A DNA stretch of 64,000 nt from Puerhibacterium puerhi (GTDB lineage: Bacteria > Actinomycetota > Actinomycetes > Actinomycetales > Cellulomonadaceae), in the NCBI RefSeq assembly GCF_009846865.1, contig NZ_WUWN01000001.1, positions 186,001-250,000 of the forward strand, read 5' to 3'. Shown in pieces: positions 1 through 64,000 of the stretch. The position numbers were made by a program, and so were the translations under genes. Below the pieces are notes generated by a model that had not been told where the DNA came from, ran no database searches, and saw only the letters and a list, made by a program, of their open reading frames with translations. Positions within the stretch are counted from its first letter, which is position 1. Every line of letters starts with the position of its first letter.

Positions 1-910
1 GGTGCACGCGGCGCAGCGGCTTCTCGAGCACCACCATGGCGAAGATGCTCGTGCCGGCGCTGACGTTGCCCGTGCGCGGCGCCACCGAGTTCGTCGCGAC
101 CATGCCGGTCCCGGCGTCGCCCTCGGGCGGGCACACCGGCACGCCGGGGCGCAGCGTGCCGGTCGGGTCGAGCAGCGCGGCGCCCTCCTCGCTGAGCGTC
201 CCTGCGTCCTGGCCGGCGACGAGCACGTCGGGCAGCAGGTCGCGCAGGCGCAGGCCGGGGCGGCGCGGGGACACCAGCTCGTCGAACTGGGCGAGCATGC
301 CGGCGTCGTAGTCGTGCGTCGCGGGGTCGATCGGGAACATCCCCGAGGCGTCGCCGACGCCGAGCACCTTGCGGCCGGTCAGGCGCCAGTGCACGTAGCC
401 GGCGAGCGTGGTCAGGAACGCGACCTGCGGCACGTGCTCCTCGTGGTCGAGCACCGCCTGGTAGTAGTGGGCCACCGACCAGCGCAGCGGGACGTTGAAC
501 CCGAGCAGCTCGGTCAGCTCCCCGGCGGCGCGCCCGGTGCTCGTGTTGCGCCAGGTGCGGAACGGCACGAGCAGCTCGTCGTCGGCGTCGAACGCCATGT
601 AGCCGTGCATCATCGCCGAGATCCCGAGGCCCGCGAGCGCGCTCGGCCGCACACCGTAGCGCTGCTCGGCGTCGGCCAGCAGCGACGCGACGCTGGCCTG
701 CAGGCCGGACCACACGTCGTCGAGCGAGTACGTCCACACGCCGTCGACCAGGTCGTTCTCCCAGGCGTGGCTGCCCGTGGCGACGGGCACGTGGTCGGGG
801 CCGATGAGGCACGCCTTGATCCGGGTCGAGCCGAGCTCGATCCCCAGGGTCGTGCGGCCCGAGGTGATCGCCGAGCGCACGGCGTCCGTCGCGTCGTCCT
901 GCTGCACCAT
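1..910 (-). CDS. FGGY-family carbohydrate kinase, 3' end cut off by window edge
   Basis: The protein starts at the ATG at 910 ([18 protein letters not shown]) and reads about 303 codons to the window edge without a stop. Residues 21-33 ([17 protein letters not shown]) form the N-terminal phosphate-binding strand of FGGY kinases, followed by the family's sugar-binding fold ([20 protein letters not shown] around residues 105-125, [10 protein letters not shown] near 185). FGGY kinases phosphorylate a ketose or polyol with ATP in the cytosol. This subgroup often sits with L-arabinose or L-ribulose genes in actinobacteria, so ribulokinase is possible, but the substrate cannot be read from this fragment. 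A LacI regulator lies directly upstream on the same strand, with a palindromic operator between the two genes, so induction by its own sugar is likely. Confidence 0.85.
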
Positions 911-1035
911 CGCGAGCTGCTCCGTCCTCGCCCGGCTCCGTCGCGGGCGTCGTTCCTTGCCGGTGCGGCGCCGTCCGGCGCCGCGGTGCGGCACCGCTGC
1001 GCGGGGCCGCCGGGCGTGTCGCCCGTCGTCGGGGA

Positions 1036-1049
1036 TGTTAGCGCTCACA
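1036..1049. promoter_or_regulatory. LacI-type operator TGTTAGCGCTCACA
   Basis: This 14-bp near-perfect palindrome has one mismatched pair around the GCGC centre typical of LacI-family operators. It lies upstream of the FGGY kinase start (910) and overlaps the 3' end of the LacI regulator gene. Its reverse complement, TGTGAGCGCTAACA, differs at one base from the site TGTGAGCGATAACA at 18720-18733 in front of the symporter gene. Confidence 0.7.
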
Positions 1050-2133
1050 CGGAGCGGTCCGCCACCGCCGGCCCCGTGCCCGCGCCGCGCGGCGCAGCAG
1101 TGCTGGCGCGGACCACCAGCTCCGGGGCGATGACTGCCGCCGGGTCGGGGGCCGGGCGGTCCTCGGGCTCGGCGAGCAGCGCCTGGAGCGCGGCCTGCCC
1201 GAGCGCCTGGAACGGCTGGCGGACCGTCGTCAGCGCGGGCACCAGGTACCCGGAGCCCTCGAGGTCGTCGAACCCGACGACGGAGAGGTCGCGCGGGACC
1301 ACGACGCCGCGCTCCCACAGGGCGCGCAGCATCCCCTGCGCCAGCATGTCGTTGCCCGCGAAGACCGCCGTCGGGCCCTCGCCCGCGGCCACCTCGGCCG
1401 CCACGCGCAGGCCGACCTCGTACCCGCGCGCCGCCGTCCAGTCCTCGGCCTCGTACTCGTGCGCCGCGAGCCCCCGGCCGGCCAGCACCTCCCGCCACCC
1501 GGCCCGCCGCACCTGGGCGTCGACCCAGCCGGCCGGGCCCGAGACGTGCGCCACCCGGGTGTGGCCGAGGCCCAGCAGGTGCTCCGTCGCGAGTCGCGCC
1601 CCGAGCCGCTGGTCGACGTACACGTGCCGCGTCGTCGAGCCCTCGACGTCCTCGATCGCCGCGACGACCACGACCGGCTCGGCCGTGACGAGGTCGTCCA
1701 CCACGTCCGCGACCTCGGCGATCGGCGCCACCACGACGAGGCCCTCGACCCGCTGGTCGAGCAGGTGCTCCACGGCCGAGCGCGCCGAGGCGGCGTCGTA
1801 CGAGCCGAGGGAGGAGATGGACACGAAGTACCCGCGCGCCCGCGCCGCCGCCTCGACGGCGACGACGGTGCTCGAGGGCCCGTGGTGGGCGCTGCCCATC
1901 GTGAGGATCCCGATGGTGCCCGAGCGGGCCGTCGCCAGCGCCCGCGCGGCGACGTTGGGCCGGTAGCCCAGCTCCGCGATCGCGGCGAGCACCCGCTCGC
2001 GCGTGCTGGGCCGCACGCTCGGGTGGTCGTTGAGCACGCGCGAGACGGTCTGGTGGGACACGCCCGCGAGCGCCGCCACGTCCGCCATGGACGGCGGCCG
2101 GGGCGCCGCCACCCGGCCCGGGGCGACGCTCAT
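1045..2133 (-). CDS. LacI-family transcriptional regulator
   Basis: This is a 362-residue regulator starting at the ATG at 2133. An N-terminal LacI helix-turn-helix and hinge ([20 protein letters not shown] at about residues 15-34, then [12 protein letters not shown]) is followed by a periplasmic-binding-protein-like effector domain with [20 protein letters not shown] near residue 300. The family represses sugar genes until a sugar or sugar phosphate binds. Its ATG overlaps the proC stop (ATGA), so it may be partly co-translated with proC. The downstream kinase and the operator at 1036-1049 suggest it controls that kinase. A matching site near 18.7 kb suggests it may also control the symporter there. 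Effector unknown. Confidence 0.92.
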
Positions 2134-3005
2134 CCGCGCTCCGCGGCCGGCACGGCGGCGGGCGAGGGGGCGGGGGCGCCGGACCGGGCGAGCTCGGCCG
2201 CCAGCTCGCGCGAGCGGTCGCGCGCCGCCTCGATCGCGTCGGCGAACGCCGCGCGGACGCCACCGTCGTCGAGCGCCCGCAGCGCGGCGGCGGTGGTGCC
2301 GCCCGGCGAGGTGACGCGCTCGCGCAGGAGCACGGGGTGCTCGCCGGTCTGGTCGAGCAGCTGGGCGGCGCCCAGCACGGTCTGCACGGCGAGCCGCCGC
2401 GCCAGGTCGCGCTGCAGGCCGACCATCACGCCGGCCTCGGTCATCGCGTCGACGACGTAGAACACGTACGCCGGGCCGCTGCCGGAGACCGCGCCGGCGG
2501 CGTCCTGGTCCTTCTCCGCCACGCGCACCACCACGCCGGAGCCGCGCAGCACCGCCTCGACCAGGTCGAGCTGCTCCGGCGTGGCAGCGGCGCCGCCGCT
2601 CAGCGCCGCGGCGCCCGCGCCGATCGCCGAGGGCGTGTTCGGCATGACGCGCACGACGGCGGTGCCGGCCGGCAGCCGGTCCTCGAACCACCGGGTGGAC
2701 AGGCCGGCGGCCACCGAGACGACCACGGCGCCGGGCCGCAGCGCCGGCCCCACGACGGCGGCCAGGGCGGCCATGTCCTTGGGCTTCACGGCGAGCACGA
2801 CGACGTCGGCGCCCGCGGCCGCCGCGGCGTTGTCGGCGGTCGTCGGCACGCCGAAGCGCTCGGCGAGCTGCTGCGCGCGCTCCGGGCGGCGGGCGGTGGC
2901 GGTGAGGTGCTCGGGGGCGACGCCGGAGCGGAGGGCGCCCGCGAGGACCGCCTCCCCCATGGCGCCGGCGCCGAGGATGGCGACGGTGGTAGCGCTGAGG
3001 TTCAC
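2130..3005 (-). CDS. proC: Pyrroline-5-carboxylate reductase
   Basis: This 291-residue enzyme starts at GTG 3005 ([20 protein letters not shown]). It performs the last step of proline synthesis, NAD(P)H reduction of 1-pyrroline-5-carboxylate in the cytosol. The Rossmann nucleotide site GAGAMGEA lies at residues 11-18. The C-terminal dimerisation domain carries the family signature in the stretch containing [11 protein letters not shown] (near residue 165) and [12 protein letters not shown] (near 228). Length is close to the usual 270-290. The stop overlaps the start of the following LacI gene. The C-terminus is Ala/Pro-rich and not conserved in the family. Assignment is firm. Confidence 0.96.
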
Positions 3006-3078
3006 GCCGCCCACGGTACGCGGCCGGGGGCCCCGCGGCGGCGCCGCGAGGAGCTCCGTCGCCCCCGCCGCGCGGCGG

Positions 3079-3717
3079 TCACAGCGGGTAGGCCGAGTAG
3101 AAGTCCTCGACGACGTCGGCGGGACCCGTGGCGGTGAGGACCACGGTGCCGTTGCGCCAGGTGACGGTGGCGCTGCCGGCCCCGCCGGGCACGACGGCGT
3201 AGGTGCCCGTGACCTCGTCGCCGACGGTGACCTCACCCTGCTTCGACGGCTCGCCGGCGTCCGCCAGCCACGCCGCCGCGAAGCCCTCGGCCGCCGGCTC
3301 GTCGGCCCACTGGCCCACCTGCAGGGTGACCACGGTCGCGCCGGCGCCCTCGCCGTCGGCGTACGTGACCTCCCACGCCTCGACGACGTCGTCCTGCGCG
3401 CCCCAGGTGGTGCTCTCGGCGAGCCCGCGCTGCACGTACTGCAGCACCGTGTCGGGCAGCGCCGCGGTGAGGTCGGTCTGCTCGCCCTCGCGGGCGGCGG
3501 GGGAGATCGACGGCGAGGGCGGTGGCGCGGTGACCGTGGCGGTCGGCGCCGGCGCGGGCGGCAGCCCGAAGCCCGGCCACACGAACGCCGTCAGGAGGGC
3601 CACCGCCACGACGACGCCGCCGGCCGTGCCGGCGAGCAGCCGGCGGCGGCGCACCGCCGCGACCTGCCCCGCGCTGCGCGCCCGTCCCGCGGCGCCCCGT
3701 CCGTGCGGCTGCACCAT
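3079..3717 (-). CDS. Single-pass membrane-anchored protein of unknown function
   Basis: This 212-residue protein starts at ATG 3717. An Arg-rich cytosolic N-terminus (residues 1-27) is followed by one membrane segment (about 28-48, LLAGTAGGVVVAVALLTAFV). A Pro/Ser/Thr-rich linker (50-75) leads to an extracytoplasmic domain of about 130 residues with no cysteines and no motif I recognise. This layout matches the small membrane-anchored proteins common in actinobacteria. It lies between proC and the divergent radA and has no obvious partner. Function unknown; the reading frame is well supported by codon use and the clear topology. Confidence 0.8.
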   Translation of the reverse strand: MVQPHGRGAAGRARSAGQVAAVRRRRLLAGTAGGVVVAVALLTAFVWPGFGLPPAPAPTATVTAPPPSPSISPAAREGEQTDLTAALPDTVLQYVQRGLAESTTWGAQDDVVEAWEVTYADGEGAGATVVTLQVGQWADEPAAEGFAAAWLADAGEPSKQGEVTVGDEVTGTYAVVPGGAGSATVTWRNGTVVLTATGPADVVEDFYSAYPL

Positions 3718-3797
3718 CGTCCTCCCCTGCGCTCCGCGGTCGTCCTCGCTGCGGGCGGAAGCCTACGGGCCCGGCCCGCCGTGTCGGTGGCCCCGCC

Positions 3798-3803
3798 TAG
3801 CGT
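3798..3803 (+). promoter_or_regulatory. -10 box TAGCGT for a leaderless radA transcript
   Basis: TAGCGT ends six bases before the GTG of radA and no Shine-Dalgarno sequence precedes the start. This is the layout of leaderless mRNAs common in actinobacteria; the transcription start itself is inferred. Confidence 0.5.
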
Positions 3804-3809
3804 GTCGGC

Positions 3810-5234
3810 GTGACCACCTCGACGTCCGCGCGCGCCTCCCGGGCTGCCGGCAAGGCCGCCAAGCCCGCCTACCGCTGCACCGAGTGCGGGTGGACCACCG
3901 CCAAGTGGGTGGGCCGCTGCGGCGAGTGCCAGTCGTGGGGCACCGTGGCGGAGGACGGTCCGGCCGCGGCCGGGCCGCGCACGGTCGCGGTCACGCCCGT
4001 GCACTCCGCCGCCCGGCCGATCGCGGAGATCGACGTGGACTCGGCGCGCGCCACCCCCACGGGCGTGGCCGAGCTGGACCGGGTGCTCGGCGGCGGGCTG
4101 GTCCCCGGCGCGGTGGTGCTGCTCGCCGGCGAGCCCGGCGTGGGCAAGTCGACGCTGCTGCTGGAGGTCGCCTCGAAGTACGCCGAGGGCACGGGCGACG
4201 GCGGCGCGCGCACCGTCCTGTACGTCACCGGCGAGGAGTCGGCCGGGCAGGTGCGCCTGCGGGCCGAGCGCGTCGGCGCGCTGGCGCGCACGCTGCTGCT
4301 CGCCGCCGAGACCGACCTGGGCACCGTGCTCGGCCACGTCGAGGCGACCGAGCCGGCCCTGCTGGTCGTCGACTCCGTGCAGACCATCGCCTCCGCCGAG
4401 GTGGACGGCGCCCCCGGCGGCGTGAGCCAGGTGCGGGAGGTGGCGGCCGCGCTCATCGCGGAGGCCAAGGCGCGCCAGGTGCCCGTGCTCCTCGTGGGCC
4501 ACGTGACCAAGGACGGCACGGTGGCCGGCCCGCGCACGCTCGAGCACCTCGTCGACGTCGTGTGCCAGTTCGAGGGCGACCGGCACTCGCGGCTGCGCAT
4601 GGTGCGCGCGGTGAAGAACCGGTTCGGCCCCACCGACGAGGTCGGCTGCTTCGACCTGTCCGAGTCGGGCATCACGGGGCTGACCGACCCCAGCGGGCTG
4701 TTCCTGTCGCACCTCGGCGCCGGCGTGCCGGGCTCGTGCGTCACCGTGACGCTCGAGGGCCGCCGACCGCTCGCGCTGGAGATCCAGTCGCTGGTGGCGC
4801 CGTCGCCGCTGGCCAACCCGCGCCGCACCACCAACGGCGTCGACTCCTCCCGGCTGGCGATGATCCTCGCCGTCCTGCACCGGCACGCCTCGCTGCGGCT
4901 GGCCGACCAGGACGTCTACCTGTCCACCGTGGGCGGGGCGAAGGTCACCGAGCCCGCGGCCGACCTCGCGGCGGCGCTCGCCATCGTGTCCGCCCGCACG
5001 GGCGACGCGCTGCCGGCCGGCACCGTCGCCTTCGGCGAGGTGGGGCTCGCGGGCGACCTGCGGCCGGTGACCGGCCTGGCGCGGCGCCTGTCGGAGGCGG
5101 CCCGCCTCGGGTTCACCACCGCCGTCGTGCCGGCCGGCACGGACGCCCGCCCGCCGGCCGGGCTGCGCCTGCTCCAGGCGGGGCACGTCGCCGAGGCCGT
5201 CGACCTGGTCGGGCTGGGCCGTCGCGAGCGCTGA
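3810..5234 (+). CDS. radA: DNA repair protein RadA
   Basis: This is a 474-residue branch-migration ATPase acting in recombinational repair. It has the three expected parts. A four-cysteine zinc finger lies at residues 23-40 (C23, C26, C37, C40; CTECGW and CGEC). A RecA-like ATPase core has Walker A GEPGVGKST near residue 107, Walker B LLVVDSVQT near 188 and the family-specific KNRFG motif near 268. A C-terminal Lon-protease-like domain has the LSTVGGAKVTEPAADLA stretch near 370, without an active protease dyad being evident. Length matches the family (about 450-480). The disA gene follows directly, as in many Gram-positive genomes. Confidence 0.97.
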   Translation: MTTSTSARASRAAGKAAKPAYRCTECGWTTAKWVGRCGECQSWGTVAEDGPAAAGPRTVAVTPVHSAARPIAEIDVDSARATPTGVAELDRVLGGGLVPGAVVLLAGEPGVGKSTLLLEVASKYAEGTGDGGARTVLYVTGEESAGQVRLRAERVGALARTLLLAAETDLGTVLGHVEATEPALLVVDSVQTIASAEVDGAPGGVSQVREVAAALIAEAKARQVPVLLVGHVTKDGTVAGPRTLEHLVDVVCQFEGDRHSRLRMVRAVKNRFGPTDEVGCFDLSESGITGLTDPSGLFLSHLGAGVPGSCVTVTLEGRRPLALEIQSLVAPSPLANPRRTTNGVDSSRLAMILAVLHRHASLRLADQDVYLSTVGGAKVTEPAADLAAALAIVSARTGDALPAGTVAFGEVGLAGDLRPVTGLARRLSEAARLGFTTAVVPAGTDARPPAGLRLLQAGHVAEAVDLVGLGRRER

Positions 5235-5247
5235 GGGCCCGGGCCGA

Positions 5248-5290
5248 GATCCGGTACCGAGAGCAGGCGCCGCGATCCGGTCCCGAGACG
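5248..5290. repeat. Imperfect direct repeat after radA
   Basis: Two copies of GATCCGGT(A/C)CCGAGA lie 29 bases apart in the 129-bp radA-disA gap. The first copy contains the palindrome GGTACC. No hairpin strong enough for a clear terminator is seen. Confidence 0.4.
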
Positions 5291-5350
5291 GACGCGGCAA
5301 CCCCGCGCGACGCGTAGGTAATTCCTCGGCCCGAGCGGGCCCCGACCCCG

Positions 5351-5356
5351 TAGGAT
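5351..5356 (+). promoter_or_regulatory. -10 box TAGGAT for a leaderless disA transcript
   Basis: TAGGAT lies seven bases upstream of the disA GTG and there is no ribosome binding site. disA therefore probably has its own promoter in addition to any read-through from radA. Confidence 0.55.
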
Positions 5357-5363
5357 TTGTCTC

Positions 5364-6446
5364 GTGCCCCCCACTCCCGCCCCCGACGACCTGCTCCGGG
5401 AGACCCTGGCTGCAGTCGCCCCCGGGACCGAGCTGCGCGACGGTCTCGAGCGGATCCTGCGCGGCCGCACCGGCGCGCTGATCGTGCTCGGCCTGGACAA
5501 GACCGTCGAGGAGATGTGCTCGGGCGGGTTCGTGCTCGACGTCGCCTTCTCGGCCACGCGCCTGCGCGAGCTGAGCAAGATGGACGGCGCCGTCGTCCTC
5601 GACCGGGACGCCACGCGCATCCGTCGCGCGGCCGTGCAGCTGCTGCCCGACCCCACGATCGAGACGAGCGAGTCCGGCACGCGCCACCGCACGGCCGAGC
5701 GGGTGGCCAAGCAGAGCGGCTTCCCCGTGATCTCCGTGAGCCAGTCGATGCGCATCGTGGCGCTCTACGTGGGCGACCAGCGGCACGTGCTGGAGGACTC
5801 CGACACCATCCTCGGGCGCGCCAACCAGGCGCTGGCCACCCTCGAGCGCTACCGCGCCCGCCTCGACGAGGTCTCCGGCACGCTGTCCGCGCTGGAGATC
5901 GAGGACCTGGTCACCGTGCGCGACGTGTGCTCGGTGGTGCAGCGCCTCGAGATGGTGCGCCGCATCTCCGAGGAGATCGCCGGCTACGTCATCGAGCTTG
6001 GCGTGGACGGCCGCCTGCTGGCCCTGCAGCTCGACGAGCTCATCGGCGGCATCGGCTCGGACAGCGAGTTCGTCATCCGCGACTACGTGGACCTGGAGCG
6101 CTCGGGCCGCACCCTCGCCGACGTGCAGGCCGACCTGGCCGTGCTCGACTCCGGCCAGCTGCTCGACCTCGGGCAGATCGGCCGGGTGCTGGAGCTGCCC
6201 GGCGCCGGCATCGCGCTCGACGCCGCCGTCGCGCCGCACGGCTACCGCCTGCTGTCCAAGGTGCCCCGCCTGCCCGGTGCCATCATCGACCGCCTCGTGG
6301 CCCACTTCGGCGGCCTGCAGAAGCTGCTGGCCGCGAGCGTGGACGACCTGATGACCGTCGACGGCGTCGGCGAGCAGCGGGCTCGCGCCGTGCGCGAGGG
6401 CCTGTCCCGGCTGGCCGAGTCCAGCATCCTCGAGCGGTACGTCTGA
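5364..6446 (+). CDS. disA: DNA integrity scanning diadenylate cyclase DisA
   Basis: This 360-residue enzyme condenses two ATP into cyclic di-AMP while scanning DNA for branched structures. The N-terminal DAC domain (about residues 10-145) carries both active-site signatures, DGA in KMDGAVVLD near residue 74 and RHR in GTRHRTAER near residue 106. A helical linker follows (about 150-290). The C-terminal helix-hairpin-helix DNA-binding region (about 300-350) includes [16 protein letters not shown]. Length equals the family norm (about 355-360). Its place after radA is conserved in Gram-positive bacteria, where RadA modulates DisA. The GTG start is supported by the adjacent -10 box. Confidence 0.97.
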
Positions 6447-6535
6447 CGGCCGCCTCGCCGCCGCCGGCGGCCTGACCGCCCGCGACCTGGGTCGCCCGCT
6501 ACCTGAGCTACCCGCGACCTGGCGCCCGCCGGGCG

Positions 6536-7729
6536 TCAGCCTGCGGCCGGGGCCGTGCCCGCGTCGACCTGCTGCCCCGTCACCGGCGACGGGGCGGCCG
6601 CCGCACCCGGGTCGGTGGGCGCCGGCGCCTCGGGCGTCACCGGGGCCGAGGTTGACGCGCCACCCTCGGGGGCAGGGGCCGACGGCGCGGACGAGGGTGC
6701 GGACGAGGGTGCGGGCGACGCTGCCGGCTGCCCGACCGTGAGCCGCACCGGCGCGCTGACCGCGCCCTCGACGGACGCCACGGACACCTGCGCGGTGTAG
6801 ACGCCCGCCGGCACGGCGGGCTGCCCCGTCGTGCACTCCCCCTCGACCGAGCTCTTGCCGGACCAGCGGATCGTCTTGCTGTCCACGTCGCCGGGCCCCA
6901 GCAGCAGCTGCCGCTCGCCCGAGGTGCAGTGCGCCGACGTCCACACCACCCGGCCCTCGGCGTCGGTGACCGTGATGCGGCGGTTGACGCCCGAGCCGTC
7001 GACGACGCAGGGCCGCCGTCCCGAGTTGGTGATGGTGACGGCGAACACGACCGGCCGACCCTCGTCCACCTGGGGACGGTCGGGCGTGAGCCCGAGCGTG
7101 AGGCTGGACGCCGGGCACGGCCGCGACGGTCCGCCGACCTCGGTCGGGTCGGGGGCCGCCACCTTCTGCGCCTCGAGCGGGGGCACCGGGTCCGGCCACG
7201 CGTCGCGCGCTGCCTGCACGCCGCGGCCGAGCCCGTAGCCGGCCGTCACGCCGAGGGCGACGAGCGCCGCGAGCACGACGGCGACCAGGACCAGGCGCCG
7301 GCGGGCCGCACGGACCGCGGCGGGCCGGCCAGACGCCGACCGGGCGGCGACGCCGCGGGCCGAGTGCGGGCGGGACCGGACGGCCGAGCCGCCGCCGGGC
7401 CCGGGAGCCTGGAACCCGTGAGCGCTCACGACGCGCTCGTCGCGCCGCCCGGCCGCGGGCTGCCGCGCGCCGCCACCCGACCGGCCCGACGCGGCACCCG
7501 ACGCGGCACCCGACGCGGCACCCGCCCGGCTCGCGCTCCCGGACCGCGCCGAGGCACCGCCCGCCGCAGAGCGGCCCGGCTGCGCCGCGCCGCCGCGAGG
7601 GGCCCGGGGCTGACCGGACGCGCTCCCCCGCGCGCCGCTGCCCCCGGAGCGGCGGCCGGGGGACGCGCCACGCCCGGCGCCGGAGCGCGGTGACGAGCCC
7701 TGCCGCGGGCGGTCGTCGGCGCTTGCCAC
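6536..7729 (-). CDS. Membrane-anchored Ala/Pro-rich protein with Ig-like extracellular domain
   Basis: This 397-residue protein starts at GTG 7729 (VASADDRPRQG), with GGAGG eight bases upstream. Residues 1-130 are a disordered Arg/Gly/Ser/Ala-rich cytosolic tail with AASGAASGAASG repeats. One membrane helix follows (about 142-165, LVLVAVVLAALVALGVTAGY). The extracellular part (about 200-330) reads like a beta-sandwich (VVFAVTITNSGRRPCVV, TVTDAEGRVVWTSAHC, VPAGVYTAQVSV). It resembles the BsuPI-type inhibitor/Ig-like fold and has four cysteines that could pair. The C-terminal 65 residues are Pro/Ala/Ser-rich. The function is unknown. It is convergent with disA and divergent from mutY. Confidence 0.78.
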   Translation of the reverse strand: MASADDRPRQGSSPRSGAGRGASPGRRSGGSGARGSASGQPRAPRGGAAQPGRSAAGGASARSGSASRAGAASGAASGAASGRSGGGARQPAAGRRDERVVSAHGFQAPGPGGGSAVRSRPHSARGVAARSASGRPAAVRAARRRLVLVAVVLAALVALGVTAGYGLGRGVQAARDAWPDPVPPLEAQKVAAPDPTEVGGPSRPCPASSLTLGLTPDRPQVDEGRPVVFAVTITNSGRRPCVVDGSGVNRRITVTDAEGRVVWTSAHCTSGERQLLLGPGDVDSKTIRWSGKSSVEGECTTGQPAVPAGVYTAQVSVASVEGAVSAPVRLTVGQPAASPAPSSAPSSAPSAPAPEGGASTSAPVTPEAPAPTDPGAAAAPSPVTGQQVDAGTAPAAG

Positions 7730-7948
7730 GGGGTCCTCCGTGCTCGTTCTGCTGCGGTCGGTGCTGCTGGTCGGTGCTGTCGGACACGGCTCGGTGAGCG
7801 CCGACGGGGACGCGGCGACCAGCCCGTCGCCCCGGCCCGGCGCCGTCGTCGGCAGGTTAAGACCTGCACAGCGGCCCGCCGCGGAGCCGCGCCGGACACC
7901 GCCGGCGTGCGATGGCGCACGAGGGCACGGCGCCGTCCGACCCGCTGG

Positions 7949-7954
7949 GAGAAT
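7949..7954 (+). promoter_or_regulatory. Possible -10 box GAGAAT before mutY
   Basis: GAGAAT ends six bases before the GTG at 7961, the spacing seen for leaderless starts elsewhere in this window. It overlaps a weak GGGAG that could instead serve as a ribosome binding site, so the call is tentative. Confidence 0.35.
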
Positions 7955-7960
7955 GGGACC

Positions 7961-8944
7961 GTGCCTGCCTCCCCGACCGTCGCGCCGAGCACCGCGCCGC
8001 CCCGTCCCGTCGCGGGGCACGCCGACGAGCTGGTCGAGCGCGTCGTGGCGTGGTTCGCCGGCGCGGCGCGCGACCTGCCGTGGCGGCTGCCCGAGCGCAC
8101 CCCGTGGGGCGTGCTCGTCAGCGAGGTCATGCTCCAGCAGACCCCAGTGGCACGGGTCGAGCCCGCGTGGCGCGCGTGGATGGAGCGCTGGCCCATGCCG
8201 GCCGACCTCGCGACCGCACCCACCGCCGACGTGCTGCGCGCCTGGGACCGCCTGGGCTATCCGCGGCGCGCGCTGCGCCTGCAGGAGTGTGCCCGCGCCG
8301 TCGTCGAGCGCCACGGCGGCGCGGTGCCCGACGACGACGAGGCGCTGCGGGCGCTGCCCGGCGTCGGGGAGTACACCGCCGCCGCCGTGCTGGCGTTCGC
8401 GTTCGGGCGGCGCTCCGTGGTCGTCGACACGAACGTGCGTCGCGTGCTGGCCCGCGCGGTCGGCGGGACGGCGCTGCCCGCGCCGTCCCCCACGGCGGCG
8501 GAGCGGGCGCTGGCGGCCGCCGTCGTGCCCGACGACGACGCGGGCGCGGCGCGCTGGGCGGCGGCGTCCATGGAGCTGGGCGCGCTGGTGTGCACGGCGC
8601 GGTCCCCGCGCTGCCCGGCGTGCCCCGTGGCGGACCTGTGCGCCTGGCGCGCGGCCGGCAGCCCGCCGGACGCGCACGCCGGCCGGCGCCGTACCCAGGC
8701 GTGGCACGGCACCGACCGCCAGTGCCGCGGCCGGATCATGGCGGTGCTGCGCGGCACCGCCGGCTCGGTCGACCGCGAGGCCATGGACGCTGCGCTCGCC
8801 AGGCCGGGCGCCGCGGCGGGCGGCGGGACTCGGTCGGCGGCCGCGCCGGACGCGGCCCAGGTGACCCGGTGCCTGGCCGGCCTGGTCGAGGACGGCCTGG
8901 TGGAGCAGGACACCGCGGGCGCCTACCACCTCCCGCGGGACTGA
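7961..8944 (+). CDS. mutY: A/G-specific adenine glycosylase MutY
   Basis: This 327-residue base-excision repair enzyme removes adenine mispaired with 8-oxoguanine. The catalytic glutamate is E55 in SEVMLQQTPV. The helix-hairpin-helix is LPGVGEYTAAAV near residue 130, and the catalytic aspartate is D156 in VVDTNVRR. The iron-sulfur cluster ligands are C211, C218, C221 and C227, with exact C-x6-C-x2-C-x5-C spacing. The C-terminal 100 residues are short and divergent compared with the Nudix-like 8-oxoG recognition domain of E. coli MutY, as is usual in actinobacteria. An earlier in-frame GTG/ATG at 7907 would add Arg-rich residues of poor quality, so 7961 was chosen. Confidence 0.95.
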   Translation: MPASPTVAPSTAPPRPVAGHADELVERVVAWFAGAARDLPWRLPERTPWGVLVSEVMLQQTPVARVEPAWRAWMERWPMPADLATAPTADVLRAWDRLGYPRRALRLQECARAVVERHGGAVPDDDEALRALPGVGEYTAAAVLAFAFGRRSVVVDTNVRRVLARAVGGTALPAPSPTAAERALAAAVVPDDDAGAARWAAASMELGALVCTARSPRCPACPVADLCAWRAAGSPPDAHAGRRRTQAWHGTDRQCRGRIMAVLRGTAGSVDREAMDAALARPGAAAGGGTRSAAAPDAAQVTRCLAGLVEDGLVEQDTAGAYHLPRD

Positions 8945-9003
8945 TGCTCGGCGCTGCACGCGGGAAGAAGACCTCGCCGTGCCCCCTCGCGGGCCCGCCC
9001 GGC

Positions 9004-9609
9004 TCAGAGGGTGAGCAGCATCCGCGTGTTGCCGAGGGTGTTGGGCTTGACGCGGGCCAGGTCGAGGAACTCCGCGACGCCGTCGTCGTGCGAGCGCAGC
9101 AGCTCGGCGTAGACCTCGGGGTCCACCGGGGTGCCCTCGATCACCTCGAACCCGTGGCGCCGGAAGAACTCGACCTCGAAGGTCAGGCAGAACACGCGGG
9201 ACAGGCCGAGGGCGCGCGCCCGCTCGAGCAGCGCCTCGACGATGGTGTGGCCCAGCCCGTGGCCGAGCCAGCCCGGGTGCACGGCCAGCGTGCGGATCTC
9301 GGCCAGGTCGTCCCACATGACGTGCAGCGCGCCGCAGCCGACGACGCCGCCGGGCCGGTCGCCGTCGGCCTCCGCCGCCTCCGCGACCTGCGGCGCCTCG
9401 GCCACGACGAACTCCTGGACCGCCTCGAAGTAGCCGACCATCTCCTTGGCCAGCAGGATCCGGCGCTCGGCGTACGGCTCGACCAGCGCCCGCACGGCGC
9501 GCACGTCGGCCGGCAGCGCCGGGCGCACGACGACGCCCCCGGGGCCGGACCACGTCGCGGTCAGGGCCAGGGGACGGGACGCGCTGCTGGGGTCGGGCAC
9601 GGTCGTCAC
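9004..9609 (-). CDS. GNAT acetyltransferase, ArgA-like (N-acetylglutamate synthase candidate)
   Basis: This is a 201-residue GNAT protein. The acetyl-CoA binding motif A is clear (IRTLAVHPGWLGHGLGHTIV, about residues 105-124), followed by the C-terminal motif FCLTFEVEFFRRHGFEVIE. The LTFEVEFFRRHGF pattern resembles the short stand-alone amino-acid N-acetyltransferases of actinobacteria (mycobacterial ArgA type), which acetylate glutamate in the first step of arginine synthesis. That identity is inferred, and generic GNAT function remains possible. The GTG at 9609 overlaps the stop of the upstream SorC regulator (GTGA), implying co-translation. A later start near 9439 would remove the first beta strand. 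Confidence 0.8.
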   Translation of the reverse strand: MTTVPDPSSASRPLALTATWSGPGGVVVRPALPADVRAVRALVEPYAERRILLAKEMVGYFEAVQEFVVAEAPQVAEAAEADGDRPGGVVGCGALHVMWDDLAEIRTLAVHPGWLGHGLGHTIVEALLERARALGLSRVFCLTFEVEFFRRHGFEVIEGTPVDPEVYAELLRSHDDGVAEFLDLARVKPNTLGNTRMLLTL

Positions 9610-10661
9610 TGTACGTCCGCGGCCACGGGCCGCGAGGGCGTCGCCCGGTGGACGAGCGGCAGCCCCTCGGCCGCGACGACCTCGGAGCGCAGCGCCTCGG
9701 GCCGGCGGGCGCGCACGCCGCGCATGAGTCCCACGGCTGTGCGCTCGTCGATGACGAGGTCGGTCACGACGCCGGCCGCGAGCGCGGCGCGCAGCCCGGG
9801 CACCTTGTTGTCGCCGGCGACGGCGCACAGCCGGCGCGGGATGCGGCGCAGCTGGTGCGGCGCCGGGCCGGTGGCGCGCCGGTTGATGGGGATGTCGCGG
9901 TAGGTGCCGTCGGCGCGCACGAACACGGTGCACACGTCGCCGACCACGCCCTCGGCGTCGAGCACGGCCAGGTCCTCCGGCTCGAGGTAGCCGCCGGCGT
10001 ACACGTGCGAGGGCAGCCCGCCGGTCAGCGCCCCGACGGAGAACAGCGCGATGTCGGCGCGCGCCTGCACGTCGAGCACGCGGCGGATCGACCGCTCGCG
10101 CCACATCGCGGCCTTGGTCTCGGCGTAGTCGAAGAAGGCCGGCACCGGGAAGTGGTGGACGTGGGCGTCGAACGCGGCGCCGAACCCGGCGATGAGGTCG
10201 CCGGCGTAGCTCACCCCGGAGGTGCGGGTGTTGGCGGCGCCGTTGAGCTGCACCACCTCGGAGCCCCGGGTGGGCTTGCGGGGCAGGTGCCGGGCGATCG
10301 AGGCCAGCGTGGTTCCCCAGGCGACGCCGAGCACCATCTCGGAGTCGAACCACCGCGTGAGCAGGCGGGCGGTGGCCATCGCCACCTGCTCGAGGCGGTC
10401 CTCGAGCGTGGCGGAGTCGGGCACGGGCACCACGTACGCGTCGATGCCGTACGTGGAGGCGATCTGCTGGCCCAGGCCGGGGGCGCGCGAGTGCGCCGGC
10501 CGCAGGGTGATCTCGACGATCCCCTCCTCCCGCGCGCGCTTGATCAGCCGCGACACCGTGGAGCGGGAGGTGCGCAGGTGCTTGGCGATGGCCTCCATCG
10601 TCAGGTCTTGCAGGTAGTACATGGTCGCCGCCATGACCACCTCGCGGTCGCGGTCGGGCAT
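9606..10661 (-). CDS. SorC/DeoR-type sugar-binding transcriptional regulator (probable glp regulator)
   Basis: This 351-residue regulator starts at ATG 10661. The N-terminal helix-turn-helix is YYLQDLTMEAIAKHLRTSR (about residues 14-32), followed by STVSRLIKRAREEGIVEI. The rest is a SorC-type sugar-phosphate binding domain of about 270 residues (LGVAWGTTLASIARHLP near 115, VQLNGAANTRTSGVSYAGD near 145, NKVPGLRAALAAGVVTDLVID near 295). SorC regulators bind a phosphorylated sugar. Divergence from glpD across a 129-bp gap with palindromes suggests control of the glycerol operon by glycerol-3-phosphate or a related compound. That link is inferred from position only. Confidence 0.88.
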   Translation of the reverse strand: MPDRDREVVMAATMYYLQDLTMEAIAKHLRTSRSTVSRLIKRAREEGIVEITLRPAHSRAPGLGQQIASTYGIDAYVVPVPDSATLEDRLEQVAMATARLLTRWFDSEMVLGVAWGTTLASIARHLPRKPTRGSEVVQLNGAANTRTSGVSYAGDLIAGFGAAFDAHVHHFPVPAFFDYAETKAAMWRERSIRRVLDVQARADIALFSVGALTGGLPSHVYAGGYLEPEDLAVLDAEGVVGDVCTVFVRADGTYRDIPINRRATGPAPHQLRRIPRRLCAVAGDNKVPGLRAALAAGVVTDLVIDERTAVGLMRGVRARRPEALRSEVVAAEGLPLVHRATPSRPVAADVQ

Positions 10662-10711
10662 GCTCTCGCGCCTCCTGTCCGGGTCGTCCGCGGGTCGTGC
10701 GTCACACCGCC

Positions 10712-10747
10712 GTGCACGTTCGTGCACAGCGGTTGCGCGAACGTTCC
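10712..10747. promoter_or_regulatory. Candidate operators in the SorC-glpD divergent promoter
   Basis: GTGCACGTTCGTGCAC (10712-10727) has inverted arms GTGCACG/CGTGCAC. It is followed at 10735-10747 by a second related site, GCGCGAACGTTCC, with the core GAACGTTC. Both lie 45-80 bases upstream of glpD and 50-85 bases from the regulator start, a suitable place for shared regulation. Confidence 0.5.
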
Positions 10748-10790
10748 AGGGATGTGACGTTAGCCCCGTCACCGCGAGGAAGGAAAACCG

Positions 10791-12536
10791 ATGGCGTCCA
10801 CCCGGCTCACGGCCGAATCGCGGGCCCAGGCACTGTCCGCGCTCGAGGCCTCCACGACGCCCAGCGGGGAGCTGGACGTCCTCGTCATCGGCGGCGGGGT
10901 CACCGGCGCCGGCATCGCGCTCGACGCCGTCACCCGCGGCCTGTCGACGGCCATCGTCGAGGCCCAGGACTGGGGCTCCGGCACGTCGAGCCGCAGCAGC
11001 AAGCTCGTGCACGGCGGCCTGCGCTACCTGCAGATGCTCGACTTCAACCTCGTGCACGAGGCGCTCACCGAGCGCGACCTGCTGCTGAAGGAGATCGCGC
11101 CGCACCTCGTGCGCCCCGTGCCGTTCCTCTACCCCCTGGAGCACCGCGTGTGGGAGCGCGCGTACGTGGGCGCCGGCATCGCGCTGTACGACACGCTCGC
11201 CGCGGTCGCGCCGGGCAAGCGCGCGATGCCCCTCCACCGGCACCTGACGCGCAAGCGCATGGAGCGCAAGTTCCCCGACCTGGCCCACGACGCCGCGATC
11301 GGCGCCGTGCAGTACTGGGACGCGTCGGTCGACGACGCCCGCCTGGTCGCCACCCTCGTGCGCACGGCCGCGGGCTACGGCGCGCACGCCGCCAGCCGCA
11401 CCCAGGTGGTGGGGATGACTCAGACCTCCTCCGGCACGGTCAACGGCGCGGTCGTCGTCGACCTCGAGACCGGCCGCGAGATCACCGTGCGCGCCCGGCA
11501 CGTCATCAACGCGACCGGCGTGTGGACCGAGCAGACCGAGGCGCTCGCGGGCTCCGAGGGCGGCCTGCGCGTGCTGGCCTCCAAGGGCATCCACATCGTG
11601 GTCCCGCGCGAGCGCATCCGCGGCGACGTGGGGCTGATCCTGCAGACCGAGAAGTCGGTGCTGTTCGTCATCCCGTGGTCGCGCTACTGGGTCATCGGCA
11701 CGACCGACACCCCGTGGACCGAGGAGCTGGTGCACCCCGTGCCCACCGCCGCCGACATCGACTACGTGCTCGAGCACGCCAACGCGGTGCTCGCGCACCC
11801 GCTGACCCGCGAGGACGTCATCGGCACCTGGGCGGGACTGCGCCCCCTGCTGCAGCCTGGCACGAAGGAGGGCACGAGCTCGGCGAAGGTGAGCCGCGAG
11901 CACACCGTCGCCAGCCCGACGCCGGGCCTGTCGGTCATCGCCGGCGGCAAGCTCACCACCTACCGGGTCATGGCCAAGGACGCCGTGGACCACGCCATCG
12001 GCCAGCGCGCTGCAGCGCTGCCGTCGATCACCCAGGACATCCCGCTCGAGGGCGCGGTCGGCCTGCGGGCCGTGCGGCGCCAGGCGCGCACCTGGGCCAA
12101 GCGGTACGGGTGGACGCCGCCGATGGTGGACCACCTGCTGCACCGGTACGGCTCGAACCTGGCCGAGATCGTCGAGCTGTGCGAGGCCGACCCGTCGCTG
12201 GCCCGCCCGCTCGAGCACGCTCCCGCCTACCTGCGCGCGGAGATCCACTACGGGGTGTCCCACGAGGGCGCCCTCCACCTGGAGGACGTGCTGCTGCACC
12301 GCACGCGCCTCGTCTACGAGGTCCCGGACAGCGGCCTGGCGGCCCTGCCCGAGATCGCCGACGTCGTCGCTCCCCTGCTGGGCTGGGACGACGCCGCGCG
12401 CCAGGCCGAGCTCACGGCCTACCGTGACCGGGTGGCCGCCTACCAGGCGGCCTCCCTGGAGCCCGACGACGCGTCGGCCGCGCAGGCCCGCCTGCAGGCC
12501 GCGGACGTGGCGGGGATGGTCCCGCTGCAGCCGTAG
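10791..12536 (+). CDS. glpD: Glycerol-3-phosphate dehydrogenase (FAD)
   Basis: This is a 581-residue membrane-associated flavoenzyme oxidising sn-glycerol-3-phosphate to dihydroxyacetone phosphate and feeding electrons to quinone. The FAD dinucleotide fold is [20 protein letters not shown] (about residues 25-44). The GlpD signature GSGTSSRSSKLVHGGLRYLQ follows at about 63-82. The substrate domain includes VIGTTDTPWTE and VIAGGKLTTYRVMAKDA, and the C-terminal GlpD cap covers about 440-560. The start is supported by GAGGAAGG upstream of ATG 10791. It is the first gene of glpD-glpF-glpK. Confidence 0.97.
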   Translation: MASTRLTAESRAQALSALEASTTPSGELDVLVIGGGVTGAGIALDAVTRGLSTAIVEAQDWGSGTSSRSSKLVHGGLRYLQMLDFNLVHEALTERDLLLKEIAPHLVRPVPFLYPLEHRVWERAYVGAGIALYDTLAAVAPGKRAMPLHRHLTRKRMERKFPDLAHDAAIGAVQYWDASVDDARLVATLVRTAAGYGAHAASRTQVVGMTQTSSGTVNGAVVVDLETGREITVRARHVINATGVWTEQTEALAGSEGGLRVLASKGIHIVVPRERIRGDVGLILQTEKSVLFVIPWSRYWVIGTTDTPWTEELVHPVPTAADIDYVLEHANAVLAHPLTREDVIGTWAGLRPLLQPGTKEGTSSAKVSREHTVASPTPGLSVIAGGKLTTYRVMAKDAVDHAIGQRAAALPSITQDIPLEGAVGLRAVRRQARTWAKRYGWTPPMVDHLLHRYGSNLAEIVELCEADPSLARPLEHAPAYLRAEIHYGVSHEGALHLEDVLLHRTRLVYEVPDSGLAALPEIADVVAPLLGWDDAARQAELTAYRDRVAAYQAASLEPDDASAAQARLQAADVAGMVPLQP

Positions 12537-12597
12537 CACCGTCGTCGGTGCGGACAACGACGTCCCGACAGCGCCTCAGAGAGGGAACTGAACCGAC

Positions 12598-13344
12598 ATG
12601 GATTCATCGCTGCTGACAGTCTTCTGGTCCGAGGTACTCGGGACCGGGCTGCTGATCCTCCTCGGCGCCGGTGTGGTCGCCAACGTCATCCTGCCGAAGA
12701 ACAAGGGCTTCGGCCCGGACTGGCTCCTCATCAACTTCGGGTGGGGCCTGGCCGTGTTCATCGGCGTGTACGGGGCGTACCGCAGCGGCGCGCACCTCAA
12801 CCCGGCCGTGACCGTGGGCCTGTGGGCCGCCGACCTCCCGTTCGCCGACAACGACGTCGTGGGCACGATCGAGCCGAACCTGCCCAACGCGCTGGTGTAC
12901 TTCGCCGGCGAGTTCGTCGGTGCCTTCCTCGGCGCGGTCCTCGCCTACCTGGCGTACAAGCGGCACTTCGACCAGGACGCCGACCCGGGCACCAAGCTCG
13001 CCGTCTTCTCCACCGGCCCGGCCGTCCGCTCCTACGGCTGGAACCTCATCACCGAGATCATCGCCACGTTCGTGCTGGTCTTCTGGATCGTCATCCAGGG
13101 CGAGACGCCGACGATGATCGGCCCGCTGGCGGTGGCCCTCGTCGTGGTGGCCATCGGCGCCTCGCTCGGTGGTCCCACCGGCTACGCCATCAACCCTGCC
13201 CGTGACCTCGGCCCGCGCATCGCCCACGCCGTGCTGCCCATCCGCGGCAAGGGCAGCAGCGACTGGTCGTACTCCTGGGTCCCCGTGCTCGGCCCGCTCA
13301 TCGGCGGCATCCTCGGCGGCCTGCTCGGCCGCGTCTACCTGTGA
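12598..13344 (+). CDS. glpF: Glycerol uptake facilitator (aquaglyceroporin)
   Basis: This 248-residue MIP-family channel has six membrane helices. The two pore-lining NPA motifs are present, GAHLNPAVT near residue 67 and YAINPARDLGPR near residue 196. The aspartate after the second NPAR (NPARD) is the residue that marks glycerol-conducting members rather than strict water channels. It provides passive glycerol entry, trapped by GlpK next door. The gap to glpD is 61 bases and AGAGAGGGAA precedes the ATG. The context as the middle gene of the glycerol operon makes the substrate secure. Confidence 0.96.
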   Translation: MDSSLLTVFWSEVLGTGLLILLGAGVVANVILPKNKGFGPDWLLINFGWGLAVFIGVYGAYRSGAHLNPAVTVGLWAADLPFADNDVVGTIEPNLPNALVYFAGEFVGAFLGAVLAYLAYKRHFDQDADPGTKLAVFSTGPAVRSYGWNLITEIIATFVLVFWIVIQGETPTMIGPLAVALVVVAIGASLGGPTGYAINPARDLGPRIAHAVLPIRGKGSSDWSYSWVPVLGPLIGGILGGLLGRVYL

Positions 13345-13449
13345 CGGCCCGGGCGGGCACGTCGCCCTGGCGCGACCCGCCCGGTCCCACGCCGGCCCCG
13401 GCCGGCACCCCGTCCGCACGACAACGACGACGTGAAGGAAACTCCCACA

Positions 13450-14964
13450 ATGGCTGACTACGTCCTCGCCATCGACCAGGGCACGACCAGCTCCCGTGCC
13501 ATCGTCTTCGACCACTCCGGCCGGATCGTGTCCACGGGCCAGCTCGAGCACGACCAGATCTTCCCGCGGGCCGGCTGGGTCGAGCACAACCCGGAGCAGA
13601 TCTGGAACAACGTCCGCGAGGCCGTGGGGCTGGCCCTGACCCGCGCGAACATCATCCACACCGACGTCGCCGCGGTCGGCATCACGAACCAGCGCGAGAC
13701 CGCGGTGGTCTGGGACAAGACCACCGGCAAGCCCGTCTACAACGCGATCGTCTGGCAGGACACCCGCACCCAGGCGATCGTCGACGAGCTCGGCGGCGAC
13801 ACCGGCCCCGACAAGTACAAGGACGTCGTCGGCCTGCCGCTGGCCACCTACTTCTCCGGCCCGAAGATCAAGTGGATCCTCGACAACGTGGAGGGCGCCC
13901 GCGAGGCCGCGGAGCGGGGCGACCTGCTGTTCGGCAACACCGACTCCTGGGTGCTGTGGAACATGACCGGCGGACCCGACGGCGGCGTGCACGTCACCGA
14001 CGTCACCAACGCCTCGCGCACCATGCTCATGGACCTCGATACCCTGTCCTGGCGCGAGGACATCGCGGCGGACATGGGCATCCCGATGTCGATGCTGCCG
14101 GAGATCCGCTCGTCGTCCGAGGTGTACGGCCACGGCCGGGAGCGCGGCATGGTGCCGGGCGTCCCGCTCGCGGGCATCCTCGGCGACCAGCAGGCCGCCA
14201 CGTTCGGCCAGGCGTGCTTCGAGGTCGGCACCGCGAAGAACACCTACGGCACGGGCAACTTCATGCTGCTCAACACCGGCACGCAGAAGGTGCCGAGCAA
14301 GAACGGGCTGCTCACCACGGTCTGCTACAAGATCGGCGACGCCGCCCAGGTGTACGCGCTCGAGGGGTCGATCGCCGTCACCGGGTCGCTGGTGCAGTGG
14401 CTGCGCGACAACCTCGGCATGTTCGTCGACTCCCCGGACGTCGAGTGGCTGGCCCGCAAGGTCGAGGACAACGGCGGCGCGTACTTCGTGCCGGCGTTCT
14501 CCGGCCTGTTCGCGCCGTACTGGCGGCCGGACGCCCGCGGCGCGCTGGTGGGCCTGACCCGGTACGTCACCCGCAACCACATCGCCCGCGCGGCCCTCGA
14601 GGCCACGGCGTACCAGACCCGCGAGGTCATGGACGCCATGAAGGCCGACTCGGGCGTCGAGCTCACCGAGCTCAAGGTGGACGGCGGCATGGTGGCCAAC
14701 GAGCTGCTCATGCAGTTCCAGGCCGACCAGCTCGGCGTCGACGTGGTGCGGCCCAAGGTCGCGGAGACGACGGCGCTCGGCGCCGCCTACGCCGCGGGCA
14801 TCGCCGTCGGCTTCTGGGAGGGCGAGGGCGACGTCACGGCCAACTGGGCCGAGGACAAGCGGTGGTCGCCCGCCATGCCGGACCAGGAGCGCGACCGGCT
14901 GTACCGCAACTGGAAGAAGGCGGTGACGAAGACGTTCGACTGGGTGGACGAGGACGTGCAGTAG
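13450..14964 (+). CDS. glpK: Glycerol kinase
   Basis: This 504-residue FGGY kinase makes sn-glycerol-3-phosphate from glycerol and ATP. Diagnostic segments are [15 protein letters not shown] (residues 6-20), [20 protein letters not shown] near 80-100 and WQDTRT. The two FGGY signatures follow, [14 protein letters not shown] near 240 and the C-terminal [20 protein letters not shown] near 405. ATG 13450 is preceded by GAAGGAAA; an in-frame GTG at 13432 lacks its own ribosome binding site. It is the last gene of the operon and is followed by a large hairpin. Confidence 0.97.
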
Positions 14965-14996
14965 TTCTCGGCTCGGATCGAAACCTCGGTTCCGCC

Positions 14997-15096
14997 GCGC
15001 AGGGACCGACGTCGTGCGTGCGGCCGCGTTCGCGGCCGCAGGGCGGCCTCCACTTCGGGAGGGATACGGCCGCTCGCACGACGTCGGTCCCTGCGC
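14997..15096. terminator. Nested palindromic hairpin downstream of glpK
   Basis: A perfect 22-bp inverted repeat (arms 14997-15018 and 15075-15096) encloses a second perfect hairpin at 15019-15040 (arms TGCGGCCGCG and CGCGGCCGCA with a TT loop). It sits 32 bases after the glpK stop. It probably ends the glp transcript, but it is far larger than needed and could be a dispersed palindromic element. Confidence 0.65.
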
Positions 15097-15185
15097 TCTG
15101 TTCGTCGGCTGCCCGTGGGTGCTCGGTCGGTGACCTCGCTCACCACGTCGTGGAGGGGCGGGGGCGGGGCCGGGGGCGGGATCGC

Positions 15186-15191
15186 TAGGGT
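15186..15191 (+). promoter_or_regulatory. -10 box TAGGGT for a leaderless transcript
   Basis: TAGGGT ends six bases before GTG 15198 and no Shine-Dalgarno sequence is present, fitting leaderless transcription of the hydrolase gene. Confidence 0.5.
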
Positions 15192-15197
15192 CTTCGC

Positions 15198-16505
15198 GTG
15201 AGCAGCTCCGTGACCTCCGAGGTCTCCTACACCCTGCCCGGCGTCCACGTCACCGACCGCACCGTGCAGGTGCCGCTCGACTGGGCGCGGCCCGACGACG
15301 GGCGCACGATCAGCGTCTTCGCCCGCGAGTGCGTGGCACCGCACCGCCGGCACGAGGACCTGCCGCTGCTCGTGTTCCTCCAGGGCGGCCCGGGCGGCAA
15401 GGGCCCGCGCCCCGTGGGCCCCGACGGCTGGCTGGGCACCGCCCTGGAGCGGTTCCGCGTCGTGCTGCTCGACCAGCGCGGCACCGGCCGCTCGAGCGCC
15501 GTGCGCGCCGGGGCGCTGCAGCGCCTCGGTGACGCCGCCGCGCAGGCCGAGCACCTGAGCCACTTCCGGGCGGACTCGATCGTGCGCGACGCCGAGCACC
15601 TGCGCACCACCGTGTACGGCGGGCGGCGCTGGTCGACGCTGGGCCAGTCCTACGGCGGCTTCATCACGCTGACCTACCTGTCGCTCGCCCCGGAAGGCCT
15701 CGCGGCGTCGTACGTCACGGGCGGCCTCGCGGGCCTCACGGCGAGCGCCACCGACGTGTACGCGCGCACCCAGCCGCGCGTGGCCGCCAAGAACGCCGTC
15801 TACCGCGAGCGCTACCCGCACGACGTCCCGACGATCGCCCGGGTGGCCGACCGCCTCGCCGCCGGCGACGTCGTGCTGCCGAACGGCGACCCGCTCACCG
15901 TCGAGCGGTTCCAGTCGCTCGGCATGGCGTTCGGGATGGCGCCAGGCTTCGAGCGCGTGCACTGGATCGTCGACGAGGCGTTCGACGCCGGCTCCGACGA
16001 GCTGACCGACACCTTCCTCGCCGAGGTGCAGGCGGCGACGTCGTTCGCCACCAACCCGCTGTACGCGGTCATGCACGAGTCGATCTACGCGCAGTCGGGC
16101 ACCGGCGCGACGGCGTGGGCCGCGCAGCGGGTCAGGGACGCCGACCCGGCGTTCGCGCCGTCGGCCCGCCCGCTGCTGCTCACCGGCGAGATGATCTACC
16201 CCTGGATGTTCGAGCAGGCCGAGCTGCGCGGGTTCCGCGCCGCGGCCGAGGCGCTGGCCGCCCGCGAGGACTGGGGCGACCTGTACGACGTCGACCGGCT
16301 GGCCGCGAACGAGGTGCCGGTCGAGGCGGCGGTGTACTTCGACGACATGTACGTCGACGCCGGCCTCTCGCTCGACACCGCGGCGCGCGTCGGCAATGTC
16401 CGGGCGTGGGTGACCAACGAGCACGAGCACGACGGGCTGCGGCTGGGGAACGTGCTCGCCCGGCTGCTCGAGCGGATGGACGCGCGCGGCGGCGCCCCGG
16501 CCTGA
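15198..16505 (+). CDS. Proline iminopeptidase-like alpha/beta hydrolase
   Basis: This 435-residue cytosolic hydrolase belongs to peptidase family S33 by layout. The oxyanion-hole segment LLVFLQGGPGGKGPRP (about residues 56-71) is the HGGPG motif with Gln in place of His. The nucleophile elbow is GQSYGG near residue 150. The C-terminal histidine is probably in TNEHEHDGLR near 415. The family releases N-terminal proline or similar residues from peptides. Length fits the longer actinobacterial proline iminopeptidases. The gene stands alone, facing a terminator shared with the convergent symporter operon. Peptide specificity is not provable from sequence. Confidence 0.88.
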   Translation: MSSSVTSEVSYTLPGVHVTDRTVQVPLDWARPDDGRTISVFARECVAPHRRHEDLPLLVFLQGGPGGKGPRPVGPDGWLGTALERFRVVLLDQRGTGRSSAVRAGALQRLGDAAAQAEHLSHFRADSIVRDAEHLRTTVYGGRRWSTLGQSYGGFITLTYLSLAPEGLAASYVTGGLAGLTASATDVYARTQPRVAAKNAVYRERYPHDVPTIARVADRLAAGDVVLPNGDPLTVERFQSLGMAFGMAPGFERVHWIVDEAFDAGSDELTDTFLAEVQAATSFATNPLYAVMHESIYAQSGTGATAWAAQRVRDADPAFAPSARPLLLTGEMIYPWMFEQAELRGFRAAAEALAAREDWGDLYDVDRLAANEVPVEAAVYFDDMYVDAGLSLDTAARVGNVRAWVTNEHEHDGLRLGNVLARLLERMDARGGAPA

Positions 16506-16517
16506 CCGACGACGCCG

Positions 16518-16563
16518 GACGCCGACGGCGCCGGACCCTGGCGGGTGCGGCGCCGTCGGCGTC
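16518..16563. terminator. Bidirectional hairpin terminator
   Basis: A 16-bp perfect stem (arms 16518-16533 and 16548-16563, core GACGCCGACGGCGCCG) with a 14-base loop lies between two convergent genes ending at 16505 and 16591, as expected for a shared terminator. Confidence 0.75.
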
Positions 16564-16590
16564 GTGCTGGTACTGGCCCTGGGCGCGGGC

Positions 16591-16845
16591 TCAGCGCTCG
16601 TCGCGCTCCGGTTCGCCGTCGGTCACGGCCGCCGCGAGCGGCCGCAGCCGCGCCCACAGGAAGAACAGCGCCGCGACCACGACCATGGCCACGCCGGTCC
16701 ACAGGTTGGCGTGCACCCCGCCGGTCTTGTCGAGCTCGGGGCCCCACGTGAGCGCGACCACCAGCAGGTAGACGCCGATGATGCCGACGGCGGCACCGAT
16801 GAAGTTGCGGATGTCGAAGCCACCCGCGCGCTTGCCAGCAGACAT
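16591..16845 (-). CDS. Small two-helix membrane protein, symporter partner
   Basis: This 84-residue protein has two predicted membrane helices, FIGAAVGIIGVYLLVVALTW (about 15-34) and LWTGVAMVVVAALFFLWARL (about 48-67), and a charged C-terminus. It begins 16 bases after the symporter stop with a strong AAGGAG ribosome binding site, so the two are co-transcribed. I do not recognise a named family. By position it may be an accessory or stabilising subunit of the sodium/solute symporter. Confidence 0.8.
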   Translation of the reverse strand: MSAGKRAGGFDIRNFIGAAVGIIGVYLLVVALTWGPELDKTGGVHANLWTGVAMVVVAALFFLWARLRPLAAAVTDGEPERDER

Positions 16846-16861
16846 GTCCGGCTCCTTCCGG

Positions 16862-18550
16862 TCAGGCGAAGATCACGCTGAGGGCGACGGTCATCACGGC
16901 GGCCAGCCCGGCCAGCGGCACCGGCCGCTTGTACCAGGCGGGGTGCGCCTCGTCGTCGGACAGCCGGTCCTTCGGCGTCAGCGAGTACACGAAGCCCACC
17001 AGCTCGGAGTCGGGCTTGGGTCGCGAGAACCGCGTGACGACCACCGAGACCAGGATGTCGACGACGAAGGCGGTGGAGGCGGCGAGGAACGCGGCGCCCT
17101 GGCCGGGCAGGTCGAACACGCCGGTCTCGTTGAGCACGAACACGATCACGGCCGCGACGGTGCCGCTGGCCAGGCCGGACCAGCCGGCCGCCGGGGTCAT
17201 CCGCTTCCAGAACATGCCGAGGATGAACGTGGCGAACAGCGGCGCGTTGAAGAACCCGAACAGCGTCTGCAGGTAGTCCATGAGGTTGTCGAAGCCGCCG
17301 GCGATCAGGGCGGTGAAGATCGCGACGACGGTGGCGATCACCGTGGCGACGCGGCCCATGCGCAGGTAGTACGCGTCGTCGCGGTCCTTCTTCACGTACC
17401 GCTGCCAGATGTCGTAGGTGAACACCGTGTTGAACGCCGAGACGTTGGCGGCCATGCCGGCCATGAACGCGGCCAGCAGGCCGGTGATCGCCAGCCCGAG
17501 CAGGCCGTTGGGCAGCACGTCGCGCATGAGGTAGAGCAGGGCCTGGTTCCACGTCACGTCGCTGCCGGCCGGGCCGCCGCCCGCCTTGTACTCGACGATC
17601 TCCGGCACCAGCACCGCGGCGATCATGCCCGGCACGATCACGATGAACGGGATGAACATCTTGGGGAACGAGCCGATGATCGGCGTCAGGCGGGCCGAGC
17701 GGATGGAGTCCGACGCCATGGCGCGCTGGACCTCGACGAAGTTCGTGGTCCAGTAGCCGAACGAGGTGACGAAGCCGAGGCCGAACACGATGCCGACGAC
17801 GCTGAGCCACGGGCTCGGCAGGCCGGACAGCGCCTCGCCGGGCCACGTGGACAGCTGCTCGGCGCCGCCGGGCGATGCGGTGACGCGCTCGACGAGGCCG
17901 TCCCAGCCGCCCACGCGGTGCAGGCCGATGAGCGTCAGCGGCAGCAGGGCTGCCACGATGACGAAGAACTGCAGCACCTCGTTGTAGATGGCCGCCGACA
18001 GCCCGCCCAGGGTGATGTAGGACAGCACGATCGCCGCGGCGATGATGAGCGTCACCCACATGGGCCAGCCGAGCATCGCGTTGACGACGGAGCCGAGCAG
18101 GTACAGGTTGATGCCCGCGATGAGCAGCTGCGCCAGCGCGAACGAGACCGAGTTGACCAGGTGGGCGCCCACGCCGAAGCGCTTGAGCATGAACTCGGGG
18201 ACCGAGCGGACCTTGGAGCCGTAGTAGAACGGCATCATCACCAGGCCGAGGAACAGCATGGCCGGGATGGCGCCGATCCAGAAGTAGTGCGCCGTCGGCA
18301 TGCCGAGCTGGGCGCCCGTGGCGGACATGCCCATGATCTCGACGGCGCCGAGGTTGGCGGAGATGAACGCCAGGCCCGTCACCCAGGCGGGCAGCGAGCG
18401 GCCCGAGGTCAGGAACTCCACGGCGTTGCGCGCGCGCTTGCGCACCAGGACGCCCACGCCGAGCACGAAGGCGAAGTAGATCGCCAGCGGGACGTAATCG
18501 ATCCAGGCAGCGTCGATGATCGTGCTGCCCGCGGTTTCAGCGGTGACCAC
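16862..18550 (-). CDS. Sodium/solute symporter (SSS family), probable sugar uptake
   Basis: This 562-residue transporter has about 14 membrane helices. It has typical SSS features: FLTSGRSLPAWVTGLAFIS (about residues 45-63), GMSATGAQLG, YFWIGAIPAMLFLGLVMMPF, FMLKRFG, and the signature region around LAAFMAGMAANVSAFNTVFTYDIW (residues 355-378). It groups by eye with SglT/YidK-type carriers that move galactose, glucose or related sugars with Na+, though substrates vary widely in this family. GTG 18550 is preceded by AAGGAG. A LacI-type operator lies 170 bases upstream and nearly equals the operator of the FGGY kinase at the left end, suggesting sugar transport in the same regulon. Confidence 0.9.
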   Translation of the reverse strand: MVTAETAGSTIIDAAWIDYVPLAIYFAFVLGVGVLVRKRARNAVEFLTSGRSLPAWVTGLAFISANLGAVEIMGMSATGAQLGMPTAHYFWIGAIPAMLFLGLVMMPFYYGSKVRSVPEFMLKRFGVGAHLVNSVSFALAQLLIAGINLYLLGSVVNAMLGWPMWVTLIIAAAIVLSYITLGGLSAAIYNEVLQFFVIVAALLPLTLIGLHRVGGWDGLVERVTASPGGAEQLSTWPGEALSGLPSPWLSVVGIVFGLGFVTSFGYWTTNFVEVQRAMASDSIRSARLTPIIGSFPKMFIPFIVIVPGMIAAVLVPEIVEYKAGGGPAGSDVTWNQALLYLMRDVLPNGLLGLAITGLLAAFMAGMAANVSAFNTVFTYDIWQRYVKKDRDDAYYLRMGRVATVIATVVAIFTALIAGGFDNLMDYLQTLFGFFNAPLFATFILGMFWKRMTPAAGWSGLASGTVAAVIVFVLNETGVFDLPGQGAAFLAASTAFVVDILVSVVVTRFSRPKPDSELVGFVYSLTPKDRLSDDEAHPAWYKRPVPLAGLAAVMTVALSVIFA

Positions 18551-18880
18551 GGTGGCCCGCTCCTTCTTCTCGTCGGCCGGGCCGTCGGCGGCCGCGAGGA
18601 CGGGACCGCCTCCGCGGGGGCGCCGGCACCCCGGGGCCCAGTCCCTCCGGGGCCGCCCAGGACCATAAGGACGCGCCCTCCGCCGGCGCATGTCGACAGG
18701 CGCCTCTCCGGGCGGAATGTGAGCGATAACACGCCCGGGGCAACCGTTCTCGGTGCCGGTCCGTGCGGCGCGACCGCGCCGTACGGGAACCCGGGCGGGC
18801 TACCGTTCGTCGGACAGTCGCCGGAGCCGACGGTCGCCGCGCCACCCCACCACGGACAGCGAAGCACGGAGAGCGAACCC
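18551..18880. promoter_or_regulatory. 330-bp divergent intergenic region with a LacI-type operator
   Basis: This gap separates the symporter (left) and the ABC ATPase (right). The notable element is the palindrome GTGTGAGCGATAACAC at 18719-18734, 12 of 16 positions symmetric, close to classical LacI-family operators. GC-rich short inverted repeats occur around 18640-18660. No confident -35/-10 pair was found, and I see no reading frame worth calling. Confidence 0.6.
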
Positions 18881-19666
18881 ATGAGCACCAACGCCGCCAC
18901 CCCGATCCTGCGCGCCGAGGAGCTGGTCGCCGGCTACGGCGGCCCCGCCGTCCTGCGCGGGGTGAGCCTCGAGCTCGCGCCGGGCGGCGCGCCCGTCGGC
19001 GTGCTCGGCGAGTCGGGCGCCGGGAAGTCGACGCTGGTGCAGGCGCTGCTCGGGCAGGTGCGCCCCACCTCCGGGCACGTGACCTTCGAGGGGCGCACCG
19101 TGTCGCGGCTCGGCCGACGGGACAAGCGCCGCTTCCGCGGCGCCGTGCGCACCGTCGCCCAGCAGGGGCTCGACGTCGACCTGCGCTGGACCGTCGAGCG
19201 CGCCCTCGCGGCGGCGCTCGCCGACGCCCGCAAGGCGGGCCGCACCGGCGGGCGCGACGGCGCCGACCTGCTCGACGACGTCGCGCTCGAGCCGCGGTTC
19301 GCCACCCGCACCGTGCAGTCCCTGTCCGGCGGGGAGCGTCAGCGCCTCGCCCTGGCGCTCGCGCTGGCCACTCGCCCGGACGTGCTGCTGCTCGACGAGC
19401 CGCTGACCGCCGTCGACCCCGGCATGCGCGGCGAGATCGCCCGCAGGCTCACCGAGACCACCCGCGCGGACGGCACCGCCGTGCTGCTGGTCTCGCACGA
19501 CGTCGAGCTCGTCGGCCGCCTGTGCCCCACCGTGCACGTCCTGGCCGACGGCGTCTTCGTGGCCTCCGGGGCGCTCGGCGACGTGCTGTCCGTGGCGGAC
19601 GGTGCGCACCCCGCCGTCCGCGGGCTCGCCGAGGCCGCGCCGCTCGCCGCCCAGCGCTTCCGCTGA
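18881..19666 (+). CDS. Orphan ABC transporter ATP-binding protein
   Basis: This is a 261-residue ABC ATPase with all motifs: Walker A GESGAGKST (about residues 43-51), Q-loop VAQQG near 90, signature LSGGERQR near 148, Walker B VLLLDEPLT near 168 and switch His in LVSHD near 203. Sequence style is that of the peptide/nickel (Dpp/Opp) subfamily, but it lacks the usual C-terminal oligopeptide extension. There is no permease, binding protein or second ATPase beside it. A partner elsewhere, or a non-transport role, must be assumed. It stands alone between a divergent symporter and a convergent secreted-protein gene. Confidence 0.88.
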   Translation: MSTNAATPILRAEELVAGYGGPAVLRGVSLELAPGGAPVGVLGESGAGKSTLVQALLGQVRPTSGHVTFEGRTVSRLGRRDKRRFRGAVRTVAQQGLDVDLRWTVERALAAALADARKAGRTGGRDGADLLDDVALEPRFATRTVQSLSGGERQRLALALALATRPDVLLLDEPLTAVDPGMRGEIARRLTETTRADGTAVLLVSHDVELVGRLCPTVHVLADGVFVASGALGDVLSVADGAHPAVRGLAEAAPLAAQRFR

Positions 19667-19673
19667 GCCGCCG

Positions 19674-19722
19674 CCACGACGAGCGGGGCGCACGACCCGT
19701 GGTCGCGCGCCCCGCGTCGTGG
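19674..19722. terminator. Bidirectional hairpin terminator
   Basis: Arms CCACGACG-GCGGGGCGC-CGACC and their complement (small bulges) flank a CGT loop between convergent genes ending at 19666 and 19733. Confidence 0.65.
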
Positions 19723-19732
19723 GTGGTGAGCG

Positions 19733-21001
19733 TCAGTCGAGCGCGGGAACCAGCTCCGGGCGCTCGACCACGTGGCCGTCCTGCCGCGTCACGACGTCGT
19801 CCGCGTCGCCGGCCGCCGACATCCGCAGCGTGTCCGTGCGCGTCCAGGTGCCGCAGCCGGCCGCGCGGAAGCCCTCGTCGCCCGGCTCGATCGCCCACGT
19901 GATGCGCGTCCCCGCGTCCGCGAGGTCGTTCGCGATGACGCTGTCGAGGTCACCGTCGAAGGCGCTGAGCGACTCCACGTAGCAGAGGTCGTCCGCCGGC
20001 ACCGTGGCCTGGTAGGTCCCTGGCGCGATGTCGATGCCCACACGGTAGAAGCCGTCCCGGATCGGCGAGACGAGTCGCGGGGCGTCGTCGGCGCTGACCT
20101 TCGTCCAGGTGCCGCACCCGTCGGTCTCGACCCACGGGACGGAGGCGGTGATGTCCCAGTACAAGGTCTCGCCCGGGAGGGCGACGTCGTTGGCGACGAT
20201 GTCCTCGCCCCGCGCGTCCCGGGCGGAGGCCCAGTAGCACAGCCAGCTGTCCGCCGGCACCCGCGCCTTGTACCGGCCGGGCGCGACCTCGGTCCCGACG
20301 CGGTAGGTGCCGTCGCCCTTGATGGTCGCAGCGCCGCCGCTGCTGGGCGTCGGGCCCTGCACCCGGCGGACGCCCAGGGTGTCCTTGCGGTCACCGTTCC
20401 AGTCGCCCACCAGCACGGTGTCGCCCGGCTTGCCGTACGTGAACACCGTGTCGGCCTTGCCGCCCCGGGTGCCGTTGGTGAGGTAGTACGTGGCCGCGCG
20501 GCGCACCGCGAGAGTGTCCTTGCGGTCACCGTTCCAGTCGCCCACCAGCACGGTGTCGCCCGGCTTGCCGTACGTGAACACCGTGTCGGCCTTGCCGCCC
20601 CGGGTGCCGTTGGTGAGGTAGTACGTGGCCGCGCGGCGCACCGCGAGAGTGTCCTTGCGGTCACCGTTCCAGTCGCCCACCAGCACGGTGTCGCCCGGCT
20701 TGCCGTACGTGAACACCGTGCTCGCGGCGCCCCCGGTGGCCTGGTTCGTCAGGTAGTAGGTGGCGCCGCGGCGCACCGCGAGGGTGTCCTTGCCGTCGCC
20801 GTCCCAGTCGCCGATGAGCGTCACGTCGTCCGAGCGGCCGTAGGCGAACGTGACGTCCGCAGGGCCGCCCTTGGTGCCGTTGCTGAGGTAGTACCACTTG
20901 CCCAGGTTGTCCGCGGCCTGGGCGGCCGGGGCGACCAGCGCACCCGTCGTCGCGAGCACTGCTGCTGCGGCGAGGGTCGCGACGGTGCGACGCAGAGTCA
21001 T
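19733..21001 (-). CDS. Secreted protein with four FG-GAP/VCBS-like repeats and two C-terminal GxYxVGxDIAPGxY domains
   Basis: This 422-residue protein starts at ATG 21001 (AAGGGGGA upstream). Residues 1-31 are a Sec signal peptide (TLAAAAVLATTGALVAPAAQA, cleaved after AQA). Four 45-residue repeats follow (about 32-215), each with YYLTNGTRGG, TVFTYGKPGDTVLVGDWNGD and KDTLAVRR. The GDWNGDxKDT stretch resembles the calcium-binding DxDxD loops of integrin-like beta-propeller proteins. Residues 230-305 and 315-390 are a tandem pair of a domain frequent in actinobacterial exported proteins (RVGTEVAPGRYKA / RVGIDIAPGTYQA, CYWAS, IVANDV, GCGTWT), each with paired cysteines. It is probably an extracellular binding or surface protein; ligand unknown. 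Repeats are nearly identical in DNA. Confidence 0.85.
   Translation of the reverse strand: MTLRRTVATLAAAAVLATTGALVAPAAQAADNLGKWYYLSNGTKGGPADVTFAYGRSDDVTLIGDWDGDGKDTLAVRRGATYYLTNQATGGAASTVFTYGKPGDTVLVGDWNGDRKDTLAVRRAATYYLTNGTRGGKADTVFTYGKPGDTVLVGDWNGDRKDTLAVRRAATYYLTNGTRGGKADTVFTYGKPGDTVLVGDWNGDRKDTLGVRRVQGPTPSSGGAATIKGDGTYRVGTEVAPGRYKARVPADSWLCYWASARDARGEDIVANDVALPGETLYWDITASVPWVETDGCGTWTKVSADDAPRLVSPIRDGFYRVGIDIAPGTYQATVPADDLCYVESLSAFDGDLDSVIANDLADAGTRITWAIEPGDEGFRAAGCGTWTRTDTLRMSAAGDADDVVTRQDGHVVERPELVPALD
20379..20783 (-). repeat. 135-bp in-frame tandem repeats inside the secreted protein gene
   Basis: Units at 20379-20513 and 20514-20648 are identical over all 135 bases. The unit at 20649-20783 matches over its first 70 or so bases and then diverges. 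A fourth, older unit follows at 20784. The period is 45 codons, so unit gain or loss keeps the frame. Confidence 0.9.
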
Positions 21002-21021
21002 CTCGTTCCCCCTTGTAGGAA

Positions 21022-21035
21022 TGCTCGGTCGAGCA
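21022..21035. promoter_or_regulatory. Short palindrome TGCTCGGTCGAGCA upstream of secreted protein gene
   Basis: Six-base inverted arms (TGCTCG/CGAGCA) lie in the 5' leader, 21-34 bases upstream of ATG 21001. It could be an operator or a small leader hairpin; no regulator is implied. Confidence 0.3.
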
Positions 21036-21137
21036 GGGGAAACGTAGCGTGCGCGCACCCCTCCGCCGGGCCACCGGAGCGAATATCACCCGGCGGCCGC
21101 GCGCCGACGTCCTGCCGCGCGCTCGCTGGGGCTCGCC

Positions 21138-22697
21138 TCAGCCCTGCTCGGCGCCCTGCTCGGCGCCCTGCTCGGCGCCCTGCTCGGCGCGCGGGGCGTG
21201 CCGCTCGAGGAACGCGAACACCTCGGTGTCGTCGACGCCCGGGAAGGCGCCGCGGGGCAGCGCGGCGAGCACCTGCTGGTGCATGCGCGCGCTCGGCCAC
21301 GAGCCGGCCGCCCAGCGCTCCGCGAGGCTCGCCGGCGGGAGCTGGCAGCACGCCGGGTCGGGGCAGCGGGAGGCCTGCCGCACCTGCGTGTCGCGCCCGC
21401 GGAACCACTTGGCGTGCGCGAACGGCACGCCCACCGTGATGGAGAACGCCCCGGCGCCGAAGCCGGCCGACGTGCCGGCGCTGTCGGTGCCCCGGGTGCC
21501 CGTCTGCACGGAGTCCCAGTACGTGCCGTTCGGTGTGTCCGTGTACTGGTAGAACTCCGTGGCCCGGTCGCGGCGCGCGAACGCCTCGCGCGCCGCCCAG
21601 CGCCGGCACACGAGCTGGCCCTCGATGGCGCCGGTGACGTCCTGGGGCAGCGGCAGGCCGTCGTTGGCGTAGCCGCGGAAGAGCGCGCCGTCGTCGCCCA
21701 CCCGCAGGAAGTGCAGCGGGATGCCGAGGTGCTCGGTGGCGAGGTTGGTCAACCGCATCGCCGCGGCCTCGTGCGTGAGGCCGAACGTGTCGCGGAAGTC
21801 CTCGACCGCCAGGTCCTTCTCCCGCTTGCGGGCCTGGAGGAACGTCACCGCCGCCGAGCGCGGCGCCAGGCAGGCGGCGGCGAAGTAGGTGATCTCCACG
21901 CGCTGACGCAGGAACTCCGCGTACGAGCGCGGCCGCTCGTGCTCCAGCACCCGGTGGGCGATCGCCTGCAGCGCGAGCGAGCGCAGCCCGTGGCCGCCGG
22001 GGATCGAGGCCTGCGGCAGGTAGATCCGCCCGTTCCTCAGGTCGGTGACCGTGCGCGCCGACCGCGGCAGGTCCGTGACGTGCAGGATGGTGAACCCGAG
22101 CGACTCGGCCAGGCGCGCCACCGTGCGGTGGGTGACCGCCCCGCCGCCGGCGTACCCGGCGCGACCGATGAGGTCCTCGGCCAGGTCCTCGATCTCGCCG
22201 TAGTAGTTGCCTCGCGCCTGGCGCTCGAGGCGCAGCTCCGTGTTCGCCCGGCGCGCCTCCTCCGGCGTGGCGATCGCCTCCTCCGCGCGGCGGGCGATCT
22301 CCCGGTGCAGCCCGACGAGCTGCTCGAGCACCGGCAGGGGCAGCCGCTGGCTCGGCTTCACCGCCGGGAGGCCCAGCTCGGCGAACAGGCGGCCGCGCTG
22401 GGCGCGCTCCAGCGCGATCTCCAGCTCGGCGCGGCGGTCCGGCGCCTCGTCGGCGAGCAGGTCGCCCACCCGGACGCCGAGGGCGTCGGCGAGGTCGCGC
22501 AGCAGCGACAGCCGCGGCTCGCGCCGGCCGTTCTCCACGAGCGACAGCAGGCTCGGGGCGCTGCCCACCCGCTCCCCCAGCGCGTCCAGCGTCAGGCCGC
22601 GGGCGGTGCGCAGGTGGCGGATGCGGCGGCCCAGCATCAGCAGGTCCGGTCCCGCGCCGTCGCCGGCGGGCCGGTCGGTCGTCGTCCTCGGCGCCAT
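21138..22697 (-). CDS. ramB: RamB-type XRE regulator of acetate/carbon metabolism
   Basis: This 519-residue protein matches RamB/Rv0465c-type regulators. An XRE helix-turn-helix lies at about residues 20-77 (LGRRIRHLRTARGLTLDALG, LLSLVENGRREPRLSLLRDLAD). It is followed by an ImmA/IrrE-like region whose metal motif is eroded (AIAHRVLEH near 245). The C-terminal short-chain fatty acyl regulator domain includes RRWAAREAF and a Cys-rich tail (CPDPACCQLPPASL near 455). RamB controls acetate, glyoxylate and related genes in corynebacteria and mycobacteria. Here it is divergent from pckG, which suggests control of gluconeogenesis. The last 16 residues are four EQGA repeats of recent origin. Confidence 0.88.
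   Translation of the reverse strand: MAPRTTTDRPAGDGAGPDLLMLGRRIRHLRTARGLTLDALGERVGSAPSLLSLVENGRREPRLSLLRDLADALGVRVGDLLADEAPDRRAELEIALERAQRGRLFAELGLPAVKPSQRLPLPVLEQLVGLHREIARRAEEAIATPEEARRANTELRLERQARGNYYGEIEDLAEDLIGRAGYAGGGAVTHRTVARLAESLGFTILHVTDLPRSARTVTDLRNGRIYLPQASIPGGHGLRSLALQAIAHRVLEHERPRSYAEFLRQRVEITYFAAACLAPRSAAVTFLQARKREKDLAVEDFRDTFGLTHEAAAMRLTNLATEHLGIPLHFLRVGDDGALFRGYANDGLPLPQDVTGAIEGQLVCRRWAAREAFARRDRATEFYQYTDTPNGTYWDSVQTGTRGTDSAGTSAGFGAGAFSITVGVPFAHAKWFRGRDTQVRQASRCPDPACCQLPPASLAERWAAGSWPSARMHQQVLAALPRGAFPGVDDTEVFAFLERHAPRAEQGAEQGAEQGAEQG
21141..21188 (-). repeat. 12-bp tandem repeat encoding the RamB C-terminal tail
   Basis: About four copies of the 12-mer CCCTGCTCGGCG end the regulator gene and encode repeated Ala-Glu-Gln-Gly. 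Because the period is a multiple of three, copy number can change without a frameshift. Confidence 0.85.
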
Positions 22698-22833
22698 GGA
22701 TTCACGCTACGTCAAGAATGGCGAATCTTCACGGCCGTAGCAGTGGAAATCGGTGCTCGCGGGCGCCGAGAGTGGAAGGGAGCCCGCGAGGCGTGCCACG
22801 CACCTCGCCCGAGACCGCTCCGGAGGCCCCACC

Positions 22834-24774
22834 ATGTCGTTCCGACCGCTCCCCCACCGCACGCGCCTGGTCGCCGAGCTCGTCGGTGACGTCACCGACC
22901 TCGCCGGCACCGGGGCACCCGCGGGGCTGCCGGCCGGCGGCGGCGACGTGCGCGCCTGGGTCGCCGAGGTGGCCGCGCTGACCGAGCCCGACCGCGTCGT
23001 GTGGTGCGACGGCTCCGCGGCCGAGAAGCAGCGCCTGCTCGACGAGATGGTCGCCGCCGGCACGCTGGTCAAGCTGGACGAGGCCAAGCGGCCGGGCTCG
23101 TACCTCGCCCGGTCGAACCCGTCCGACGTCGCCCGCGTCGAGTCGCGCACGTTCATCTGCTCGCGCCGCGAGGAGGACGCCGGGCCCACCAACAACTGGC
23201 GGGCGCCCGCCGGCATGCGCGTCGAGCTGCGCGACGTGTTCGCCGGCGCGATGCGCGGCCGCACGATGTACGTGGTCCCGTTCTCCATGGGGCCGGTCGG
23301 CGGGCCGATCTCCCAGGTCGGCGTCGAGATCACCGACTCGCCGTACGTCGTGGTGTCGATGCACGTGATGACCCGGGTGTCGCCGCGGGTGCTCGACCTC
23401 GTCGACGCCGGGCAGCAGTGGGTGCCGGCGGTGCACTCGGTCGGCGCACCGCTGGTCGACGACGACGGGCGCCGGAGCGCCGACGTGCCGTGGCCGTGCA
23501 ACGACACGAAGTACATCGCCCACTTCCCCGAGTCGCGGGAGATCTGGTCCTACGGCTCGGGCTACGGCGGCAACGCGCTGCTGGGCAAGAAGTGCTTCGC
23601 CCTGCGCATCGCCTCGGCCATGGCCCGCGACGAGGGCTGGCTCGCCGAGCACATGCTGCTCATCAAGGTCACCTCGCCGCAGGGGCGCACGTACCACCTG
23701 GCGGCAGCCTTCCCCAGCGCCTGCGGCAAGACCAACCTCGCGATGCTGCAGCCCACGATCCCGGGCTGGCGGGTCGAGACGCTCGGCGACGACATCGTGT
23801 GGATGCGCCCGGGCCCCGACGGCCGGCTGCGCGCCATCAACCCCGAGGCCGGCTTCTTCGGCGTCGCGCCGGGCACGGGCGTCGAGACGAACCCGACCGC
23901 CGTCGCGACGCTGGCCCGCGACGTCATCTTCACCAACGTGGCACTCACCGACGACGGCGACGTGTGGTGGGAGGGCCTGACGCCCGAGCCGCCGGCGCAC
24001 CTGGTCGACTGGACCGGGCGGGACTGGACGCCTGCCGACGGCGAGGCGGGCCGCCCGGCCGCCCACCCGAACTCCCGGTTCACCGTGGCCGCGGCGCAGT
24101 GCCCGACCATCGCCGCCGACTGGGAGGACCCGGCGGGCGTGCCGGTCGACGCGATCGTCTTCGGCGGCCGCCGGGCGTCCAACGTGCCGCTCGTCGTCCA
24201 GGCCACCGGGTGGGACCACGGGGTGTTCCTCGGCGCGACCATCAGCTCCGAGCGCACGGCCGCTGCCGAGGGCGCGCTCGGTGAGCTGCGCCGCGACCCG
24301 TTCGCGATGCTGCCGTTCTGCGGCTACAACATGGCCGACCACTGGGCCCACTGGCTGGAGGTCGGCGACGGGCTCGACGCCGCCGCCCGCCCGCAGGTGT
24401 TCCAGGTCAACTGGTTCCGCCGCGGTGCCGACGGCCGGTTCCTGTGGCCCGGGTTCGGCGAGAACTCCCGCGTGGTGGCCTGGATCGTGGACCGGCTCGA
24501 GGCCGCGCGGGGGCTGCGCGGCGACGCCTCGGCCGACGGCGGCGCCGTCTCCTCGCCCGTGGGCCTGCTCCCCGCCCCGGGCGCCCTCGACGTCGACGGC
24601 CTCGACCTGCCGGCCGAGGACCTCGCCGCGCTGCTCGACGTGCCGGCCGGGCCGTGGCTGGCCGAGGCGGACCTGACCGAGGAGTTCTTCGACACCTTCG
24701 GCGACCGGGTCCCGGCCCGGCTGCGCGAGCAGCTCGCCGCGCTGCGCGCCCGGCTCGAGGCCGCGGGCGGCTGA
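22834..24774 (+). CDS. pckG: Phosphoenolpyruvate carboxykinase (GTP)
   Basis: This 646-residue enzyme converts oxaloacetate and GTP to phosphoenolpyruvate, CO2 and GDP, the entry to gluconeogenesis. GTP-type features are all visible: [18 protein letters not shown] (residues 106-123), [14 protein letters not shown] near 222, [20 protein letters not shown] near 244, the P-loop with the hyper-reactive cysteine in [13 protein letters not shown] (about 291-303), and [10 protein letters not shown]. Length is close to the usual 605-620 plus a short insertion near 575. A CGGAGG ribosome binding site precedes ATG 22834. It is divergent from the RamB regulator, with a 136-bp shared promoter region. Confidence 0.98.
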
Positions 24775-24783
24775 GCCGGCGCT

Positions 24784-24872
24784 GCCCGGCTCGGCCGGGC
24801 GAAGCCCCCGACCCGCGAGCGTCGGGGGCCGTCGCGGACCCGAGGCATGTCCGCGACGGCCCCGACGCTCGC
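24784..24872. terminator. Double hairpin terminator between pckG and trpS
   Basis: A small hairpin (GCCCGGC TCG GCCGGGC, 24784-24800) is followed by a 24-bp stem with one bulge (arms 24815-24839 and 24849-24872). The two genes are convergent, so it can serve both. Confidence 0.75.
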
Positions 24873-24894
24873 GTCGCTCGCCCACGCGCTGAGG

Positions 24895-26013
24895 TCAGTA
24901 CGCCGTGCCCATGAGGCCGCGGACGTCGGCGAGCGTGGCGTCCGCGATCGCGTTGGCGCGGGCGTTGCCCCGCGCCAGCACCTCGCCGACGACGGCGGGC
25001 CCCGCGGCGACGAGCTCGTGCCGCCGGGCCCGCAGCGGCCGCAGGCCCTCGACGACGGCGTCGGTGACGAGCTGCTTGAGCCGCCCCGCCCCGGCGGCAC
25101 CGACCTGCTCCGCGAGCGCCTGCGGCGTCGTCGCGGCGAAGTGCGCGCCGATCTCCAGCAGGTTCGCGACCTCCGGACGCCGCTCGGGCTCGTAGGTGAT
25201 GTGGCGCTCGGCGTCGGTGCGGGCGCGGCGGAAGAACCGGGCGGTCTCGTCCTCGTCGGCGCGCAGCTCGAGCGCGTTGCCGCGCGACTTCGACATCTTG
25301 CGGCCGTCGTCGCCGAGCACCGTGGGCGACGGCGCCAGCAGCGCCTCCGGCTCGGGGAAGTACGGCCGCGCCGCGCTGTAGCGCTGGTTGAACCGGCGGG
25401 CGACGGTGCGGGTGACCTCCAGGTGCGGCAGCTGGTCCAGGCCCACCGGCACGAGGTTGCCGTGGCAGAAGAGGATGTCGCACGCCTGGTGCACCGGGTA
25501 GGTGAACAGCAGGCCGGACATCCCGCGCCCCTGGCGGCGCTCGGCGTCGAGCGCCTCGGCCTTCACCGTGGGGTTGCGCTCCAGCTCGGCGACCGTCACG
25601 AGCGACAGGAACGGGAGCATGAGCTGGTTGAGCGCCGGCACGGCCGAGTGCGTGAGCACCGTGGTGCGGTCGGGGTCGATGCCGGCGGCGAGCTGGTCCA
25701 GGAGGACGTCGCGCACCGCGGCCGGCAGGTCGCCGGCGTCGTCGCGGTCGGTGATGACCTGGTAGTCCGCGACGACCAGGAACAGCTCGACGCCGAGGCG
25801 CTGCAGGCGAACGCGGTTGGCCACGGTCGCCAGGTAGTGGCCGAGGTGCAGCGCGCCGGTGGGACGGTCGCCGGTCAGGACGCGGAAGCGCGACGGGTCG
25901 CGCGCGATCTCGGCCTCGAGCTCCGCGCTGCGGGCCTGGGCGGCGAGCGCCGACGGCGTGGTGGCGGCGCCGGTGGTCGCGGCGCCGGTGGTGGTGCTGG
26001 TCGTGGTGGTCAT
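24895..26013 (-). CDS. trpS: Tryptophanyl-tRNA synthetase, inducible-type
   Basis: This 372-residue class I synthetase charges tRNA-Trp. The HIGH equivalent is GALHLGHY (residues 53-60) after TGDRP. The KMSKS loop is GRKMSKSRGN near 238. The motif-1 wording GDRPTGALHLGHYL and the Asn-Arg-Val following it are those of the TrpRS branch that contains auxiliary, indolmycin-resistant enzymes in Streptomyces, rather than the GxQPSGxxxxGNY housekeeping type. The first 20 residues are a low-complexity Thr/Ala run. A leader peptide with three consecutive Trp codons lies upstream, indicating tryptophan-dependent attenuation. Whether the genome has a second trpS cannot be seen here. Confidence 0.95.
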   Translation of the reverse strand: MTTTTSTTTGAATTGAATTPSALAAQARSAELEAEIARDPSRFRVLTGDRPTGALHLGHYLATVANRVRLQRLGVELFLVVADYQVITDRDDAGDLPAAVRDVLLDQLAAGIDPDRTTVLTHSAVPALNQLMLPFLSLVTVAELERNPTVKAEALDAERRQGRGMSGLLFTYPVHQACDILFCHGNLVPVGLDQLPHLEVTRTVARRFNQRYSAARPYFPEPEALLAPSPTVLGDDGRKMSKSRGNALELRADEDETARFFRRARTDAERHITYEPERRPEVANLLEIGAHFAATTPQALAEQVGAAGAGRLKQLVTDAVVEGLRPLRARRHELVAAGPAVVGEVLARGNARANAIADATLADVRGLMGTAY

Positions 26014-26015
26014 GG

Positions 26016-26037
26016 GGCTCCCCTTCGGACGGGAGCC
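26016..26037 (-). promoter_or_regulatory. Hairpin covering the trpS ribosome binding site
   Basis: On the coding strand, GGCTCCC and GGGAGCC pair around a 7-8 base loop. The right arm contains the GGGGAG ribosome binding site just before the ATG at 26013. This could add translational control to the attenuator or simply be a GC-rich coincidence. Confidence 0.45.
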
Positions 26038-26068
26038 GCCGACGCGCCGGGGACCACGGACGGCGCGG

Positions 26069-26096
26069 GTCCCGGGCTGCGGCGGCAGCTCGGGAC
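26069..26096 (-). terminator. Candidate attenuator hairpin of trpS leader
   Basis: Coding-strand stem GTCCC(GA)GCTGC - CGCC - GCAGC(CC)GGGAC lies 23 bases after the leader peptide stop. Its GCTGC arm can instead pair with GCAGC of the upstream hairpin, giving the mutually exclusive pairings expected of an attenuator. No U-run follows, as is usual in high-GC actinobacteria. Confidence 0.55.
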
Positions 26097-26118
26097 TCGG
26101 CTCGTCAGGCGCGGCGGG

Positions 26119-26163
26119 TCAGGGCTGCGGAGGCAGCCACCACCAGGACGCGCGCGTGAGCAT
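26119..26163 (-). CDS. Trp-rich leader peptide (MLTRASWWWLPPQP)
   Basis: This 14-codon reading frame encodes three adjacent tryptophans (residues 7-9), about 105 bases upstream of trpS on the same strand. The Trp codons enter a hairpin (GGCTGC CTCC GCAGCC, 26123-26138). That is the classic arrangement in which ribosome stalling at Trp codons changes downstream folding. ATG 26163 has no ribosome binding site but is preceded at six bases by a -10 box TATGCT, consistent with a leaderless start. Ribosome-mediated attenuation is established for the auxiliary TrpRS gene of Streptomyces coelicolor; its operation here is inferred. Confidence 0.75.
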   Translation of the reverse strand: MLTRASWWWLPPQP

Positions 26164-26169
26164 GGGCCG

Positions 26170-26175
26170 AGCATA
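26170..26175 (-). promoter_or_regulatory. -10 box TATGCT of the trpS leader transcript
   Basis: TATGCT on the minus strand ends six bases before the leader-peptide ATG; the -35 region is weak. It is the best -10 match in the trpS-DUF808 divergent region. Confidence 0.5.
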
Positions 26176-26212
26176 CGACCGCTCGCACGGAACGGGCGGC
26201 GCACACCTCCTC

Positions 26213-26218
26213 TAGGCT
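26213..26218 (+). promoter_or_regulatory. -10 box TAGGCT before a short upstream ORF
   Basis: TAGGCT ends six bases before ATG 26225, the same leaderless spacing seen at disA, radA and other genes here. Confidence 0.45.
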
Positions 26219-26224
26219 TCCGGC

Positions 26225-26314
26225 ATGGCACCTTCTCGCGTCCCGGCGCCCCCCGCGGGGTCCGTCACGCCCCGCGGCACGAGCGAGCTCTCGACGACGG
26301 GGGCTGCCCGGTGA
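26225..26314 (+). CDS. Short leaderless upstream ORF coupled to the DUF808 gene
   Basis: This 29-codon frame (MAPSRVPAPPAGSVTPRG...) starts six bases after a -10 box. Its TGA overlaps the GTG of the DUF808 gene (GTGA), in a different frame. If the transcript is leaderless, ribosomes would first translate this peptide and re-initiate on the main gene, giving translational coupling. The peptide has no recognisable function and may be non-coding, with the true transcript start elsewhere. Confidence 0.4.
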   Translation: MAPSRVPAPPAGSVTPRGTSELSTTGAAR

Positions 26315-27357
26315 GCGCCGGCCTGCTCGGCCTGCTCGACGACGTCGCCGCCCTCGCCAAGCTGGCGGCCGCCTCGATCGACGACGTCGGCGCCGCCGCC
26401 GGGCGCGCCACCGCCAAGGCCGCGGGCGTCGTCGTCGACGACACCGCGGTGACGCCGCAGTACGTGCAGGGCGTCAGCCCGGCGCGGGAGCTGCCGATCG
26501 TCAAGAAGATCGCGATCGGCTCCATCCGCAACAAGCTGCTGATCATCCTGCCGGTGGCCCTGGTCCTCAGCCAGTGGGCCGAGTGGCTGCTGACGCCGAT
26601 CCTCATGCTCGGCGGCACCTACCTCGCCTTCGAGGGCGCGGAGAAGATCTGGGGGCGCCTGCGCGGGCACGACGACCACGCCGCTCCCGCGGCCGAGGTC
26701 GGCCCGGACGCCGAGAAGACGGTGATCTCCAGCGCCGTGCGCACCGACCTCATCCTGTCGGCCGAGATCATGGTGATCGCGCTCAACGAGGTCGCCGAGC
26801 AGGGCTTCTGGTCCCGCCTGGCGATCCTCGCGGTGGTGGCGGTCGTCATCACCGTGGCTGTGTACGGCGTGGTCGGGCTGCTGGTGAAGATGGACGACAT
26901 GGGCCTGACGCTCTCGCGACGCCGGTCGCCCGCCGCCCAGCGGTTCGGGCGCGGGCTCGTCAGCGCCATGCCGCGCGTGATGGCGGTGATCTCCGTCGTC
27001 GGCACGGTGGCCATGCTGTGGGTCGGCGGCCACATCCTGCTGACCGGCGCCGACGAGCTCGGCCTGCACGCGCCGTACGAGGCCGTGCACCACGTCGAGG
27101 AGAGCATCCACCACGCGGTCGCCGGCGTCGGCGGCGTGCTCGCCTGGCTGTTCAACACGCTGTGCTCGGCCGTGGTCGGCGTCGTCGTCGGCGCGGTCGT
27201 GGTGGCCGTGATGCACGTGCTGCCGTTCGGTCGCAGGGGTCACGGCGAGGGCCACGGCGAGGGTCATGGCGAGGGTCACGACGGGGGTCACGACGGGCAG
27301 GCCGCCGCGGCGCCGGCGCCGCGGCACGACGCCGCGGGCGAGGCCTCGGGGCGCTGA
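26311..27357 (+). CDS. DUF808 family integral membrane protein
   Basis: This 348-residue protein matches the DUF808/YedI family: SAGLLGLLDDVAALAKLAAA and DDTAVTPQYVQGVSPARELP at the N-terminus, then PIVKKIAIGSIRNKLLIILP (about 62-81). Four to five membrane helices run between residues 72 and 310, and ILSAEIMVIALNEVAEQG lies near 145. The family is widespread and of unknown function. The C-terminal 45 residues are a His/Gly/Glu-rich tail (GHGEGHGEGHGEGHDGGHDG) that could bind divalent metals and is unusual for the family. The GTG start overlaps the stop of an upstream short ORF. Confidence 0.9.
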   Translation: MSAGLLGLLDDVAALAKLAAASIDDVGAAAGRATAKAAGVVVDDTAVTPQYVQGVSPARELPIVKKIAIGSIRNKLLIILPVALVLSQWAEWLLTPILMLGGTYLAFEGAEKIWGRLRGHDDHAAPAAEVGPDAEKTVISSAVRTDLILSAEIMVIALNEVAEQGFWSRLAILAVVAVVITVAVYGVVGLLVKMDDMGLTLSRRRSPAAQRFGRGLVSAMPRVMAVISVVGTVAMLWVGGHILLTGADELGLHAPYEAVHHVEESIHHAVAGVGGVLAWLFNTLCSAVVGVVVGAVVVAVMHVLPFGRRGHGEGHGEGHGEGHDGGHDGQAAAAPAPRHDAAGEASGR

Positions 27358-27418
27358 GCAGCCGCCGCGCGCGGCCCGGCGCGGGCCGCCGGGCTGACGG
27401 CCACCCTCCTCGCGGTGG

Positions 27419-27424
27419 GACAAT
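27419..27424 (+). promoter_or_regulatory. -10 box GACAAT before trmL
   Basis: GACAAT lies seven bases upstream of GTG 27432 with no Shine-Dalgarno sequence, indicating a leaderless promoter of its own. Confidence 0.4.
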
Positions 27425-27431
27425 CGCCGTC

Positions 27432-27971
27432 GTGCCGACCGACCCGCAGAGCTCACGACCGCCCGCCGCCAACCCGCACGTGACGGCGCCGCCCGCGCCG
27501 CCGTCGGCGTTCGCGCACGTCGTGTACTTCGAGCCGCGGATCGCCGGGAACACGGGCTCGGCGATCCGGCTGGCCGCCGTGACCGGCGCCCGCCTGCACC
27601 TGGTGGAGCCGCTGGGGTTCGACCTCGAGGAGTCCAAGCTGCGCCGCGCCGGCCTGGACTACCACGACCTGGCGGTGATGGACGTGCACCCCGACTTCGA
27701 CGCCGCGCTGGCGGCGCTGCCCGGCGCGCGGGTGTTCGCGTTCACCGCGCACGCGGACACGGTGTACACCGACGTCGCGTACCGGCCCGGGGACGTGCTG
27801 CTGTTCGGGCCCGAGCCGACCGGCCTGCCCGAGGAGGTCATGGCCCACCCGCGGGTCACCGACCGGGTGCGCATCCCGATGCTGGCCGGGCGCCGGTCGC
27901 TCAACCTCACCAACGCCGCCTCGATCGTCACCTACGAGGCGTGGCGACAGCAGGGGTTCCCGGGCGCCTGA
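27432..27971 (+). CDS. trmL: tRNA (cytidine(34)-2'-O)-methyltransferase TrmL
   Basis: This 179-residue SPOUT methyltransferase modifies the wobble base of tRNA-Leu isoacceptors using S-adenosylmethionine. Family landmarks are VVYFEPRIAGNTGSAIRLAA (residues 29-48, including the NTG motif), LHLVEPLGFDLEESKLRRAG, DVLLFGPEPTGLPEEV (AdoMet-binding knot loop near 125) and IPMLAGRRSLNLTNAASIV near 155. About 25 N-terminal Pro/Ala-rich residues precede the conserved core. It is a single-domain protein, matching TrmL rather than larger SpoU enzymes. Confidence 0.95.
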   Translation: MPTDPQSSRPPAANPHVTAPPAPPSAFAHVVYFEPRIAGNTGSAIRLAAVTGARLHLVEPLGFDLEESKLRRAGLDYHDLAVMDVHPDFDAALAALPGARVFAFTAHADTVYTDVAYRPGDVLLFGPEPTGLPEEVMAHPRVTDRVRIPMLAGRRSLNLTNAASIVTYEAWRQQGFPGA

Positions 27972-28004
27972 CGCACCCTCCCGCCGCCGTCCCGCTCCGC
28001 CGGG

Positions 28005-28125
28005 TTGTCAGAACCAGCGCTTGTCAGAACCAGCGCGGGCTATAGCGCGCCCTCGTACTGACACGCCGCCGGGCCACCCGGGCTGTCAGAACCAGCGCAG
28101 GCTATTGCGCGCCCTCGTTCTGACA
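28005..28125. repeat. Two 42-bp palindromic repeat elements plus a partial copy
   Basis: Copies at 28022-28063 and 28084-28125 share 39 of 42 bases. Each is bounded by TGTCAGAAC and (in the second copy, perfectly) GTTCTGACA, with an internal GCGC-GGCTAT-GCGC stem. A partial copy of the first 15-16 bases lies in tandem at 28005-28020. They sit between convergent genes and could act as terminators, but the paired, near-identical form suggests a dispersed repeat family. Confidence 0.85.
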
Positions 28126-28151
28126 GCTCGGGGAGGCGGGCCGCGGGACGC

Positions 28152-28826
28152 TCAGGGGGCCAGCAGCCAGGACGCCGCGCGCAGCAGCAGCTCCTGGTGG
28201 CCCGGGGCGTCGTAGGAGCGCGCGTCGTGGCCCAGGCCCGAGTAGACGGTGCGCCCGCCGTGCGCCTCGTGGACCCACAGCGCGGGGTGCCGGGCGCCGT
28301 CGTCGTCGCGCACCCAGCCCAGCACCTGGGCCGAGGGCGCCACGCGCAGCCCGCAGTACCGCTCGTCGAACGCCTCGACGCGGCCGAGCCCCTCGGTGAC
28401 GGGGTGGGCGCCGACCGCGAGCTCGAGCACGGCGTCCCCGATCGGCGGGTGCCCCGAGACGCCCTCGACCCACCGGCCGCCGAGCACCGCCTCGAACCCC
28501 GGCTCGAAGGTGTTGGCGGACTGGTGGACGGCGAGCAGCCGGCCGCCCGCGCCTGCCCACGCCGCCAGCCCGGCGTGGAACGGCGCCCAGTCGGCGTCGG
28601 CGTCGATCCCCGCCTCGCGGTAGCCGGGCTGGGACGTGCCAGCGTTCACCACCAGCAGGTCGACGGCGTCCAGGTCGGCGAGGGCCTGCGGGAACGTCGA
28701 CCGCACCTCGACGTCGAGGCCCGGCAGCGCGGCGAGCACGAGGGCGAGCCGGTGCGACGTGGCGGCGTGGTCGTGCCAGGGGTCCTCGTACCGGCCGCGG
28801 CCGGCGAGGACGAGGGCGCGGGGCAT
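28152..28826 (-). CDS. ThuA-like domain protein
   Basis: This 224-residue protein has the glutamine-amidotransferase-like ThuA fold: RALVLAGRGRYEDPWHDHAA at the N-terminus, DLLVVNAGTSQPGY near 60, GGRLLAVHQSANTFEPGF near 100, GHPPIGD, and a C-terminal GRTVYSGLGHDARSYDAPGH near 200. ThuA proteins occur in sugar catabolism clusters, often near oxidoreductases, but their reaction is not established. The ATG at 28826 overlaps the stop of the PfkB gene (ATGA), so both proteins are made from one transcript and probably act on the same compound. Confidence 0.88.
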   Translation of the reverse strand: MPRALVLAGRGRYEDPWHDHAATSHRLALVLAALPGLDVEVRSTFPQALADLDAVDLLVVNAGTSQPGYREAGIDADADWAPFHAGLAAWAGAGGRLLAVHQSANTFEPGFEAVLGGRWVEGVSGHPPIGDAVLELAVGAHPVTEGLGRVEAFDERYCGLRVAPSAQVLGWVRDDDGARHPALWVHEAHGGRTVYSGLGHDARSYDAPGHQELLLRAASWLLAP

Positions 28827-30007
28827 CAGGGCTCCTCGGTCTCGGGAAGGGGGTCGACGGCGGCCAGCCAGGAACGCGGTCCCACGTGCTGCACACGCTG
28901 CGAGCCGACCCCGGCGGCGACCTCGACCGCGTCGGTGAGCCGCCGGCCCGACGCCAGTGCCGCGGTCAGCGCGCCGTGGAACGCGTCGCCCGCCCCGAGG
29001 GTGTCGACGGCGGCGACGCCGGAGACCTGGGTCGTCTGCCCGTAGGGGCTGCCGTCGGGGAACGTGAACGCGGTCGTCTCGAGGTCCACCGGACCCGGCC
29101 CGTGCGTGACGACGGCGGCGCGGGCCCCGAGCGCGAGGACGGCCGCCACCGTGCGCCGGCCGGGCGAGGGCGGCGCGACGCCGGGCTCCGCCGCGGCGGA
29201 GGCGGTGAGCGGCGACGGCCCGAGGAGACCGAGCCCGGGCGCGACGCGGGCGGGCAGCGCCTCGCCGGGGATCGCGAAGTCCGCCGAGCACGCCGCGACG
29301 TCAGCGGCGGGGAGCAGCTCGGCGAACAGCGGGCGCCACCGCCCGCAGTCGAGCACGACGAACGGGCGTCCGGCCGCGCCCGGCACGGCGCCCGCCGCGG
29401 CCCCCGCGGCCGGCCCGGCGTCTGCCGCGCTCGCGGCGAGATCCTGGGCGTCGGTGACGTCGGGCAGGTCCTCGGGCGGGAACCGCCGCGGCGTGGTGCC
29501 CAGCGCGTCGAGGTGCGCCAGCACCGCGCGCGCGATCGCCGGGTGGTGCCCGTCGAGCAGCACGGCGTCGGGCCGCGGCAGCGCGGCCAGCGCCTCGGGC
29601 GTCGGCGCGGGCGCGGCGGCCAGGGCGGCGTCGGCCGAGACGACGGACCGCTCCCCCGTCGCCTCGTCCACGAGCACGGCCGAGACGGCGAGCGGGAACG
29701 CCGCGGCGTCCTCGGCGGGCGGCCCGGCGTCACCGGCCGCGACCGGGCCGGCGACGACGTCGAGCACCTCGACGCCGTGCGCCTCGAGGTCGGCGCGAGC
29801 CGCCGTCGCGACGGGCCCGGTGCCGAGCGCGGTGACCAGCACGGCCCGCACGCCGAGCGCGGCCGCGGTGACCGCGGCGTTGGCGGCGGGGCCGCCCGCG
29901 GCCACGTCCTGCCGGCTCGCGGTGATCTTGCGGTTGCGCCCGGGCGGCGCGGCGGCCCGGTGCACGACGTCGAGCGTCGTCAGCCCGACGAACCAGCAGA
30001 CGCCCAC
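28826..30007 (-). CDS. PfkB-family carbohydrate kinase
   Basis: This 393-residue ribokinase-type kinase starts at GTG 30007 with GGAGGGAGG upstream. PfkB signature 1 is AAGGPAANAAVTAAALG (about residues 36-52). Signature 2, with the catalytic aspartate, is VDTLGAGDAFHGALTAAL near 348. Two Ala/Pro-rich insertions (about 95-115 and 190-215) make it longer than the usual 300-330 residues. Substrate is unknown; candidates are ribose, fructose, tagatose-6-phosphate or nucleosides. It is co-transcribed with the ThuA-like gene, which hints at sugar use. Confidence 0.88.
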   Translation of the reverse strand: MGVCWFVGLTTLDVVHRAAAPPGRNRKITASRQDVAAGGPAANAAVTAAALGVRAVLVTALGTGPVATAARADLEAHGVEVLDVVAGPVAAGDAGPPAEDAAAFPLAVSAVLVDEATGERSVVSADAALAAAPAPTPEALAALPRPDAVLLDGHHPAIARAVLAHLDALGTTPRRFPPEDLPDVTDAQDLAASAADAGPAAGAAAGAVPGAAGRPFVVLDCGRWRPLFAELLPAADVAACSADFAIPGEALPARVAPGLGLLGPSPLTASAAAEPGVAPPSPGRRTVAAVLALGARAAVVTHGPGPVDLETTAFTFPDGSPYGQTTQVSGVAAVDTLGAGDAFHGALTAALASGRRLTDAVEVAAGVGSQRVQHVGPRSWLAAVDPLPETEEP

Positions 30008-30022
30008 GCGACCTCCCTCCAC

Positions 30023-30099
30023 GTCGTGGGTACAGGGGTTGTGGGTGCAGGACACGCCGGGCGATCCGCGGATCGCCCGGCGTGTCCTGTACCCACGAC
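30023..30099. terminator. Large perfect palindrome between aldo/keto reductase and PfkB genes
   Basis: A 42-base perfect palindrome without a loop (30048-30089, centre CCG/CGG) is flanked by further complementary 12-base arms (30023-30034 and 30088-30099, GTCGTGGGTACA). It lies downstream of the aldo/keto reductase and immediately upstream of the next gene, so it probably terminates the reductase transcript. Confidence 0.7.
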
Positions 30100-30118
30100 G
30101 ATCAGCTGTCCTCGACGG

Positions 30119-31180
<1,062 letters not shown>

Positions 31181-31199
31181 GGGCCCATCCTGCCCCGTC

Positions 31200-31265
31200 C
31201 CGGGCCGGCACGGGCCGCAGCGCGCCAGCCGCGGCGCGCTGCGGCCCGGGTGCCGGCCGGCCCGG
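31200..31265. terminator. Strong hairpin terminator after the permease gene
   Basis: A 16-bp perfect stem (31211-31226 with 31233-31248, six-base loop) is extended by outer complementary GC-rich arms from 31200 and up to about 31265. It separates the amino-compound permease from the downstream aldo/keto reductase. Confidence 0.75.
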
Positions 31266-31267
31266 CG

Positions 31268-32698
31268 TCAGCGCAGCGCCGACTCCGCGGCGGCGAGCTG
31301 GTCGAACTCCTCCTCCGGCGCGTTGGCGACGAGGCGGTGGCGGCTCCAGAACCAGAAGTAGGCCAGGGAGGCGGCGAAGATCGCCGCCGTGACGCCGGCC
31401 GCCAACGGGTCGACGACGAACGTCGCGACCACGGCGACCAGCGACAGCACGAGCGCCAAGCCCGTGGTGACCACGCCGCCCGGGGTGCGGTAGGCGCGGG
31501 GCATCTCCGGCTCGCGCACCCGCAGGACGATGTGCGACAGGTTCAGCAGGACGTAGGAGACCGCCGCCCCGAACACCGCGATGTTGATGAGCTGGTCGCC
31601 GTCCTGGATGGTCGCGGCCAGCACGAAGCCGACGGCGCCGGGGACCACGAGCGCCCAGGTGGGCGTCTTGCGCGCGCTGGTCACGGACAGCCAGCGCGGC
31701 AGGTAGCCGGCGCGCGAGAGCGCGAACAGCTGGCGCGAGTATGCGTAGACGATCGAGAAGAACGAGGCGACCAGGCCGGCCAGGCCCGCGTAGTTGACGA
31801 AGGTGGCCAGGCCGGGCTGTCCGACGGCGGCGAGCGCGTCCGGCAGCGGGCTGCCGGAGTCCGCCATCGCGGCGGACCCGGCCCCGCCGGGGGCGAGCAG
31901 GAGCACGGTGAGCCCGGTGACCACCAGCACGCCCATCCCGGCGATGATCCCGCGGGGCAGGTCGCGGCGCGGGTCGGAGGCCTCCTCGGCGGCCAGCGGC
32001 ACGCCCTCGATGGCGAGGAAGAACCAGATGCCGAACACCAGCGCCGCCACGGCCCCGGACCAGCCGAACGGCAGGAACGTGCTGGCGCCGGCGGCCTGCG
32101 TCGGCACGATGTCGAAGAGGTTGTCGACGTCGAAGCTGCCCACCATCCCGGCCGCGAACACCACGAGCGCGACCACGGCGACGGCGCTGATGGCGAACAT
32201 CGCCTTGAGGGCCTCGCCCACGCCGACCAGGTGGATGCCGATGAAGATCGCGAAGCAGGCGAGATAGACCGGCCAGCTGCTGGTGAGCCCGAACAGGCCG
32301 AGCGACTCCACGTAGCCGCCGATGAAGACCGCGATCGCGGCGGGCGCGATCGCGTACTCGATGAGGATCGCCATGCCGGTGGCGAAGCCGCCGAGGCGGC
32401 CCAGCGCCCGGCGGGCGAACCCGTACCCGGCGCCGGCCGTGGGCAGCGCGGAGGACATCTCCGCCAAGCCGAACACCATGCACGCGTACATCACGCCCAT
32501 GGCCACGAACGCGATGAGCAGGCCGCCCCAGCCGCCCTGGGCGAGGCCCAGGTTCCAGCCGGAGAAGTCGCCCGAGATGACGTAGGAGACGCCGAGGCCG
32601 GCGAGCAGCACCCAGCCGGCGGCGCCGCGGCGCAGGGAGCGTTCCGCGAAGTAGGTGGCGTCGGCGGTGGCGGCCGAGGCGCGGTCGATGACGGTCAT
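31268..32698 (-). CDS. APC-family permease, probable ethanolamine permease
   Basis: This 476-residue transporter has 12 membrane helices. It resembles the ethanolamine permease branch of the APC superfamily: LLAGLGVSYVISGDFSGWNLG (about residues 30-50), FGLAEMSSALPTAGAGYGFARRALG, YAIAPAAIAVFIGGYVE, and WFFLAIEGVPLAAEEASDPRRDLPRG near 228-253. It lies 48 bases downstream of a kinase gene on the same strand and opposite an aminotransferase-fold phospholyase, which together suggest import of ethanolamine or a similar amino alcohol. A hairpin follows the stop. Substrate is inferred. Confidence 0.85.
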   Translation of the reverse strand: MTVIDRASAATADATYFAERSLRRGAAGWVLLAGLGVSYVISGDFSGWNLGLAQGGWGGLLIAFVAMGVMYACMVFGLAEMSSALPTAGAGYGFARRALGRLGGFATGMAILIEYAIAPAAIAVFIGGYVESLGLFGLTSSWPVYLACFAIFIGIHLVGVGEALKAMFAISAVAVVALVVFAAGMVGSFDVDNLFDIVPTQAAGASTFLPFGWSGAVAALVFGIWFFLAIEGVPLAAEEASDPRRDLPRGIIAGMGVLVVTGLTVLLLAPGGAGSAAMADSGSPLPDALAAVGQPGLATFVNYAGLAGLVASFFSIVYAYSRQLFALSRAGYLPRWLSVTSARKTPTWALVVPGAVGFVLAATIQDGDQLINIAVFGAAVSYVLLNLSHIVLRVREPEMPRAYRTPGGVVTTGLALVLSLVAVVATFVVDPLAAGVTAAIFAASLAYFWFWSRHRLVANAPEEEFDQLAAAESALR

Positions 32699-32746
32699 GG
32701 CTGGTCCTTCCGGGGCGGTGCTGGGGGACGGGAGCGGCGGGACGGC

Positions 32747-33814
32747 TCAGTCGAGGAGCCAGGTGGGCGAGGCGAGGAACCGGCGGGCGACGTCGAGGGT
32801 GCCGGGCAGCTGGGCCGCGTGGAGCCCTGGCGGCAGCGCGTCGGGCCGGTGGTTGGTGGTCCAGCCGAGCATCGTCAGGCGCCGCAGCATCGACAGGGCG
32901 CTGGCGTGGCGCACGTCGTCGGAGTCGAGCGGCGCGACCTCCCCGTACCCGGCCATCCAGGCCCGGGCCATGGCCGGGGCGTACGGCTCGTGCTCGACGA
33001 AGGACAGCGCGGCGGCGTAGTCGTACAGGTAGTAGCCGAACCCGCAGTCGTCGAAGTCGATGACCGTCAGCCGGTCGCCGTCGGCGAGGATGTTCGACGG
33101 GCGCAGGTCGGCGTGGATGAGCCCCCAGCCGCGCTCGTCGCGATCGAGGTCGGCCAGCAGGGCGACGGCGCGCTCCTGGGCGCGGACGAGCAGCGCGGTG
33201 TCGGCCGGGTCCGTGACCGCGTCCTCCCACCGGCCCCACCGGCACGTCGGGCCGACCATGTCCTCGATCGCCCAGGTGAACCGGGTGAAGCCGGGCGGCG
33301 GCGTCCACCGGCGCGCGTGCTCGTGGAACAGCGCGCTCCAGCGGCCGATGACGCGGTAGTACGACGCCGGGTCGGGCAGGTCCTCGAGCACCCGGCCCGG
33401 CACGTACCGCGTGCTCACGCAGGCCCAGGTGTTGCCCCGGGTGTCCTTGACGACGGCGGCGTACGCCCCGCGCTGGGTGGGCACCGGGAGGATGAGGTTG
33501 ACCTCGTCCAGCTCGTGCAGGGCGCTGAGCCACGCGATCTCGGAGCTGATCGCCTCCGGGCCCCCGACGTAGCCGGGCTGGCTCACCCGCACGACGCCGA
33601 CGGGGTCCCCGTCGACGTCCAGCCGGAACGTCGCGTTCTCGGAGACCGTGATCAGCGGCATGTCGACGCGCATCGGGTCCAGGCCCCAGGCGGCGCACAC
33701 GCCGCGGTGCAGCCAGTACGGCGCCGGCGCGCCCTTGGCGAGCGCGTCGAACGCGGCGAGCGAGACGGGCTCCCCCGCGGCGGGGTGCGCGGGCTGCGTC
33801 ATGGTGTCGGTCAT
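32747..33814 (-). CDS. APH-family kinase, predicted ethanolamine (or hydroxylysine) kinase
   Basis: This 355-residue phosphotransferase has the aminoglycoside/choline kinase fold. The nucleotide lobe includes ENATFRLDVDGDPVGVVRVS (about 58-77). The catalytic loop is LIHADLRPSNILADG near 242 (HxDxxxxN form) and the metal site is VIDFDDCGFGYYLYDYA near 262. This subgroup is close in layout to human hydroxylysine kinase. Its pairing with a class III aminotransferase-like phospholyase and an ethanolamine-type permease predicts ATP phosphorylation of ethanolamine or a hydroxy-amine rather than antibiotic resistance. AGGGA precedes ATG 33814. Confidence 0.82.
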   Translation of the reverse strand: MTDTMTQPAHPAAGEPVSLAAFDALAKGAPAPYWLHRGVCAAWGLDPMRVDMPLITVSENATFRLDVDGDPVGVVRVSQPGYVGGPEAISSEIAWLSALHELDEVNLILPVPTQRGAYAAVVKDTRGNTWACVSTRYVPGRVLEDLPDPASYYRVIGRWSALFHEHARRWTPPPGFTRFTWAIEDMVGPTCRWGRWEDAVTDPADTALLVRAQERAVALLADLDRDERGWGLIHADLRPSNILADGDRLTVIDFDDCGFGYYLYDYAAALSFVEHEPYAPAMARAWMAGYGEVAPLDSDDVRHASALSMLRRLTMLGWTTNHRPDALPPGLHAAQLPGTLDVARRFLASPTWLLD

Positions 33815-34118
33815 GTCTTCCCTCGCAGTCAGCGGGTCCGCCGGGGCGGACGGTGGCGCACGAGGGGAGCGGGCGGCTCGTCGGAACCCTCGCGCCCCGG
33901 CCCGCCCCGCGGCAAGGGCCGGGGCCCCCGCGCAACCGAGGTTTTACGTGGCCCGCGCGCCGTGACCGACCGTTTACGTGGCGCCCCGCGCCGTTACCGG
34001 GCCTTAACGGCCGGCCCTGTCCCCCGCGGGCCGGCGCTGGGGAGGATGAGCACCGTCGGGACGTCCCGACGGCGAGGCGGAGCCGGGCGGCTCGCCGAGC
34101 GACCCGAAAGGACCCACC
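33815..34118. promoter_or_regulatory. Divergent promoter region with two GlnR-like boxes
   Basis: This 304-bp region separates the kinase-permease operon from the phospholyase-GntR operon. Two sites fit the actinobacterial GlnR pattern AC-n9-AC: GTGAC-n6-TTTAC at 33962-33977 and GTTAC-n6-TTAAC at 33993-34008, 31 bases apart (three helical turns). A further TTTTACGTGG at 33942 repeats the TTTACGTGG of the first site. This A/T-containing cluster stands out in an otherwise very GC-rich gap. Control by nitrogen status is inferred. Confidence 0.5.
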
Positions 34119-35456
34119 GTGGCGACCCGTTCCACGATCATGGACACCAACAGCTTCCGGCCGGAGACGGCCCAGGGGCTGACCGCCGAGACGCTGGCGA
34201 TGACCCGGCGCCGCGCCGACCTGCTCGGCCCGGCGTACCGGCTGTTCTACCGCGACCCCGTGCACCTGGTCCGCGGCCGGGGGGCGTACCTGTACGACGC
34301 CGACGGCGAGCGCTACCTGGACGTCTACAACAACGTCGCCTCGGTCGGGCACTGCCACCCGCGGGTGGTCGATGCCGTGACGCGGCAGGTGAGCACCCTC
34401 AACACGCACACCCGTTACCTGCACGAGGCGGTGCTCGACTACGCCGAGGACCTCCTGGGCACCATGCCGGCCGAGATCGGCCGGCTCATGCTGATGTGCA
34501 CCGGGTCGGAGGCGAACGACCTGGCCGTGCGGGTCGCCCAGGCGTACACGGGCAGGCGCGGGGTCGTCGTCAGCGCCGAGGCGTACCACGGCAACACCGC
34601 CGTGGTCTCCCGGCTCTCCCCCGCGCTCGGCACCGCCCAGGACCTCGCGCCCTGGATGCGCACCGTGCCCGAGCCGGACGCGCGGCTCGCCGGCGACCAG
34701 GATCTGGGCGCGTGGTTCGCCGACCGGGTCGCCGAGCAGATCGCCGACCTCGAACGGTCGGGCGTCGGGTTCGCCGCCTTCCTCGCGGACTCGATCTTCT
34801 CCTCCGACGGCGTCTTCCCCGACCCCGCCGGGTTCCTCGCCCCGGCGATCGAGGTGGTGCACCGCGCCGGCGGCGTGTTCGTCGCCGACGAGGTGCAGCC
34901 CGGCTTCGCCCGCACCGGCCAGGCGTTCTGGGGCTTCGAGCGCCACGGCGTGGTACCCGACCTCGTCACCACCGGCAAGCCCATGGGCAACGGCATCCCG
35001 GTGTCCGGCATGGCGGCCCGGCCGGAGGTGCTGGCGGCGTTCGCCGACGACCTGCCGTACTTCAACACGTTCGGCGGCAACCCGGTGTCGGTCGCGGCGG
35101 CCCAGGCGGTGCTCGACGTCATCCGCGAGGAGGACCTGCAGATGCGCGCCGATCTCGTGGGGTCGGCGCTCCTGGCCGGGCTGCGGGATCTCGCCGCGCA
35201 GCACGACTGCCTCGGCCAGGTCCGCGGTGCCGGCCTGTACGTCGGGCTCGAGGTGGTCTCTCCCGAGGACGGCTCCCCCGCGCGCGACCTGGCGCTCGAC
35301 GTCGTGGAGGAGCTGCGGGCCCGGCGCGTGCTGACCTCCGTGTGCGGCGGCGGCGGCAACGTGCTGAAGCTGCGCCCGCCGCTGGTCTTCTCCGAGGACG
35401 ACGCCGCGTGGCTCCTGACCGAGCTCGAGGGGGCCGTGCGTACCGTACGGCCGTGA
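34119..35456 (+). CDS. Class III aminotransferase-fold enzyme, predicted ethanolamine-phosphate phospho-lyase
   Basis: This 445-residue PLP enzyme has YLDVYNNVASVGHCHPRVVD (residues 68-87), LMCTGSEANDLAVRVAQ near 127, FVADEVQPGFARTG near 252 and the PLP lysine in TTGKPMGNGIPVSGMA near 286. The NNVASVGHCHP and GKPMGNG wording is that of the AGXT2L (phospho-lyase) group rather than ornithine or GABA aminotransferases. Phospho-lyases split O-phosphoethanolamine into acetaldehyde, ammonia and phosphate. The opposite-strand kinase would make the substrate. GTG 34119 has GAAAGGA upstream; ATG 34140 is an alternative. Confidence 0.85.
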   Translation: MATRSTIMDTNSFRPETAQGLTAETLAMTRRRADLLGPAYRLFYRDPVHLVRGRGAYLYDADGERYLDVYNNVASVGHCHPRVVDAVTRQVSTLNTHTRYLHEAVLDYAEDLLGTMPAEIGRLMLMCTGSEANDLAVRVAQAYTGRRGVVVSAEAYHGNTAVVSRLSPALGTAQDLAPWMRTVPEPDARLAGDQDLGAWFADRVAEQIADLERSGVGFAAFLADSIFSSDGVFPDPAGFLAPAIEVVHRAGGVFVADEVQPGFARTGQAFWGFERHGVVPDLVTTGKPMGNGIPVSGMAARPEVLAAFADDLPYFNTFGGNPVSVAAAQAVLDVIREEDLQMRADLVGSALLAGLRDLAAQHDCLGQVRGAGLYVGLEVVSPEDGSPARDLALDVVEELRARRVLTSVCGGGGNVLKLRPPLVFSEDDAAWLLTELEGAVRTVRP

Positions 35457-36226
35457 CCGACGACAGCACCGCCGCACGCCCCGGCGTCCCGGCTGCCGGT
35501 CCGGTGGCCGGGCGGCTGCGCGGCATGATGCGCCGGGCGGAGCTGGCCCCGGGCGACCGGCTCGGGGACGAGCGCTCGCTGGCGGCCGAGCTGGGCGTGA
35601 GCCGCACCCGGCTGCGCGAGGCCCTCGACCTGCTGCAGGCGGAGGGCCTCGTGCGCCGCCGGATCGGCCGCGGCGGCGGCGTGTTCGCCTCCGACGGGCG
35701 GATCGAGCGCAACCTCAACACCATCGAGGGCCTGCCCGACATCACGCGCGTGCAGGGGGTCCGGCTGGAGACCCACGTGCTGCGGGCGGAGCTGACCGTG
35801 GCCTCGCCGGCCGACCGGCGACGGCTGCGGCTCGCGCCCGGCGACGGCGTCTACCACCTGGTGCGGCTGCGCCGGGCCGACGGGACCGGGCTCAGCGTCG
35901 AGGACACGCGGGTGCCGGCGGCGCTGTTCCCCGGCCTGGACCGGCAGGACCTGTCCGCCCTGTACCGCTGCTTCCGCGAGGTCTACGGCGTCGCACCGCA
36001 GCTGACCGACGAGAGCCTCGAGGTCGACTACGCCACTGCCGAGCAGGCCGGGCTGCTGGGCGTCGCGCCGGGCACGGCGCTGGTGCGGCTGACCCGGCTC
36101 ACCCTCGACGCCGCGCACCGGCCGGTCGAGGCCGCCACCGAGCTCTTCGTCGCCGACCGGATGCGGTTCCACCTGCGCCGCTACGGCGTCGTCGGCAACG
36201 CGCACCGGCCGCTCGCGGACGCCTGA
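35453..36226 (+). CDS. GntR-family regulator with UTRA domain
   Basis: This 257-residue regulator has an N-terminal winged helix (LRGMMRRAELAPGDRLGDER, about 20-39, then SLAAELGVSRTRLREALDLLQAEGLV) and a HutC-type UTRA effector domain from about residue 95 (RLRRADGTGLSVEDTRVPAALF, LEVDYATAEQAGLLGVAPGT). It overlaps the phospho-lyase gene by GTGA, so it is co-translated. It probably represses the divergent permease-kinase and phospho-lyase genes in response to the amine or its phosphate. The C-terminus ends shortly before a convergent SprT-like gene. Confidence 0.9.
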   Translation: MTDDSTAARPGVPAAGPVAGRLRGMMRRAELAPGDRLGDERSLAAELGVSRTRLREALDLLQAEGLVRRRIGRGGGVFASDGRIERNLNTIEGLPDITRVQGVRLETHVLRAELTVASPADRRRLRLAPGDGVYHLVRLRRADGTGLSVEDTRVPAALFPGLDRQDLSALYRCFREVYGVAPQLTDESLEVDYATAEQAGLLGVAPGTALVRLTRLTLDAAHRPVEAATELFVADRMRFHLRRYGVVGNAHRPLADA

Positions 36227-36248
36227 GCGTGACCGCCCGGCCGCCCGG

Positions 36249-36740
36249 CTAGCGCCGCGGCCGCGCCTTCCACGGCACCACGGGCTCGTCCCGGTAGGTC
36301 CAGGCGTACAGGTACCGCACGTCGAACCGGCTCGCGCAGCGCCCGCACGACAGCGGCCGGGACGGGCGCCGGAACCGCGTCACGCGGTGGCCCGCCGGGC
36401 ACACCCCCACCCAGTCGCCCTCGACCGACGGCGCTGCCGGGTCGACGGTGCGCCGGCCGGTGGCGCCGATCCGCACCGCGGTCGCGCGCCAGACGGCGTC
36501 GTGCCCGTGGCGCGGCCCGACGAGCGCGTGCGCGACCTCGTGCAGCACGGTTTCGCGCACCTCGGCCTCGTCGTGCAGCGCGGTGAGGTCCCGGGACAGC
36601 GTGATGCGCCGCAGGTCGTGGCGGCACTGGCCGGCGCGGCGCCGGGCACGGTCCCACCCGAACGCCCACCCGTCGAGCCCGTGCTCGTCGAGCACGCGGC
36701 GGGCCAGCGAGGCGGCGGCGTCGAGATCCACGCCCGGCAC
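36249..36740 (-). CDS. SprT-like zinc metalloprotease domain protein
   Basis: This 163-residue protein has the SprT/Spartan-like domain. The metal-binding helix VRETVLHEVAHALVG (HEVAH at about residue 66) is followed by a third ligand histidine in RHGHDAVWRATA. A C-terminal zinc-ribbon-like region (CPAGHRVTRFRRP, LSCGRCASRF, near 115-140) supplies three cysteines and a histidine. Related proteins act on DNA-protein crosslinks in eukaryotes; the bacterial role is unproven. GTG 36740 is the only sensible start. The gene is monocistronic and convergent with the GntR gene. Confidence 0.88.
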   Translation of the reverse strand: MPGVDLDAAASLARRVLDEHGLDGWAFGWDRARRRAGQCRHDLRRITLSRDLTALHDEAEVRETVLHEVAHALVGPRHGHDAVWRATAVRIGATGRRTVDPAAPSVEGDWVGVCPAGHRVTRFRRPSRPLSCGRCASRFDVRYLYAWTYRDEPVVPWKARPRR

Positions 36741-36842
36741 CGTACCCGCCGCCGCCGACGCCGCCCGCCTCCGGGGCCGTGACCTGCGGCCCGGGCCCGC
36801 GCCCGGGGCGGCTCCCCGCTCGCGGCCGTCCTCGCTCGCGGC

Positions 36843-39092
36843 TCAGTCCTCGGCGGGCGGGATCGGGAAGTTGGCCCGGAACACGTTGTCGGGGTCCCAG
36901 TCCCGCTTGAGCCGGCGCAGGCGCGTGAGCGTCTCGCCCGGGAACGCGTCGGTCAGCCGCTCGGGTCGGGTGTCGGTGTCGAACGACAGGTACAGCCCGT
37001 CCGTGCGGGGGCCCATCTCGCCGTCCCACAGCGGGTCCAGGTCCTCGTGCGACGAGCCCATGGCGGACAGCAGGAAGTTCTGGTGCCGGTGGGCGTACGC
37101 CGTGGCGTCAGGCGCGACGTCGTGCGCCGCACCGCCGGTGGCGCGCACCTGGAGGAAGTACGCAGCCCCGGACGCCGCGACGCGCTCGAAGGCCCGCGCG
37201 ACGCCCTGGTCGAGGTGCTCGACCAGCCCCGAGCGCACCACCGGGTCGCCGCCGCCGGTGTGGTGCCGCTCGGCCGGCGAGACCACCGCCGAGTACGGCA
37301 GCAGGTACGCCTGGTGCTGGAGCACCGGCCCGGCGTCGGCGAGCCGCTCCAGCTCGGCCACCGCGGCCGTCGCGTCGTCGTTCGCCCACACCGTCATCAG
37401 CTGCGCCACCGGCGCCCCGCCGCGCCGCCCGCCGCCGGGCGAGAGGATGAGGAAGCTGGTCAGCTCGCGCGGGGCGTCCTCGACCGCCGCCGCCCAGCGC
37501 TCGAGCACGCCGGCGGTGTCCGTGGCGTCCAGGGCCATCTGCGAGTAGACGACGTCCCCGACCGGGCCGGCCTCGAGCTCGAAGGACGTGACGACGCCGA
37601 GGTTCGCCCCGGCGCCGCGCAGCCCCCAGAACAGCTCGGGGTTCTCGTCGGCGGACGCGCGCACCAGCCGGCCGTCGGCGGTGACGACGTCGGCGGCCAC
37701 CACGTGGTCGATGGTCAGCCCCTGCAGGCGGCCGAGCAGGCCGATGCCGGCCGTCGTGGCCAGCCCGCCGACGCCCACGCCGCCGTAGTCGCCCGACGTG
37801 ATCGCCCAGCCGCGCGGCGCCAGCTCCTGGGCGACTCGGCCCCAGGTCGCCCCCGCCCCGACCCGCACCCGGCGGGTGGCCTCGTCGAGCACCTCGATCC
37901 GGTCGAGGGCGCCGAGGTCGACGACGACGCCGCCGTCGTTGGTGGACCGCCCGCTGATGCCGTGGCCCGCGGAGCGGACGCCGAGCGGCACGTCCTGGGC
38001 GCGGGCGTACGCCAGCGCCTGCGCCACCTCCTGCGGGTCGCGCGGGCGCAGGATCAGCCCCGGCGCACCGCTGCGCAGGTAGTTGTGCCGCAGGCCGGCG
38101 TACGCCCGGTCGCCCGGCTCGACGGCGCGCTCGGCGAGCGCCGCCGGCACCGCCGCGTAGTCGATGCCGGGGCGGCGCAGGGCGACGGCGCGGGCGCCGC
38201 GGCGCGCGGCGGCCGGCGTCGTGCCCGCGGCCTCGCGCTCCTTGGCGACCTGCTCCCGCACCGCGGGCGCCACCTCCTCGCCGACGCGGCGGATCAGGTC
38301 GGGGTCGTCGGTCGCGACGACGAACGTGCCGATGCCGTCCTCGAGCGCCAGCCGCACGAGCCGGTCGACCCAGTCGGCCACGGCGCCGTCCGGCGGGGTG
38401 ACGTTGAGCAGGCGGCGCACCTCGGCCGGGTCGCGGCCGGCACCGAGCGCCGCCTCGTCGATCACCGCGTTGCCGCGCCGCAGGTCGCCGGGCTTCAGGT
38501 AGCCCTCCGACGGCAGCCAGCCGTCCGCCGCGGTGCCCACCAGCCGCAGCATCCGCGGCTTGTACGCCCCGAGCCAGATCGGCACGTCGTGCGCCGGCGC
38601 CGGCCCGCGCTTGGCGCCGACGACGCGGTGGTGGGTGCCCTCGACGCGCACCGGCAGGCGCGTGCCGGTGTCCCACAGCGCCCGGATGACCTCGATCGCC
38701 TCCGCGAGCGCCTCCACCGACTCGCCCGGGGACAGCCGGCGGGCGCCCATGGCCTCGATCGCGTCCCAGAACCCGCCGGCTCCGAGGCCGAGGGCCACGC
38801 GGCCGCCGGAGAGCAGGTCGAGGCTCGCGGCGGCACGGGCCAGCACCGCCGGCGGGCGCAGGGGCACGTTGAGCACGTTCCCGGCGAGCGTGACGCGGGA
38901 GGTCTGCGCGGCGGCCCAGGTCAGCAGCGTCCAGGTGTCGAGGAAGGCCGGCTGGTAGGGGTGGTCCTGGAACGTGACCAGGTCGAGCCCGGCCTCCTCC
39001 GTCAGCCGCGCCAGGCGCACGGGGCCCTGCGGGTCGGCGTTCGTGGGCGTGATGAAGGTGCCGAACACCAGGTCGTGGCCGTAGTCGGGCAT
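36843..39092 (-). CDS. Fusion of LLM flavin-dependent oxidoreductase and FAD-binding (BBE-type) oxidase
   Basis: This 749-residue protein starts at ATG 39092. Residues 1-280 are a luciferase-like F420/FMN-dependent domain (LVFGTFITPTNADPQGPVRL, LTWAAAQTSRVTLAGNVLNVP, LLSGGRVALGLGAGGFWDAI, VPIWLGAYKPRMLRLVGTAAD). Residues about 330-749 are an FAD-linked oxidase: PRDPQEVAQALAYARAQ, VRSAGHGISGRST with the histidine for 8-alpha covalent FAD, GVGVGGLATTAGIGLLGRLQ without the cysteine needed for bicovalent attachment, and a C-terminal BBE tail (WDPDNVFRANFPIPP). Two different flavin enzymes in one chain suggest coupled oxidations or channelling. A MarR gene is divergent, with an inverted-repeat operator between. 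Substrate unknown. Confidence 0.85.
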   Translation of the reverse strand: MPDYGHDLVFGTFITPTNADPQGPVRLARLTEEAGLDLVTFQDHPYQPAFLDTWTLLTWAAAQTSRVTLAGNVLNVPLRPPAVLARAAASLDLLSGGRVALGLGAGGFWDAIEAMGARRLSPGESVEALAEAIEVIRALWDTGTRLPVRVEGTHHRVVGAKRGPAPAHDVPIWLGAYKPRMLRLVGTAADGWLPSEGYLKPGDLRRGNAVIDEAALGAGRDPAEVRRLLNVTPPDGAVADWVDRLVRLALEDGIGTFVVATDDPDLIRRVGEEVAPAVREQVAKEREAAGTTPAAARRGARAVALRRPGIDYAAVPAALAERAVEPGDRAYAGLRHNYLRSGAPGLILRPRDPQEVAQALAYARAQDVPLGVRSAGHGISGRSTNDGGVVVDLGALDRIEVLDEATRRVRVGAGATWGRVAQELAPRGWAITSGDYGGVGVGGLATTAGIGLLGRLQGLTIDHVVAADVVTADGRLVRASADENPELFWGLRGAGANLGVVTSFELEAGPVGDVVYSQMALDATDTAGVLERWAAAVEDAPRELTSFLILSPGGGRRGGAPVAQLMTVWANDDATAAVAELERLADAGPVLQHQAYLLPYSAVVSPAERHHTGGGDPVVRSGLVEHLDQGVARAFERVAASGAAYFLQVRATGGAAHDVAPDATAYAHRHQNFLLSAMGSSHEDLDPLWDGEMGPRTDGLYLSFDTDTRPERLTDAFPGETLTRLRRLKRDWDPDNVFRANFPIPPAED

Positions 39093-39116
39093 GCGCGTCG
39101 CTTCCTCGCTCGGACG

Positions 39117-39164
39117 GAGATCGTCTGTGGAGCAGACGATATCAACGGCAACTCGTCTGCGTGT
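39117..39164. promoter_or_regulatory. MarR-type inverted repeat operator
   Basis: ATCGTCTG-TGGAG-CAGACGAT (39120-39140) is a perfect 8-bp inverted repeat, extended to 10 of 11 pairs. A further half-site CGTCTGC lies near 39154. It sits between the divergent fused oxidoreductase (start 39092) and MarR (start 39193) genes, so one dimer could repress both. Confidence 0.7.
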
Positions 39165-39192
39165 CGGCGTGTTCCCGACTACCATCGACCCC

Positions 39193-39738
39193 ATGCCGTC
39201 CGCCCATCCACCCGCCCCGGCAGAACCCGCAGCGACCCCAGGGTCAGCCGCCCGGGAGGCCGCCGCGACGCGCCCGTCGGCGCTCGGCTGGTCGCTCGCC
39301 GCGCTGCTGCGGGAGTGGAGCGCGCGGGTGGACGACGTCGCCGGCGACCTGCCCCACGGCACCCGCGGCTACCAGGTGCTCGCCGCCGTGGTGCACGACG
39401 CCCCGCCGACGCAGGCTGCCCTCGCCGCCCGGCTGGGCATCGACCGCACCGTGATGACCTACCTCATCGACGCGTTCGAGGGGTGCGGCCTGGTCGAGCG
39501 CCGGCAGGACCCCGCCGACCGTCGCGCCCGGCGCATCGTGGCCACCGACCACGGGCGCGGCGTGCTGGAGGCGGTCGACGCCCGCGTGCGCCAGGCCGAG
39601 GCGGAGCTGCTCGGCGGGCTGGCCGAGGGCGAGCGGGCGGCCCTGCGGGCGCTGCTCGAGCGGGCCGCGGACGCCGTCGCGCACGACGAGGACCGCTGCG
39701 CCGTCGTCGCGCGCGCCACCGCGCCGGCCGCGGGCTGA
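39193..39738 (+). CDS. MarR-family transcriptional regulator
   Basis: This 181-residue winged-helix protein starts at ATG 39193, with a low-complexity N-terminal 35 residues. The DNA-binding region is APPTQAALAARLGIDRTVMT (about residues 74-93), followed by the wing VERRQDPADRRARRIVATDHGR, typical of MarR. C-terminal helices (about 120-175) form the dimerisation domain. Members usually sense phenolic or oxidising compounds and repress a divergent oxidoreductase. Here the divergent target is the LLM/FAD fusion gene, with a matching inverted repeat between. Confidence 0.92.
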   Translation: MPSAHPPAPAEPAATPGSAAREAAATRPSALGWSLAALLREWSARVDDVAGDLPHGTRGYQVLAAVVHDAPPTQAALAARLGIDRTVMTYLIDAFEGCGLVERRQDPADRRARRIVATDHGRGVLEAVDARVRQAEAELLGGLAEGERAALRALLERAADAVAHDEDRCAVVARATAPAAG

Positions 39739-39780
39739 CGACGGCTCCGGGCCGGCCGGCCCCGCCCGCCGGCCGCGCCG

Positions 39781-40536
39781 TCAGGTGCCCGGAGCGTCGG
39801 GCCGCACGCCGTCGTGCCGGGCGCGGTCGGCCGTCGCCAGCCCGGTCTCCTCGTAGAACGCCCAGATGTGCCGCCGCGTGCGTTCCTGCGCGGCCGCGGC
39901 GTCGCCGGCGCGGACGGCGGCGAGGATCTGCGCGTGCTCCTCCCCCAGCCGCGCTGCGTGCTCCGGCCACGCCGGCAGCCGCCGCGCGCCCTCGACGACG
40001 TAGGAGCCCACCGCCGAGCGCAGCCCCGCGAGGATCGCCTCGACCAGCGGGTTGCCGCACCGGCGCACGAGCGCCAGATGGAAGTCCTGGTCGAGGGCCA
40101 CGAGCTCCGGCACGTCGAGCCCGGGGGCGCGCATCGCCTCGAGCAGCTCGCGCAGCTCCCGCAGGTCGCCGTCGCTGCTGCCGTCGTCGCCGGACCGGGC
40201 CGCGGCCTGCCCGACCGCCCACACCTCGAGCACGGCCCGGGTCGCGACGACGTCGCCGACCGGCAGCGCGCCGGACGCCACGTGGAGCCGGACGGCAGCC
40301 CCGAGCCCGGCCGCGGGCCGGTCGACCACCGTGGCCCCGGCGTCGGGGCCCGAGCCGACGGCGGTGCGCACGATGCCCATCGCCTCGAGCACGCGGACGG
40401 CCTCGCGCACCGACGGCCGCGACACCCCCAGCTCCGCCGCGAGGGCGCGCTCCCCCGGCAGCCGCTCGCCGAGGGCCCACCGGCCGGCCGCGAGGTCTGC
40501 CTCGATGCGGGCGAGGACCCGTTCGTGAGCGCGCAC
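39781..40536 (-). CDS. FadR-type GntR-family regulator
   Basis: This 251-residue regulator starts at GTG 40536. The winged helix is at about residues 5-65 (ERLPGERALAAELGVSRPSV, REAVRVLEAMGIVRT). A seven-helix FCD effector domain (about 90-235) contains possible metal ligands in LVALDQDFHLALVRRCGN, EEHAQILAAVRAGD and RRHIWAF, the Asp/His set used by FCD proteins to hold a metal and a carboxylate ligand. It has no adjacent target gene on its own strand, so its regulon is unclear. The neighbour beyond its start is a divergent P-loop kinase. Confidence 0.9.
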   Translation of the reverse strand: MRAHERVLARIEADLAAGRWALGERLPGERALAAELGVSRPSVREAVRVLEAMGIVRTAVGSGPDAGATVVDRPAAGLGAAVRLHVASGALPVGDVVATRAVLEVWAVGQAAARSGDDGSSDGDLRELRELLEAMRAPGLDVPELVALDQDFHLALVRRCGNPLVEAILAGLRSAVGSYVVEGARRLPAWPEHAARLGEEHAQILAAVRAGDAAAAQERTRRHIWAFYEETGLATADRARHDGVRPDAPGT

Positions 40537-40649
40537 GGCGTCAGGCTACGTCGCCGCCGCCGGGCCGCTCCCGACCGTTCCCGACCCGCCCTCGGGCCGG
40601 CACCGGGCGTGCACCGGGCGGCACCGGGCGGGCACCCCGGAGGATCGCG

Positions 40650-40655
40650 GAGAAT
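40650..40655 (+). promoter_or_regulatory. Possible -10 box GAGAAT
   Basis: GAGAAT ends eight bases before GTG 40664; a leaderless or near-leaderless transcript is plausible but less clear than the other cases. Confidence 0.3.
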
Positions 40656-40663
40656 GGACACCC

Positions 40664-41374
40664 GTGACCGACTCCGCCGCGACCGCCCCTCAGCACGATG
40701 CGCCGGTGCCCGACGCGCTCGTGCCCGACGCGCTGTTCGACGTCCCGCCCGAGGCCCGCCGCCCGCGCGTGCGGGTGGTGCTGCTGACCGGCCCGTCCGG
40801 CTCCGGCAAGTCGGCGCTCGTGCGCCGCCTGGGCCTGCCCGCGGTCATGCTCGACGACTTCTACCTGGACGGCGACCACCCAGGGCTGCCGCGGCGGTTC
40901 GGCATCGTCGACTGGGACGACGCCGGCAGCTGGGACCGCGAGGGGGCGCTCGAGGCGCTGCGCACCCTGGCGACGTCGGGACGCGCCGAGGTGCCGGTCT
41001 ACGACATCCCGACCAACCGGCGCACCGGGACCACCGTGCTCGACACCGCCGGTGCCCCGCTCGTGGTCGCCGAGGGCGTCTTCGCGGCCGAGCTGGTGGC
41101 GGCCTGCCGCGCCGAGGGCATCCTGGCGGACGCGATCTGCCTGCGCCGCCCCCGCCTGGTGTCGTTCTGGTTCCGGTTCCTGCGTGACGTGGCGGAGGCC
41201 CGCAAGCCGGTGCCGACGCTGCTGCGCCGCGGCTGGGCGCTGCTGCGGTCCGAGCCCGCGACGGTGGCGCGCTGGGTGGCCCAGGGCTGCCGGCCGGTGC
41301 CGCCCGCGCAGGCCGAGCGGGACATCCGCGCGCTCGCCACCGTGGCGCCCCCGGAGAACGTCATCGGAAGTTAA
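40664..41374 (+). CDS. Uridine kinase-like P-loop NTPase
   Basis: This is a 236-residue protein. Residues 35-52 (VRVVLLTGPSGSGKSALV) form a Walker A loop, followed by LPAVMLDDFYLDGDHPGLP near 58-76 in which the DDFY motif matches uridine kinases and phosphoribulokinase relatives. The stretch VPVYDIPTNRRTGTTVLD near 110 and APLVVAEGVFAAEL near 130 continue the family pattern. It would phosphorylate a nucleoside or similar small molecule; true uridine kinase function is not certain because the length and C-terminus differ from Udk. It precedes a glycosyltransferase gene by 57 bases and may be co-transcribed. Confidence 0.82.
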   Translation: MTDSAATAPQHDAPVPDALVPDALFDVPPEARRPRVRVVLLTGPSGSGKSALVRRLGLPAVMLDDFYLDGDHPGLPRRFGIVDWDDAGSWDREGALEALRTLATSGRAEVPVYDIPTNRRTGTTVLDTAGAPLVVAEGVFAAELVAACRAEGILADAICLRRPRLVSFWFRFLRDVAEARKPVPTLLRRGWALLRSEPATVARWVAQGCRPVPPAQAERDIRALATVAPPENVIGS

Positions 41375-41431
41375 CAGCACGGTCATGCCCTCCTCACCTG
41401 GCGCCATGACGCTGGGCGCGGAGGTGGTTCG

Positions 41432-42649
41432 ATGACCCAGCGCACGTCCGGGGCCGGTGCCCTGCGGATCCTGTCGGTGTACGAGGGCTTCTTCGCGGGC
41501 GGCGCCCGCGCCCTGCACACCACGGTGGTGGCCGGCCTGCACACCGGTGGGCGCCAGCAGCACGCGGCGCTGAGCATCCACCAGGAGGTGCGCCGGGAGG
41601 CCACGCTGCAGCGGATGGAGGACGACCAGCGCTACCGCACCCTGCGCGCCGCGGGCGTGCGGGTCGCCTCGCTCGGCCGCACGACCGACGGGGACCACGA
41701 CCCCCGGTCCTTCACGCCGGCCGAGATGGAGGTCGCCGCCCACCACGCCCGCGCGGCGCACGTGGTGATGTCCCTCAAGGAGCAGCCGCTGCGGCTGGTC
41801 AACCAGGCCGGCTTCCCGGACCGGCCCGTCGTCGCGTGCCTGCACCGGTCCGACCCCGAGAACTCCGGCACCGCGCTCGACGACCTGCTGGTGGCCGCCG
41901 ACACCGGCCGGCTCGCCGCCGTCGTGTGCTGCGCCGAGTCCACGCGCGACGCGTACCTGCGCGCCGGCGTGCCGGCGAGCCTGCTGCGCGTCGTCCCCAA
42001 CGGCATCAACCTGGCCCGGTTCCGGCCGGTGTCCGGGGCGCGCCGCCTGGCGCTGCGCGGCGCCGCCGGGCTGCCGGCGGACGCGAACGTCGTCGTCTAC
42101 GCCGCCCGGTACGACACCATGAAGAACCCCGGCCTGCTCGTCGCGGCGGCCCGCCGGTACCTCGAGCGCGACCGCCTCGGCCACGTGGTCATGTGCGGCG
42201 CCGGCATGAGCCCCGCCAACGCCGACCTGGTGGCCGAGCTGGAGCTGGCCTTCGGCGACCGCCCCGACCTGCTCGAGCGGGTGCACCCGCTCGGCGTGCG
42301 CGCGGACATGGAGCTCGTCTACGCCATGGCCGACGTCGTCGCCCTCACCTCGCTGTTCGGGGAGGCCGCGCCGCTGTGCCTCATCGAGGGCGCGATGTGC
42401 GGCGCCGTGCCCGTGACCACGCCCGTGGGGGACAGCGCGCGCATCGTCCACGGGATCGGGTTCGTCACCGGGTTCGACCCCGCCGAGATCGCGGCGACGT
42501 GGATCGAGGCGGCCGCGCGCCGGGACGAGCTGACGCCGGCGCTGACCGCGGCCCGGGCGCGGTTCAGCCACGTGCGGATGCTGGCCGGCTACGCCGCGGT
42601 GCTCGAGCGGGCCCACCGCGGGGCGGGCACGCGGCTGCTGCACGTCTGA
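41432..42649 (+). CDS. Glycosyltransferase family 4 protein
   Basis: This 405-residue GT-B enzyme has an N-terminal acceptor domain (LSVYEGFFAGGARALHTTVV, about residues 14-33, typical of GT4 openings). The C-terminal nucleotide-sugar domain contains VVPNGINLARFRPV near 190, VVVYAARYDTMKNPGLLVAAA near 226, and the E-x7-E motif in FGEAAPLCLIEGAMCGAVPVTT near 308-329 (FGEAAPLCLIEG). It transfers a sugar from a nucleotide donor, perhaps for cell-wall or exopolysaccharide. No other polysaccharide genes are nearby. A strong GGAGGTGG lies ahead of ATG 41432. Confidence 0.88.
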   Translation: MTQRTSGAGALRILSVYEGFFAGGARALHTTVVAGLHTGGRQQHAALSIHQEVRREATLQRMEDDQRYRTLRAAGVRVASLGRTTDGDHDPRSFTPAEMEVAAHHARAAHVVMSLKEQPLRLVNQAGFPDRPVVACLHRSDPENSGTALDDLLVAADTGRLAAVVCCAESTRDAYLRAGVPASLLRVVPNGINLARFRPVSGARRLALRGAAGLPADANVVVYAARYDTMKNPGLLVAAARRYLERDRLGHVVMCGAGMSPANADLVAELELAFGDRPDLLERVHPLGVRADMELVYAMADVVALTSLFGEAAPLCLIEGAMCGAVPVTTPVGDSARIVHGIGFVTGFDPAEIAATWIEAAARRDELTPALTAARARFSHVRMLAGYAAVLERAHRGAGTRLLHV

Positions 42650-42723
42650 GGCGGCGCTGCGGCGGCACCGCGGCGGCGCCGGAACCCCGCTGAGACGCCG
42701 TCGGGCGCGATGGCCTGCACCGA

Positions 42724-42729
42724 TAGAAT
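42724..42729 (+). promoter_or_regulatory. -10 box TAGAAT for a leaderless GntR transcript
   Basis: TAGAAT ends six bases before GTG 42736 and there is no ribosome binding site; one of the clearest leaderless promoters in the window. Confidence 0.6.
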
Positions 42730-42735
42730 CTCGCC

Positions 42736-43422
42736 GTGTCCTCCCCCCGTCCCGCCGCGGGCGTCGGCCCGGTCCGGCGCCGGGTGCTCGCCGACCACGT
42801 CTTCGACCAGCTGCTGACGATGCTGCTCGACGGCAGCCTGCCGGCGGGCAGCAACCTCAACATCGACGGCCTGGCGCGCCAGCTCGACGTCTCGCCCACC
42901 CCGGTGCGCGAGGCGCTGGCCCGCCTGGAGGCGACGGGCATGGTGCGGCGGGTCGCGCTGCGCGGCTACTCGGTGGCGCCCGAGCCCACCGTCAAGGAGC
43001 TGGCCGACCTCATGGACGCGCGGCTCGCCGTCGAGCCGGTCAACGCGTGGTACGCGTGCCAGCGCGGCGGCCCGGAGTTCCTCGCGGCGCTCGAGCAGGC
43101 CGTCGCCGACCTCGAGGCGGCGCCGAACGGCCCCACCTACCAGGACTTCCGCGACTACTGGGCCGCCGACGAGCGGTTCCACGAGCTGGTGGCGGAGGCG
43201 GCGGACAACGGCTACCTGCACGCGGCCTACGCCGCGCTCGGCGGCCTGCTGCAGCGCTTCCGGCAGTTCTCCGGCCGCGGCGTCACCGACAAGGAGGTCG
43301 CGGTGCGCGAGCACCGCGCGGTCCTGGACGCGCTGCGCTCCGGCGACGCCGACCTGGCCCGCAAGCTCATGGCTGAGCACATCGAGGGCGTGAAGTCCCG
43401 CGCGCTCGCCGAGCGCGCCTGA
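42736..43422 (+). CDS. GntR-family regulator (FCD domain), likely controls the adjacent sugar operon
   Basis: This 228-residue regulator has a winged helix at about residues 12-72 (VLADHVFDQLLTMLLDGSLP, LNIDGLARQLDVSPTPVREA) and an FCD effector domain (about 85-220) with the metal-site residues in DYWAADERFHELVAEAADN, VREHRAVLDALRSGD and MAEHIEGVK. It is convergent with the MFS-dehydrogenase-isomerase-kinase operon. The perfect palindrome at the head of that operon (50030-50049) is a plausible target. The effector would be a small carboxylate or sugar acid by family habit. Confidence 0.9.
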   Translation: MSSPRPAAGVGPVRRRVLADHVFDQLLTMLLDGSLPAGSNLNIDGLARQLDVSPTPVREALARLEATGMVRRVALRGYSVAPEPTVKELADLMDARLAVEPVNAWYACQRGGPEFLAALEQAVADLEAAPNGPTYQDFRDYWAADERFHELVAEAADNGYLHAAYAALGGLLQRFRQFSGRGVTDKEVAVREHRAVLDALRSGDADLARKLMAEHIEGVKSRALAERA

Positions 43423-43450
43423 GCATCCCCCGAGCATCCCCGGCACGCAC

Positions 43451-43488
43451 GAGGGCGCCCCGCCGGCCGTGGCCGGCGGGGCGCCCTC
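43451..43488. terminator. Perfect 18-bp hairpin terminator
   Basis: GAGGGCGCCCCGCCGGCC pairs perfectly with its complement across a GT loop, between convergent genes ending at 43422 and 43555. Smaller stems (CTGCGCGG/CCGCGCAG near 43500-43520) follow. Confidence 0.85.
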
Positions 43489-43554
43489 TCCCCGGAGTCC
43501 TGCGCGGCCCCCCGCGCAGTCCCTGCGTCGACCCCCTGTCGACGTCGTGCCGCG

Positions 43555-44892
43555 TCAGCGCGTGGCGGTCCCGGCGGCCGGGGCGGCCACCTCCGTGGCC
43601 CCGTCGACGGCGCGCCGCTGGATGCGCTGCACCGCGCGGCGGGCGGCGAACGTGCCGAGCGCGCCGAGCCACAGCACGATCATGAGGAAGTACATGCCCG
43701 CCGCGGTGGTCCCGGTAACGTCGGTGAAGATGCCGACCACGTACGGGCCGATGAAGCCGCCCAGGTTGCCGAACGAGTTGATCGCCGCGATGGCGACGGC
43801 CGCCGTCGCGCCGGCCAGCACGCCGCTGGGCAGGGCCCAGAACACGCCGGCGATCGAGTACACGCAGAACGCCGCCAGGGAGAGCGCGGCCAGCTGGGCC
43901 ACCGGCGCGTGGAAGAACGCGCTCGCCCCCATGCCCAGGCCGGCGCCGAGGAACAGCACCGCGAGCGGCACCCAGTTCTCGGCGAACTTCCGGGCCGCCC
44001 AGCGCGACGTCACGAGCACGCCGACCAGCGCGAAGACGTACGGGATGTCGGTGAGCAGGCCGGTCTGCATGTTCGAGCTGGAGAACTTGTCCACCACCTG
44101 CGGCAGCCAGAACGACAGGCCGTAGACGCCCACGGTGGACGGGAAGAACAGCAGCGCGAACGTCAGCACGCGCTTGTCGAGCAGGGTGCGCAGCGGGTTC
44201 TTGCCGTCCTCCTGCCCGCGCTCGCGCTTGTCCTTCTCGAGCTCGCCCTCGATCCACGCCACCTCGTCGGCCGAGAGCCACTTCACCGAGCGCGGGCTCT
44301 CCGGCAGGAACTTCCAGGTCGGGATCGCCATGACCATGGCCGCGACGCCGACGACGACGAACAGCCACTGCCAGCCCACCATGCCGAGGCCCTCGACCCC
44401 GAGCAGCCAGCCGGCGAGCGGCGACATGATCAGGAACGCCAGCGGCGCGGAGACGACGAACGTGCCCGTGGCCTTGGTGCGGTGCCGGTGGGGGAACCAG
44501 GTCGTCAGGTAGAAGATCACGCCCGGGTAGAAGCCGGCCTCGGCGACGCCGAGCAGGAACCGCAGCACGTAGAAGCTGATCGGGCCCTGCGTGAGCGCCA
44601 TGAGGGCGGTGATCGCGCCCCAGGTCAGCAGGATGCGCACGAACCACATGCGCGGCCCGTACTTCTGCATCAGGACGTTGCTCGGCACCTCGAACAGGAA
44701 GTACGCGATGAAGAACAGCCCGGCGCCGAGCCCGAAGGCGGCGTCGCCGATCCCGACGTCGGCGCCCATGTGGAGCTGGGCGAACCCGACGGCGGAGCGG
44801 TCGACGTAGGCGACCGTGTAGAGGATGACCAGCAGCGGCAGCAGCTTCAGCGTGATGCGCTTGACGAGTGCCGCTTCGTTGACCGTGACCAC
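43555..44892 (-). CDS. MFS transporter, anion:cation symporter (ACS) type
   Basis: This 445-residue carrier has 12 membrane helices. ACS-type features are the N-terminal YVDRSAVGFAQLHMGADVG (about 29-47), FFIAYFLFEVPSNVLMQKYG (60-79, the family's FFxxYxxxExPsN motif), RFLLGVAEAGFYPGVIFYL near 111 and WLSADEVAWIEGEL near 205. ACS carriers usually move sugar acids or other organic anions (hexuronate, tartrate, phthalate). It is the last gene of an operon with a dehydrogenase, isomerases and a DhaK-type kinase, so a four-carbon sugar acid or polyol is a reasonable substrate guess. GGAG precedes GTG 44892. Confidence 0.9.
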   Translation of the reverse strand: MVTVNEAALVKRITLKLLPLLVILYTVAYVDRSAVGFAQLHMGADVGIGDAAFGLGAGLFFIAYFLFEVPSNVLMQKYGPRMWFVRILLTWGAITALMALTQGPISFYVLRFLLGVAEAGFYPGVIFYLTTWFPHRHRTKATGTFVVSAPLAFLIMSPLAGWLLGVEGLGMVGWQWLFVVVGVAAMVMAIPTWKFLPESPRSVKWLSADEVAWIEGELEKDKRERGQEDGKNPLRTLLDKRVLTFALLFFPSTVGVYGLSFWLPQVVDKFSSSNMQTGLLTDIPYVFALVGVLVTSRWAARKFAENWVPLAVLFLGAGLGMGASAFFHAPVAQLAALSLAAFCVYSIAGVFWALPSGVLAGATAAVAIAAINSFGNLGGFIGPYVVGIFTDVTGTTAAGMYFLMIVLWLGALGTFAARRAVQRIQRRAVDGATEVAAPAAGTATR

Positions 44893-44950
44893 GAAGACTC
44901 CTGTGTCTGTGGGAGTCGGGCAGCGATGCCCGGAGGGGGAGGGAGGGACG

Positions 44951-45913
44951 TCAGGCCGTCGGGGCCGGACCGAGGGTGCGCACCAGGCGACCCATCTCGC
45001 TGTACGCCTTGTTGCGGTAGGCGACGAGCGCCTTGACCTGCTCCGGCGTGTAGTCGCGCAGCAGGCCCTTGCCGTTCTTCACGCCGCGACGGTCGTCGGC
45101 CACGGCGTCCTTGATGAGCTGCGGGGTGGCCAGGCGCTCGCCGAAGGCCTCCTCGAAGGTGCGGAAGCCGCCGGCGTAGACGTCGAGCCCGGCCTGGTCC
45201 GCGATCGCGAACGGACCGAAGAAGCCGAGGCGGAACCCGAACGTGGTACGCACGATCGTGTCGATGTCCTCGGGGGTCGCGATGCCCTCCTCGGCGATCG
45301 ACATGGCCTCCTTGAGCAGCACGTACTGCAGGCGGTTGAGCACGAAGCCCGGCACGTCGGCCACGATCGCCGCCTGCCGGTTCGCACGGCCCAGCAGCTC
45401 CTTGACCACGGGCACGACCGCCTCGTCGGTCTTGTCGCCCAGCACCAGCTCGACGCCCGGGATGAAGGGCGCCGGGTTGGAGAAGTGCACCGTGAGGAAC
45501 CGCTCCGGGTTCTGCACGGCGGTCGACAGGGTGCGCGCCGGGATGGTGGACGTGTTGGAGCCGATGATGGCGTCCGGCCGCGCCGCGGCGGAGATGCGGG
45601 CCAGCACGTCGTGCTTGACCTCGACCTGCTCGAAGACCGCCTCCTCGACGAAGTCGACGTCGGCGACGGCCTCCTCGATCGACGGCGCCGCGGACAGGTT
45701 GGCGCGGATCGTCTCGGTGGCACCGGCGTCGAACAGGCCGGCGTCCTCGAACTCGCGGGCCTCGACGAGCAGCCGCTCGAGCGCCGCCTTCGCCGCGTCG
45801 GCGGAGACGTCGGCGATGGTGACGGGCAGCCCGGCCAGCGCGAGGGACTGGGCGATGCCGCCGCCCATGTAGCCGGCCCCGACGACGGCGACGGTGCTGA
45901 TGCTGGTGACCAC
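44951..45913 (-). CDS. 3-hydroxyacyl-CoA dehydrogenase-family oxidoreductase (L-gulonate 3-dehydrogenase-like length)
   Basis: This 320-residue NAD-dependent enzyme starts at GTG 45913 (GAGGAGG upstream). The Rossmann motif is VAVVGAGYMGGGIAQSLALA (about residues 8-27). The catalytic histidine is in LTVHFSNPAPFIPGVELV near 147, with SNTSTIPARTL near 125. The C-terminal helical domain (about 190-285) includes GFVLNRLQYVLLKEAMSIAE. At about 320 residues it resembles the lambda-crystallin/L-gulonate 3-dehydrogenase group as well as beta-hydroxyacyl-CoA enzymes. In this operon it more likely oxidises a sugar acid or polyol than an acyl-CoA. No fatty-acid genes are adjacent. Confidence 0.88.
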   Translation of the reverse strand: MVTSISTVAVVGAGYMGGGIAQSLALAGLPVTIADVSADAAKAALERLLVEAREFEDAGLFDAGATETIRANLSAAPSIEEAVADVDFVEEAVFEQVEVKHDVLARISAAARPDAIIGSNTSTIPARTLSTAVQNPERFLTVHFSNPAPFIPGVELVLGDKTDEAVVPVVKELLGRANRQAAIVADVPGFVLNRLQYVLLKEAMSIAEEGIATPEDIDTIVRTTFGFRLGFFGPFAIADQAGLDVYAGGFRTFEEAFGERLATPQLIKDAVADDRRGVKNGKGLLRDYTPEQVKALVAYRNKAYSEMGRLVRTLGPAPTA

Positions 45914-45989
45914 GATGGTCCTCCTCAGGGGGTGCTGTGGTGCAGGGGGTGGTGCAGGGGAAGGGAGATCAGGGGGTGGGTGGCGCGGC

Positions 45990-46799
45990 TCAGCGCGGGA
46001 CCGCTGCCCCGAGCCGGCGGGCCTCGGCGAGGACCTCGCCCAGGGCGGCGACGTCGTGCGCGAAGCGGCCGAGGAACACGCCGTCGACCGCGGGTGCCAG
46101 GGCCGTGAGGGTGCCGGGACCGGCCGCGCCACCGTAGACGACGCGGCCCGGCACGCCGAGCTCGGCCAGGGCGGCGTGCAGCCGGTCCGCGACGGCGACG
46201 ACGTGGTCGGGCCCCGCGGGCTTGGGCGCGCCGATGGCCCACACGGGCTCGTAGCCGACGACGACGTCCGTGGCGCCGCTGCCGGCGAGGGCGTCCGCGA
46301 GCTGGGCGGCGGCCACGTCGGCCGCCTCCTGCGCGGGCACCCGCTCGGTCTCGCCGACGCACAGCAGCGGCACGACGCCGGCCGCGGCCAGCCGGCCGAC
46401 CTTGGCGCGCACGACCTCGTCGGTGTCGCCGAACCGGGCGCGCCGCTCGGCGTGCCCGACGACGGCGTACCGGCAGCCCAGCTCGGCCAGCAGGGGCGCG
46501 GTGACCTCGCCGGTCTGCGCCCCGGCGTCGGACGGCGCGACGTCCTGCGCGCCCCACGCCACGGCGGTGCCCTCGAGGATCCGCGCCGCGACGGGCACGA
46601 GCGGGAACGACGGCAGCACGGCCAGCTCGACCGCGGCACCGGCGCCCTCGGCGCCGTCGGTCGCCGCGCCGCCGGCCGCGAGGTCGCGGACCCCGGTCAG
46701 CCAGTCCGCGGTCGCCGCCGCGCCCAGGTAGGCCTTGAGCGAGACGGCGACCAGCGGCGGCCGCTGCACCGGCGCGGGCGCCGGCGTGGACGAGGTCAT
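45990..46799 (-). CDS. Triosephosphate isomerase-like enzyme, probable catabolic paralogue
   Basis: This 269-residue TIM-barrel isomerase retains the catalytic histidine in YAVVGHAERRARFG (near residue 115) and the glutamate in VVVGYEPVWAIGAPKP (near 183), with the phosphate loop RVVYGGAAGPGTL near 217. The N-terminal motif reads SLKAY where housekeeping TpiA has NWKMN, so the lysine is kept but the asparagine is replaced. TpiA paralogues beside RpiB and DhaK-type kinases interconvert tetrulose phosphates in erythritol/threitol pathways. ATG 46799 overlaps the rpiB-like stop (ATGA). It is not the glycolytic copy by context. Confidence 0.88.
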   Translation of the reverse strand: MTSSTPAPAPVQRPPLVAVSLKAYLGAAATADWLTGVRDLAAGGAATDGAEGAGAAVELAVLPSFPLVPVAARILEGTAVAWGAQDVAPSDAGAQTGEVTAPLLAELGCRYAVVGHAERRARFGDTDEVVRAKVGRLAAAGVVPLLCVGETERVPAQEAADVAAAQLADALAGSGATDVVVGYEPVWAIGAPKPAGPDHVVAVADRLHAALAELGVPGRVVYGGAAGPGTLTALAPAVDGVFLGRFAHDVAALGEVLAEARRLGAAVPR

Positions 46800-47293
46800 C
46801 AGCAGGACCCGGCGGCCTCGGGTGCGGTGCCGGCGGCGGCCTCGACCTCGCTGATCGCCGCGACCTTGGGCGCGGACGACGAGGCCGGGTCGAACCGGTA
46901 GCCGAGCCACTCGCGCACCAGGCGCTTGGCGAGCTCGATGCCGATGACGCGCTGGCCCATGCACAGCACCTGCGCGTCGTTGGACAGCACCGAGCGCTCG
47001 ACGGAGAACGAGTCGTGCGCCGTGACCGCGCGCACCCCCGGCACCTTGTTCGCCGAGATGGCCACGCCGAGGCCCGTGCCGCAGATCAGCAGGGCCCGGT
47101 CGGCCTCGCCCGCGGCGACCATGCGGGCCGCGGTGGCGCCGACGTAGGGGTAGTGCGTGTGCTCGTCCGAGCCCACGCCGACGTCGACCACCGACGCGAC
47201 GCGCTCGTCCTTCTCGAGCTCGGCCTTGAGGATCTCCTTGTAGTCGAACCCCGCGTCGTCGGAGCCGACCACCAGGCGCAGCGTGTCGGTCAT
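46799..47293 (-). CDS. RpiB/LacAB-family sugar-phosphate isomerase
   Basis: This 164-residue isomerase has the RpiB pattern: [19 protein letters not shown] (residues 8-26), [16 protein letters not shown] near 37-52, the catalytic cysteine in [20 protein letters not shown] (near 71) and [20 protein letters not shown] near 90. The family includes ribose-5-phosphate and erythrose/erythrulose-4-phosphate isomerases (EryI/DerI). Both ends overlap neighbours by ATGA, so it is tightly co-translated with the DhaKL-like kinase and the TpiA-like isomerase. A tetrose-phosphate role is inferred from that context. Confidence 0.92.
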
Positions 47294-49032
47294 CAGGAAC
47301 CCACCTTCGTCTCGTCAGCGGCGGCGCCGAGCACGGCGCCGGCCTCGGCCAGGAGCATCGCGAGCGACGTCGCACCCGGGTCGGGCACGCCGAGGCTCTT
47401 GTCGCCCAGCACGCGGGAGCGGCCACGGCGGGCCGCGATGTCCTTCGTGGACTCGGCGCCGGAGCGGGCGGCGTCGACGGCCGCGCCCCAGGCGGCGGCC
47501 AGGTCGGTGCCGTCGCCGTGGGTGGCGACGAGCGTCTCGGTCGCGGGCGCGAGCGCGTCGACGAGCGTCTTGTCGCCCGGGCGCGCACCGCCGATGCCCG
47601 TGACCGCGTCGTGGAAGGCCTGGACGCCGCGCACGGCGTCGTCGGCGCTCACGTCGGCGTCGGCCGGCAGCACGTCGGCCAGCGCCAGCAGCCCCACGCC
47701 CCACAGGGCCCCGGAGGTGCCGCCGGCCTTGTCCGCCCACGCGTCGGCGGCGCGGCGCAGCACGGACGGCGCGTCGCCGTCCGCCTCGAGCGCGGCGTCC
47801 GCGGCCGCGACGGCGGCGTCGATGCCGCGGCACATGCCCCGGCCGTGGTCGCCGTCGCCGGCGATCGCGTCGAGCCGGCCCAGCTCCTCCTCCGCGCCGT
47901 GCAGGGCGTCCTGCCAGCGGTGCAGCACCTCGGCCACCTGGCGGGCGGCGCGGCGGCCGGCCTCGGTGGTGGCGGCGGTCAGCGCGGGCTCCGGCTCGGC
48001 CAGCGCCTCGGGCGCCGCGGTCTCGGGCGCCGCGCGCCACGAGCCGTGGTGGAACGCCGGGGTGTCGGCGGGCGCGAGCCACAGCGGCTCGAGCTCGTCG
48101 TCCAGCCACGCCACGGTGAGCGAGCAGCCGGCCATGTCGAGGCTGGTGACGTACTCGCCGACCAGCGGCGCGACCAGCGTGACGCCCCGCTCGACCAGCA
48201 GGTCGCTCACCCGGTCCCACAGGACGAAGAGCTCCTCGTACTTCACGTCGCCCAGGCCGTTGAGGATGACGGCGGCGCGGCCGTCGGCGTCCGCGGGGCG
48301 CTCGGCGAGCACGCGGTCGACCATCTCCTGCGCGAGCACCGCGGCCGAGGGGCGGGGCTCCTCCCCCACGCCCGGCTCGCCGTGGATGCCCAGGCCCCAG
48401 CCGACCACGCCCTCGTCGAGGTGGAACAGCGGCGCCTCCGCGCCCGGCAGCGTGCAGCCGTCGAAGGCGACGCCGAAGGAGAACGTGCGGTCGTTGGCGT
48501 GCGCGGCCAGCCGGGTGACCTCGGCGAGGTCGGCGCCGGCCTCGGCGGCCGCGCCGGCCACCTTGAAGACCACCAGGTCGCCGGCGACGCCGCGCCGCTC
48601 GGCGGCGCGCTCCGGCGGGGCGGAGACGACGTCGTCGGTCACCGCGAGCACGGAGACCTCCATGCCCTGCGCGCGCAGGCGGCTGGCGGCGGCGCCGAAG
48701 TTCAGCACGTCGCCGGCGTAGTTGCCGAACGACAACCACACGCCGGCGCCGGCGTCGGCGGCGCGGCAGACGTCGATGACCTGGCGCGTCGACGGCGAGG
48801 CGAACACCTCGCCGCACACCGCGGCGTCGGCGAGCCCGTCACCGATCACGCCGGCGAACGCCGGGTAGTGGCCGGAACCGCCGCCGACGACGACGGCGAC
48901 CTTGCCGGGGCGGGTGCCGTCGGCGCGGGCGATGCCGCCGGGGACGCTGCGGAGCCGGCCGGGGTGGGCCTTGACCAGGCCGGAGAGCGCCTCGCGGGCG
49001 AAGTCCTCGGGCCGGTTGTGGACGTACGTCAT
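47293..49032 (-). CDS. Fused DhaK-DhaL kinase (dihydroxyacetone/erythrulose kinase type)
   Basis: This 579-residue ATP-dependent kinase combines two domains. DhaK (about residues 1-330) has [20 protein letters not shown] near 43-62 and the substrate-binding histidine in [15 protein letters not shown] near 215. DhaL (about 370-575) has the nucleotide/Mg motif [15 protein letters not shown] near 390 and [14 protein letters not shown] near 430. The C-terminal [20 protein letters not shown] and [13 protein letters not shown] match the ATP-using single-chain enzymes. Substrate could be dihydroxyacetone or D-erythrulose; the adjacent RpiB- and TpiA-like isomerases favour a tetrulose, or a C4 acid degraded to dihydroxyacetone. 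Confidence 0.93.
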
Positions 49033-49072
49033 GAGACCTGCACCTTTGCTCGTGTCGTCAGTCGGTCGCGGG

Positions 49073-50002
49073 TCAGCGGCCCGCGGAGCGCAGCACGCCG
49101 CGGATGTACTCGCGGTTGAGCGCGGCCACGCCGAGGCTGTCGGAGCCGTAGTGCTCGCAGACGAAGACGCCCTCGAAGCCCAGCTCCAGCGCCCGGCGGA
49201 TGTGGTTGCGGTAGTTCACGACGCCCGAGACCAGCGGCGCCGGGTGGGTGGCGTAGGTGCCCGTCGTCGGGTCCTCGTCACGCGTGTAGTTCTTGATGTG
49301 CCAGAAGTTCGTGAACGGCAGGACCTTCTCGAACATCGTGGGGATGTCCTCGATCGGGCGGTGCAGGCGCACCAGGTTGCCCAGGTCGGGATTGAGGCCC
49401 ACGTTCTCGCGGTCGACGTCCTGCACGAACCGCACGGCGAGGTCCGGGGTGCCGATGAAGGTGTCCTCGTACATCTCGAGGCTGATCGCCACGCCCACCT
49501 CGGCGGCGTGGTCGGCCAGCTCGCGGATGCGGCGGATCGCCTCGTCGCGCGCGGCGGGGTCATCGACCGGGTCGTGGTGCCCCTCGGCCAGCCAGAACCA
49601 CAGCGCCTTCTGCTGGGCCGGCGTGAGGTCCTGCATGAAGCCGAAGTTCACGACCTCGGCGCCGAGCGCCGGCGCGCGGTCGATGATCGCGTGGCCGATG
49701 CGCAGGTAGTCGTCGCCGCGCTTCGCGTCGACGACGCTGCGGCGGGTGGTCGAGACCGACGGGACCGCCAGGCCGACCTCCTTGAGGACGGCGAGCAGCT
49801 CGCCGAACCGGGCGTCCGACAGCTCGCCGATCGACAGCCAGGCGTCCGTGGGGTCGACGTCGGTGAACCCGAGGTCGGCGACCTGCTGGAGCTGGGAGCG
49901 CCACGACTCGGCGGGCGCCTCGAGGTTGGGGGTCCCGTCGGCCGTCGTCGAGCCGAAGGACAGCATGTTGGCCGCGATGGGCCAGGTGTCAGCAGTGCGC
50001 AC
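49073..50002 (-). CDS. Sugar phosphate isomerase/epimerase-like TIM-barrel protein
   Basis: This 309-residue protein has the AP-endonuclease-2/xylose-isomerase-like TIM fold: ESWRSQLQQVADLGFTDVDP (about residues 32-51), PSVSTTRRSVVDAKRGDDYL near 82, ISLEMYEDTFIGTPDLAVRF near 173 with the metal glutamate, NVGLNPDLGNLVRLHRP near 199, FTNFWHIKNYTRDEDP near 230 with the metal histidine, and a terminal glutamate in GVFVCEHYGSD near 285. Such enzymes isomerise or epimerise free or phosphorylated sugars. It is the first gene of the operon, directly behind a palindromic operator. Reaction not assignable. Confidence 0.88.
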   Translation of the reverse strand: MRTADTWPIAANMLSFGSTTADGTPNLEAPAESWRSQLQQVADLGFTDVDPTDAWLSIGELSDARFGELLAVLKEVGLAVPSVSTTRRSVVDAKRGDDYLRIGHAIIDRAPALGAEVVNFGFMQDLTPAQQKALWFWLAEGHHDPVDDPAARDEAIRRIRELADHAAEVGVAISLEMYEDTFIGTPDLAVRFVQDVDRENVGLNPDLGNLVRLHRPIEDIPTMFEKVLPFTNFWHIKNYTRDEDPTTGTYATHPAPLVSGVVNYRNHIRRALELGFEGVFVCEHYGSDSLGVAALNREYIRGVLRSAGR

Positions 50003-50029
50003 AATGATCTCCGTCGATCGGACGTCTTC

Positions 50030-50049
50030 GTGTTTCCTATAGGAAACAC
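50030..50049. promoter_or_regulatory. Perfect 20-bp operator palindrome GTGTTTCCTATAGGAAACAC
   Basis: A perfectly symmetric 20-mer, A/T-rich compared with its surroundings, lies 28 bases upstream of the first gene of the 44-50 kb operon. TATAGG within it could also be part of the -10 region, so a bound repressor would block the promoter. The nearby FCD-type GntR regulator (42736-43422) is the leading candidate to bind it. Confidence 0.75.
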
Positions 50050-50098
50050 GCTCGGCGTTGCCTCGTCAAACCGGGACCTCCGCGGCCCGCACGACCAC

Positions 50099-50150
50099 GG
50101 GTCCCTGGCGGTCCGAGACAGACCCCTCTGTCTCGGACCGCCAGGGACCC
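50099..50150. terminator. Perfect 24-bp hairpin downstream of the ABC operon
   Basis: Arms 50099-50122 and 50127-50150 pair without mismatch around a CCCC loop. The element ends the leftward ABC operon (last stop at 50225) and insulates the next operon's promoter at about 50050. Confidence 0.85.
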
Positions 50151-50224
50151 GGAATGCGGCGCGCGAGCGCGGGTGCGGCGCGGGTGCGGCGCGGGTGCAG
50201 CGCCGTGGCCGGCGCTGGCGGAGG

Positions 50225-51037
50225 TCAGTCGCCGCCCTGCGGCGAGCCCAGCAGGGTGCGCACCCGGCTCGCCACGCGGTGGAACTCGGGGTCCTCCATC
50301 GCGGCGGTGTAGTCGCGCACGGGCGGCAGGTCCACCCGCAGCTCCTCCACCACGCGGCTCGGGCGCGGGCCCATCACCACGACCCGGTCGCCGAGGTAGA
50401 CGGCCTCGGGGACCGAGTGGGTCACCAGCAGCACGGTGACCCCGGCCTCGCGGCACACCCGCTGCAGCTCGACGTTCATCCGCTCGCGGGTCAGCGCGTC
50501 GAGGGCACCGAACGGCTCGTCCATGAGCAGCACGTCCGGCTCGTGCAGCAGCGCCCGGCACAGCGAGACGCGCTGCTGCATGCCGCCGGACAGCTCGTGC
50601 GGCATGGCCTTCTCGAAGCCGCTGAGGCCCGTGGTCTCGATCAGCTCGGCGCAGCGACGGCGGGCCGCCGCCGCGTCCATGCCCCGCATCTCCGCCTGCA
50701 GCAGGATGTTGCCCTCGGCGGTGCGCCAGTCCAGCAGGGCGGCGCGCTGGAACACGAAGCCGATGTCGGGCCGCGGGCCCGCCACGACGTCGCCCCGCAG
50801 CCGCACCTGCCCGGTGGTGGGGGCCACCAGGCCGGCGACCACCTTGAGCAGCGTCGACTTGCCGCAGCCGGAGGGCCCAACGATGGAGACGAACTCCCCC
50901 GGCCGCACCGCGAGGTCCACCTCGCCGAGCGCGCTCGTCGAGGCACGCTTCGAACGGAACGTCACGGACACCCCGTCGACGGACACGACGTCCTGCGCCG
51001 TCCCGGCGACCCCCGGCTCCTCGGTCAGCGTCGTCAC
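50225..51037 (-). CDS. ABC importer ATPase (nitrate/taurine/thiamine-precursor type)
   Basis: This 270-residue ATPase starts at GTG 51037 (AGGAGGGG upstream). Motifs are Walker A VGPSGCGKST (about residues 47-56), Q-loop GFVFQRAALLDWRTAEGN near 91, signature LSGGMQQRVSL near 150, Walker B DVLLMDEPFGALDALTRE near 170 and switch His VTHSVPEAVYLGDRV near 204. It belongs to the SsuB/TauB/NrtD/ThiZ subfamily. An in-frame ATG at 51103 with its own weak ribosome binding site would add an N-terminus of repeated Thr-Arg-Ala-Arg encoded by a 12-bp tandem repeat; I judge it less likely. It follows the binding protein and permease genes. Confidence 0.92.
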   Translation of the reverse strand: MTTLTEEPGVAGTAQDVVSVDGVSVTFRSKRASTSALGEVDLAVRPGEFVSIVGPSGCGKSTLLKVVAGLVAPTTGQVRLRGDVVAGPRPDIGFVFQRAALLDWRTAEGNILLQAEMRGMDAAAARRRCAELIETTGLSGFEKAMPHELSGGMQQRVSLCRALLHEPDVLLMDEPFGALDALTRERMNVELQRVCREAGVTVLLVTHSVPEAVYLGDRVVVMGPRPSRVVEELRVDLPPVRDYTAAMEDPEFHRVASRVRTLLGSPQGGD

Positions 51038-51050
51038 TGCCCCTCCTGCC

Positions 51051-51086
51051 CTCGTCCGTGCCCTCGTCCGTGCCCTCGTCCGTGCC
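51051..51086 (-). repeat. Three copies of a 12-bp tandem repeat
   Basis: CTCGTCCGTGCC occurs three times head to tail, with a partial fourth, between the binding-protein stop and the ATPase start. Confidence 0.9.
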
Positions 51087-51108
51087 CTCGTCGCGGTCAC
51101 CATGGCTC

Positions 51109-52149
51109 TCACTCCCCCGACGGGGCGAACGCGTCGTCGTAGTACTCCTCGACGCCCTTGCCGCCCTCGATCAGGCCGGCGGTCGACAGCACGTCGAGCG
51201 TGTTCTGCCAGTCCGCCGGGTCGTTGGCGCCCGGGGCCTGGCCCTCGGTCTCGTCCGTGTGCAGCAGCTCGACCGTCTGCTGCCACTGCTCCAGGAGCAC
51301 GTCCTTCGCCGGCATCTGCGGGTCCTTGCCCTCCATCGACGCCACGGCCGCCTCCGGGTCCTCGGCCGCCGCCGCGAACGCCTCTGACGTGGCCGCGACC
51401 ATGTCCGAGACCAGCTCGGCGTCGTCGGTGATCGTGCCCGTGCTGGCGACCAGGCCGTTGGAGTAGAAGCTCAGGCCGACGTCGGAGTAGCGCAGGTAGC
51501 TCACCTCCCTGCCGCTCTTGGCGGCGATCGTCGGGCCCTGGTCGTGGGCGAACCCGATCAGGCCGTCGACCTGCTCGGTGAGCATCGCCGACACCTTGCC
51601 CGCCGCGTCGAGGTTCTGCTGCTTGACGTCGTCCGGGCCGAGCCCGGCAGCCTCGAGGTACATGGGGAACGTGGTGGTCGGGGCGTCGCCGGCCGAGACC
51701 GCGATGGTCTTGCCGGCCAGGTCGGCCGGCTCCGCGATCCCCGAGTCGGCGAACACCTGCACCGCCGACGGCGTCGTCTGGAGGAAGACGCCGACGCTGC
51801 GGGCGTCGACGCCCTTGTCCACGTTGGCCAGCAGCGCGGGCGTGTCCGCCCAGCCGAACTCGACCTGGCCGCCGCCGACGGCCTGGACCGTCTTGGTGGA
51901 GCCCTGGCCGGCCTCGATCGTCAGGTCGATGCCGTGGTCGGCGAAGATGCCCTGCTCGACGCCGTAGTAGAAGGGCGCGTGCTCGCCGTACGGGTACCAG
52001 TTGAGCATCAGCGTCACGGCGCGGGACTCGTCGCCGCCGCTCGCGGCCGAGCCGCCCGCGGCGTCCGAGGAGGCGCAGCCGGCGAGCGCGAGGGCGGTGG
52101 CCGCGACGGCAGCCGCTGCGGCCAGGGACGTGTGCCGGGGGTGGGACAT
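51109..52149 (-). CDS. ABC transporter substrate-binding lipoprotein, NMT1/THI5-like
   Basis: This 346-residue lipoprotein has a signal peptide and lipobox LALAGCASS with Cys near residue 25. The mature protein follows the NMT1/THI5-like pattern: VTLMLNWYPYGEHAPFYYGV (about 45-64), EQGIFADHGIDLTIEAGQGS near 65-84, GQVEFGWADTPALL near 95, VGVFLQTTPSAVQVFADSGI and DLAGKTIAVSAGDAPTTTFP near 130-150. The NWYP-H-PFYYG motif is typical of proteins binding aromatic or heterocyclic compounds such as pyrimidine or thiamine precursors, but related ones bind other small molecules. Substrate unknown. It is co-transcribed with ABC permease and ATPase. Confidence 0.92.
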   Translation of the reverse strand: MSHPRHTSLAAAAAVAATALALAGCASSDAAGGSAASGGDESRAVTLMLNWYPYGEHAPFYYGVEQGIFADHGIDLTIEAGQGSTKTVQAVGGGQVEFGWADTPALLANVDKGVDARSVGVFLQTTPSAVQVFADSGIAEPADLAGKTIAVSAGDAPTTTFPMYLEAAGLGPDDVKQQNLDAAGKVSAMLTEQVDGLIGFAHDQGPTIAAKSGREVSYLRYSDVGLSFYSNGLVASTGTITDDAELVSDMVAATSEAFAAAAEDPEAAVASMEGKDPQMPAKDVLLEQWQQTVELLHTDETEGQAPGANDPADWQNTLDVLSTAGLIEGGKGVEEYYDDAFAPSGE

Positions 52150-52216
52150 GGATGTGCTCCTTTGCACGGGGGCGGGGTGCCGCGGCCGCCGACGGCGGCG
52201 CGGGCCGGTCTGTCGG

Positions 52217-53080
52217 TCAGGCGCCGGCGACGGTCGTCGCGGCGGTGGCGGCACGCCGGGAGGGGTGCCAGCCGATGAGCAGGCGCTCGGCGATCTCGAT
52301 GATCAGGAACAGGACGATGCCCAGCAGCGACATGACCACGAGCGCCGCGAACAGCATGGCGGTGTCGATGTTGCCGTTGGCCTGGAGGATCACGTACCCG
52401 AGGCCCTCGTTGCCGCCGACGAACTCGCCCACGACGGCGCCCGTCACGGCGAGCGTCGCCGCGACCTTGAGCCCGGACAGCAGCTGCGGCAGCGAGGCCG
52501 GGAACATCACCTTGGCGAAGGTCTTGAGCCGGCTCGCGCCCATCGTCGAGGTCAGCTCGATCACCTCAGGGTCGACCGAGCGCAGACCGGCCAGCCCGGA
52601 GATGACCACCGGGAAGAACGCCATGAGCACGGCCACGGTGATCTTCGGCGCGACGCCGAACCCGAGCCACACCACGAACAGCGGCGCGATCGCGATCTTG
52701 GGGACCACCTGGGCCACCAGGATGATCGGGTAGACCGTGCGCTCGGTGGTCGGCGAGTAGGCCATGAGCACGGCGACGAGCTCGCCGATCACGACCGCCA
52801 GCGCGAAGCCGATCACCGTCTCGTACGTCGTCACCCAGGTGTGCTGCCCCAGGTAGGCGGCGTTCTCGGCCGCCGCCGCCCAGGTGTCCGCGGGCGAGGG
52901 CAGCACGTACGGGGCCAGCCAGCCCTGGGCGGTCACCACCCACCAGACCACCAGCACCGCGACCACCAGGGTCAGCGGCCGCCACGCCGCCGCCCACCAC
53001 CGCGCCGGCGCGGGCGATCGCCGCACCGCCGTCCTGCTCTGCCGGGCTACCGTAGCCCGGTCCGACACCACTGCGGTCAT
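52217..53080 (-). CDS. ABC importer permease (BPD_transp_1)
   Basis: This 287-residue inner-membrane protein has about six helices. The segment TTYETVIGFALAVVIGELVA (near 85) and the EAA loop LTSTMGASRLKTFAKVMFPASLPQLL (about residues 175-200, with G-A-S and the P) identify a SsuC/TauC/ThiX-type permease that docks the ATPase. It is the first gene of the leftward operon permease-binding protein-ATPase. A LacI operator GGAATGCGCTTTCC lies 35 bases upstream of its ATG. With it the importer is probably under control of the adjacent LacI repressor. Confidence 0.93.
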   Translation of the reverse strand: MTAVVSDRATVARQSRTAVRRSPAPARWWAAAWRPLTLVVAVLVVWWVVTAQGWLAPYVLPSPADTWAAAAENAAYLGQHTWVTTYETVIGFALAVVIGELVAVLMAYSPTTERTVYPIILVAQVVPKIAIAPLFVVWLGFGVAPKITVAVLMAFFPVVISGLAGLRSVDPEVIELTSTMGASRLKTFAKVMFPASLPQLLSGLKVAATLAVTGAVVGEFVGGNEGLGYVILQANGNIDTAMLFAALVVMSLLGIVLFLIIEIAERLLIGWHPSRRAATAATTVAGA

Positions 53081-53114
53081 CAGACCCCCTCGTCGCTGAG
53101 GTGACCCACGTCAC

Positions 53115-53128
53115 GGAATGCGCTTTCC
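53115..53128. promoter_or_regulatory. LacI operator GGAATGCGCTTTCC (importer side)
   Basis: A 14-bp palindrome (one mismatched pair) lies 35 bases upstream of the permease start and 67 bases beyond the stop of the LacI gene. It is the exact reverse complement of the site at 54435-54448. Confidence 0.85.
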
Positions 53129-53194
53129 ACGCACCGTAGACGCCGCGGCGGCGAGGGTCAAGCGGACCGGGCGGCGGCCGACGACGGTCGCCGC

Positions 53195-54214
53195 TCAGCC
53201 ACCGGTGGACTCGCGCAGCAGCACCTGGGTGGCCAGGGCGGGGTCAGCCTCGCCCGCCTCGTCGGCCTCGCCGAGCGCCACGAGCACCGCACGGCGGCCG
53301 ATCTCCTCGAGCGGCACGCGCACGGTGGTCAGCGCCGGCACGTGGTCGCGCAGCGTCGGGATGTCGTCGAACCCGGCCACCAGCACGTCGCGCGGCACCG
53401 CCAGCCCGGCGTCCCGCAGGCCGGCGATGAGGCCGATCGCCATCACGTCGGTGACGGCGAAGACGCACGGCCGCCCGGCCCCGTCCCGCGCCAGCCGGGT
53501 CACCTCGGCCGCCGCGCCGTACCCGCCGTCCCGGGAGAACTGGCCGGCGACGACCGCCGGCTCGACGTGGCCGCCGCCGGCCTCGGCGGCCGCGGTGAAC
53601 GCGTCGGCGCGCTCCCGGGCCGTGACGACCCGGTCCGGCCCGGTCACCACCACGAAGCGCCGGTGCCCCTGGCCCAGCAGCGCCTCGGCGAGGGCCCGGG
53701 AGCCGGGGGCGTTCGGCGGCCGGACCACGGCGGCCTCGCCGAGCGGCTGGCCCACGACGACGGCGCGGCCGCCGGCGGCGGCGTAGCGGCCCAGCGCCTC
53801 GGCCAGGGCGGCGTCGTCGTCCCCGGTCCAGCGTGTGCCGACGACGACGATCGCGTCCGCCCGGTGCGCGGCGAACGCGTCCACCGCCTCGCGCTCGGCC
53901 GCCGGGTCGCGGTCGGTGCTGGCCAGCAGCAGCTGCAGGCCGTGCGGTCGGGCCTGCGCCTGCGCGCCCGCGGCGATCGAGGAGAAGTACGGGTCGGAGA
54001 TGTCCTGCACGACCAGGCCGAGGAGCCCGGTGCGGGCCTTCGCGAGCGCCTGCGCCTGGGCGTTGACGACGTAGCCGAGCTCGGCGGCCGCCGCGCGGAC
54101 CCTCTCCACCAGGGCGGGCGCCGGCGTGCGGCTGGAGCCGTTGAGCACGCGCGAGGCGGTCGCCAGCGACACGCCGGCGCGCGCCGCGACGTCCTGCAAC
54201 CGGGGTCTGCCCAC
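53195..54214 (-). CDS. LacI-family repressor of the flanking importer and catabolic operon
   Basis: This 339-residue regulator starts at GTG 54214. The LacI headpiece is RLQDVAARAGVSLATASRVL (residues 5-24), with hinge VVNAQAQALAKART. The sugar-binding-like core has LLGLVVQDISDPYFSSIAAG (about 63-82), IVVVGTRWTGDDD, and VLVAGFDDIPTLRDHVPALT near 275-294. It lies between the divergent ABC importer and the Gfo/Idh-DUF993-isomerase operon. Each of these has one copy of the same 14-bp operator. The effector is probably the imported compound or an intermediate of its breakdown. Confidence 0.93.
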   Translation of the reverse strand: MGRPRLQDVAARAGVSLATASRVLNGSSRTPAPALVERVRAAAAELGYVVNAQAQALAKARTGLLGLVVQDISDPYFSSIAAGAQAQARPHGLQLLLASTDRDPAAEREAVDAFAAHRADAIVVVGTRWTGDDDAALAEALGRYAAAGGRAVVVGQPLGEAAVVRPPNAPGSRALAEALLGQGHRRFVVVTGPDRVVTARERADAFTAAAEAGGGHVEPAVVAGQFSRDGGYGAAAEVTRLARDGAGRPCVFAVTDVMAIGLIAGLRDAGLAVPRDVLVAGFDDIPTLRDHVPALTTVRVPLEEIGRRAVLVALGEADEAGEADPALATQVLLRESTGG

Positions 54215-54332
54215 GCTCCCACCTCCGGTGACGCACCCTAGACCTCGGGCCCGCGGGGCGGCAGCAGGCGGCGCTCGCGGGATCGCGACGGCACCGCTAC
54301 AGGGCCGCGACGGGATCGCGACGGAGCCGCGA

Positions 54333-54362
54333 CGGTGTCGCGGCGGAGCCGCCGCGACACCG
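54333..54362. repeat. 14-bp hairpin in a divergent promoter region
   Basis: CGGTGTCGCGGCGG pairs perfectly with CCGCCGCGACACCG across an AG loop. GGGATCGCGACGG-type direct repeats lie just before it (54278-54330). It is upstream of both flanking genes, so it is not an ordinary terminator; it may be a structural or regulatory element. Confidence 0.55.
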
Positions 54363-54434
54363 CCGCGGCAGCCCGGCGCGCCCGCCGTGGGCGCCGGGTG
54401 CCTTGACGTCGCGACGCTCGCCGCCTACGGTGCC

Positions 54435-54448
54435 GGAAAGCGCATTCC
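54435..54448. promoter_or_regulatory. LacI operator GGAAAGCGCATTCC (catabolic side)
   Basis: This is identical to the 53115-53128 operator read on the other strand, 35 bases upstream of the Gfo/Idh ATG. The distance to the start codon is almost the same as on the importer side. Confidence 0.85.
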
Positions 54449-54482
54449 CGCGCACCCCTTGCCCCCGGACGAAGGAGTCCCG

Positions 54483-55646
54483 ATGGCCACCCGCACCCTG
54501 CGGATCGCGATGAACGGCGTCACCGGACGCATGGGCTACCGCCAGCACCTGCTGCGCTCGATCCTGCCCATCCGGGAGCAGGGCGGCGTCCTGCTCCCCG
54601 ACGGCACGCGGGTGCAGGTCGAGCCCGTCCTGGTCGGCCGCAACGAGACCCGCCTGCGCGAGCTCGCCGCCCAGCACGACGTCGCGGAGTGGACCACCGA
54701 CCTCGACGCCGCGATCGCCGACCCGGCCACCGACGTCGTCTTCGACGCCTCGATGACCTCGCTGCGCGCCAAGACCCTCACCAAGGCCATGCAGGCCGGC
54801 AAGCACGTCTACACCGAGAAGCCGACGGCGGAGACGCTCGCCGAGGCGGTCGAGCTCGCGCGGCTGCGCGCGGAGGTCGGCGTCACCGCCGGCGTCGTGC
54901 ACGACAAGCTCTACCTGCCCGGCCTGGTCAAGCTGCGCCGCCTCGTGGACGAGGGCTTCTTCGGGCGCATCCTGTCGCTGCGCGGCGAGTTCGGGTACTG
55001 GGTGTGGGAGGGCGACGTGCAGCCGGCGCAGCGCCCGTCGTGGAACTACCGGGCGCAGGACGGCGGCGGCATGACCACCGACATGTTCTGCCACTGGAAC
55101 TACGTGCTCGAGGGCATCGTCGGCACCGTCCGCACGGTGACCAGCCAGACCGCGACGCACATCCCCACGCGCTGGGACGAGCAGGGCCGCCCGTACGAGG
55201 CCACCGCCGACGACGCCGCGTACGGGATCTTCCAGCTCGAGACGCCGGCCGGCGACCCGGTGGTGGCGCAGATCAACTCCTCGTGGGCGGTGCGGGTGCA
55301 CCGCGACGAGCTCGTGGAGTTCCAGGTGGACGGCACGGAGGGCTCCGCCGTGGCCGGGTTGTTCAGGTGCGTCGCGCAACCGCGCTCGGCCACGCCCAAG
55401 CCGGTGTGGAACCCCGACCTGCCCACCACCGAGCGCTTCCGGGACCAGTGGCTCGAGATCCCCGCGAACGCGGACCTCGACAACGGGTTCAAGGCGCAGT
55501 GGGAGGAGTTCCTGCGCGACGTCGTCGCCGGCCGCCCCCACCGCTTCGACCTGCTCTCGGCCGCCCGGGGCGTGCAGCTGGCCGAGCTCGGCCTGCGCTC
55601 GTCGGCCGAGGGCCGCCGCCTCGACGTCCCGGAGATCACGCTGTGA
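54483..55646 (+). CDS. Gfo/Idh/MocA-family oxidoreductase
   Basis: This 387-residue NAD(P)-dependent dehydrogenase has an N-terminal Rossmann domain (LRIAMNGVTGRMGYRQHLLR, residues 6-25, with GVTGRMG in place of the usual GxGxxG) and the family signature with catalytic lysine, KHVYTEKPTAETLAEAVELA near 103-122. The substrate domain includes GVVHDKLYLPGLVKLRRLV near 136 and GGGMTTDMFCHWNYVLEGI near 195-213. Family members oxidise secondary alcohols of sugars, inositols or glycosides. GAAGGAG precedes ATG 54483. It is the first gene of a three-gene operon with GTGA and ATGA overlaps. Confidence 0.9.
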   Translation: MATRTLRIAMNGVTGRMGYRQHLLRSILPIREQGGVLLPDGTRVQVEPVLVGRNETRLRELAAQHDVAEWTTDLDAAIADPATDVVFDASMTSLRAKTLTKAMQAGKHVYTEKPTAETLAEAVELARLRAEVGVTAGVVHDKLYLPGLVKLRRLVDEGFFGRILSLRGEFGYWVWEGDVQPAQRPSWNYRAQDGGGMTTDMFCHWNYVLEGIVGTVRTVTSQTATHIPTRWDEQGRPYEATADDAAYGIFQLETPAGDPVVAQINSSWAVRVHRDELVEFQVDGTEGSAVAGLFRCVAQPRSATPKPVWNPDLPTTERFRDQWLEIPANADLDNGFKAQWEEFLRDVVAGRPHRFDLLSAARGVQLAELGLRSSAEGRRLDVPEITL

Positions 55647-56932
55647 GCGCGCCCGCCACCGCCCCCGGGACCCGCCGGGCCCCCGTGCTCGGGCCCAGCG
55701 GCGTGACCGTGCGCCTGCCCCGGTTCGACGACGGCGGCCGCGTCGCGGGCACCGAGCTGCGCGAGCTCAACGCCCCCGGCCCGTGGACCCGGCCGACGGC
55801 GCCGCTGACCTCCCGCGTCGCGTTCGCCGCGGCGCACGTCGTGCCCCGGGCCGGGGCCGACAACGTGCCGGGCGCGCCCGCCGTCGTCGACTGGGACGCG
55901 ACGCTCGCCTACCGCCACCGGCTGTGGGAGCACGGCCTCGGCGTCGCCGACGCGATGGACACCGCCCAGCGCGGCATGGGCCTGGACTGGACGGCCACGC
56001 AGGAGCTGGTGCGCCGGACCGCGGCCGAGGCGCGCGCCGCGGGCGGCCGCATCGCCTGCGGCGCGGGCACCGACCAGCTCGACCCCGCCGTCGTCGCCGG
56101 GTGGCAGCCCGGCGACCCCGCGGCGCTCGAGGCGGTCGTGGCCGCCTACCGCGAGCAGATGCACCTGGTGCAGGACGCCGGCGCGCAGGTCATCGTCATG
56201 GCCTCCCGCGCCCTGGCGCGGGTCGCCCGCTCCGCCGAGGACTACGCGCGGGTCTACGACGCCGTGCTCGCCGAGGCCGACCGGCCGGTGATCCTGCACT
56301 GGCTCGGCACGATGTTCGACCCCGCGCTGGCCGGCTACTGGGGGTCGGCGGACGTCGACGGCGCGACGGCCACGTTCCTGGACGTGATCCGCGCCCACCA
56401 GGACAAGGTCGACGGCGTGAAGGTGTCCCTGCTCGACGCCGCGCACGAGGTCCGGCTGCGCCGGGCCCTGGCCGCGCTCGACGGCTCCCCGGTGCGGCTG
56501 TACACCGGCGACGACTTCAACTACCCCGAGCTGATCGCCGGCGACGAGCAGGGCCACAGCGACGCGCTGCTGGGCGTGTTCGCCGCGATCTTCCCCGCGG
56601 CGTCGACGGCGCTGCAGGCGTTCGACGCCGGCGCCGCGGGCGACCCGGACGGCGCCGCCCGCGGCCACGCGATCCTGGCGTCCACCGAGGCCCTCGGCCG
56701 CCACCTGTTCGGCGCGCCCACGTACTACTACAAGACGGGCGTGGCGTTCCTGTCCTGGCTCAACGGCTTCCAGCCGGGGTTCCAGATGGTCGGCGGGCTC
56801 CACGCGGGCCGGTCGGTGCCGCACCTGGTCGAGCTGGCCCGGCTGGCCGACGGCTGCGGGCTGCTGCTCGACCCGCCGGTGGCCGCCGCCCGGCTGCGGG
56901 CCCTGCTGGCCACGGCGGGGGTGGACGCATGA
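55643..56932 (+). CDS. DUF993 family protein (DapA-like TIM barrel)
   Basis: This 429-residue protein matches the DUF993 family of uncharacterised proteins with an aldolase/dihydrodipicolinate-synthase-like barrel. Landmarks are HVVPRAGADNVPGAPAVVDWDATLA near 70-93, HGLGVADAMDTAQRGMGLDW near 99, RPVILHWLGTMFDPALAGYW near 214, DGVKVSLLDAAHEVRLR near 255 with a lysine at the place where class I aldolases hold the Schiff base, YTGDDFNYPELIAGDEQGHSD near 285, and PTYYYKTGVAFLSWLNG near 360. The reaction is unknown; a retro-aldol or lyase step after oxidation by the Gfo/Idh enzyme is a guess. Start and stop overlap both neighbours. Confidence 0.85.
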   Translation: MSAPATAPGTRRAPVLGPSGVTVRLPRFDDGGRVAGTELRELNAPGPWTRPTAPLTSRVAFAAAHVVPRAGADNVPGAPAVVDWDATLAYRHRLWEHGLGVADAMDTAQRGMGLDWTATQELVRRTAAEARAAGGRIACGAGTDQLDPAVVAGWQPGDPAALEAVVAAYREQMHLVQDAGAQVIVMASRALARVARSAEDYARVYDAVLAEADRPVILHWLGTMFDPALAGYWGSADVDGATATFLDVIRAHQDKVDGVKVSLLDAAHEVRLRRALAALDGSPVRLYTGDDFNYPELIAGDEQGHSDALLGVFAAIFPAASTALQAFDAGAAGDPDGAARGHAILASTEALGRHLFGAPTYYYKTGVAFLSWLNGFQPGFQMVGGLHAGRSVPHLVELARLADGCGLLLDPPVAAARLRALLATAGVDA

Positions 56933-57864
56933 GCGCCGCGCCCGGCACCGGCTCCGCTCCCGACCTGAGCCGCTGCTCGCTCAACCAGGCCACGGTCAAG
57001 CACGCCACCCTGCCGGAGGCCGTGGCGGCCGCCGCGGCGGCGGGGATGGGAGCGATCGGGCTGTGGCGCGACCGCGTCCAGGAGGTCGGCGCCGAGAAGG
57101 CCGCGCGCATCGTCGCGGAGGCCGGCCTGCGGGTGTCGTCGCTGTGCCGCGGCGGTTTCCTCACCGCCGCCGACGACGCCGCGGTCGCCGCCGCGCTGGA
57201 CGACAACCGGCGCGCGATCGAGGAGGCCGCCACCGTCGGCACGCGCGAGCTGGTGATCGTCGTCGGCGGCCTGCCCGCCATCAGCGGGTTCGGCCAGGGG
57301 CCGCGGCCCGACGCCGTCCCGGGCGACCGGGACGTCGTCGCCGCGCGCGCCCGTGTGGCGGACCGGCTCGCCGACCTCGCGCCCGTGGCCGCCGAGCACG
57401 GCGTCCGGCTCGTCCTGGAGCCGATGCACCCGCTGTTCGCGGCGGACCGCGGCGTGCTGTCCACGCTGGACCAGGCGCTCGACCTGGCCCAGCCGTTCCC
57501 GGCCGACGTCGTGGGCGTCGTCGTGGACACCTACCACGTGTGGTGGGACCCCGAGCTGCGCGAGGCGATCGCCCGGGCGGGCCAGGAGGGCCGGATCGCC
57601 GGCTACCAGGTGTGCGACTGGGTGCTGCCGCTCGCTGCCGACCCGCTGCACTCCCGCGGGCACGTGGGCGACGGCTACGTGGACTTCCCGACGATCACCC
57701 GGTGGGTCGCCGAGAGCGGCTACGCGGGTGACGTGGAGACGGAGATCTTCCACGAGGGCGTCTGGGCCGCCGACCCGGCCGGCACGGCACGGACCGTGGC
57801 CGACCGCTACGCGCGGCACGTCCTGCCTGCGCTGACGGCCCGGGCCGCCGCGCCCGGCCGCTGA
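56929..57864 (+). CDS. Sugar phosphate isomerase/epimerase-like TIM-barrel protein
   Basis: This 311-residue xylose-isomerase-like TIM barrel has LSRCSLNQATVKHATLPEAV (about residues 13-32), MGAIGLWRDRVQEVGAEKAA near 41-60, VRLVLEPMHPLFAADRGVLS near 158-177 with the metal glutamate, VGVVVDTYHVWWDPEL near 190 with Asp/His ligands, and VETEIFHEGVWAADP near 265 with the last glutamate. It overlaps the DUF993 gene by ATGA. The trio Gfo/Idh, DUF993 and TIM-barrel isomerase is a fixed-looking catabolic unit whose substrate is not known to me. Confidence 0.9.
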   Translation: MSAAPGTGSAPDLSRCSLNQATVKHATLPEAVAAAAAAGMGAIGLWRDRVQEVGAEKAARIVAEAGLRVSSLCRGGFLTAADDAAVAAALDDNRRAIEEAATVGTRELVIVVGGLPAISGFGQGPRPDAVPGDRDVVAARARVADRLADLAPVAAEHGVRLVLEPMHPLFAADRGVLSTLDQALDLAQPFPADVVGVVVDTYHVWWDPELREAIARAGQEGRIAGYQVCDWVLPLAADPLHSRGHVGDGYVDFPTITRWVAESGYAGDVETEIFHEGVWAADPAGTARTVADRYARHVLPALTARAAAPGR

Positions 57865-57945
57865 GCCGCCGGCGTCGCCGGGCCGCACCCCCGCCCCGGT
57901 CCGGCGACGCGCGCGGCCCGGCGTCGGCGGGTACGCTCGACCACT

Positions 57946-57999
57946 GTGACCGTTCGGCCCACGGGGGCCGGGCACCGCGACGGAAGGGCACGAGCGTGA
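57946..57999 (+). CDS. Possible short upstream ORF coupled to the STAS gene
   Basis: GTG 57946 opens a 17-codon frame (VTVRPTGAGHRDGRARA) whose TGA overlaps the STAS start (GTGA). A TACGCT box lies eight bases ahead. The arrangement copies that of the short ORF before the DUF808 gene. The STAS gene also has its own GGAAGGG ribosome binding site, so the short frame may be fortuitous. Confidence 0.25.
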   Translation: MTVRPTGAGHRDGRARA

Positions 58000-58343
58000 C
58001 GCAGCACGGCGACGTCCAGATCGAGGACGGCGGCGCCCTGTGGGTCATGAGCGGCGAGATCGACGCAGCCGTCCAGGCCCGGGTGGAGGACGTCCTCAGC
58101 GAGGCCGCCGGGGCCGCGCGCGGTCGCCTCGTCATCGACGTGTCGCGCGTGACGTTCATGGACTCGGGCGGCCTGCGGCTGCTCTACCACGCCGCGTCCC
58201 TCACCCCCGAGCCCCCGCTGCTGCGCGGCGTCCCCGAGCACATCCGGGACCTGCTGGAGCTGACCGGGGTCTCCGACCTCTTCGCCTACGGGGACGCGGG
58301 CCGCACCGTGCCGGTGGGCGGGCGAGGGGCTGACGAACGGTGA
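57996..58343 (+). CDS. STAS-domain anti-anti-sigma factor (RsbV-like)
   Basis: This is a 115-residue single STAS domain. The phosphorylation loop VTFMDSGGLRLLYHAA (about residues 50-65) contains the serine normally phosphorylated by an anti-sigma kinase. The dephosphorylated form binds the anti-sigma factor and frees a sigma factor. It overlaps the following ATPase gene by GTGA, so the pair is translationally coupled, and a PP2C phosphatase gene faces it. The length and fold are typical of SpoIIAA/RsbV. No sigma factor gene is in the window. Confidence 0.92.
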   Translation: MTQHGDVQIEDGGALWVMSGEIDAAVQARVEDVLSEAAGAARGRLVIDVSRVTFMDSGGLRLLYHAASLTPEPPLLRGVPEHIRDLLELTGVSDLFAYGDAGRTVPVGGRGADER

Positions 58344-58759
58344 GGCTGGTCGAGCTGGCGCCGCCGGCGACGCTCACCGAGGTGGCGCGCTGGACGATCA
58401 GGTCCGTCGACGACCTGTCGAGCGTCCGCTCGTACCTGCTCACCGCCCTGCGGGACGCGACCGGCGAGGACGACGGTCCCGAGCTCGAGCGCATCGTCCT
58501 GGTCGCCAGCGAGCTCGCCACCAACGCCCTGCGGCACGGCAGCCCGCCGTTCGCCGTCCGGCTGCTGTGCGACGAGGGCACGGCCACCGTCGACGTGGTC
58601 GACCACCGCCCCGACGTGCCCCCGGTCATCGCCACGCACCGCGAGCCCGGCGCCGGCGGGTTCGGGCTCAAGCTGGCGCGCCGCGCGGCCAGCGAGCTCG
58701 GCTGGTTCCGCGACGGGAACGACGAGAAGCACGTCTGGGCACGCTTCGCCACCGCCTGA
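58340..58759 (+). CDS. Anti-sigma regulatory ATPase (RsbW-like HATPase_c)
   Basis: This is a 139-residue GHKL ATPase of the serine-protein-kinase type. The N-box is IVLVASELATNALRHGSPPF (about residues 53-72, with E-x-x-x-N), the G1 box is VDVVDHRPDVPP near 90 and the G2 region is PGAGGFGLKLARRAASELGW near 110. It lacks a separate sigma-binding extension. It would phosphorylate the STAS partner and hold an unseen sigma factor, or act in a different switch. Start GTG 58340 overlaps the STAS stop. Confidence 0.92.
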   Translation: MRLVELAPPATLTEVARWTIRSVDDLSSVRSYLLTALRDATGEDDGPELERIVLVASELATNALRHGSPPFAVRLLCDEGTATVDVVDHRPDVPPVIATHREPGAGGFGLKLARRAASELGWFRDGNDEKHVWARFATA

Positions 58760-58810
58760 CCCGGCCAGGCCTCGCCGCCCCCGCCGGGTCGACCGACACG
58801 CGGGTGCGGC

Positions 58811-60172
58811 TCACACGCCCCGGCGCGCCACCAGCAGCGTCGCGTCGTCCGCCGACTCCTGGTCCCGTGAGCCCCGCACCACGGTGTCGACGTCGGTGCG
58901 CGGGCCGAGGGTGAAGGACCGCTCGAGGCGGCCGAGCCCGACCATGATCGACTCCCCGCGCCGCTCCACAAGGCCGTCGCTGAACAGCACGAGCGCGCCG
59001 CCGTCGGGCACGGTGAGGCGCTCCGGCTCCGGCACCGCGCGCGTCAGGCCCAGCGGCGGGACCCCGGCTCGGGGCCCCCACACCGGGGTGCCGTCGGGAC
59101 CCACGACGAGCAGCGGCGGGTGGCCGAGGGAGACGTGCTCGAGCTCGCCGGTCACCGTGTCGAGCAGCGCGACGGAGACCGTGGCGACCTCGCCGGGCAG
59201 CGTCCAGCGTGCCGTCTCGCACAGCGCGGCCACGGCGTCGCGGGCCGACCCGGTGGTCACCAGGCCGGTGCGCAGGGCGGTGCGCAGCTGACCCATCGTC
59301 GCGGCGGCCTGCAGGCCGTGGCCGGTGACGTCGCCGACGACGAGCGCGAGGCTGCCCGACGGCAGGCGCAGCGCGTCGTACCAGTCGCCGCCGACGAGGC
59401 CGGACCCGGCCGCCTCGTAGCGCGCCTCGATCGTCCAGCCCTCCACGCGCGGCAGGCGGGTGGGCAGCAGGCTGCGCTGCAGCTCTCCGGTGGCCCGCAC
59501 CTCCTTGCGCCCGCGCAGGTAGAGCGCCTCGACGAGGTGCCCGCGCAGGGCGGCGGCGCTGTCGACCTGGTCGGAGGTCCACGGGGCCGTCGTGCCGTCC
59601 GGGTTCGGCGAGCGCAGCCACAGCAGCACCTGCCGCTCGGGCAGGGCGATGCCCATGACGCTGCGGACGCCGGGGGCCTTGGCGGCCACGCCGGGCGCGT
59701 CGACGGGCAGGTCGTCGGTGTGCACGACCTCGTCGCCGGCGTCGGCGACGAAGTCCATGAGGGCGAGCCGCGCCTCCTCGTCGTCGGGCACCTCGCCCAC
59801 GAACGTGACCCGGTCCTCGGCGCGCACGATGGCGCCGTCGGCGCTCACCAGGCGCCGGGTCCAGCCCGAGCGGGTGATGGCGATGCCCAGCGGCACCGTC
59901 TCGTCGCGCGAGTCGGCGGCCAGGTGCGCCAGCACGCGCTCCTGCCGCCGGCTCCCCGCCTGCCGCTCGGCCACGCTCTCCGCCGCCCGCTGCACCGCGC
60001 GCGTCTGGTCGACCAGGGCGTCCAGCAGCGTGCGGACGTGCCGCACCGCCGTCGGTCGCAGCTCCTCCGGCTGGGCGCGGTCGAACGCCTCGAGCGCACG
60101 CCGAGCGAGGTCGCGCGCCGTCTCGACGGAGAACGGCGCGTGCCCGGGCTCGGGCGTGGCAGACAGTGTCAC
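58811..60172 (-). CDS. PP2C/SpoIIE-type serine phosphatase with N-terminal sensor (RsbU-like)
   Basis: This 453-residue protein starts at GTG 60172 (GGAGGAGGG upstream). Residues about 40-215 hold a coiled segment and a GAF-like sensor (RVTFVGEVPDDEEARLALMD, GVRSVMGIALPERQVLLWLR). The C-terminal SpoIIE/PP2C domain (about 245-450) has GSGLVGGDWYDALRLPSGSL near 255 with a metal Asp, VVGDVTGHGLQAAATMGQLR near 277 with a second, and ALVLFSDGLVERRG near 392 with a third. It would dephosphorylate the STAS protein on sensing a signal. It is convergent with the STAS-ATPase pair. Confidence 0.92.
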   Translation of the reverse strand: MTLSATPEPGHAPFSVETARDLARRALEAFDRAQPEELRPTAVRHVRTLLDALVDQTRAVQRAAESVAERQAGSRRQERVLAHLAADSRDETVPLGIAITRSGWTRRLVSADGAIVRAEDRVTFVGEVPDDEEARLALMDFVADAGDEVVHTDDLPVDAPGVAAKAPGVRSVMGIALPERQVLLWLRSPNPDGTTAPWTSDQVDSAAALRGHLVEALYLRGRKEVRATGELQRSLLPTRLPRVEGWTIEARYEAAGSGLVGGDWYDALRLPSGSLALVVGDVTGHGLQAAATMGQLRTALRTGLVTTGSARDAVAALCETARWTLPGEVATVSVALLDTVTGELEHVSLGHPPLLVVGPDGTPVWGPRAGVPPLGLTRAVPEPERLTVPDGGALVLFSDGLVERRGESIMVGLGRLERSFTLGPRTDVDTVVRGSRDQESADDATLLVARRGV

Positions 60173-60302
60173 TGGCCCTCCTCCGGGCTGTTGCTGCCCA
60201 AGGCTATCGCGCAGCAGGTCAGGGGATCGCACGCCCCGTGAGCGGCTATGACGCGATCCGGACGTGGTGATCATCACACACCGCTGCGCGCGCGAGCAGC
60301 CC

Positions 60303-61424
60303 TCAGCGGCGGTATCGGACGGCGTCCCACACGCCGAGCAGGTACTGGATGCCCAGCGCGCGGTCGTACAGGCCGTACCCGGGCCGCGGCTTGTTGGTCG
60401 TGTTCTCGTCCCACAGGTGCCGGCCGTGGTCGGGCCGCACGTACCCGGCGTACCCGGCCTCGGCGTACGCCGTCATGATCCCGACGGTGTCGACGTCGCC
60501 CTCGCACGCCCGGTGGGCGACCTCGCTGAAGTCGCCGTTCGGGAAGTGCTTGATGTTGCGCACGTGGGTGAAGTGGATGCGGTCCATGAACGTGCGCACC
60601 GCGTCGACGGCGTCGTGCTCGGGGTTGGCGGAGAACGAGCCGAGGCACAGCGTCAGGCCGTGGTACGGGCTGTCGTGCAGCGACAGCACGCGCTCGAGGT
60701 CCTTCTTGGTGGAGACCACGCGCGGCCAGCCGAACAGGTCGAACGGCGGGTCGTCCGGGTGCACGCCCAGCTTCACGTCGTGCTCCTCGCAGGCGGGGAC
60801 CACGGCGTCCAGGAAGTACCTGTAGTTGGCGTACATGTCCTCGTGGGTCACGCCCGCGTAGGCCGCGTCGAGCTCGCGGAAGTGCGCCAGGCGCTCGGGC
60901 TCCCAGCCCGGGAGCGTGAGGCCGCCCGAGCCGGCCTCCATCTCGGCGATGAGGGTCTCCGGCGACATCCGGTCCACCACGGCCTTCTCGTAGAACAGCG
61001 CCGTGGAGCCGTCGGGCAGCGGGTGCCACAGGTCGGTGCGCAGCCAGTCGAAGACGGGCATGAAGTTGTAGCAGACCACCTTGACCCCGGCCCGGCCGAG
61101 GCGCGCGATCGTGGTGACGTAGTTGTCGATCGCCTCGTCGCGGCTCATGCCGAGCACCGTCCTGCCGAGCTTGATCGACTCATGGACGTTGACCGACTCG
61201 ACGACCTCGGCGTCGAAGGTCCGCGTGATCCCCGCTGCCCGGTGGGCGTCGGTGAGCGTGGTGATCCGGGCGACCTCGGCGTCGATCTCCTCCTGCTCCC
61301 AGACCTCGCCGGCCTGCTTGTGGTGCAGGCTCCACACGATCGTCTCCACGCCCGGGACCTGGCGCACGTGGTCCAGCGTCACGGTGTCGTTGCCCTCGCC
61401 GTACCAGCGGAAGCCCATCTTCAT
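60303..61424 (-). CDS. uxuA: Mannonate dehydratase
   Basis: This 373-residue enzyme dehydrates D-mannonate to 2-keto-3-deoxygluconate in hexuronate breakdown. Family landmarks are MGFRWYGEGNDTVTLDHVRQ at the N-terminus, GVKVVCYNFMPVFDWLRTDL near 133 with metal-site Cys/Asn, VKLGVHPDDPPFDLFGWPRV near 220 with His and Asp, LCLGSFSANPEHD near 262, HFTHVRNIKHFPNGDF near 285, and GYVRPDHGRHLWDENT near 325. Length is slightly below E. coli UxuA (394). GAGGAG precedes ATG 61424. It lies downstream of uxuB and its LacI regulator on the same strand. Confidence 0.96.
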   Translation of the reverse strand: MKMGFRWYGEGNDTVTLDHVRQVPGVETIVWSLHHKQAGEVWEQEEIDAEVARITTLTDAHRAAGITRTFDAEVVESVNVHESIKLGRTVLGMSRDEAIDNYVTTIARLGRAGVKVVCYNFMPVFDWLRTDLWHPLPDGSTALFYEKAVVDRMSPETLIAEMEAGSGGLTLPGWEPERLAHFRELDAAYAGVTHEDMYANYRYFLDAVVPACEEHDVKLGVHPDDPPFDLFGWPRVVSTKKDLERVLSLHDSPYHGLTLCLGSFSANPEHDAVDAVRTFMDRIHFTHVRNIKHFPNGDFSEVAHRACEGDVDTVGIMTAYAEAGYAGYVRPDHGRHLWDENTTNKPRPGYGLYDRALGIQYLLGVWDAVRYRR

Positions 61425-61559
61425 CGGGGGTGCTCCTCGTCGTCGTGCTGTCGTGCTGATGACGTGCTCATGACGTGCTCGTGCTGTCGTGCTCGTGTCG
61501 TGCAGGGTGGCGGCGCGTCGCCCTCGGGTCCCGGTCCGTGCTCGGGCCCCGGTCCGTCG
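61425..61559. repeat. Low-complexity CGTGCT-rich spacer between uxuB and uxuA
   Basis: Repeated TCGTGCT, GACGTGCT and similar short words fill 61440-61505, followed by a 2x direct repeat TCGGG(T/C)CCCGGTCCGT at 61520-61557. It contains no gene or clear promoter. Confidence 0.6.
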
Positions 61560-63131
61560 TCAGCGCAGGCCCTGGCCGCGGCCGGCGAGCGCCTCGGCGT
61601 GCTCGACGACGGCGGTCACGAGCCGCGCGTCGCTGCCGGCGCCGTCGGGCAGCAGCCCGGGCAGCGCGACGAGCCCCGTCGCCACCGCGGCGACGTCGTC
61701 GGTGCCCGCCGCCCGCACGGCTGCGGCGAGCCGGTGCGCGCCGGCGGGATCTCCGAGGTCGACGCCGTCGCGCACGGCCCGGCGCACGAACTCGCTCCAG
61801 GCTGCCAGCCCGTGCGCGACGCCCTGCGGCACGCGGCCGCGCTCCAGGTGCCAGGCGGCGACGGCGCCCCAGCGGAACGGGATCTTCTGCGTGCCGTCGC
61901 CGGACACCTGCGTGGTGGTGTGGCCCGTGGCGGGGTTGGCGAACCGCCGCATCAGCTCGGCGCCGTACGCGGCGAGGTCCGCCCCGGCGGGCGGGGCGAG
62001 GGTGGGCAGCGCGTCGTCGGTCATGTACGCCCAGGCGTGCGTGGCGACGTGGGGGTCGGCCACCGCCTCGGCGAGCGTGGCGTGCCCGGCCAGTCGCCCG
62101 GCGTACGCCAGCAGCGAGTGGGTGCCGTTGAGCATCCGCAGCTTGGCGGCCTCCCACGGCGCGACGTCGTCGACCAGCTCGGCGCCGGCGCGCTCCCAGG
62201 CGGGCCGCGGCCCCGCGAAGCGGTCCTCGATCACCCACTGGCTGAACGGCTCGGCGACCACCCCGGCGTCGTCCCGGGCGCCGATCGTCGCCGCGATCCG
62301 GGCGAGGACCTCGGGCGTGGTCGCCGGGGTGATGCGGTCGACCATCGAGCTGGGGAACGTGACCGACGCGGCCAGCCACCCGCGCAGGGCGTCGCCGACG
62401 GCCCCGGGCAGCGCCGCGTCGACGACCTCGGCCACGAGACGAGCCAGGACCCGGCCGTTGTGGGCCACGTTGTCGCAGCTGAGCACGGTGACGGGGGCGC
62501 CGCCGGCGCGGCGGCGGGCCGCGAGGCCCCGCACGAGCAGGCCGAGCGCGCTCGTGGCGGGGCGGGCGTCGTCGGCCACGTCCGCGCGCCCCGCGACCTC
62601 CTCGGCGGCGAGCGCCGCGACGTCGTCGGCCACCTGCGCGGCGTCGAGGTGGCCGTCGGGGCGGCGGCAGTAGCCCTTCTCCGTGATGGTCAGGGTGACC
62701 ACGTGCGTGGTGGCGGCGGACAGCGCCGCGACCAGGCGCGGCGTCTCGTCGAGCGGCGAGGCGACGTCGACGACGGCGCCGACGACCCGGGCCGAGGCGG
62801 CCGGCTCGCCGTCCCCGCCTCCGCCCACCGACAGCACCGTGTAGCGACCGCCCTGCCGGCGCGCGGCGGCGGCGACGGGCGAGGGGCGCCTCATGCCCGC
62901 GACGCCGAGGATGCCCCAGCGCAGGTCGCCGGTGGCGGCCATGGCGTCCTCGGTGCACACCGCCTGGTGGGCGCGGTGGAACGCGCCCCAGCCCAGGTGC
63001 ACCAGGCCCACCTGCTCCGGCAGGGCGCGCGGCTCGGCGACGCCGGCGGGCAGCGGCGTGCCCGGGCCCAGGAGGGGCAGGCCGGTCGGCACGTCGGTCG
63101 GCACGTCGACGGGCACGTCGGTCGAGGTCAC
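61560..63131 (-). CDS. uxuB: Mannitol dehydrogenase-family fructuronate reductase
   Basis: This 523-residue polyol dehydrogenase starts at GTG 63131. Features are VGLVHLGWGAFHRAHQAVCT (about residues 39-58), ITEKGYCRRPDGHLD near 148, VTVLSCDNVAHNGRVLARLV near 215 with SCDN, VTFPSSMVDRITPATTPEVL near 253, and KLRMLNGTHSLLAYAGRLAG near 325 with the K-x6-H-type catalytic lysine/histidine region. In this cluster it would reduce D-fructuronate to D-mannonate, the substrate of UxuA; mannitol or tagaturonate activity is possible. The GTG overlaps the LacI stop upstream (GTGA). Confidence 0.9.
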   Translation of the reverse strand: MTSTDVPVDVPTDVPTGLPLLGPGTPLPAGVAEPRALPEQVGLVHLGWGAFHRAHQAVCTEDAMAATGDLRWGILGVAGMRRPSPVAAAARRQGGRYTVLSVGGGGDGEPAASARVVGAVVDVASPLDETPRLVAALSAATTHVVTLTITEKGYCRRPDGHLDAAQVADDVAALAAEEVAGRADVADDARPATSALGLLVRGLAARRRAGGAPVTVLSCDNVAHNGRVLARLVAEVVDAALPGAVGDALRGWLAASVTFPSSMVDRITPATTPEVLARIAATIGARDDAGVVAEPFSQWVIEDRFAGPRPAWERAGAELVDDVAPWEAAKLRMLNGTHSLLAYAGRLAGHATLAEAVADPHVATHAWAYMTDDALPTLAPPAGADLAAYGAELMRRFANPATGHTTTQVSGDGTQKIPFRWGAVAAWHLERGRVPQGVAHGLAAWSEFVRRAVRDGVDLGDPAGAHRLAAAVRAAGTDDVAAVATGLVALPGLLPDGAGSDARLVTAVVEHAEALAGRGQGLR

Positions 63132-64000
63132 GCGTCGTCCCTTCGGGAGGCGCTCGCGGCGGCTCGGGGTACGCTCGGCGTCGGCGCCGGGGCGGTCGAT
63201 CCTCGCACCACGAGCTCGGCGGGCACCAGCACCGGGTCGGCCGGGTCGGCCGGGTCGGCCTCGGGCTGCCCGGGCGCCCCGGTGGGCTCTGCCGGGGCGG
63301 GGCCGAGCGCCTGCACGAGCAGGTCGGTGGCGCGCTCGCCCAGCTCGCGCAGGTCGGTGTGCACCGAGGTCAGCGGCGGCGTGGTCAGCGTGGCGACGAA
63401 CGTGTCGTCGAAGCTGACGACGCTCAGGTCCTGCGGCACCTGCACACCGAGCGCGGCGGCGCGGCGCACCAGGCCCACGGCGACCAGGTCGTTGAAGGTG
63501 ATGACGGCCGTCGCGCCGGAGGCGACCACGACGCCCGCCGCCTCGTGCCCGCCGTCGACGTCGGGCCGGAAGGGGCCCAGCGGCACCAGCTCGAGGCCCT
63601 CCAGGCGCGCCCCGACGGCGGTCAGGCCGGCACGCCGCTGCCCGTCGGACCACGAGCGGGCCGGGCCGCCGACGTAGGCGATGCGACGGTGGCCGAGCGC
63701 GTGCAGGTGCTCGACCGCGAGCTGCACGCCGCCCGCGCCGTCCGAGCCGACGGACAGCGTGCGGGCAGTGCGGTGGTTGACCACGACGACGGGCTTGGTC
63801 CCCAGCACGTCACGGTCCTCGAGCACCGCGCGGGGCGAGCACAGCACGACACCGTCGGTCTGGTGCACCGCCGAGCGCAGCAGCTCGGCCTCGAGGGCCG
63901 GGTCCTCCTCGGAGTCGACGACGAACACGCCGAGCCCGTGCCCCCGCGCCCGCTGCGCGACGCCCTTGGCGACGGCGGCGAAGTACGGGTTCGACAGGTC
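63128..64000 (-). CDS. LacI-family regulator of the uxu operon, 5' end outside the window
   Basis: 290 residues of a LacI protein are visible. The effector domain runs from DLSNPYFAAVAKGVAQRARG at the window edge through HRRIAYVGGPARSWSDGQRR, GATAVITFNDLVAVGLVRRA and LSVVSFDDTFVATLTTPPLT. The helix-turn-helix lies beyond the edge. The C-terminal 60 residues contain a repeated Ala-Asp-Pro stretch (PEADPADPADPVLVPAELVV). The stop overlaps uxuB by GTGA, so it is the operon's own regulator, expected to respond to a hexuronate or an intermediate such as fructuronate. Confidence 0.9.
   Translation of the reverse strand, partial: DLSNPYFAAVAKGVAQRARGHGLGVFVVDSEEDPALEAELLRSAVHQTDGVVLCSPRAVLEDRDVLGTKPVVVVNHRTARTLSVGSDGAGGVQLAVEHLHALGHRRIAYVGGPARSWSDGQRRAGLTAVGARLEGLELVPLGPFRPDVDGGHEAAGVVVASGATAVITFNDLVAVGLVRRAAALGVQVPQDLSVVSFDDTFVATLTTPPLTSVHTDLRELGERATDLLVQALGPAPAEPTGAPGQPEADPADPADPVLVPAELVVRGSTAPAPTPSVPRAAASASRRDDA

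Follow-up and report, generated by a model that had tools for sequence, protein, structure and literature searches.

The trp attenuator of Escherichia coli follows a four-segment logic in which adjacent Trp codons overlap segment 1. The same holds upstream of trpS in the window, the 64,000-nucleotide stretch of Puerhibacterium puerhi DNA analyzed here; unlike the window system, that of E. coli serves biosynthesis genes, its 5′ leader is untranslated, its U-tract is clear, and it is not known to have a fifth segment. For trpRS1 of Streptomyces coelicolor, an attenuator was reportedly shown by Vecchione and Sello in 2010. The S. coelicolor system and that of the window are alike in their auxiliary TrpRS1-like gene, Trp leader, and alternative hairpins and in the presence of a separate housekeeping trpS. 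The window attenuator is of the same kind, in a lineage outside the published accounts that we found. Its segment word is GGCTGC, in contrast with CGCTCC/GGCCGTTC in the Streptomyces type, and it differs from Streptomyces-type leaders in having no U-tract after hairpin 3:4 and in having a fifth segment, which is mostly absent from that type.

Seliverstov et al. (2005) described candidate attenuators ahead of trp operons and ahead of Streptomyces avermitilis trpS2 (PMC1262725). In the sections of that report drawn on here, which for tryptophan cover the genera Corynebacterium and Streptomyces, the candidates resemble the window leader in their double or triple Trp codons and in the complementary segments common to antiterminator and terminator; their terminators have poly-U, unlike the window, and no segment near the ribosome-binding site (RBS) is described in those sections. 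In Streptomyces lividans TK24, trpL1 and trpL2 are leaderless leaders, whose translation begins with the first transcribed base; trpL2, which precedes a trpS, is devoid of a U-rich stretch (PMC8079986). The trpL2 peptide (MMTRTCTQLWRAA) has one Trp codon, whereas the window leader has three.

The window trpS is an auxiliary, TrpRS-II-like gene

A sequence-only reading of the window had proposed looking for a second trpS. The genome does contain two such genes, a housekeeping copy on contig 78 and the window copy, which scored 330 and 216 bits, respectively, against TIGR00233 and whose products are 35% identical. The window gene is the auxiliary one and belongs to a TrpRS-II-like branch. The closest solved structures to its product were those of Deinococcus radiodurans TrpRS II (PDB 1yi8 and 2a4m; E = 3e-60), with which it has in common the GDRPTGALHLGH motif and the Gln of the ADxQ motif. 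The Deinococcus enzyme is noted for its partnership with nitric oxide synthase (PMC9437257).

His43 of B. stearothermophilus TrpRS contacts indolmycin, and the H43N substitution leads to resistance (PMC4899734). The residue at this position is Gln in the window protein and in all branch members checked, where the motif reads ADYQVIT (PDYQVIT in one); a Streptomyces housekeeping-type TrpRS has VDLHALT at this site, i.e., His. Judged by its sequence, the window TrpRS has His43 replaced as in indolmycin-resistant TrpRSs, and resistance itself is predicted. Close relatives of the window trpS were found in 75 of 200 genomes of the same family. The one sister species examined has the housekeeping trpS only and no copy of the window gene.

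Layout of the trpS leader

Predicted features of the locus are listed in Table 1. The 14-codon frame with three Trp codons, six bases past TATGCT, that had been read from the window was found with every element where it had been placed. From the leader stop to the trpS start there are 105 bases on the minus strand, and in folding the leader RNA was more stable than its shuffled counterparts (z = −3.3).

Table 1. Predicted features of the trpS leader region (positions within the window)
Feature	Position	Strand	Remarks
-10-like element TATGCT (TAnnnT)	26170..26175	-	six bases before leader ATG
Leader peptide frame MLTRASWWWLPPQP + stop, 14 codons	26119..26163	-	homologous leaders in 119/187 distinct upstream regions
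Leader ATG	26163-26161	-	
Leader stop TGA	ends 26119	-	
Three adjacent Trp codons	26145-26137	-	WWW = codons 7-9
Segment 1 GGCTGC	26133..26138	-	overlaps last Trp codon; pairs with segment 2, covariation
Segment 2 GCAGCC	26123..26128	-	3′ end right before leader stop codon; pairs with 1 or 3
Segment 3 GTCCCGAGCTGC	26085..26096	-	contains GCTGC; 5′ arm of 3:4; pairs with 2, 4, or 5
Loop CGCC of hairpin 3:4	26081..26084	-	segment 5 pairs with its 5′ part; covariation with segment 5 in the loop columns
Segment 4 GCAGCCCGGGAC	26069..26080	-	contains GCAGC; 3′ arm of 3:4, followed by CCCGCGCC; no U-tract
Segment 5 CGGCGGCTC	26033..26041	-	complement of GAGCTGCCG, 26091-26083 (segment 3 + loop)
RBS hairpin GGCTCCC (26037-26031)/GGGAGCC (26022-26016)	26016..26037	-	from folding; 5′ arm overlaps segment 5
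trpS RBS AAGGGGAG	26025-26018	-	inside RBS hairpin
trpS, auxiliary tryptophan--tRNA ligase, TrpRS-II-like	24895..26013	-	motif GDRPTGALHLGHY; ATG 26013

Conservation and distribution of the leader

Upstream regions of trpS relatives were gathered from named genomes and by whole-genome searches, giving 187 distinct regions. A Trp-run leader 6 or 7 bases past a TAnnnT box was present in 119 of them, while dinucleotide shuffles gave a mean of 0.05 such leaders and a maximum of 1. In 68 thinned relatives, the box was 6 bases (41 cases) or 7 bases (27 cases) from the leader start; the −10 box was the sole conserved part of the promoter, with no −35 box conserved among the relatives. This spacing means that transcription very probably begins at the leader start codon and that the leader peptide is very probably read from a leaderless mRNA. 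Owing to this near-universal spacing, the leaders lend themselves to studies of ribosome stalling on leaderless mRNA.

A covariance model of the leader found a single strong match in the 3.9-Mb genome, the window site, at 50 bits (the next match scored 25.7); with so low a second score, the leader was rejected as a general regulator of other loci in this genome. Rfam families did not match the leader, either in the window at E ≤ 10 or in six relatives at the gathering score. An alignment and covariance model are now available for this class. Across the class, matches to the model include the leaders of Streptomyces trpE, which is preceded by the same four-segment layout, and of a Streptomyces housekeeping trpS. 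More than a hundred relatives share the switch, and predicted attenuation of an inhibitor-tolerant backup TrpRS is widespread among Actinomycetes.

Among 50 named genomes, the leader was present in 17 of the 20 with two trpS genes and in 4 of the 30 with one (Fisher p = 7e-7), an association inflated by close relatives within the set; an independent-pairs test yielded just 3 to 4 such pairs, and the association comes down to few independent evolutionary changes. On the protein tree, about seven gains or losses account for the occurrence of the leader. The leader precedes the sole trpS in four genomes (Austwickia, Propioniciclava, one Georgenia, and Micropruina), which indicates that the attenuator is not confined to backup copies.

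Several individual loci deserve mention. In Cellulomonas humilata (L024:2862-2953), the RNA structure is kept (39.9 bits) and the leader, MSSTTWRRLL, has a single Trp codon, a possible intermediate in loss of control. In four relatives that have no attenuator (L017, L018, L027, and L033), a TAnnnT box lies directly before the apparent trpS start, as if loss of the attenuator had left a leaderless trpS mRNA. An assembly labelled Sphaerisporangium cinnabarinum (L014; QAPD01000033.1) has a trpS almost identical to that of Cellulosimicrobium funkei and groups there in the tree; it is probably mislabelled or contaminated. The label of Xylanimonas cellulosilytica 352_XCEL (L031; JVKM01000015.1) is likewise doubtful; this 2.5-Mb assembly has one trpS without a leader.

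A leader closely similar to trpL2, MTTRTCTQLWWAA, precedes a housekeeping-type trpS. In two Streptomyces-type genomes (L247 and L255), a leaderless leader, MTTRTCTQLWWAA or MTTRTCTQQWWAA, stands before trpS. The L247 gene is plainly a housekeeping-type trpS (SGVKPTGHLTLGNY), so attenuation may apply to both TrpRS copies in that genome.

Alternative helices and the modelled stall

Covariation of helices 1:2, 3:4, and 2:3 was scored in an alignment of 61 diverse leaders. For helices 1:2 and 3:4 together, 84% of cells were paired and two-sided changes numbered 126; the covariation score was 0.282 (0.055 to 0.112 for slid and 0.158 for shuffled alignments). The competing helix 2:3 was paired in 78%, with 50 two-sided changes and a score of 0.267 (0.049 to 0.116 slid). 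Segments 1 to 4 and the choice between 1:2 plus 3:4 and 2:3, as drawn by the sequence-only reading, are present in the window, and the helices covary in its relatives. One exact word of at least five bases recurred in all four segments of 69 of 118 leaders, compared with 0.5 in shuffles, and this word changes between lineages (GGCTGC, GGCCGTCC, or GCCGC).

Stalling was modelled with RNA made up to segment 3 in three states: a ribosome positioned at the first Trp codon, no ribosome, and a ribosome at the stop codon. The probability of 2:3 exceeded 0.5 in 112 of 116 leaders with a stalled ribosome, in 11 of 116 with no ribosome, and in none of 116 with the ribosome at the stop; the window values were 1.00, 0.00, and 0.00, respectively. 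In full-length equilibrium folds, 3:4 won in most leaders even with a stalled ribosome. Switching at equilibrium was rejected, since these folds nearly always keep 3:4 irrespective of the ribosome. Because 3:4 is favored at equilibrium, the switch must be kinetic, as in a classical attenuator.

We consider it highly probable that the auxiliary trpS is controlled by a ribosome-mediated tryptophan attenuator. Transcription would start at or beside the A of the leader ATG, and the leader would be translated from leaderless mRNA. With ample Trp-tRNA, the ribosome would reach the stop and cover segment 2, allowing 3:4 to form and reducing expression of trpS. A shortage of Trp-tRNA, or inhibition of the housekeeping TrpRS, would stall the ribosome on the Trp codons, where it covers segment 1, and 2:3 would block 3:4. 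By analogy with S. coelicolor, Trp-tRNA shortage or indolmycin is expected to induce trpS.

A fifth segment very likely pairs with segment 3 and the 3:4 loop in relatives

Segment 5 lies directly upstream of the trpS RBS. Its pairing was tested in an alignment of 56 leaders chosen as being of the GCTGC type; related sequences are included in the alignments used here, and the shuffles keep this relatedness. Helix 3:5 was paired in 87.8% of cells and scored 0.268, compared with 0.039 to 0.094 when slid and 0.146 ± 0.010 when shuffled. The columns of the 3:4 loop alone scored 0.493 against segment 5 (0.209 ± 0.023 shuffled; 0.061 to 0.154 slid), and these columns, which have the strongest covariation, take no part in the 2:3 or 3:4 core. 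When each segment 3 plus loop was paired with its own downstream region and with swapped ones, the native pairing ranked among the best 5% for 13 of 59 leaders and among the best 10% for 20 of 59, compared with 3 and 8 in a reversed control. Taken singly, 43 of 116 leaders had a 3:5 helix at p < 0.05 against shuffles. The automatic 3:4 finder misplaced a few hairpins (e.g., in Oerskovia-like L128 to L133, L030, and L054), an error that weakens the 3:5 signal and does not inflate it.

The window's own 3:5 helix gave p = 0.08 against shuffles, so its support comes from the family. The 3:4 loop of the window is one base shorter, and a matching change in segment 5 keeps nine pairs. The ground state predicted for the window RNA was not 3:5, and Streptomyces-type leaders were mostly without a 3:5 signal. 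On the strength of the covariation, the helix is very likely to be real across many relatives. Long-range pairing to a fifth segment is apparently undescribed, and covarying 3:5 suggests that some leader-peptide attenuators still decide once the terminator is passed.

The sequence-only reading had also claimed a hairpin that hides the trpS RBS. Such a hairpin is present in the window (p = 0.10 by itself), and the 3′ end of segment 5 overlaps its 5′ arm there and in most of the window's relatives; the clade with leader MKSLVLVWWLPS has a different RBS hairpin that likewise overlaps segment 5. The claim did not carry over to the family, in which RBS hairpins scored barely higher than shuffles (p < 0.05 in 12 of 116 leaders) and showed no covariation, and we rejected it as a conserved feature. 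With segment 5 sequestered, 15 of 41 leaders gained 0.2 or more in RBS openness, a suggestive difference from the 2 of 41 under control masks. As a general effect, freeing of the RBS by this route was also rejected: the overall shift had p = 0.10, and openness in the window went the opposite way, from 0.70 to 0.52.

The missing U-tract and how the attenuator may act

The window has no T in the 8 bases after 3:4, compared with a family mean of 2.6 (1.05 expected); TTTT follows 3:4 in Promicromonospora- and Streptomyces-type leaders. A terminator scan of the window was empty. Attenuation in its transcriptional form needs a U-tract; control by a leader ribosome in general does not. Since 3:4 is not followed by a U-tract in the window genome, intrinsic termination is doubtful there. 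Either termination in the window is U-independent or Rho-assisted, or control has moved to translation, or the system is in decay.

We tentatively propose a five-segment attenuator. Segment 5, on emerging, would invade 2:3 via the freed 3:4 loop and pair with that loop and segment 3, locking segment 3 and holding the RNA out of 3:4 so that it stays ON. Helix 3:5 would also stop the RBS hairpin's 5′ arm from reaching the trpS RBS, which would stay free. By the time segment 5 is transcribed, a terminator directly behind segment 4 can no longer be influenced; 3:5 might act as a latch that couples antitermination to translation, a role that we put forward with some reserve. A single stall would then govern transcription as well as translation, and lineages that have no U-tract would depend on the translational part.

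Purely transcriptional attenuation, as in S. coelicolor trpRS1, is possible too, if short of probable. Segments 1 to 4 would then suffice, 3:4 would terminate in a U-poor or Rho-assisted way, and pairing near the RBS would be incidental. This agrees with the enrichment of U after 3:4 across the family, with Streptomyces-type leaders, in which TTTT follows 3:4 and the 3:5 signal is mostly missing, and with the four-segment layout upstream of Streptomyces trpE. However, four segments alone leave the covariation between segment 5 and the 3:4 loop unexplained, and the window is without any U-tract. That absence would fit mainly translational attenuation in the window lineage, in which 3:4 would have ceased to terminate and access to the trpS RBS would be gated by the leader ribosome via segment 5 and the RBS hairpin. 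The strong local RBS hairpin of the window, its 5′ arm overlapped by segment 5, and the different but also overlapping hairpin of the MKSLVLVWWLPS-leader clade point the same way. Mainly translational control is nevertheless rather unlikely, given an RBS hairpin that does not exceed shuffles across the family and a gain in RBS openness that was not significant overall and ran in the unexpected direction in the window.

Loss of the U-tract could also mean that the window attenuator is a decaying relic and that trpS is now expressed without much regulation. The individual p values of the window 3:5 helix and RBS hairpin and the sister species without the window trpS are consistent with decay, but the Trp run, segments 1 to 4, the distance to the −10 box, and the length of the leader are all preserved, and the change in segment 5 compensates for the shortened loop; we regard a relic as improbable. 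A chance Trp run with chance inverted repeats, for which we found nothing but the high GC content of the DNA, has next to no probability and is refuted by the frequency of the leader in relatives relative to shuffles, by the covariation, and by the single strong match in the genome; absence of the Trp run from close relatives had been named as a sign of chance, and the run is present in them (e.g., WWWLPPQP, WWRLHPQP, and WWWLPSQP).

A similar leader upstream of an acetyltransferase gene

In one further genome, the same layout was seen before a GNAT acetyltransferase gene (L241:101-704; G463:C1:2838549-2839152). The leader, MRNDRANWWRLQ, begins 6 bases past TACGCT, and its 3:5 helix would be formed by GGGCTGCACGG/CCGTGCGGCCC. 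At E ≤ 1e-75, the window trpS has no close counterpart in this genome. A Trp leader with an acetyltransferase was rejected as a conserved system, as 29 other relatives of the gene were without the leader. It may be speculated that an acetyltransferase induced by Trp-tRNA shortage could detoxify a TrpRS inhibitor.

Follow-up and report, generated by a model that had tools for sequence, protein, structure and literature searches.

The window, a 64,000-nucleotide stretch of the Puerhibacterium puerhi genome, carries a LacI-family repressor gene between two divergent operons, one for an NMT1-type ABC importer and one for three catabolic proteins. The features are as follows.

50225..51103, minus strand: ABC ATPase, SaoA/NtrCD/TauB-like (NCBIfam), predicted start codon
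51109..52149, minus strand: NMT1/THI5-like substrate-binding protein with a lipobox-like LALAGC (Pfam), predicted start codon
52217..53080, minus strand: ABC permease, BPD_transp_1 (Pfam)
53115..53128: LacI-type operator O1 of the importer operon, GGAATGCGCTTTCC on the plus strand
53133..53161, minus strand: promoter-like TTGACC-N17-TACGGT of the importer operon, its -10 end 4 bp before O1
53195..54214, minus strand: LacI-family repressor, 339 aa, helix AGVSLATASRVLNGS (PF00356 and PF13377)
54403..54431, plus strand: promoter-like TTGACG-N17-TACGGT of the catabolic operon, its -10 end 3 bp before O2
54435..54448: LacI-type operator O2 of the catabolic operon, GGAAAGCGCATTCC on the plus strand
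54483..55646, plus strand: Gfo/Idh/MocA oxidoreductase (Gfo), 387 aa (Pfam), nearest solved relative 3oqb
55643..56932, plus strand: DUF993 protein (PF06187), DapA-superfamily barrel with K260 as putative Schiff-base lysine, nearest solved relative 4dnh (SMc04132)
56929..57864, plus strand: TIM1, xylose-isomerase-like TIM barrel, AP_endonuc_2 (Pfam), solved relatives 7vpf, 3ju2 and 3qc0

This layout had been described in the initial annotation and stands throughout. The two operators lie at 53115-53128 and 54435-54448, each 35 positions from the start of its operon (permease, 53080, minus strand; Gfo, 54483, plus strand), with the LacI gene (53195-54214, minus strand) between them, and the three catabolic genes (Gfo/Idh, DUF993 and a TIM barrel) overlap by 4 bp at the Gfo/DUF993 and DUF993/TIM1 gene ends. 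The family assignments were confirmed by Pfam for the binding protein, permease, LacI, Gfo/Idh, DUF993 and TIM proteins and by NCBIfam for the ATPase. The repressor has the LacI-family architecture of a helix-turn-helix and a periplasmic-binding-like core (PF00356, PF13377). The NMT1 binding protein, its cognate permease and the ATPase form a full NMT1-type ABC importer set (Pfam, NCBIfam); as regards a thiamine-precursor or sulfonate substrate, the three subunits reached no NCBIfam cut-off among the families shown. Invariant residues of TIM1 include E163, D199, H202 and D229. TIM2 (49073-50002) and DAK (47293-49032) were not counted in the regulon since they have a separate perfect palindrome, GTGTTTCCTATAGGAAACAC, the sole match in the genome within 3 mismatches; a 25-bp inverted repeat separates them from the importer operon, and some read-through between the two may occur.

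The exact sequence GGAAWGCGCWTTCC occurs in the 3.9-Mb genome at two places only, which are the two window operators, and the reversed pattern, taken as a control, gave 0 matches in the same genome. The shuffle estimate (2 seen versus 3.7 expected) tolerated 3 mismatches and is thus irrelevant to the exact operator pair. A sigma70-like promoter, TTGAC(G/C)-N17-TACGGT, stands 3-4 bp ahead of each window operator. When every site was entered once per strand, this pattern preceded 18 of 118 site-strand pairs, both window operators included, as compared with 8 of 20,000 random positions. These putative promoters, and the conservation of the sites outside the taxonomic order of the host, are additions to the earlier observations.

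LacI-family repressors typically govern local sugar regulons through operators that overlap promoters. The present locus is similar in that the repressor gene adjoins its targets and a CG-centred near-palindrome lies over the predicted start site; it differs in its target set, an NMT1 importer together with Gfo-DUF993-TIM, which has no assigned substrate. The proposal of a single LacI regulon joining these two gene sets hinged in part on conservation of the operator pair in relatives, and the pair is kept in all six Mycobacteriales loci with this layout, where the exact site precedes the permease in 6/6, as well as in G009 from the host's bacterial family, where one of the two sites has one mismatch. 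Each of 18 locus genomes chosen by us contains 1-2 exact sites (control matches, 0), and the four extra sites in this set include one between tal and pgi. Among 221 genomes of the host's family, 106 of the 113 that encode DUF993 or the alternative flavoprotein have the site, as compared with 1 of the 108 that encode neither protein, the Fisher values for this association being descriptive only because the loci and genomes are related by descent. The near-palindromic, CG-centred operator is conserved together with its regulator gene, and in these sequences the LacI helix and the predicted operator covary without exception: a TASR helix occurs in 50/50 loci with GG..CC sites and a TVSR helix in 29/29 with AG..CT sites, while the 6 further loci among the 85 with LacI near Gfo have neither kind of site. 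The co-occurrence of DUF993 with the other genes also holds. The order Gfo-DUF993-TIM is kept in 78 of 80 named loci, these being the best-scoring of the matches listed, and in 20/20 related loci, and LacI lies within 1.5 kb in 68 of the same best 80. Taken together, the sequence comparisons support the regulon with its predicted promoters, operators and gene members. The cassette is also carried by LG01 (locus L046).

The DUF993 protein matches PF06187 as its sole Pfam family and does not match Pfam DHDPS (PF00701). Its fold nevertheless superimposes on DHDPS with Z scores of 29.4-30.6 over 283-291 residues (rmsd 2.2-2.4 Å), and K260 aligns with the Schiff-base lysine K160 of DapA (hhalign probability 88.5), so that the two comparisons agree with the earlier description of a DapA-like barrel in which a lysine may form the Schiff base. 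The barrel and the lysine position are shared with the DapA/N-acetylneuraminate lyase superfamily (DHDPS, KdgD, L-KDA dehydratase), whereas the length (429 residues versus ~290) and the separate Pfam family are not. The active site also appears altered. H219 aligns with DapA Y132 and thus replaces the proton-relay catalytic tyrosine, and K260, H219 and R110 are invariant among 35 DUF993 sequences. The hhalign block did not span the GTTGE region of DapA, and MDTAQRGM of DUF993 would occupy the strand where this carboxylate motif is expected. A DUF993 from Sinorhizobium meliloti (4dnh, SMc04132) has 53% identity and a Z score of 55.7 to the window protein, and its structure title gives no function. 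Matches to DUF993 were found in 147 of 72,556 plasmid records, from which 12 annotated loci were picked by hand, and in 59 of the 221 genomes of the host's family. Although a structure has been solved since 2012 and the protein is widespread, our literature search found no paper naming DUF993, PF06187 or 4DNH, and none for 3OQB, 7VPF or SMc04130; the sole mention of SMc04132 was a table row in the accessible part of PMC12542648.

In genomes of the host's family that lack DUF993, the operator still precedes Gfo-TIM and an SdhA/NadB-like flavoprotein is encoded close by. G009 is missing DUF993 and still has Gfo and TIM1 under the operator. Such flavoprotein-type loci under the same putative operator are new here. 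This state (DUF993 absent, flavoprotein present) applies to 51 of 107 operator-bearing genomes of the family, and an SDR accompanies the flavoprotein in 6 of 8 loci read. Both proteins occur together in 3 of the 221 genomes as compared with ~15 expected (59 x 57 / 221), and at the genus level in 2 shared genera (g7, g24) versus 3.2 expected, from which it follows that the exclusion mostly tracks lineage; mutual exclusion as proof of exchange is weakened accordingly. The position of the flavoprotein near the predicted operator is better evidence of exchange. If the DUF993 step can be swapped under the same operator, the same intermediate would be cleaved at a C-C bond or oxidised. We tentatively propose, with somewhat less than an even chance of being right, an undescribed catabolic route that spans several phyla, in which DUF993 would form a new Schiff-base class (His for Tyr, DTAQR for GTTGE) and its step could be exchanged for SDR plus flavoprotein. 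The conserved operator, fixed gene set and alternative gene pair make the function of DUF993 directly testable.

The distribution of the importer is less regular. The same-genus genome G001 has the cassette and operator without the importer; in G080 an importer with a 75% identical binding protein lies ~156 kb from DUF993; and G050 has the importer and operators with DUF993 absent. Recent acquisition of the importer by transfer, suggested by the collinear, importer-less G001, was not upheld, since two more genomes of the family, G009 and G050, combine the importer with operators; loss in G001 is as likely. More distant NMT1-type importers adjoin the cassette in Microvirga and Chelatococcus. 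The initial annotation had taken NMT1-type importers to carry, as a rule, heterocyclic or aromatic ligands, an argument that is weak here, given that cassettes in other genomes adjoin sugar-type ABC, tripartite tricarboxylate or MFS carriers. Importers of this type, the ligands of which are often guessed to be heterocycles, appear tied here by the regulon to a carbohydrate-type pathway.

Clues to the substrate come from neighboring genes, whose names derive from HMM scans or from the annotation of the records, save where our own reading is indicated; Pfam and NCBIfam scans covered selected neighbors, and partner counts rest on tblastn since script ORF calls include shadow frames. In 6 of the 80 best-scoring named loci, tblastn placed a glycerate kinase no more than 4.3 kb from the Gfo start, five of the six being confirmed as PF02595; none was found in the other 74, some of which are on short contigs. 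By our own estimate of one or two copies per ~5 Mb, well under 1 of 80 would be expected at this distance. In Nocardia (L038) the kinase gene begins 49 bp past the ATPase gene, inside the importer operon, and L117 and L118 have a kinase of the other family, DUF4147/MOFRL, near the cassette. The window's cassette has no glycerate kinase nearby, the sole full-length PF02595 of the genome being on another contig, and the DUF4147 type is absent from this genome. In L082, TIM1 is adjoined by a gene that passes the cut-off of PRK03620 (5-dehydro-4-deoxyglucarate dehydratase) and falls short of that of the TIGR KdgD equivalog, followed by a galactarate-dehydratase-like gene below cut-off. Enolase-superfamily genes occur near the cassette in L110, L113, L116 and L124, a label that Pfam barely supports in L113 and does not support in L116, and tricarboxylate-type carriers in L115 and L124. 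Close cassette relatives are adjoined by sugar-type ABC carriers and, in pAO1, by a pyranose-oxidase-like GMC gene; these, together with the title 'Xylose isomerase' given to 7vpf by its depositors, fit a neutral sugar better. Nucleoside-type neighbors are sporadic: L113 has a cytidine deaminase at its outer margin, and on our own reading L082 has a deaminase-like ORF adjoining Gfo and Streptomyces has ribose-type genes. The earlier guess of a glycoside, nucleoside-like or C-glycosyl substrate is conceivable although unsupported, and the pathway is at most putatively complete. The glycerate kinase, KdgD-type and enolase-superfamily genes make an acid with C3 products more likely than such a substrate. 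From the glycerate kinases, the KdgD-type gene and the sugar-acid-type dehydratases, we favor a polyhydroxy acid that would be cut to C3 units.

According to the model that we favor, the LacI-family repressor would bind an operator over the start site of both divergent promoters and probably block them sterically until released by an inducer, presumably the substrate or an early product. A polyhydroxylated sugar-type acid would then be taken up via the NMT1-type importer, and Gfo/Idh would use NAD(P) to turn one of its hydroxyls into a ketone. TIM1, metal-dependent by appearance, would isomerise or dehydrate the keto-acid, which DUF993, as a class I lyase of the DapA superfamily with an altered active site, would split into C3-type units; in some relatives these may end as glycerate, to be taken by the glycerate kinase that the cluster also encodes. 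Every chemical step past import is our inference, and the whole model of LacI-controlled sugar-acid import and Gfo/TIM1/DUF993 breakdown to C3 units has, in our judgment, an even chance of being correct. It does not explain the CoA-type neighbors in three proteobacterial loci, where the cassette lacks Gfo and has genes for CoA-transferase, acyl-CoA dehydrogenase or enoyl-CoA hydratase beside it, nor does it predict the tal/pgi operator site. Further points against it are the importer-less G001, the importer of G080 lying apart from DUF993, the absence of DUF993 in G009, the 74 named loci in which no glycerate kinase was found, and the neighbors that fit a neutral sugar better.

It seems unlikely that the locus instead encodes an oxidative pentose pathway of the D-xylose type, with Gfo as sugar dehydrogenase and DUF993 as 2-keto-3-deoxypentonate aldolase or dehydratase. 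The pAO1 cluster argues for it: a Gfo 78% identical to that of the window adjoins DUF993, in the company of a sugar ABC importer, AldDH and glycerate kinase, and this cluster is probably the pAO1 xylose operon. However, the pAO1 cluster lacks TIM1. It also differs from that of the window in its sugar ABC importer and in its added GMC oxidoreductase and AldDH. An oxidative xylose pathway in pAO1 is reported by a title in the reference list of PMC6305408; the match in PMC3762729 was limited to one reference-list entry, and the accessible parts of PMC10494377 and PMC6214936 contained no useful passage for xylose or sugar terms. The name of the TIM1 relative 7vpf and, on our own reading, xylA/xylB-like genes near Arthrobacter-type loci are also consistent with a pentose, but among the matches listed such neighbors are restricted to Arthrobacter-type genera, L034 with its single xylA-like gene being the exception; those of the ribose type are restricted to Streptomyces and Kitasatospora.

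A 3-keto-glycoside route is similarly improbable. Here Gfo would oxidise C3 of, for example, glucosylglycerate, TIM1 would eliminate D-glycerate for the glycerate kinase, and DUF993 would cut the keto-sugar. The glycerate kinase does adjoin the cassette, the substrate would be an anion, and Gfo shows weak matches to levoglucosan and disaccharide 3-dehydrogenases; the levoglucosan (Lgd) pathway, as described in an excerpt of PMC10066097, likewise combines a Gfo/Idh protein and an ABC importer with PF01261 proteins (LgdB1 and LgdB2) like TIM1. In contrast, Gfo scores 68.1 bits against the levoglucosan dehydrogenase LgdA (NF052479; cut-off 650), so far below the cut-off that the levoglucosan pathway itself was rejected, and 54.1 bits against the inositol dehydrogenase IolG (TIGR04380; cut-off 355), and the KdgD-type and enolase-superfamily partners would be left unexplained. 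We think it quite improbable that the repressor is shared by separate pathways, the NMT1 importer having gained its operator by chance and serving some other compound, such as a vitamin precursor. In its favor, the binding protein comes closest, among solved structures, to a formylaminopyrimidine binder (E 2e-16), and the importer is absent in G001 and distant from DUF993 in G080; yet the importer with both operators recurs in the six Mycobacteriales loci, in G009 and in the DUF993-less G050, distant NMT1-type importers accompany the cassette in Microvirga and Chelatococcus, and Nocardia L038 has its glycerate kinase inside the importer operon.

The LacI regulon found at this locus is real and conserved. 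As a LacI catabolic regulon it is of an ordinary type; what is unusual is its content, an undescribed enzyme family and an operator-linked alternative to it. The initial annotation had placed a LacI gene between two divergent operons that share one 14-bp operator sequence, one for an NMT1-type ABC importer and one for a Gfo/Idh-DUF993-TIM-barrel cassette (Gfo, DUF993 and TIM1 below); both the arrangement and the operon identities were borne out by the sequence and by family scans, with LacI at 53195-54214 on the minus strand. In a pattern search of the whole genome (3.9 Mb), the exact site, GGAAWGCGCWTTCC, matched twice, each time at this locus, and its reversed control had 0 matches. Each junction between the three catabolic genes is a 4-bp overlap. 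A TTGAC(G/C)-N17-TACGGT sequence ends 3-4 bp before each of the two window operators, and a looser promoter form, with a spacer of 17-18 bp and a distance of 1-7 bp to the operator, occurs at 16 further sites. With every site counted once per strand, the promoter pattern was found in 18 of 118 site-strand pairs, compared to 8 of 20,000 random positions. The repressor is predicted to block the transcription start site.

Conservation of the operator pair in relatives had been set as a check, and the pair is kept: the window layout recurs in six loci from Nocardia, Rhodococcus/Rhodococcoides and Mycolicibacterium, and the exact site precedes both permease and Gfo in all six. The Micromonospora locus L067 has the importer and the cassette in a different layout, without the exact site. 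Among the 80 best-scoring named DUF993 loci listed, 32 have the exact site and 67 a LacI-like near-palindrome in the 350 bp preceding Gfo; the respective numbers for 20 loci of related genomes are 14 and 15. The exact site occurs one or two times per genome in the 18 genomes of loci that we chose. Four second sites in these genomes are not before an NMT1-type importer; two of them precede permeases matching the sugar ABC permease annotated in proteobacterial locus L113, and one precedes another AP_endonuc_2 gene. The fourth, an exact operator in Nesterenkonia (L146, position 5743), lies between genes that we read as transaldolase and glucose-6-phosphate isomerase (tal- and pgi-like), within a transketolase-tal-pgi-zwf cluster.

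The LacI repressor and its predicted operator change in step. LacI lies near Gfo in 85 loci. A GG..CC site is present in 50 of them, in every case together with the recognition helix TASR, while all 29 loci with an AG..CT site (Streptomyces, Kitasatospora) carry TVSR; six loci have neither site.

Within the Cellulomonadaceae, the exact site GGAAAGCGCATTCC was found in 107 of 221 genomes. From these 107 we picked 14 operator stretches of 13 genomes, and 12 of them have Gfo and TIM1 under the operator but no DUF993. The same is true of genome G009, which has the importer, Gfo-TIM1 and both operators, one with one mismatch, and lacks DUF993. Of the two other stretches, one is from a DUF993 genome (L218), and in the other (L209) a second site precedes the gene for a sugar-type binding protein. 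All 13 genomes of DUF993-less loci encode a FAD_binding_2 protein of about 686 aa, distantly similar to L-aspartate oxidase and the succinate dehydrogenase flavoprotein. Its gene falls within the fetched stretch in eight of the 13 loci (cut in two of the eight), and six of these eight also have a PRK12745-type SDR. In G009 and G050 the NMT1 importer is followed by SDR and flavoprotein genes in the same direction.

Across the family, DUF993 was found in 59 and the flavoprotein in 57 of 221 genomes. The site is present in 106 of 113 genomes having either gene (DUF993 alone, 52 of 56; flavoprotein alone, 51 of 54; both genes, 3 of 3) and in one of 108 genomes having neither; a Fisher value on the 221 genomes is descriptive only, as the genomes are related. 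On the operator's contig are 47 of the 57 flavoprotein genes, all within 13.3 kb of the operator (median 5.9 kb); seven others are on a different contig and three are in genomes without the exact operator. By our arithmetic, about 15 genomes would be expected to have both genes if these were independent, compared to three observed, in which the operator is on the DUF993 contig and the flavoprotein elsewhere. Much of this exclusion follows lineage: two genera are common to both genes versus 3.2 expected, and in genus g24 one genome (G059) carries DUF993 and another (G252) the flavoprotein. We read DUF993 and the SDR/flavoprotein pair as two candidate alternative lower branches of one regulon. 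DUF993 was matched as two pieces in G014 (the genome of L218), G036, G053, G220 and G225; in genus g14 a break at profile position 243-246, in three of four DUF993-bearing genomes, may reflect an insertion or a gene split in two.

The candidate Schiff-base lysine claimed for DUF993 was upheld. The predicted structure (mean pLDDT 92) has 4dnh (SMc04132) as its nearest solved relative (Z 55.7), followed by DHDPS enzymes (Z about 30 across 283-291 residues). A profile alignment (probability 88.5) pairs K260 with the DapA lysine K160; the DapA relay tyrosine Y132, in contrast, is not kept, and H219 takes its position. All 35 sequences compared, from sources including Actinomycetota, Pseudomonadota, Thermosporothrix and Paenibacillus, share K260, H219, D106, T107, R110, D290, D291 and K364. 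The solved relative of Gfo is 3oqb, named only 'Oxidoreductase', and those of TIM1 are 3ju2 ('uncharacterized protein SMc04130'), 3qc0 ('sugar isomerase') and 7vpf ('Xylose isomerase'). TIM1 has invariant E163, D199, H202 and D229 and nearly invariant E269 and E271, which we take to resemble the metal site of sugar isomerases. A tentative reading, which we consider somewhat less probable than its negation, is that an undescribed route exists in several phyla, with DUF993 as a new Schiff-base enzyme class whose step is exchangeable for an SDR and a SdhA/NadB-like flavoprotein; we lowered its standing slightly because the exclusion is weak at the genus level.

Glycerate kinase genes lie beside the cassette in six of the 80 best-scoring named loci listed (L037, L038, L051, L058, L067, L088), and occur in two of 20 related-genome loci (L156, and L168 at 6 kb distance) and in five of 12 plasmid loci that we chose (L114, L117, L118, L119, L120); the calls for L037, L156 and L168 are based on tblastn. 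Of ten kinases scanned, eight belong to PF02595, and those of L117 and L118 to a different family, DUF4147/MOFRL. In L038 the importer is under the operator, and the kinase gene comes 49 bp after its ATPase gene. In Nocardiopsis L082 the gene next to TIM1, starting at most 24 bp from the TIM1 end, passes the PRK03620 cut-off (5-dehydro-4-deoxyglucarate dehydratase) but not the KdgD equivalog cut-off; a galactarate-dehydratase-like gene (below cut-off) comes after it. An aldehyde dehydrogenase gene directly adjoins TIM1 in L163. Seven proteobacterial loci are of the Gfo type; annotation or tblastn identifies an enolase-superfamily gene in four of them (L110, L113, L116, L124) and none in L115, L117 and L118; a Pfam check barely supported this label in L113 and gave no match in L116. 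Genes of these kinds belong to sugar-acid (aldonate, aldarate) pathways ending in glycerate or 2-oxoglutarate semialdehyde, and we therefore prefer, with modest confidence, a polyhydroxy acid as substrate and C3 compounds as products. We allow for a neutral sugar instead, as sugar-type ABC carriers stand with cassette relatives and a weakly pyranose-oxidase-like GMC gene of plasmid pAO1 adjoins a Gfo 78% identical to that of the window. The oxidative xylose pathway reportedly carried by pAO1 counts against the polyhydroxy acid, as do three proteobacterial loci in which an SDR is present, Gfo is missing and the neighbours include genes for CoA-transferase, acyl-CoA dehydrogenase or enoyl-CoA hydratase. 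Rhodococcus L120 resembles these Gfo-less loci, with a Gfo-family gene 3 kb off.

Loci L120, L121, L122 and L123 have DUF993 and TIM1 with no adjacent Gfo, varying sets of CoA-transferase, acyl-CoA dehydrogenase, enoyl-CoA hydratase and ETF genes and, in three of the four, an SDR within the same gene run. These cassettes are an unexplained second use of DUF993, outside the proposed scheme. In the Micrococcaceae-type loci L040, L048, L055 and L061, TIM1 is followed by a gene that we read as M24-peptidase-like and by one whose product, about 700 aa long, is Gfo/Idh-like in its N-terminal part, as weak NCBIfam hits show in L061.

Further features of the window are:
42736-50052: cluster of GntR regulator, MFS carrier, 3-hydroxyacyl-CoA-dehydrogenase-like, TPI-like, RpiB-like, DAK kinase and TIM2 genes
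50030-50049: perfect 20-bp palindrome GTGTTTCCTATAGGAAACAC, preceding the GntR-MFS-DAK-TIM2 cluster
50098-50151: perfect inverted repeat of 25 bp around a 4-nt loop, lying between TIM2 and the importer operon
60303-64000: genes for a UxuA-type mannonate dehydratase and for a member of the mannitol dehydrogenase family (resembling fructuronate reductase, score below cut-off), plus a second LacI-type ORF

The last of these is probably a hexuronate cluster, and UxuA adjoins the cassette in G001, of the same genus, too. G001 is collinear with the window (86-95%) over the UxuA-to-LacI stretch and then again at TIM2-DAK; the importer operon is absent from its collinear locus, so that the window may have gained the operon or G001 may have lost it. 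The 42736-50052 cluster, we presume, may serve a tetrulose or apionate-type pathway. The 17-base core of the 50098-50151 repeat has 14 forward and 15 reverse genome matches (at most two mismatches); these are mostly paired as the same hairpin, and the element thus belongs to a dispersed repeat or terminator family.
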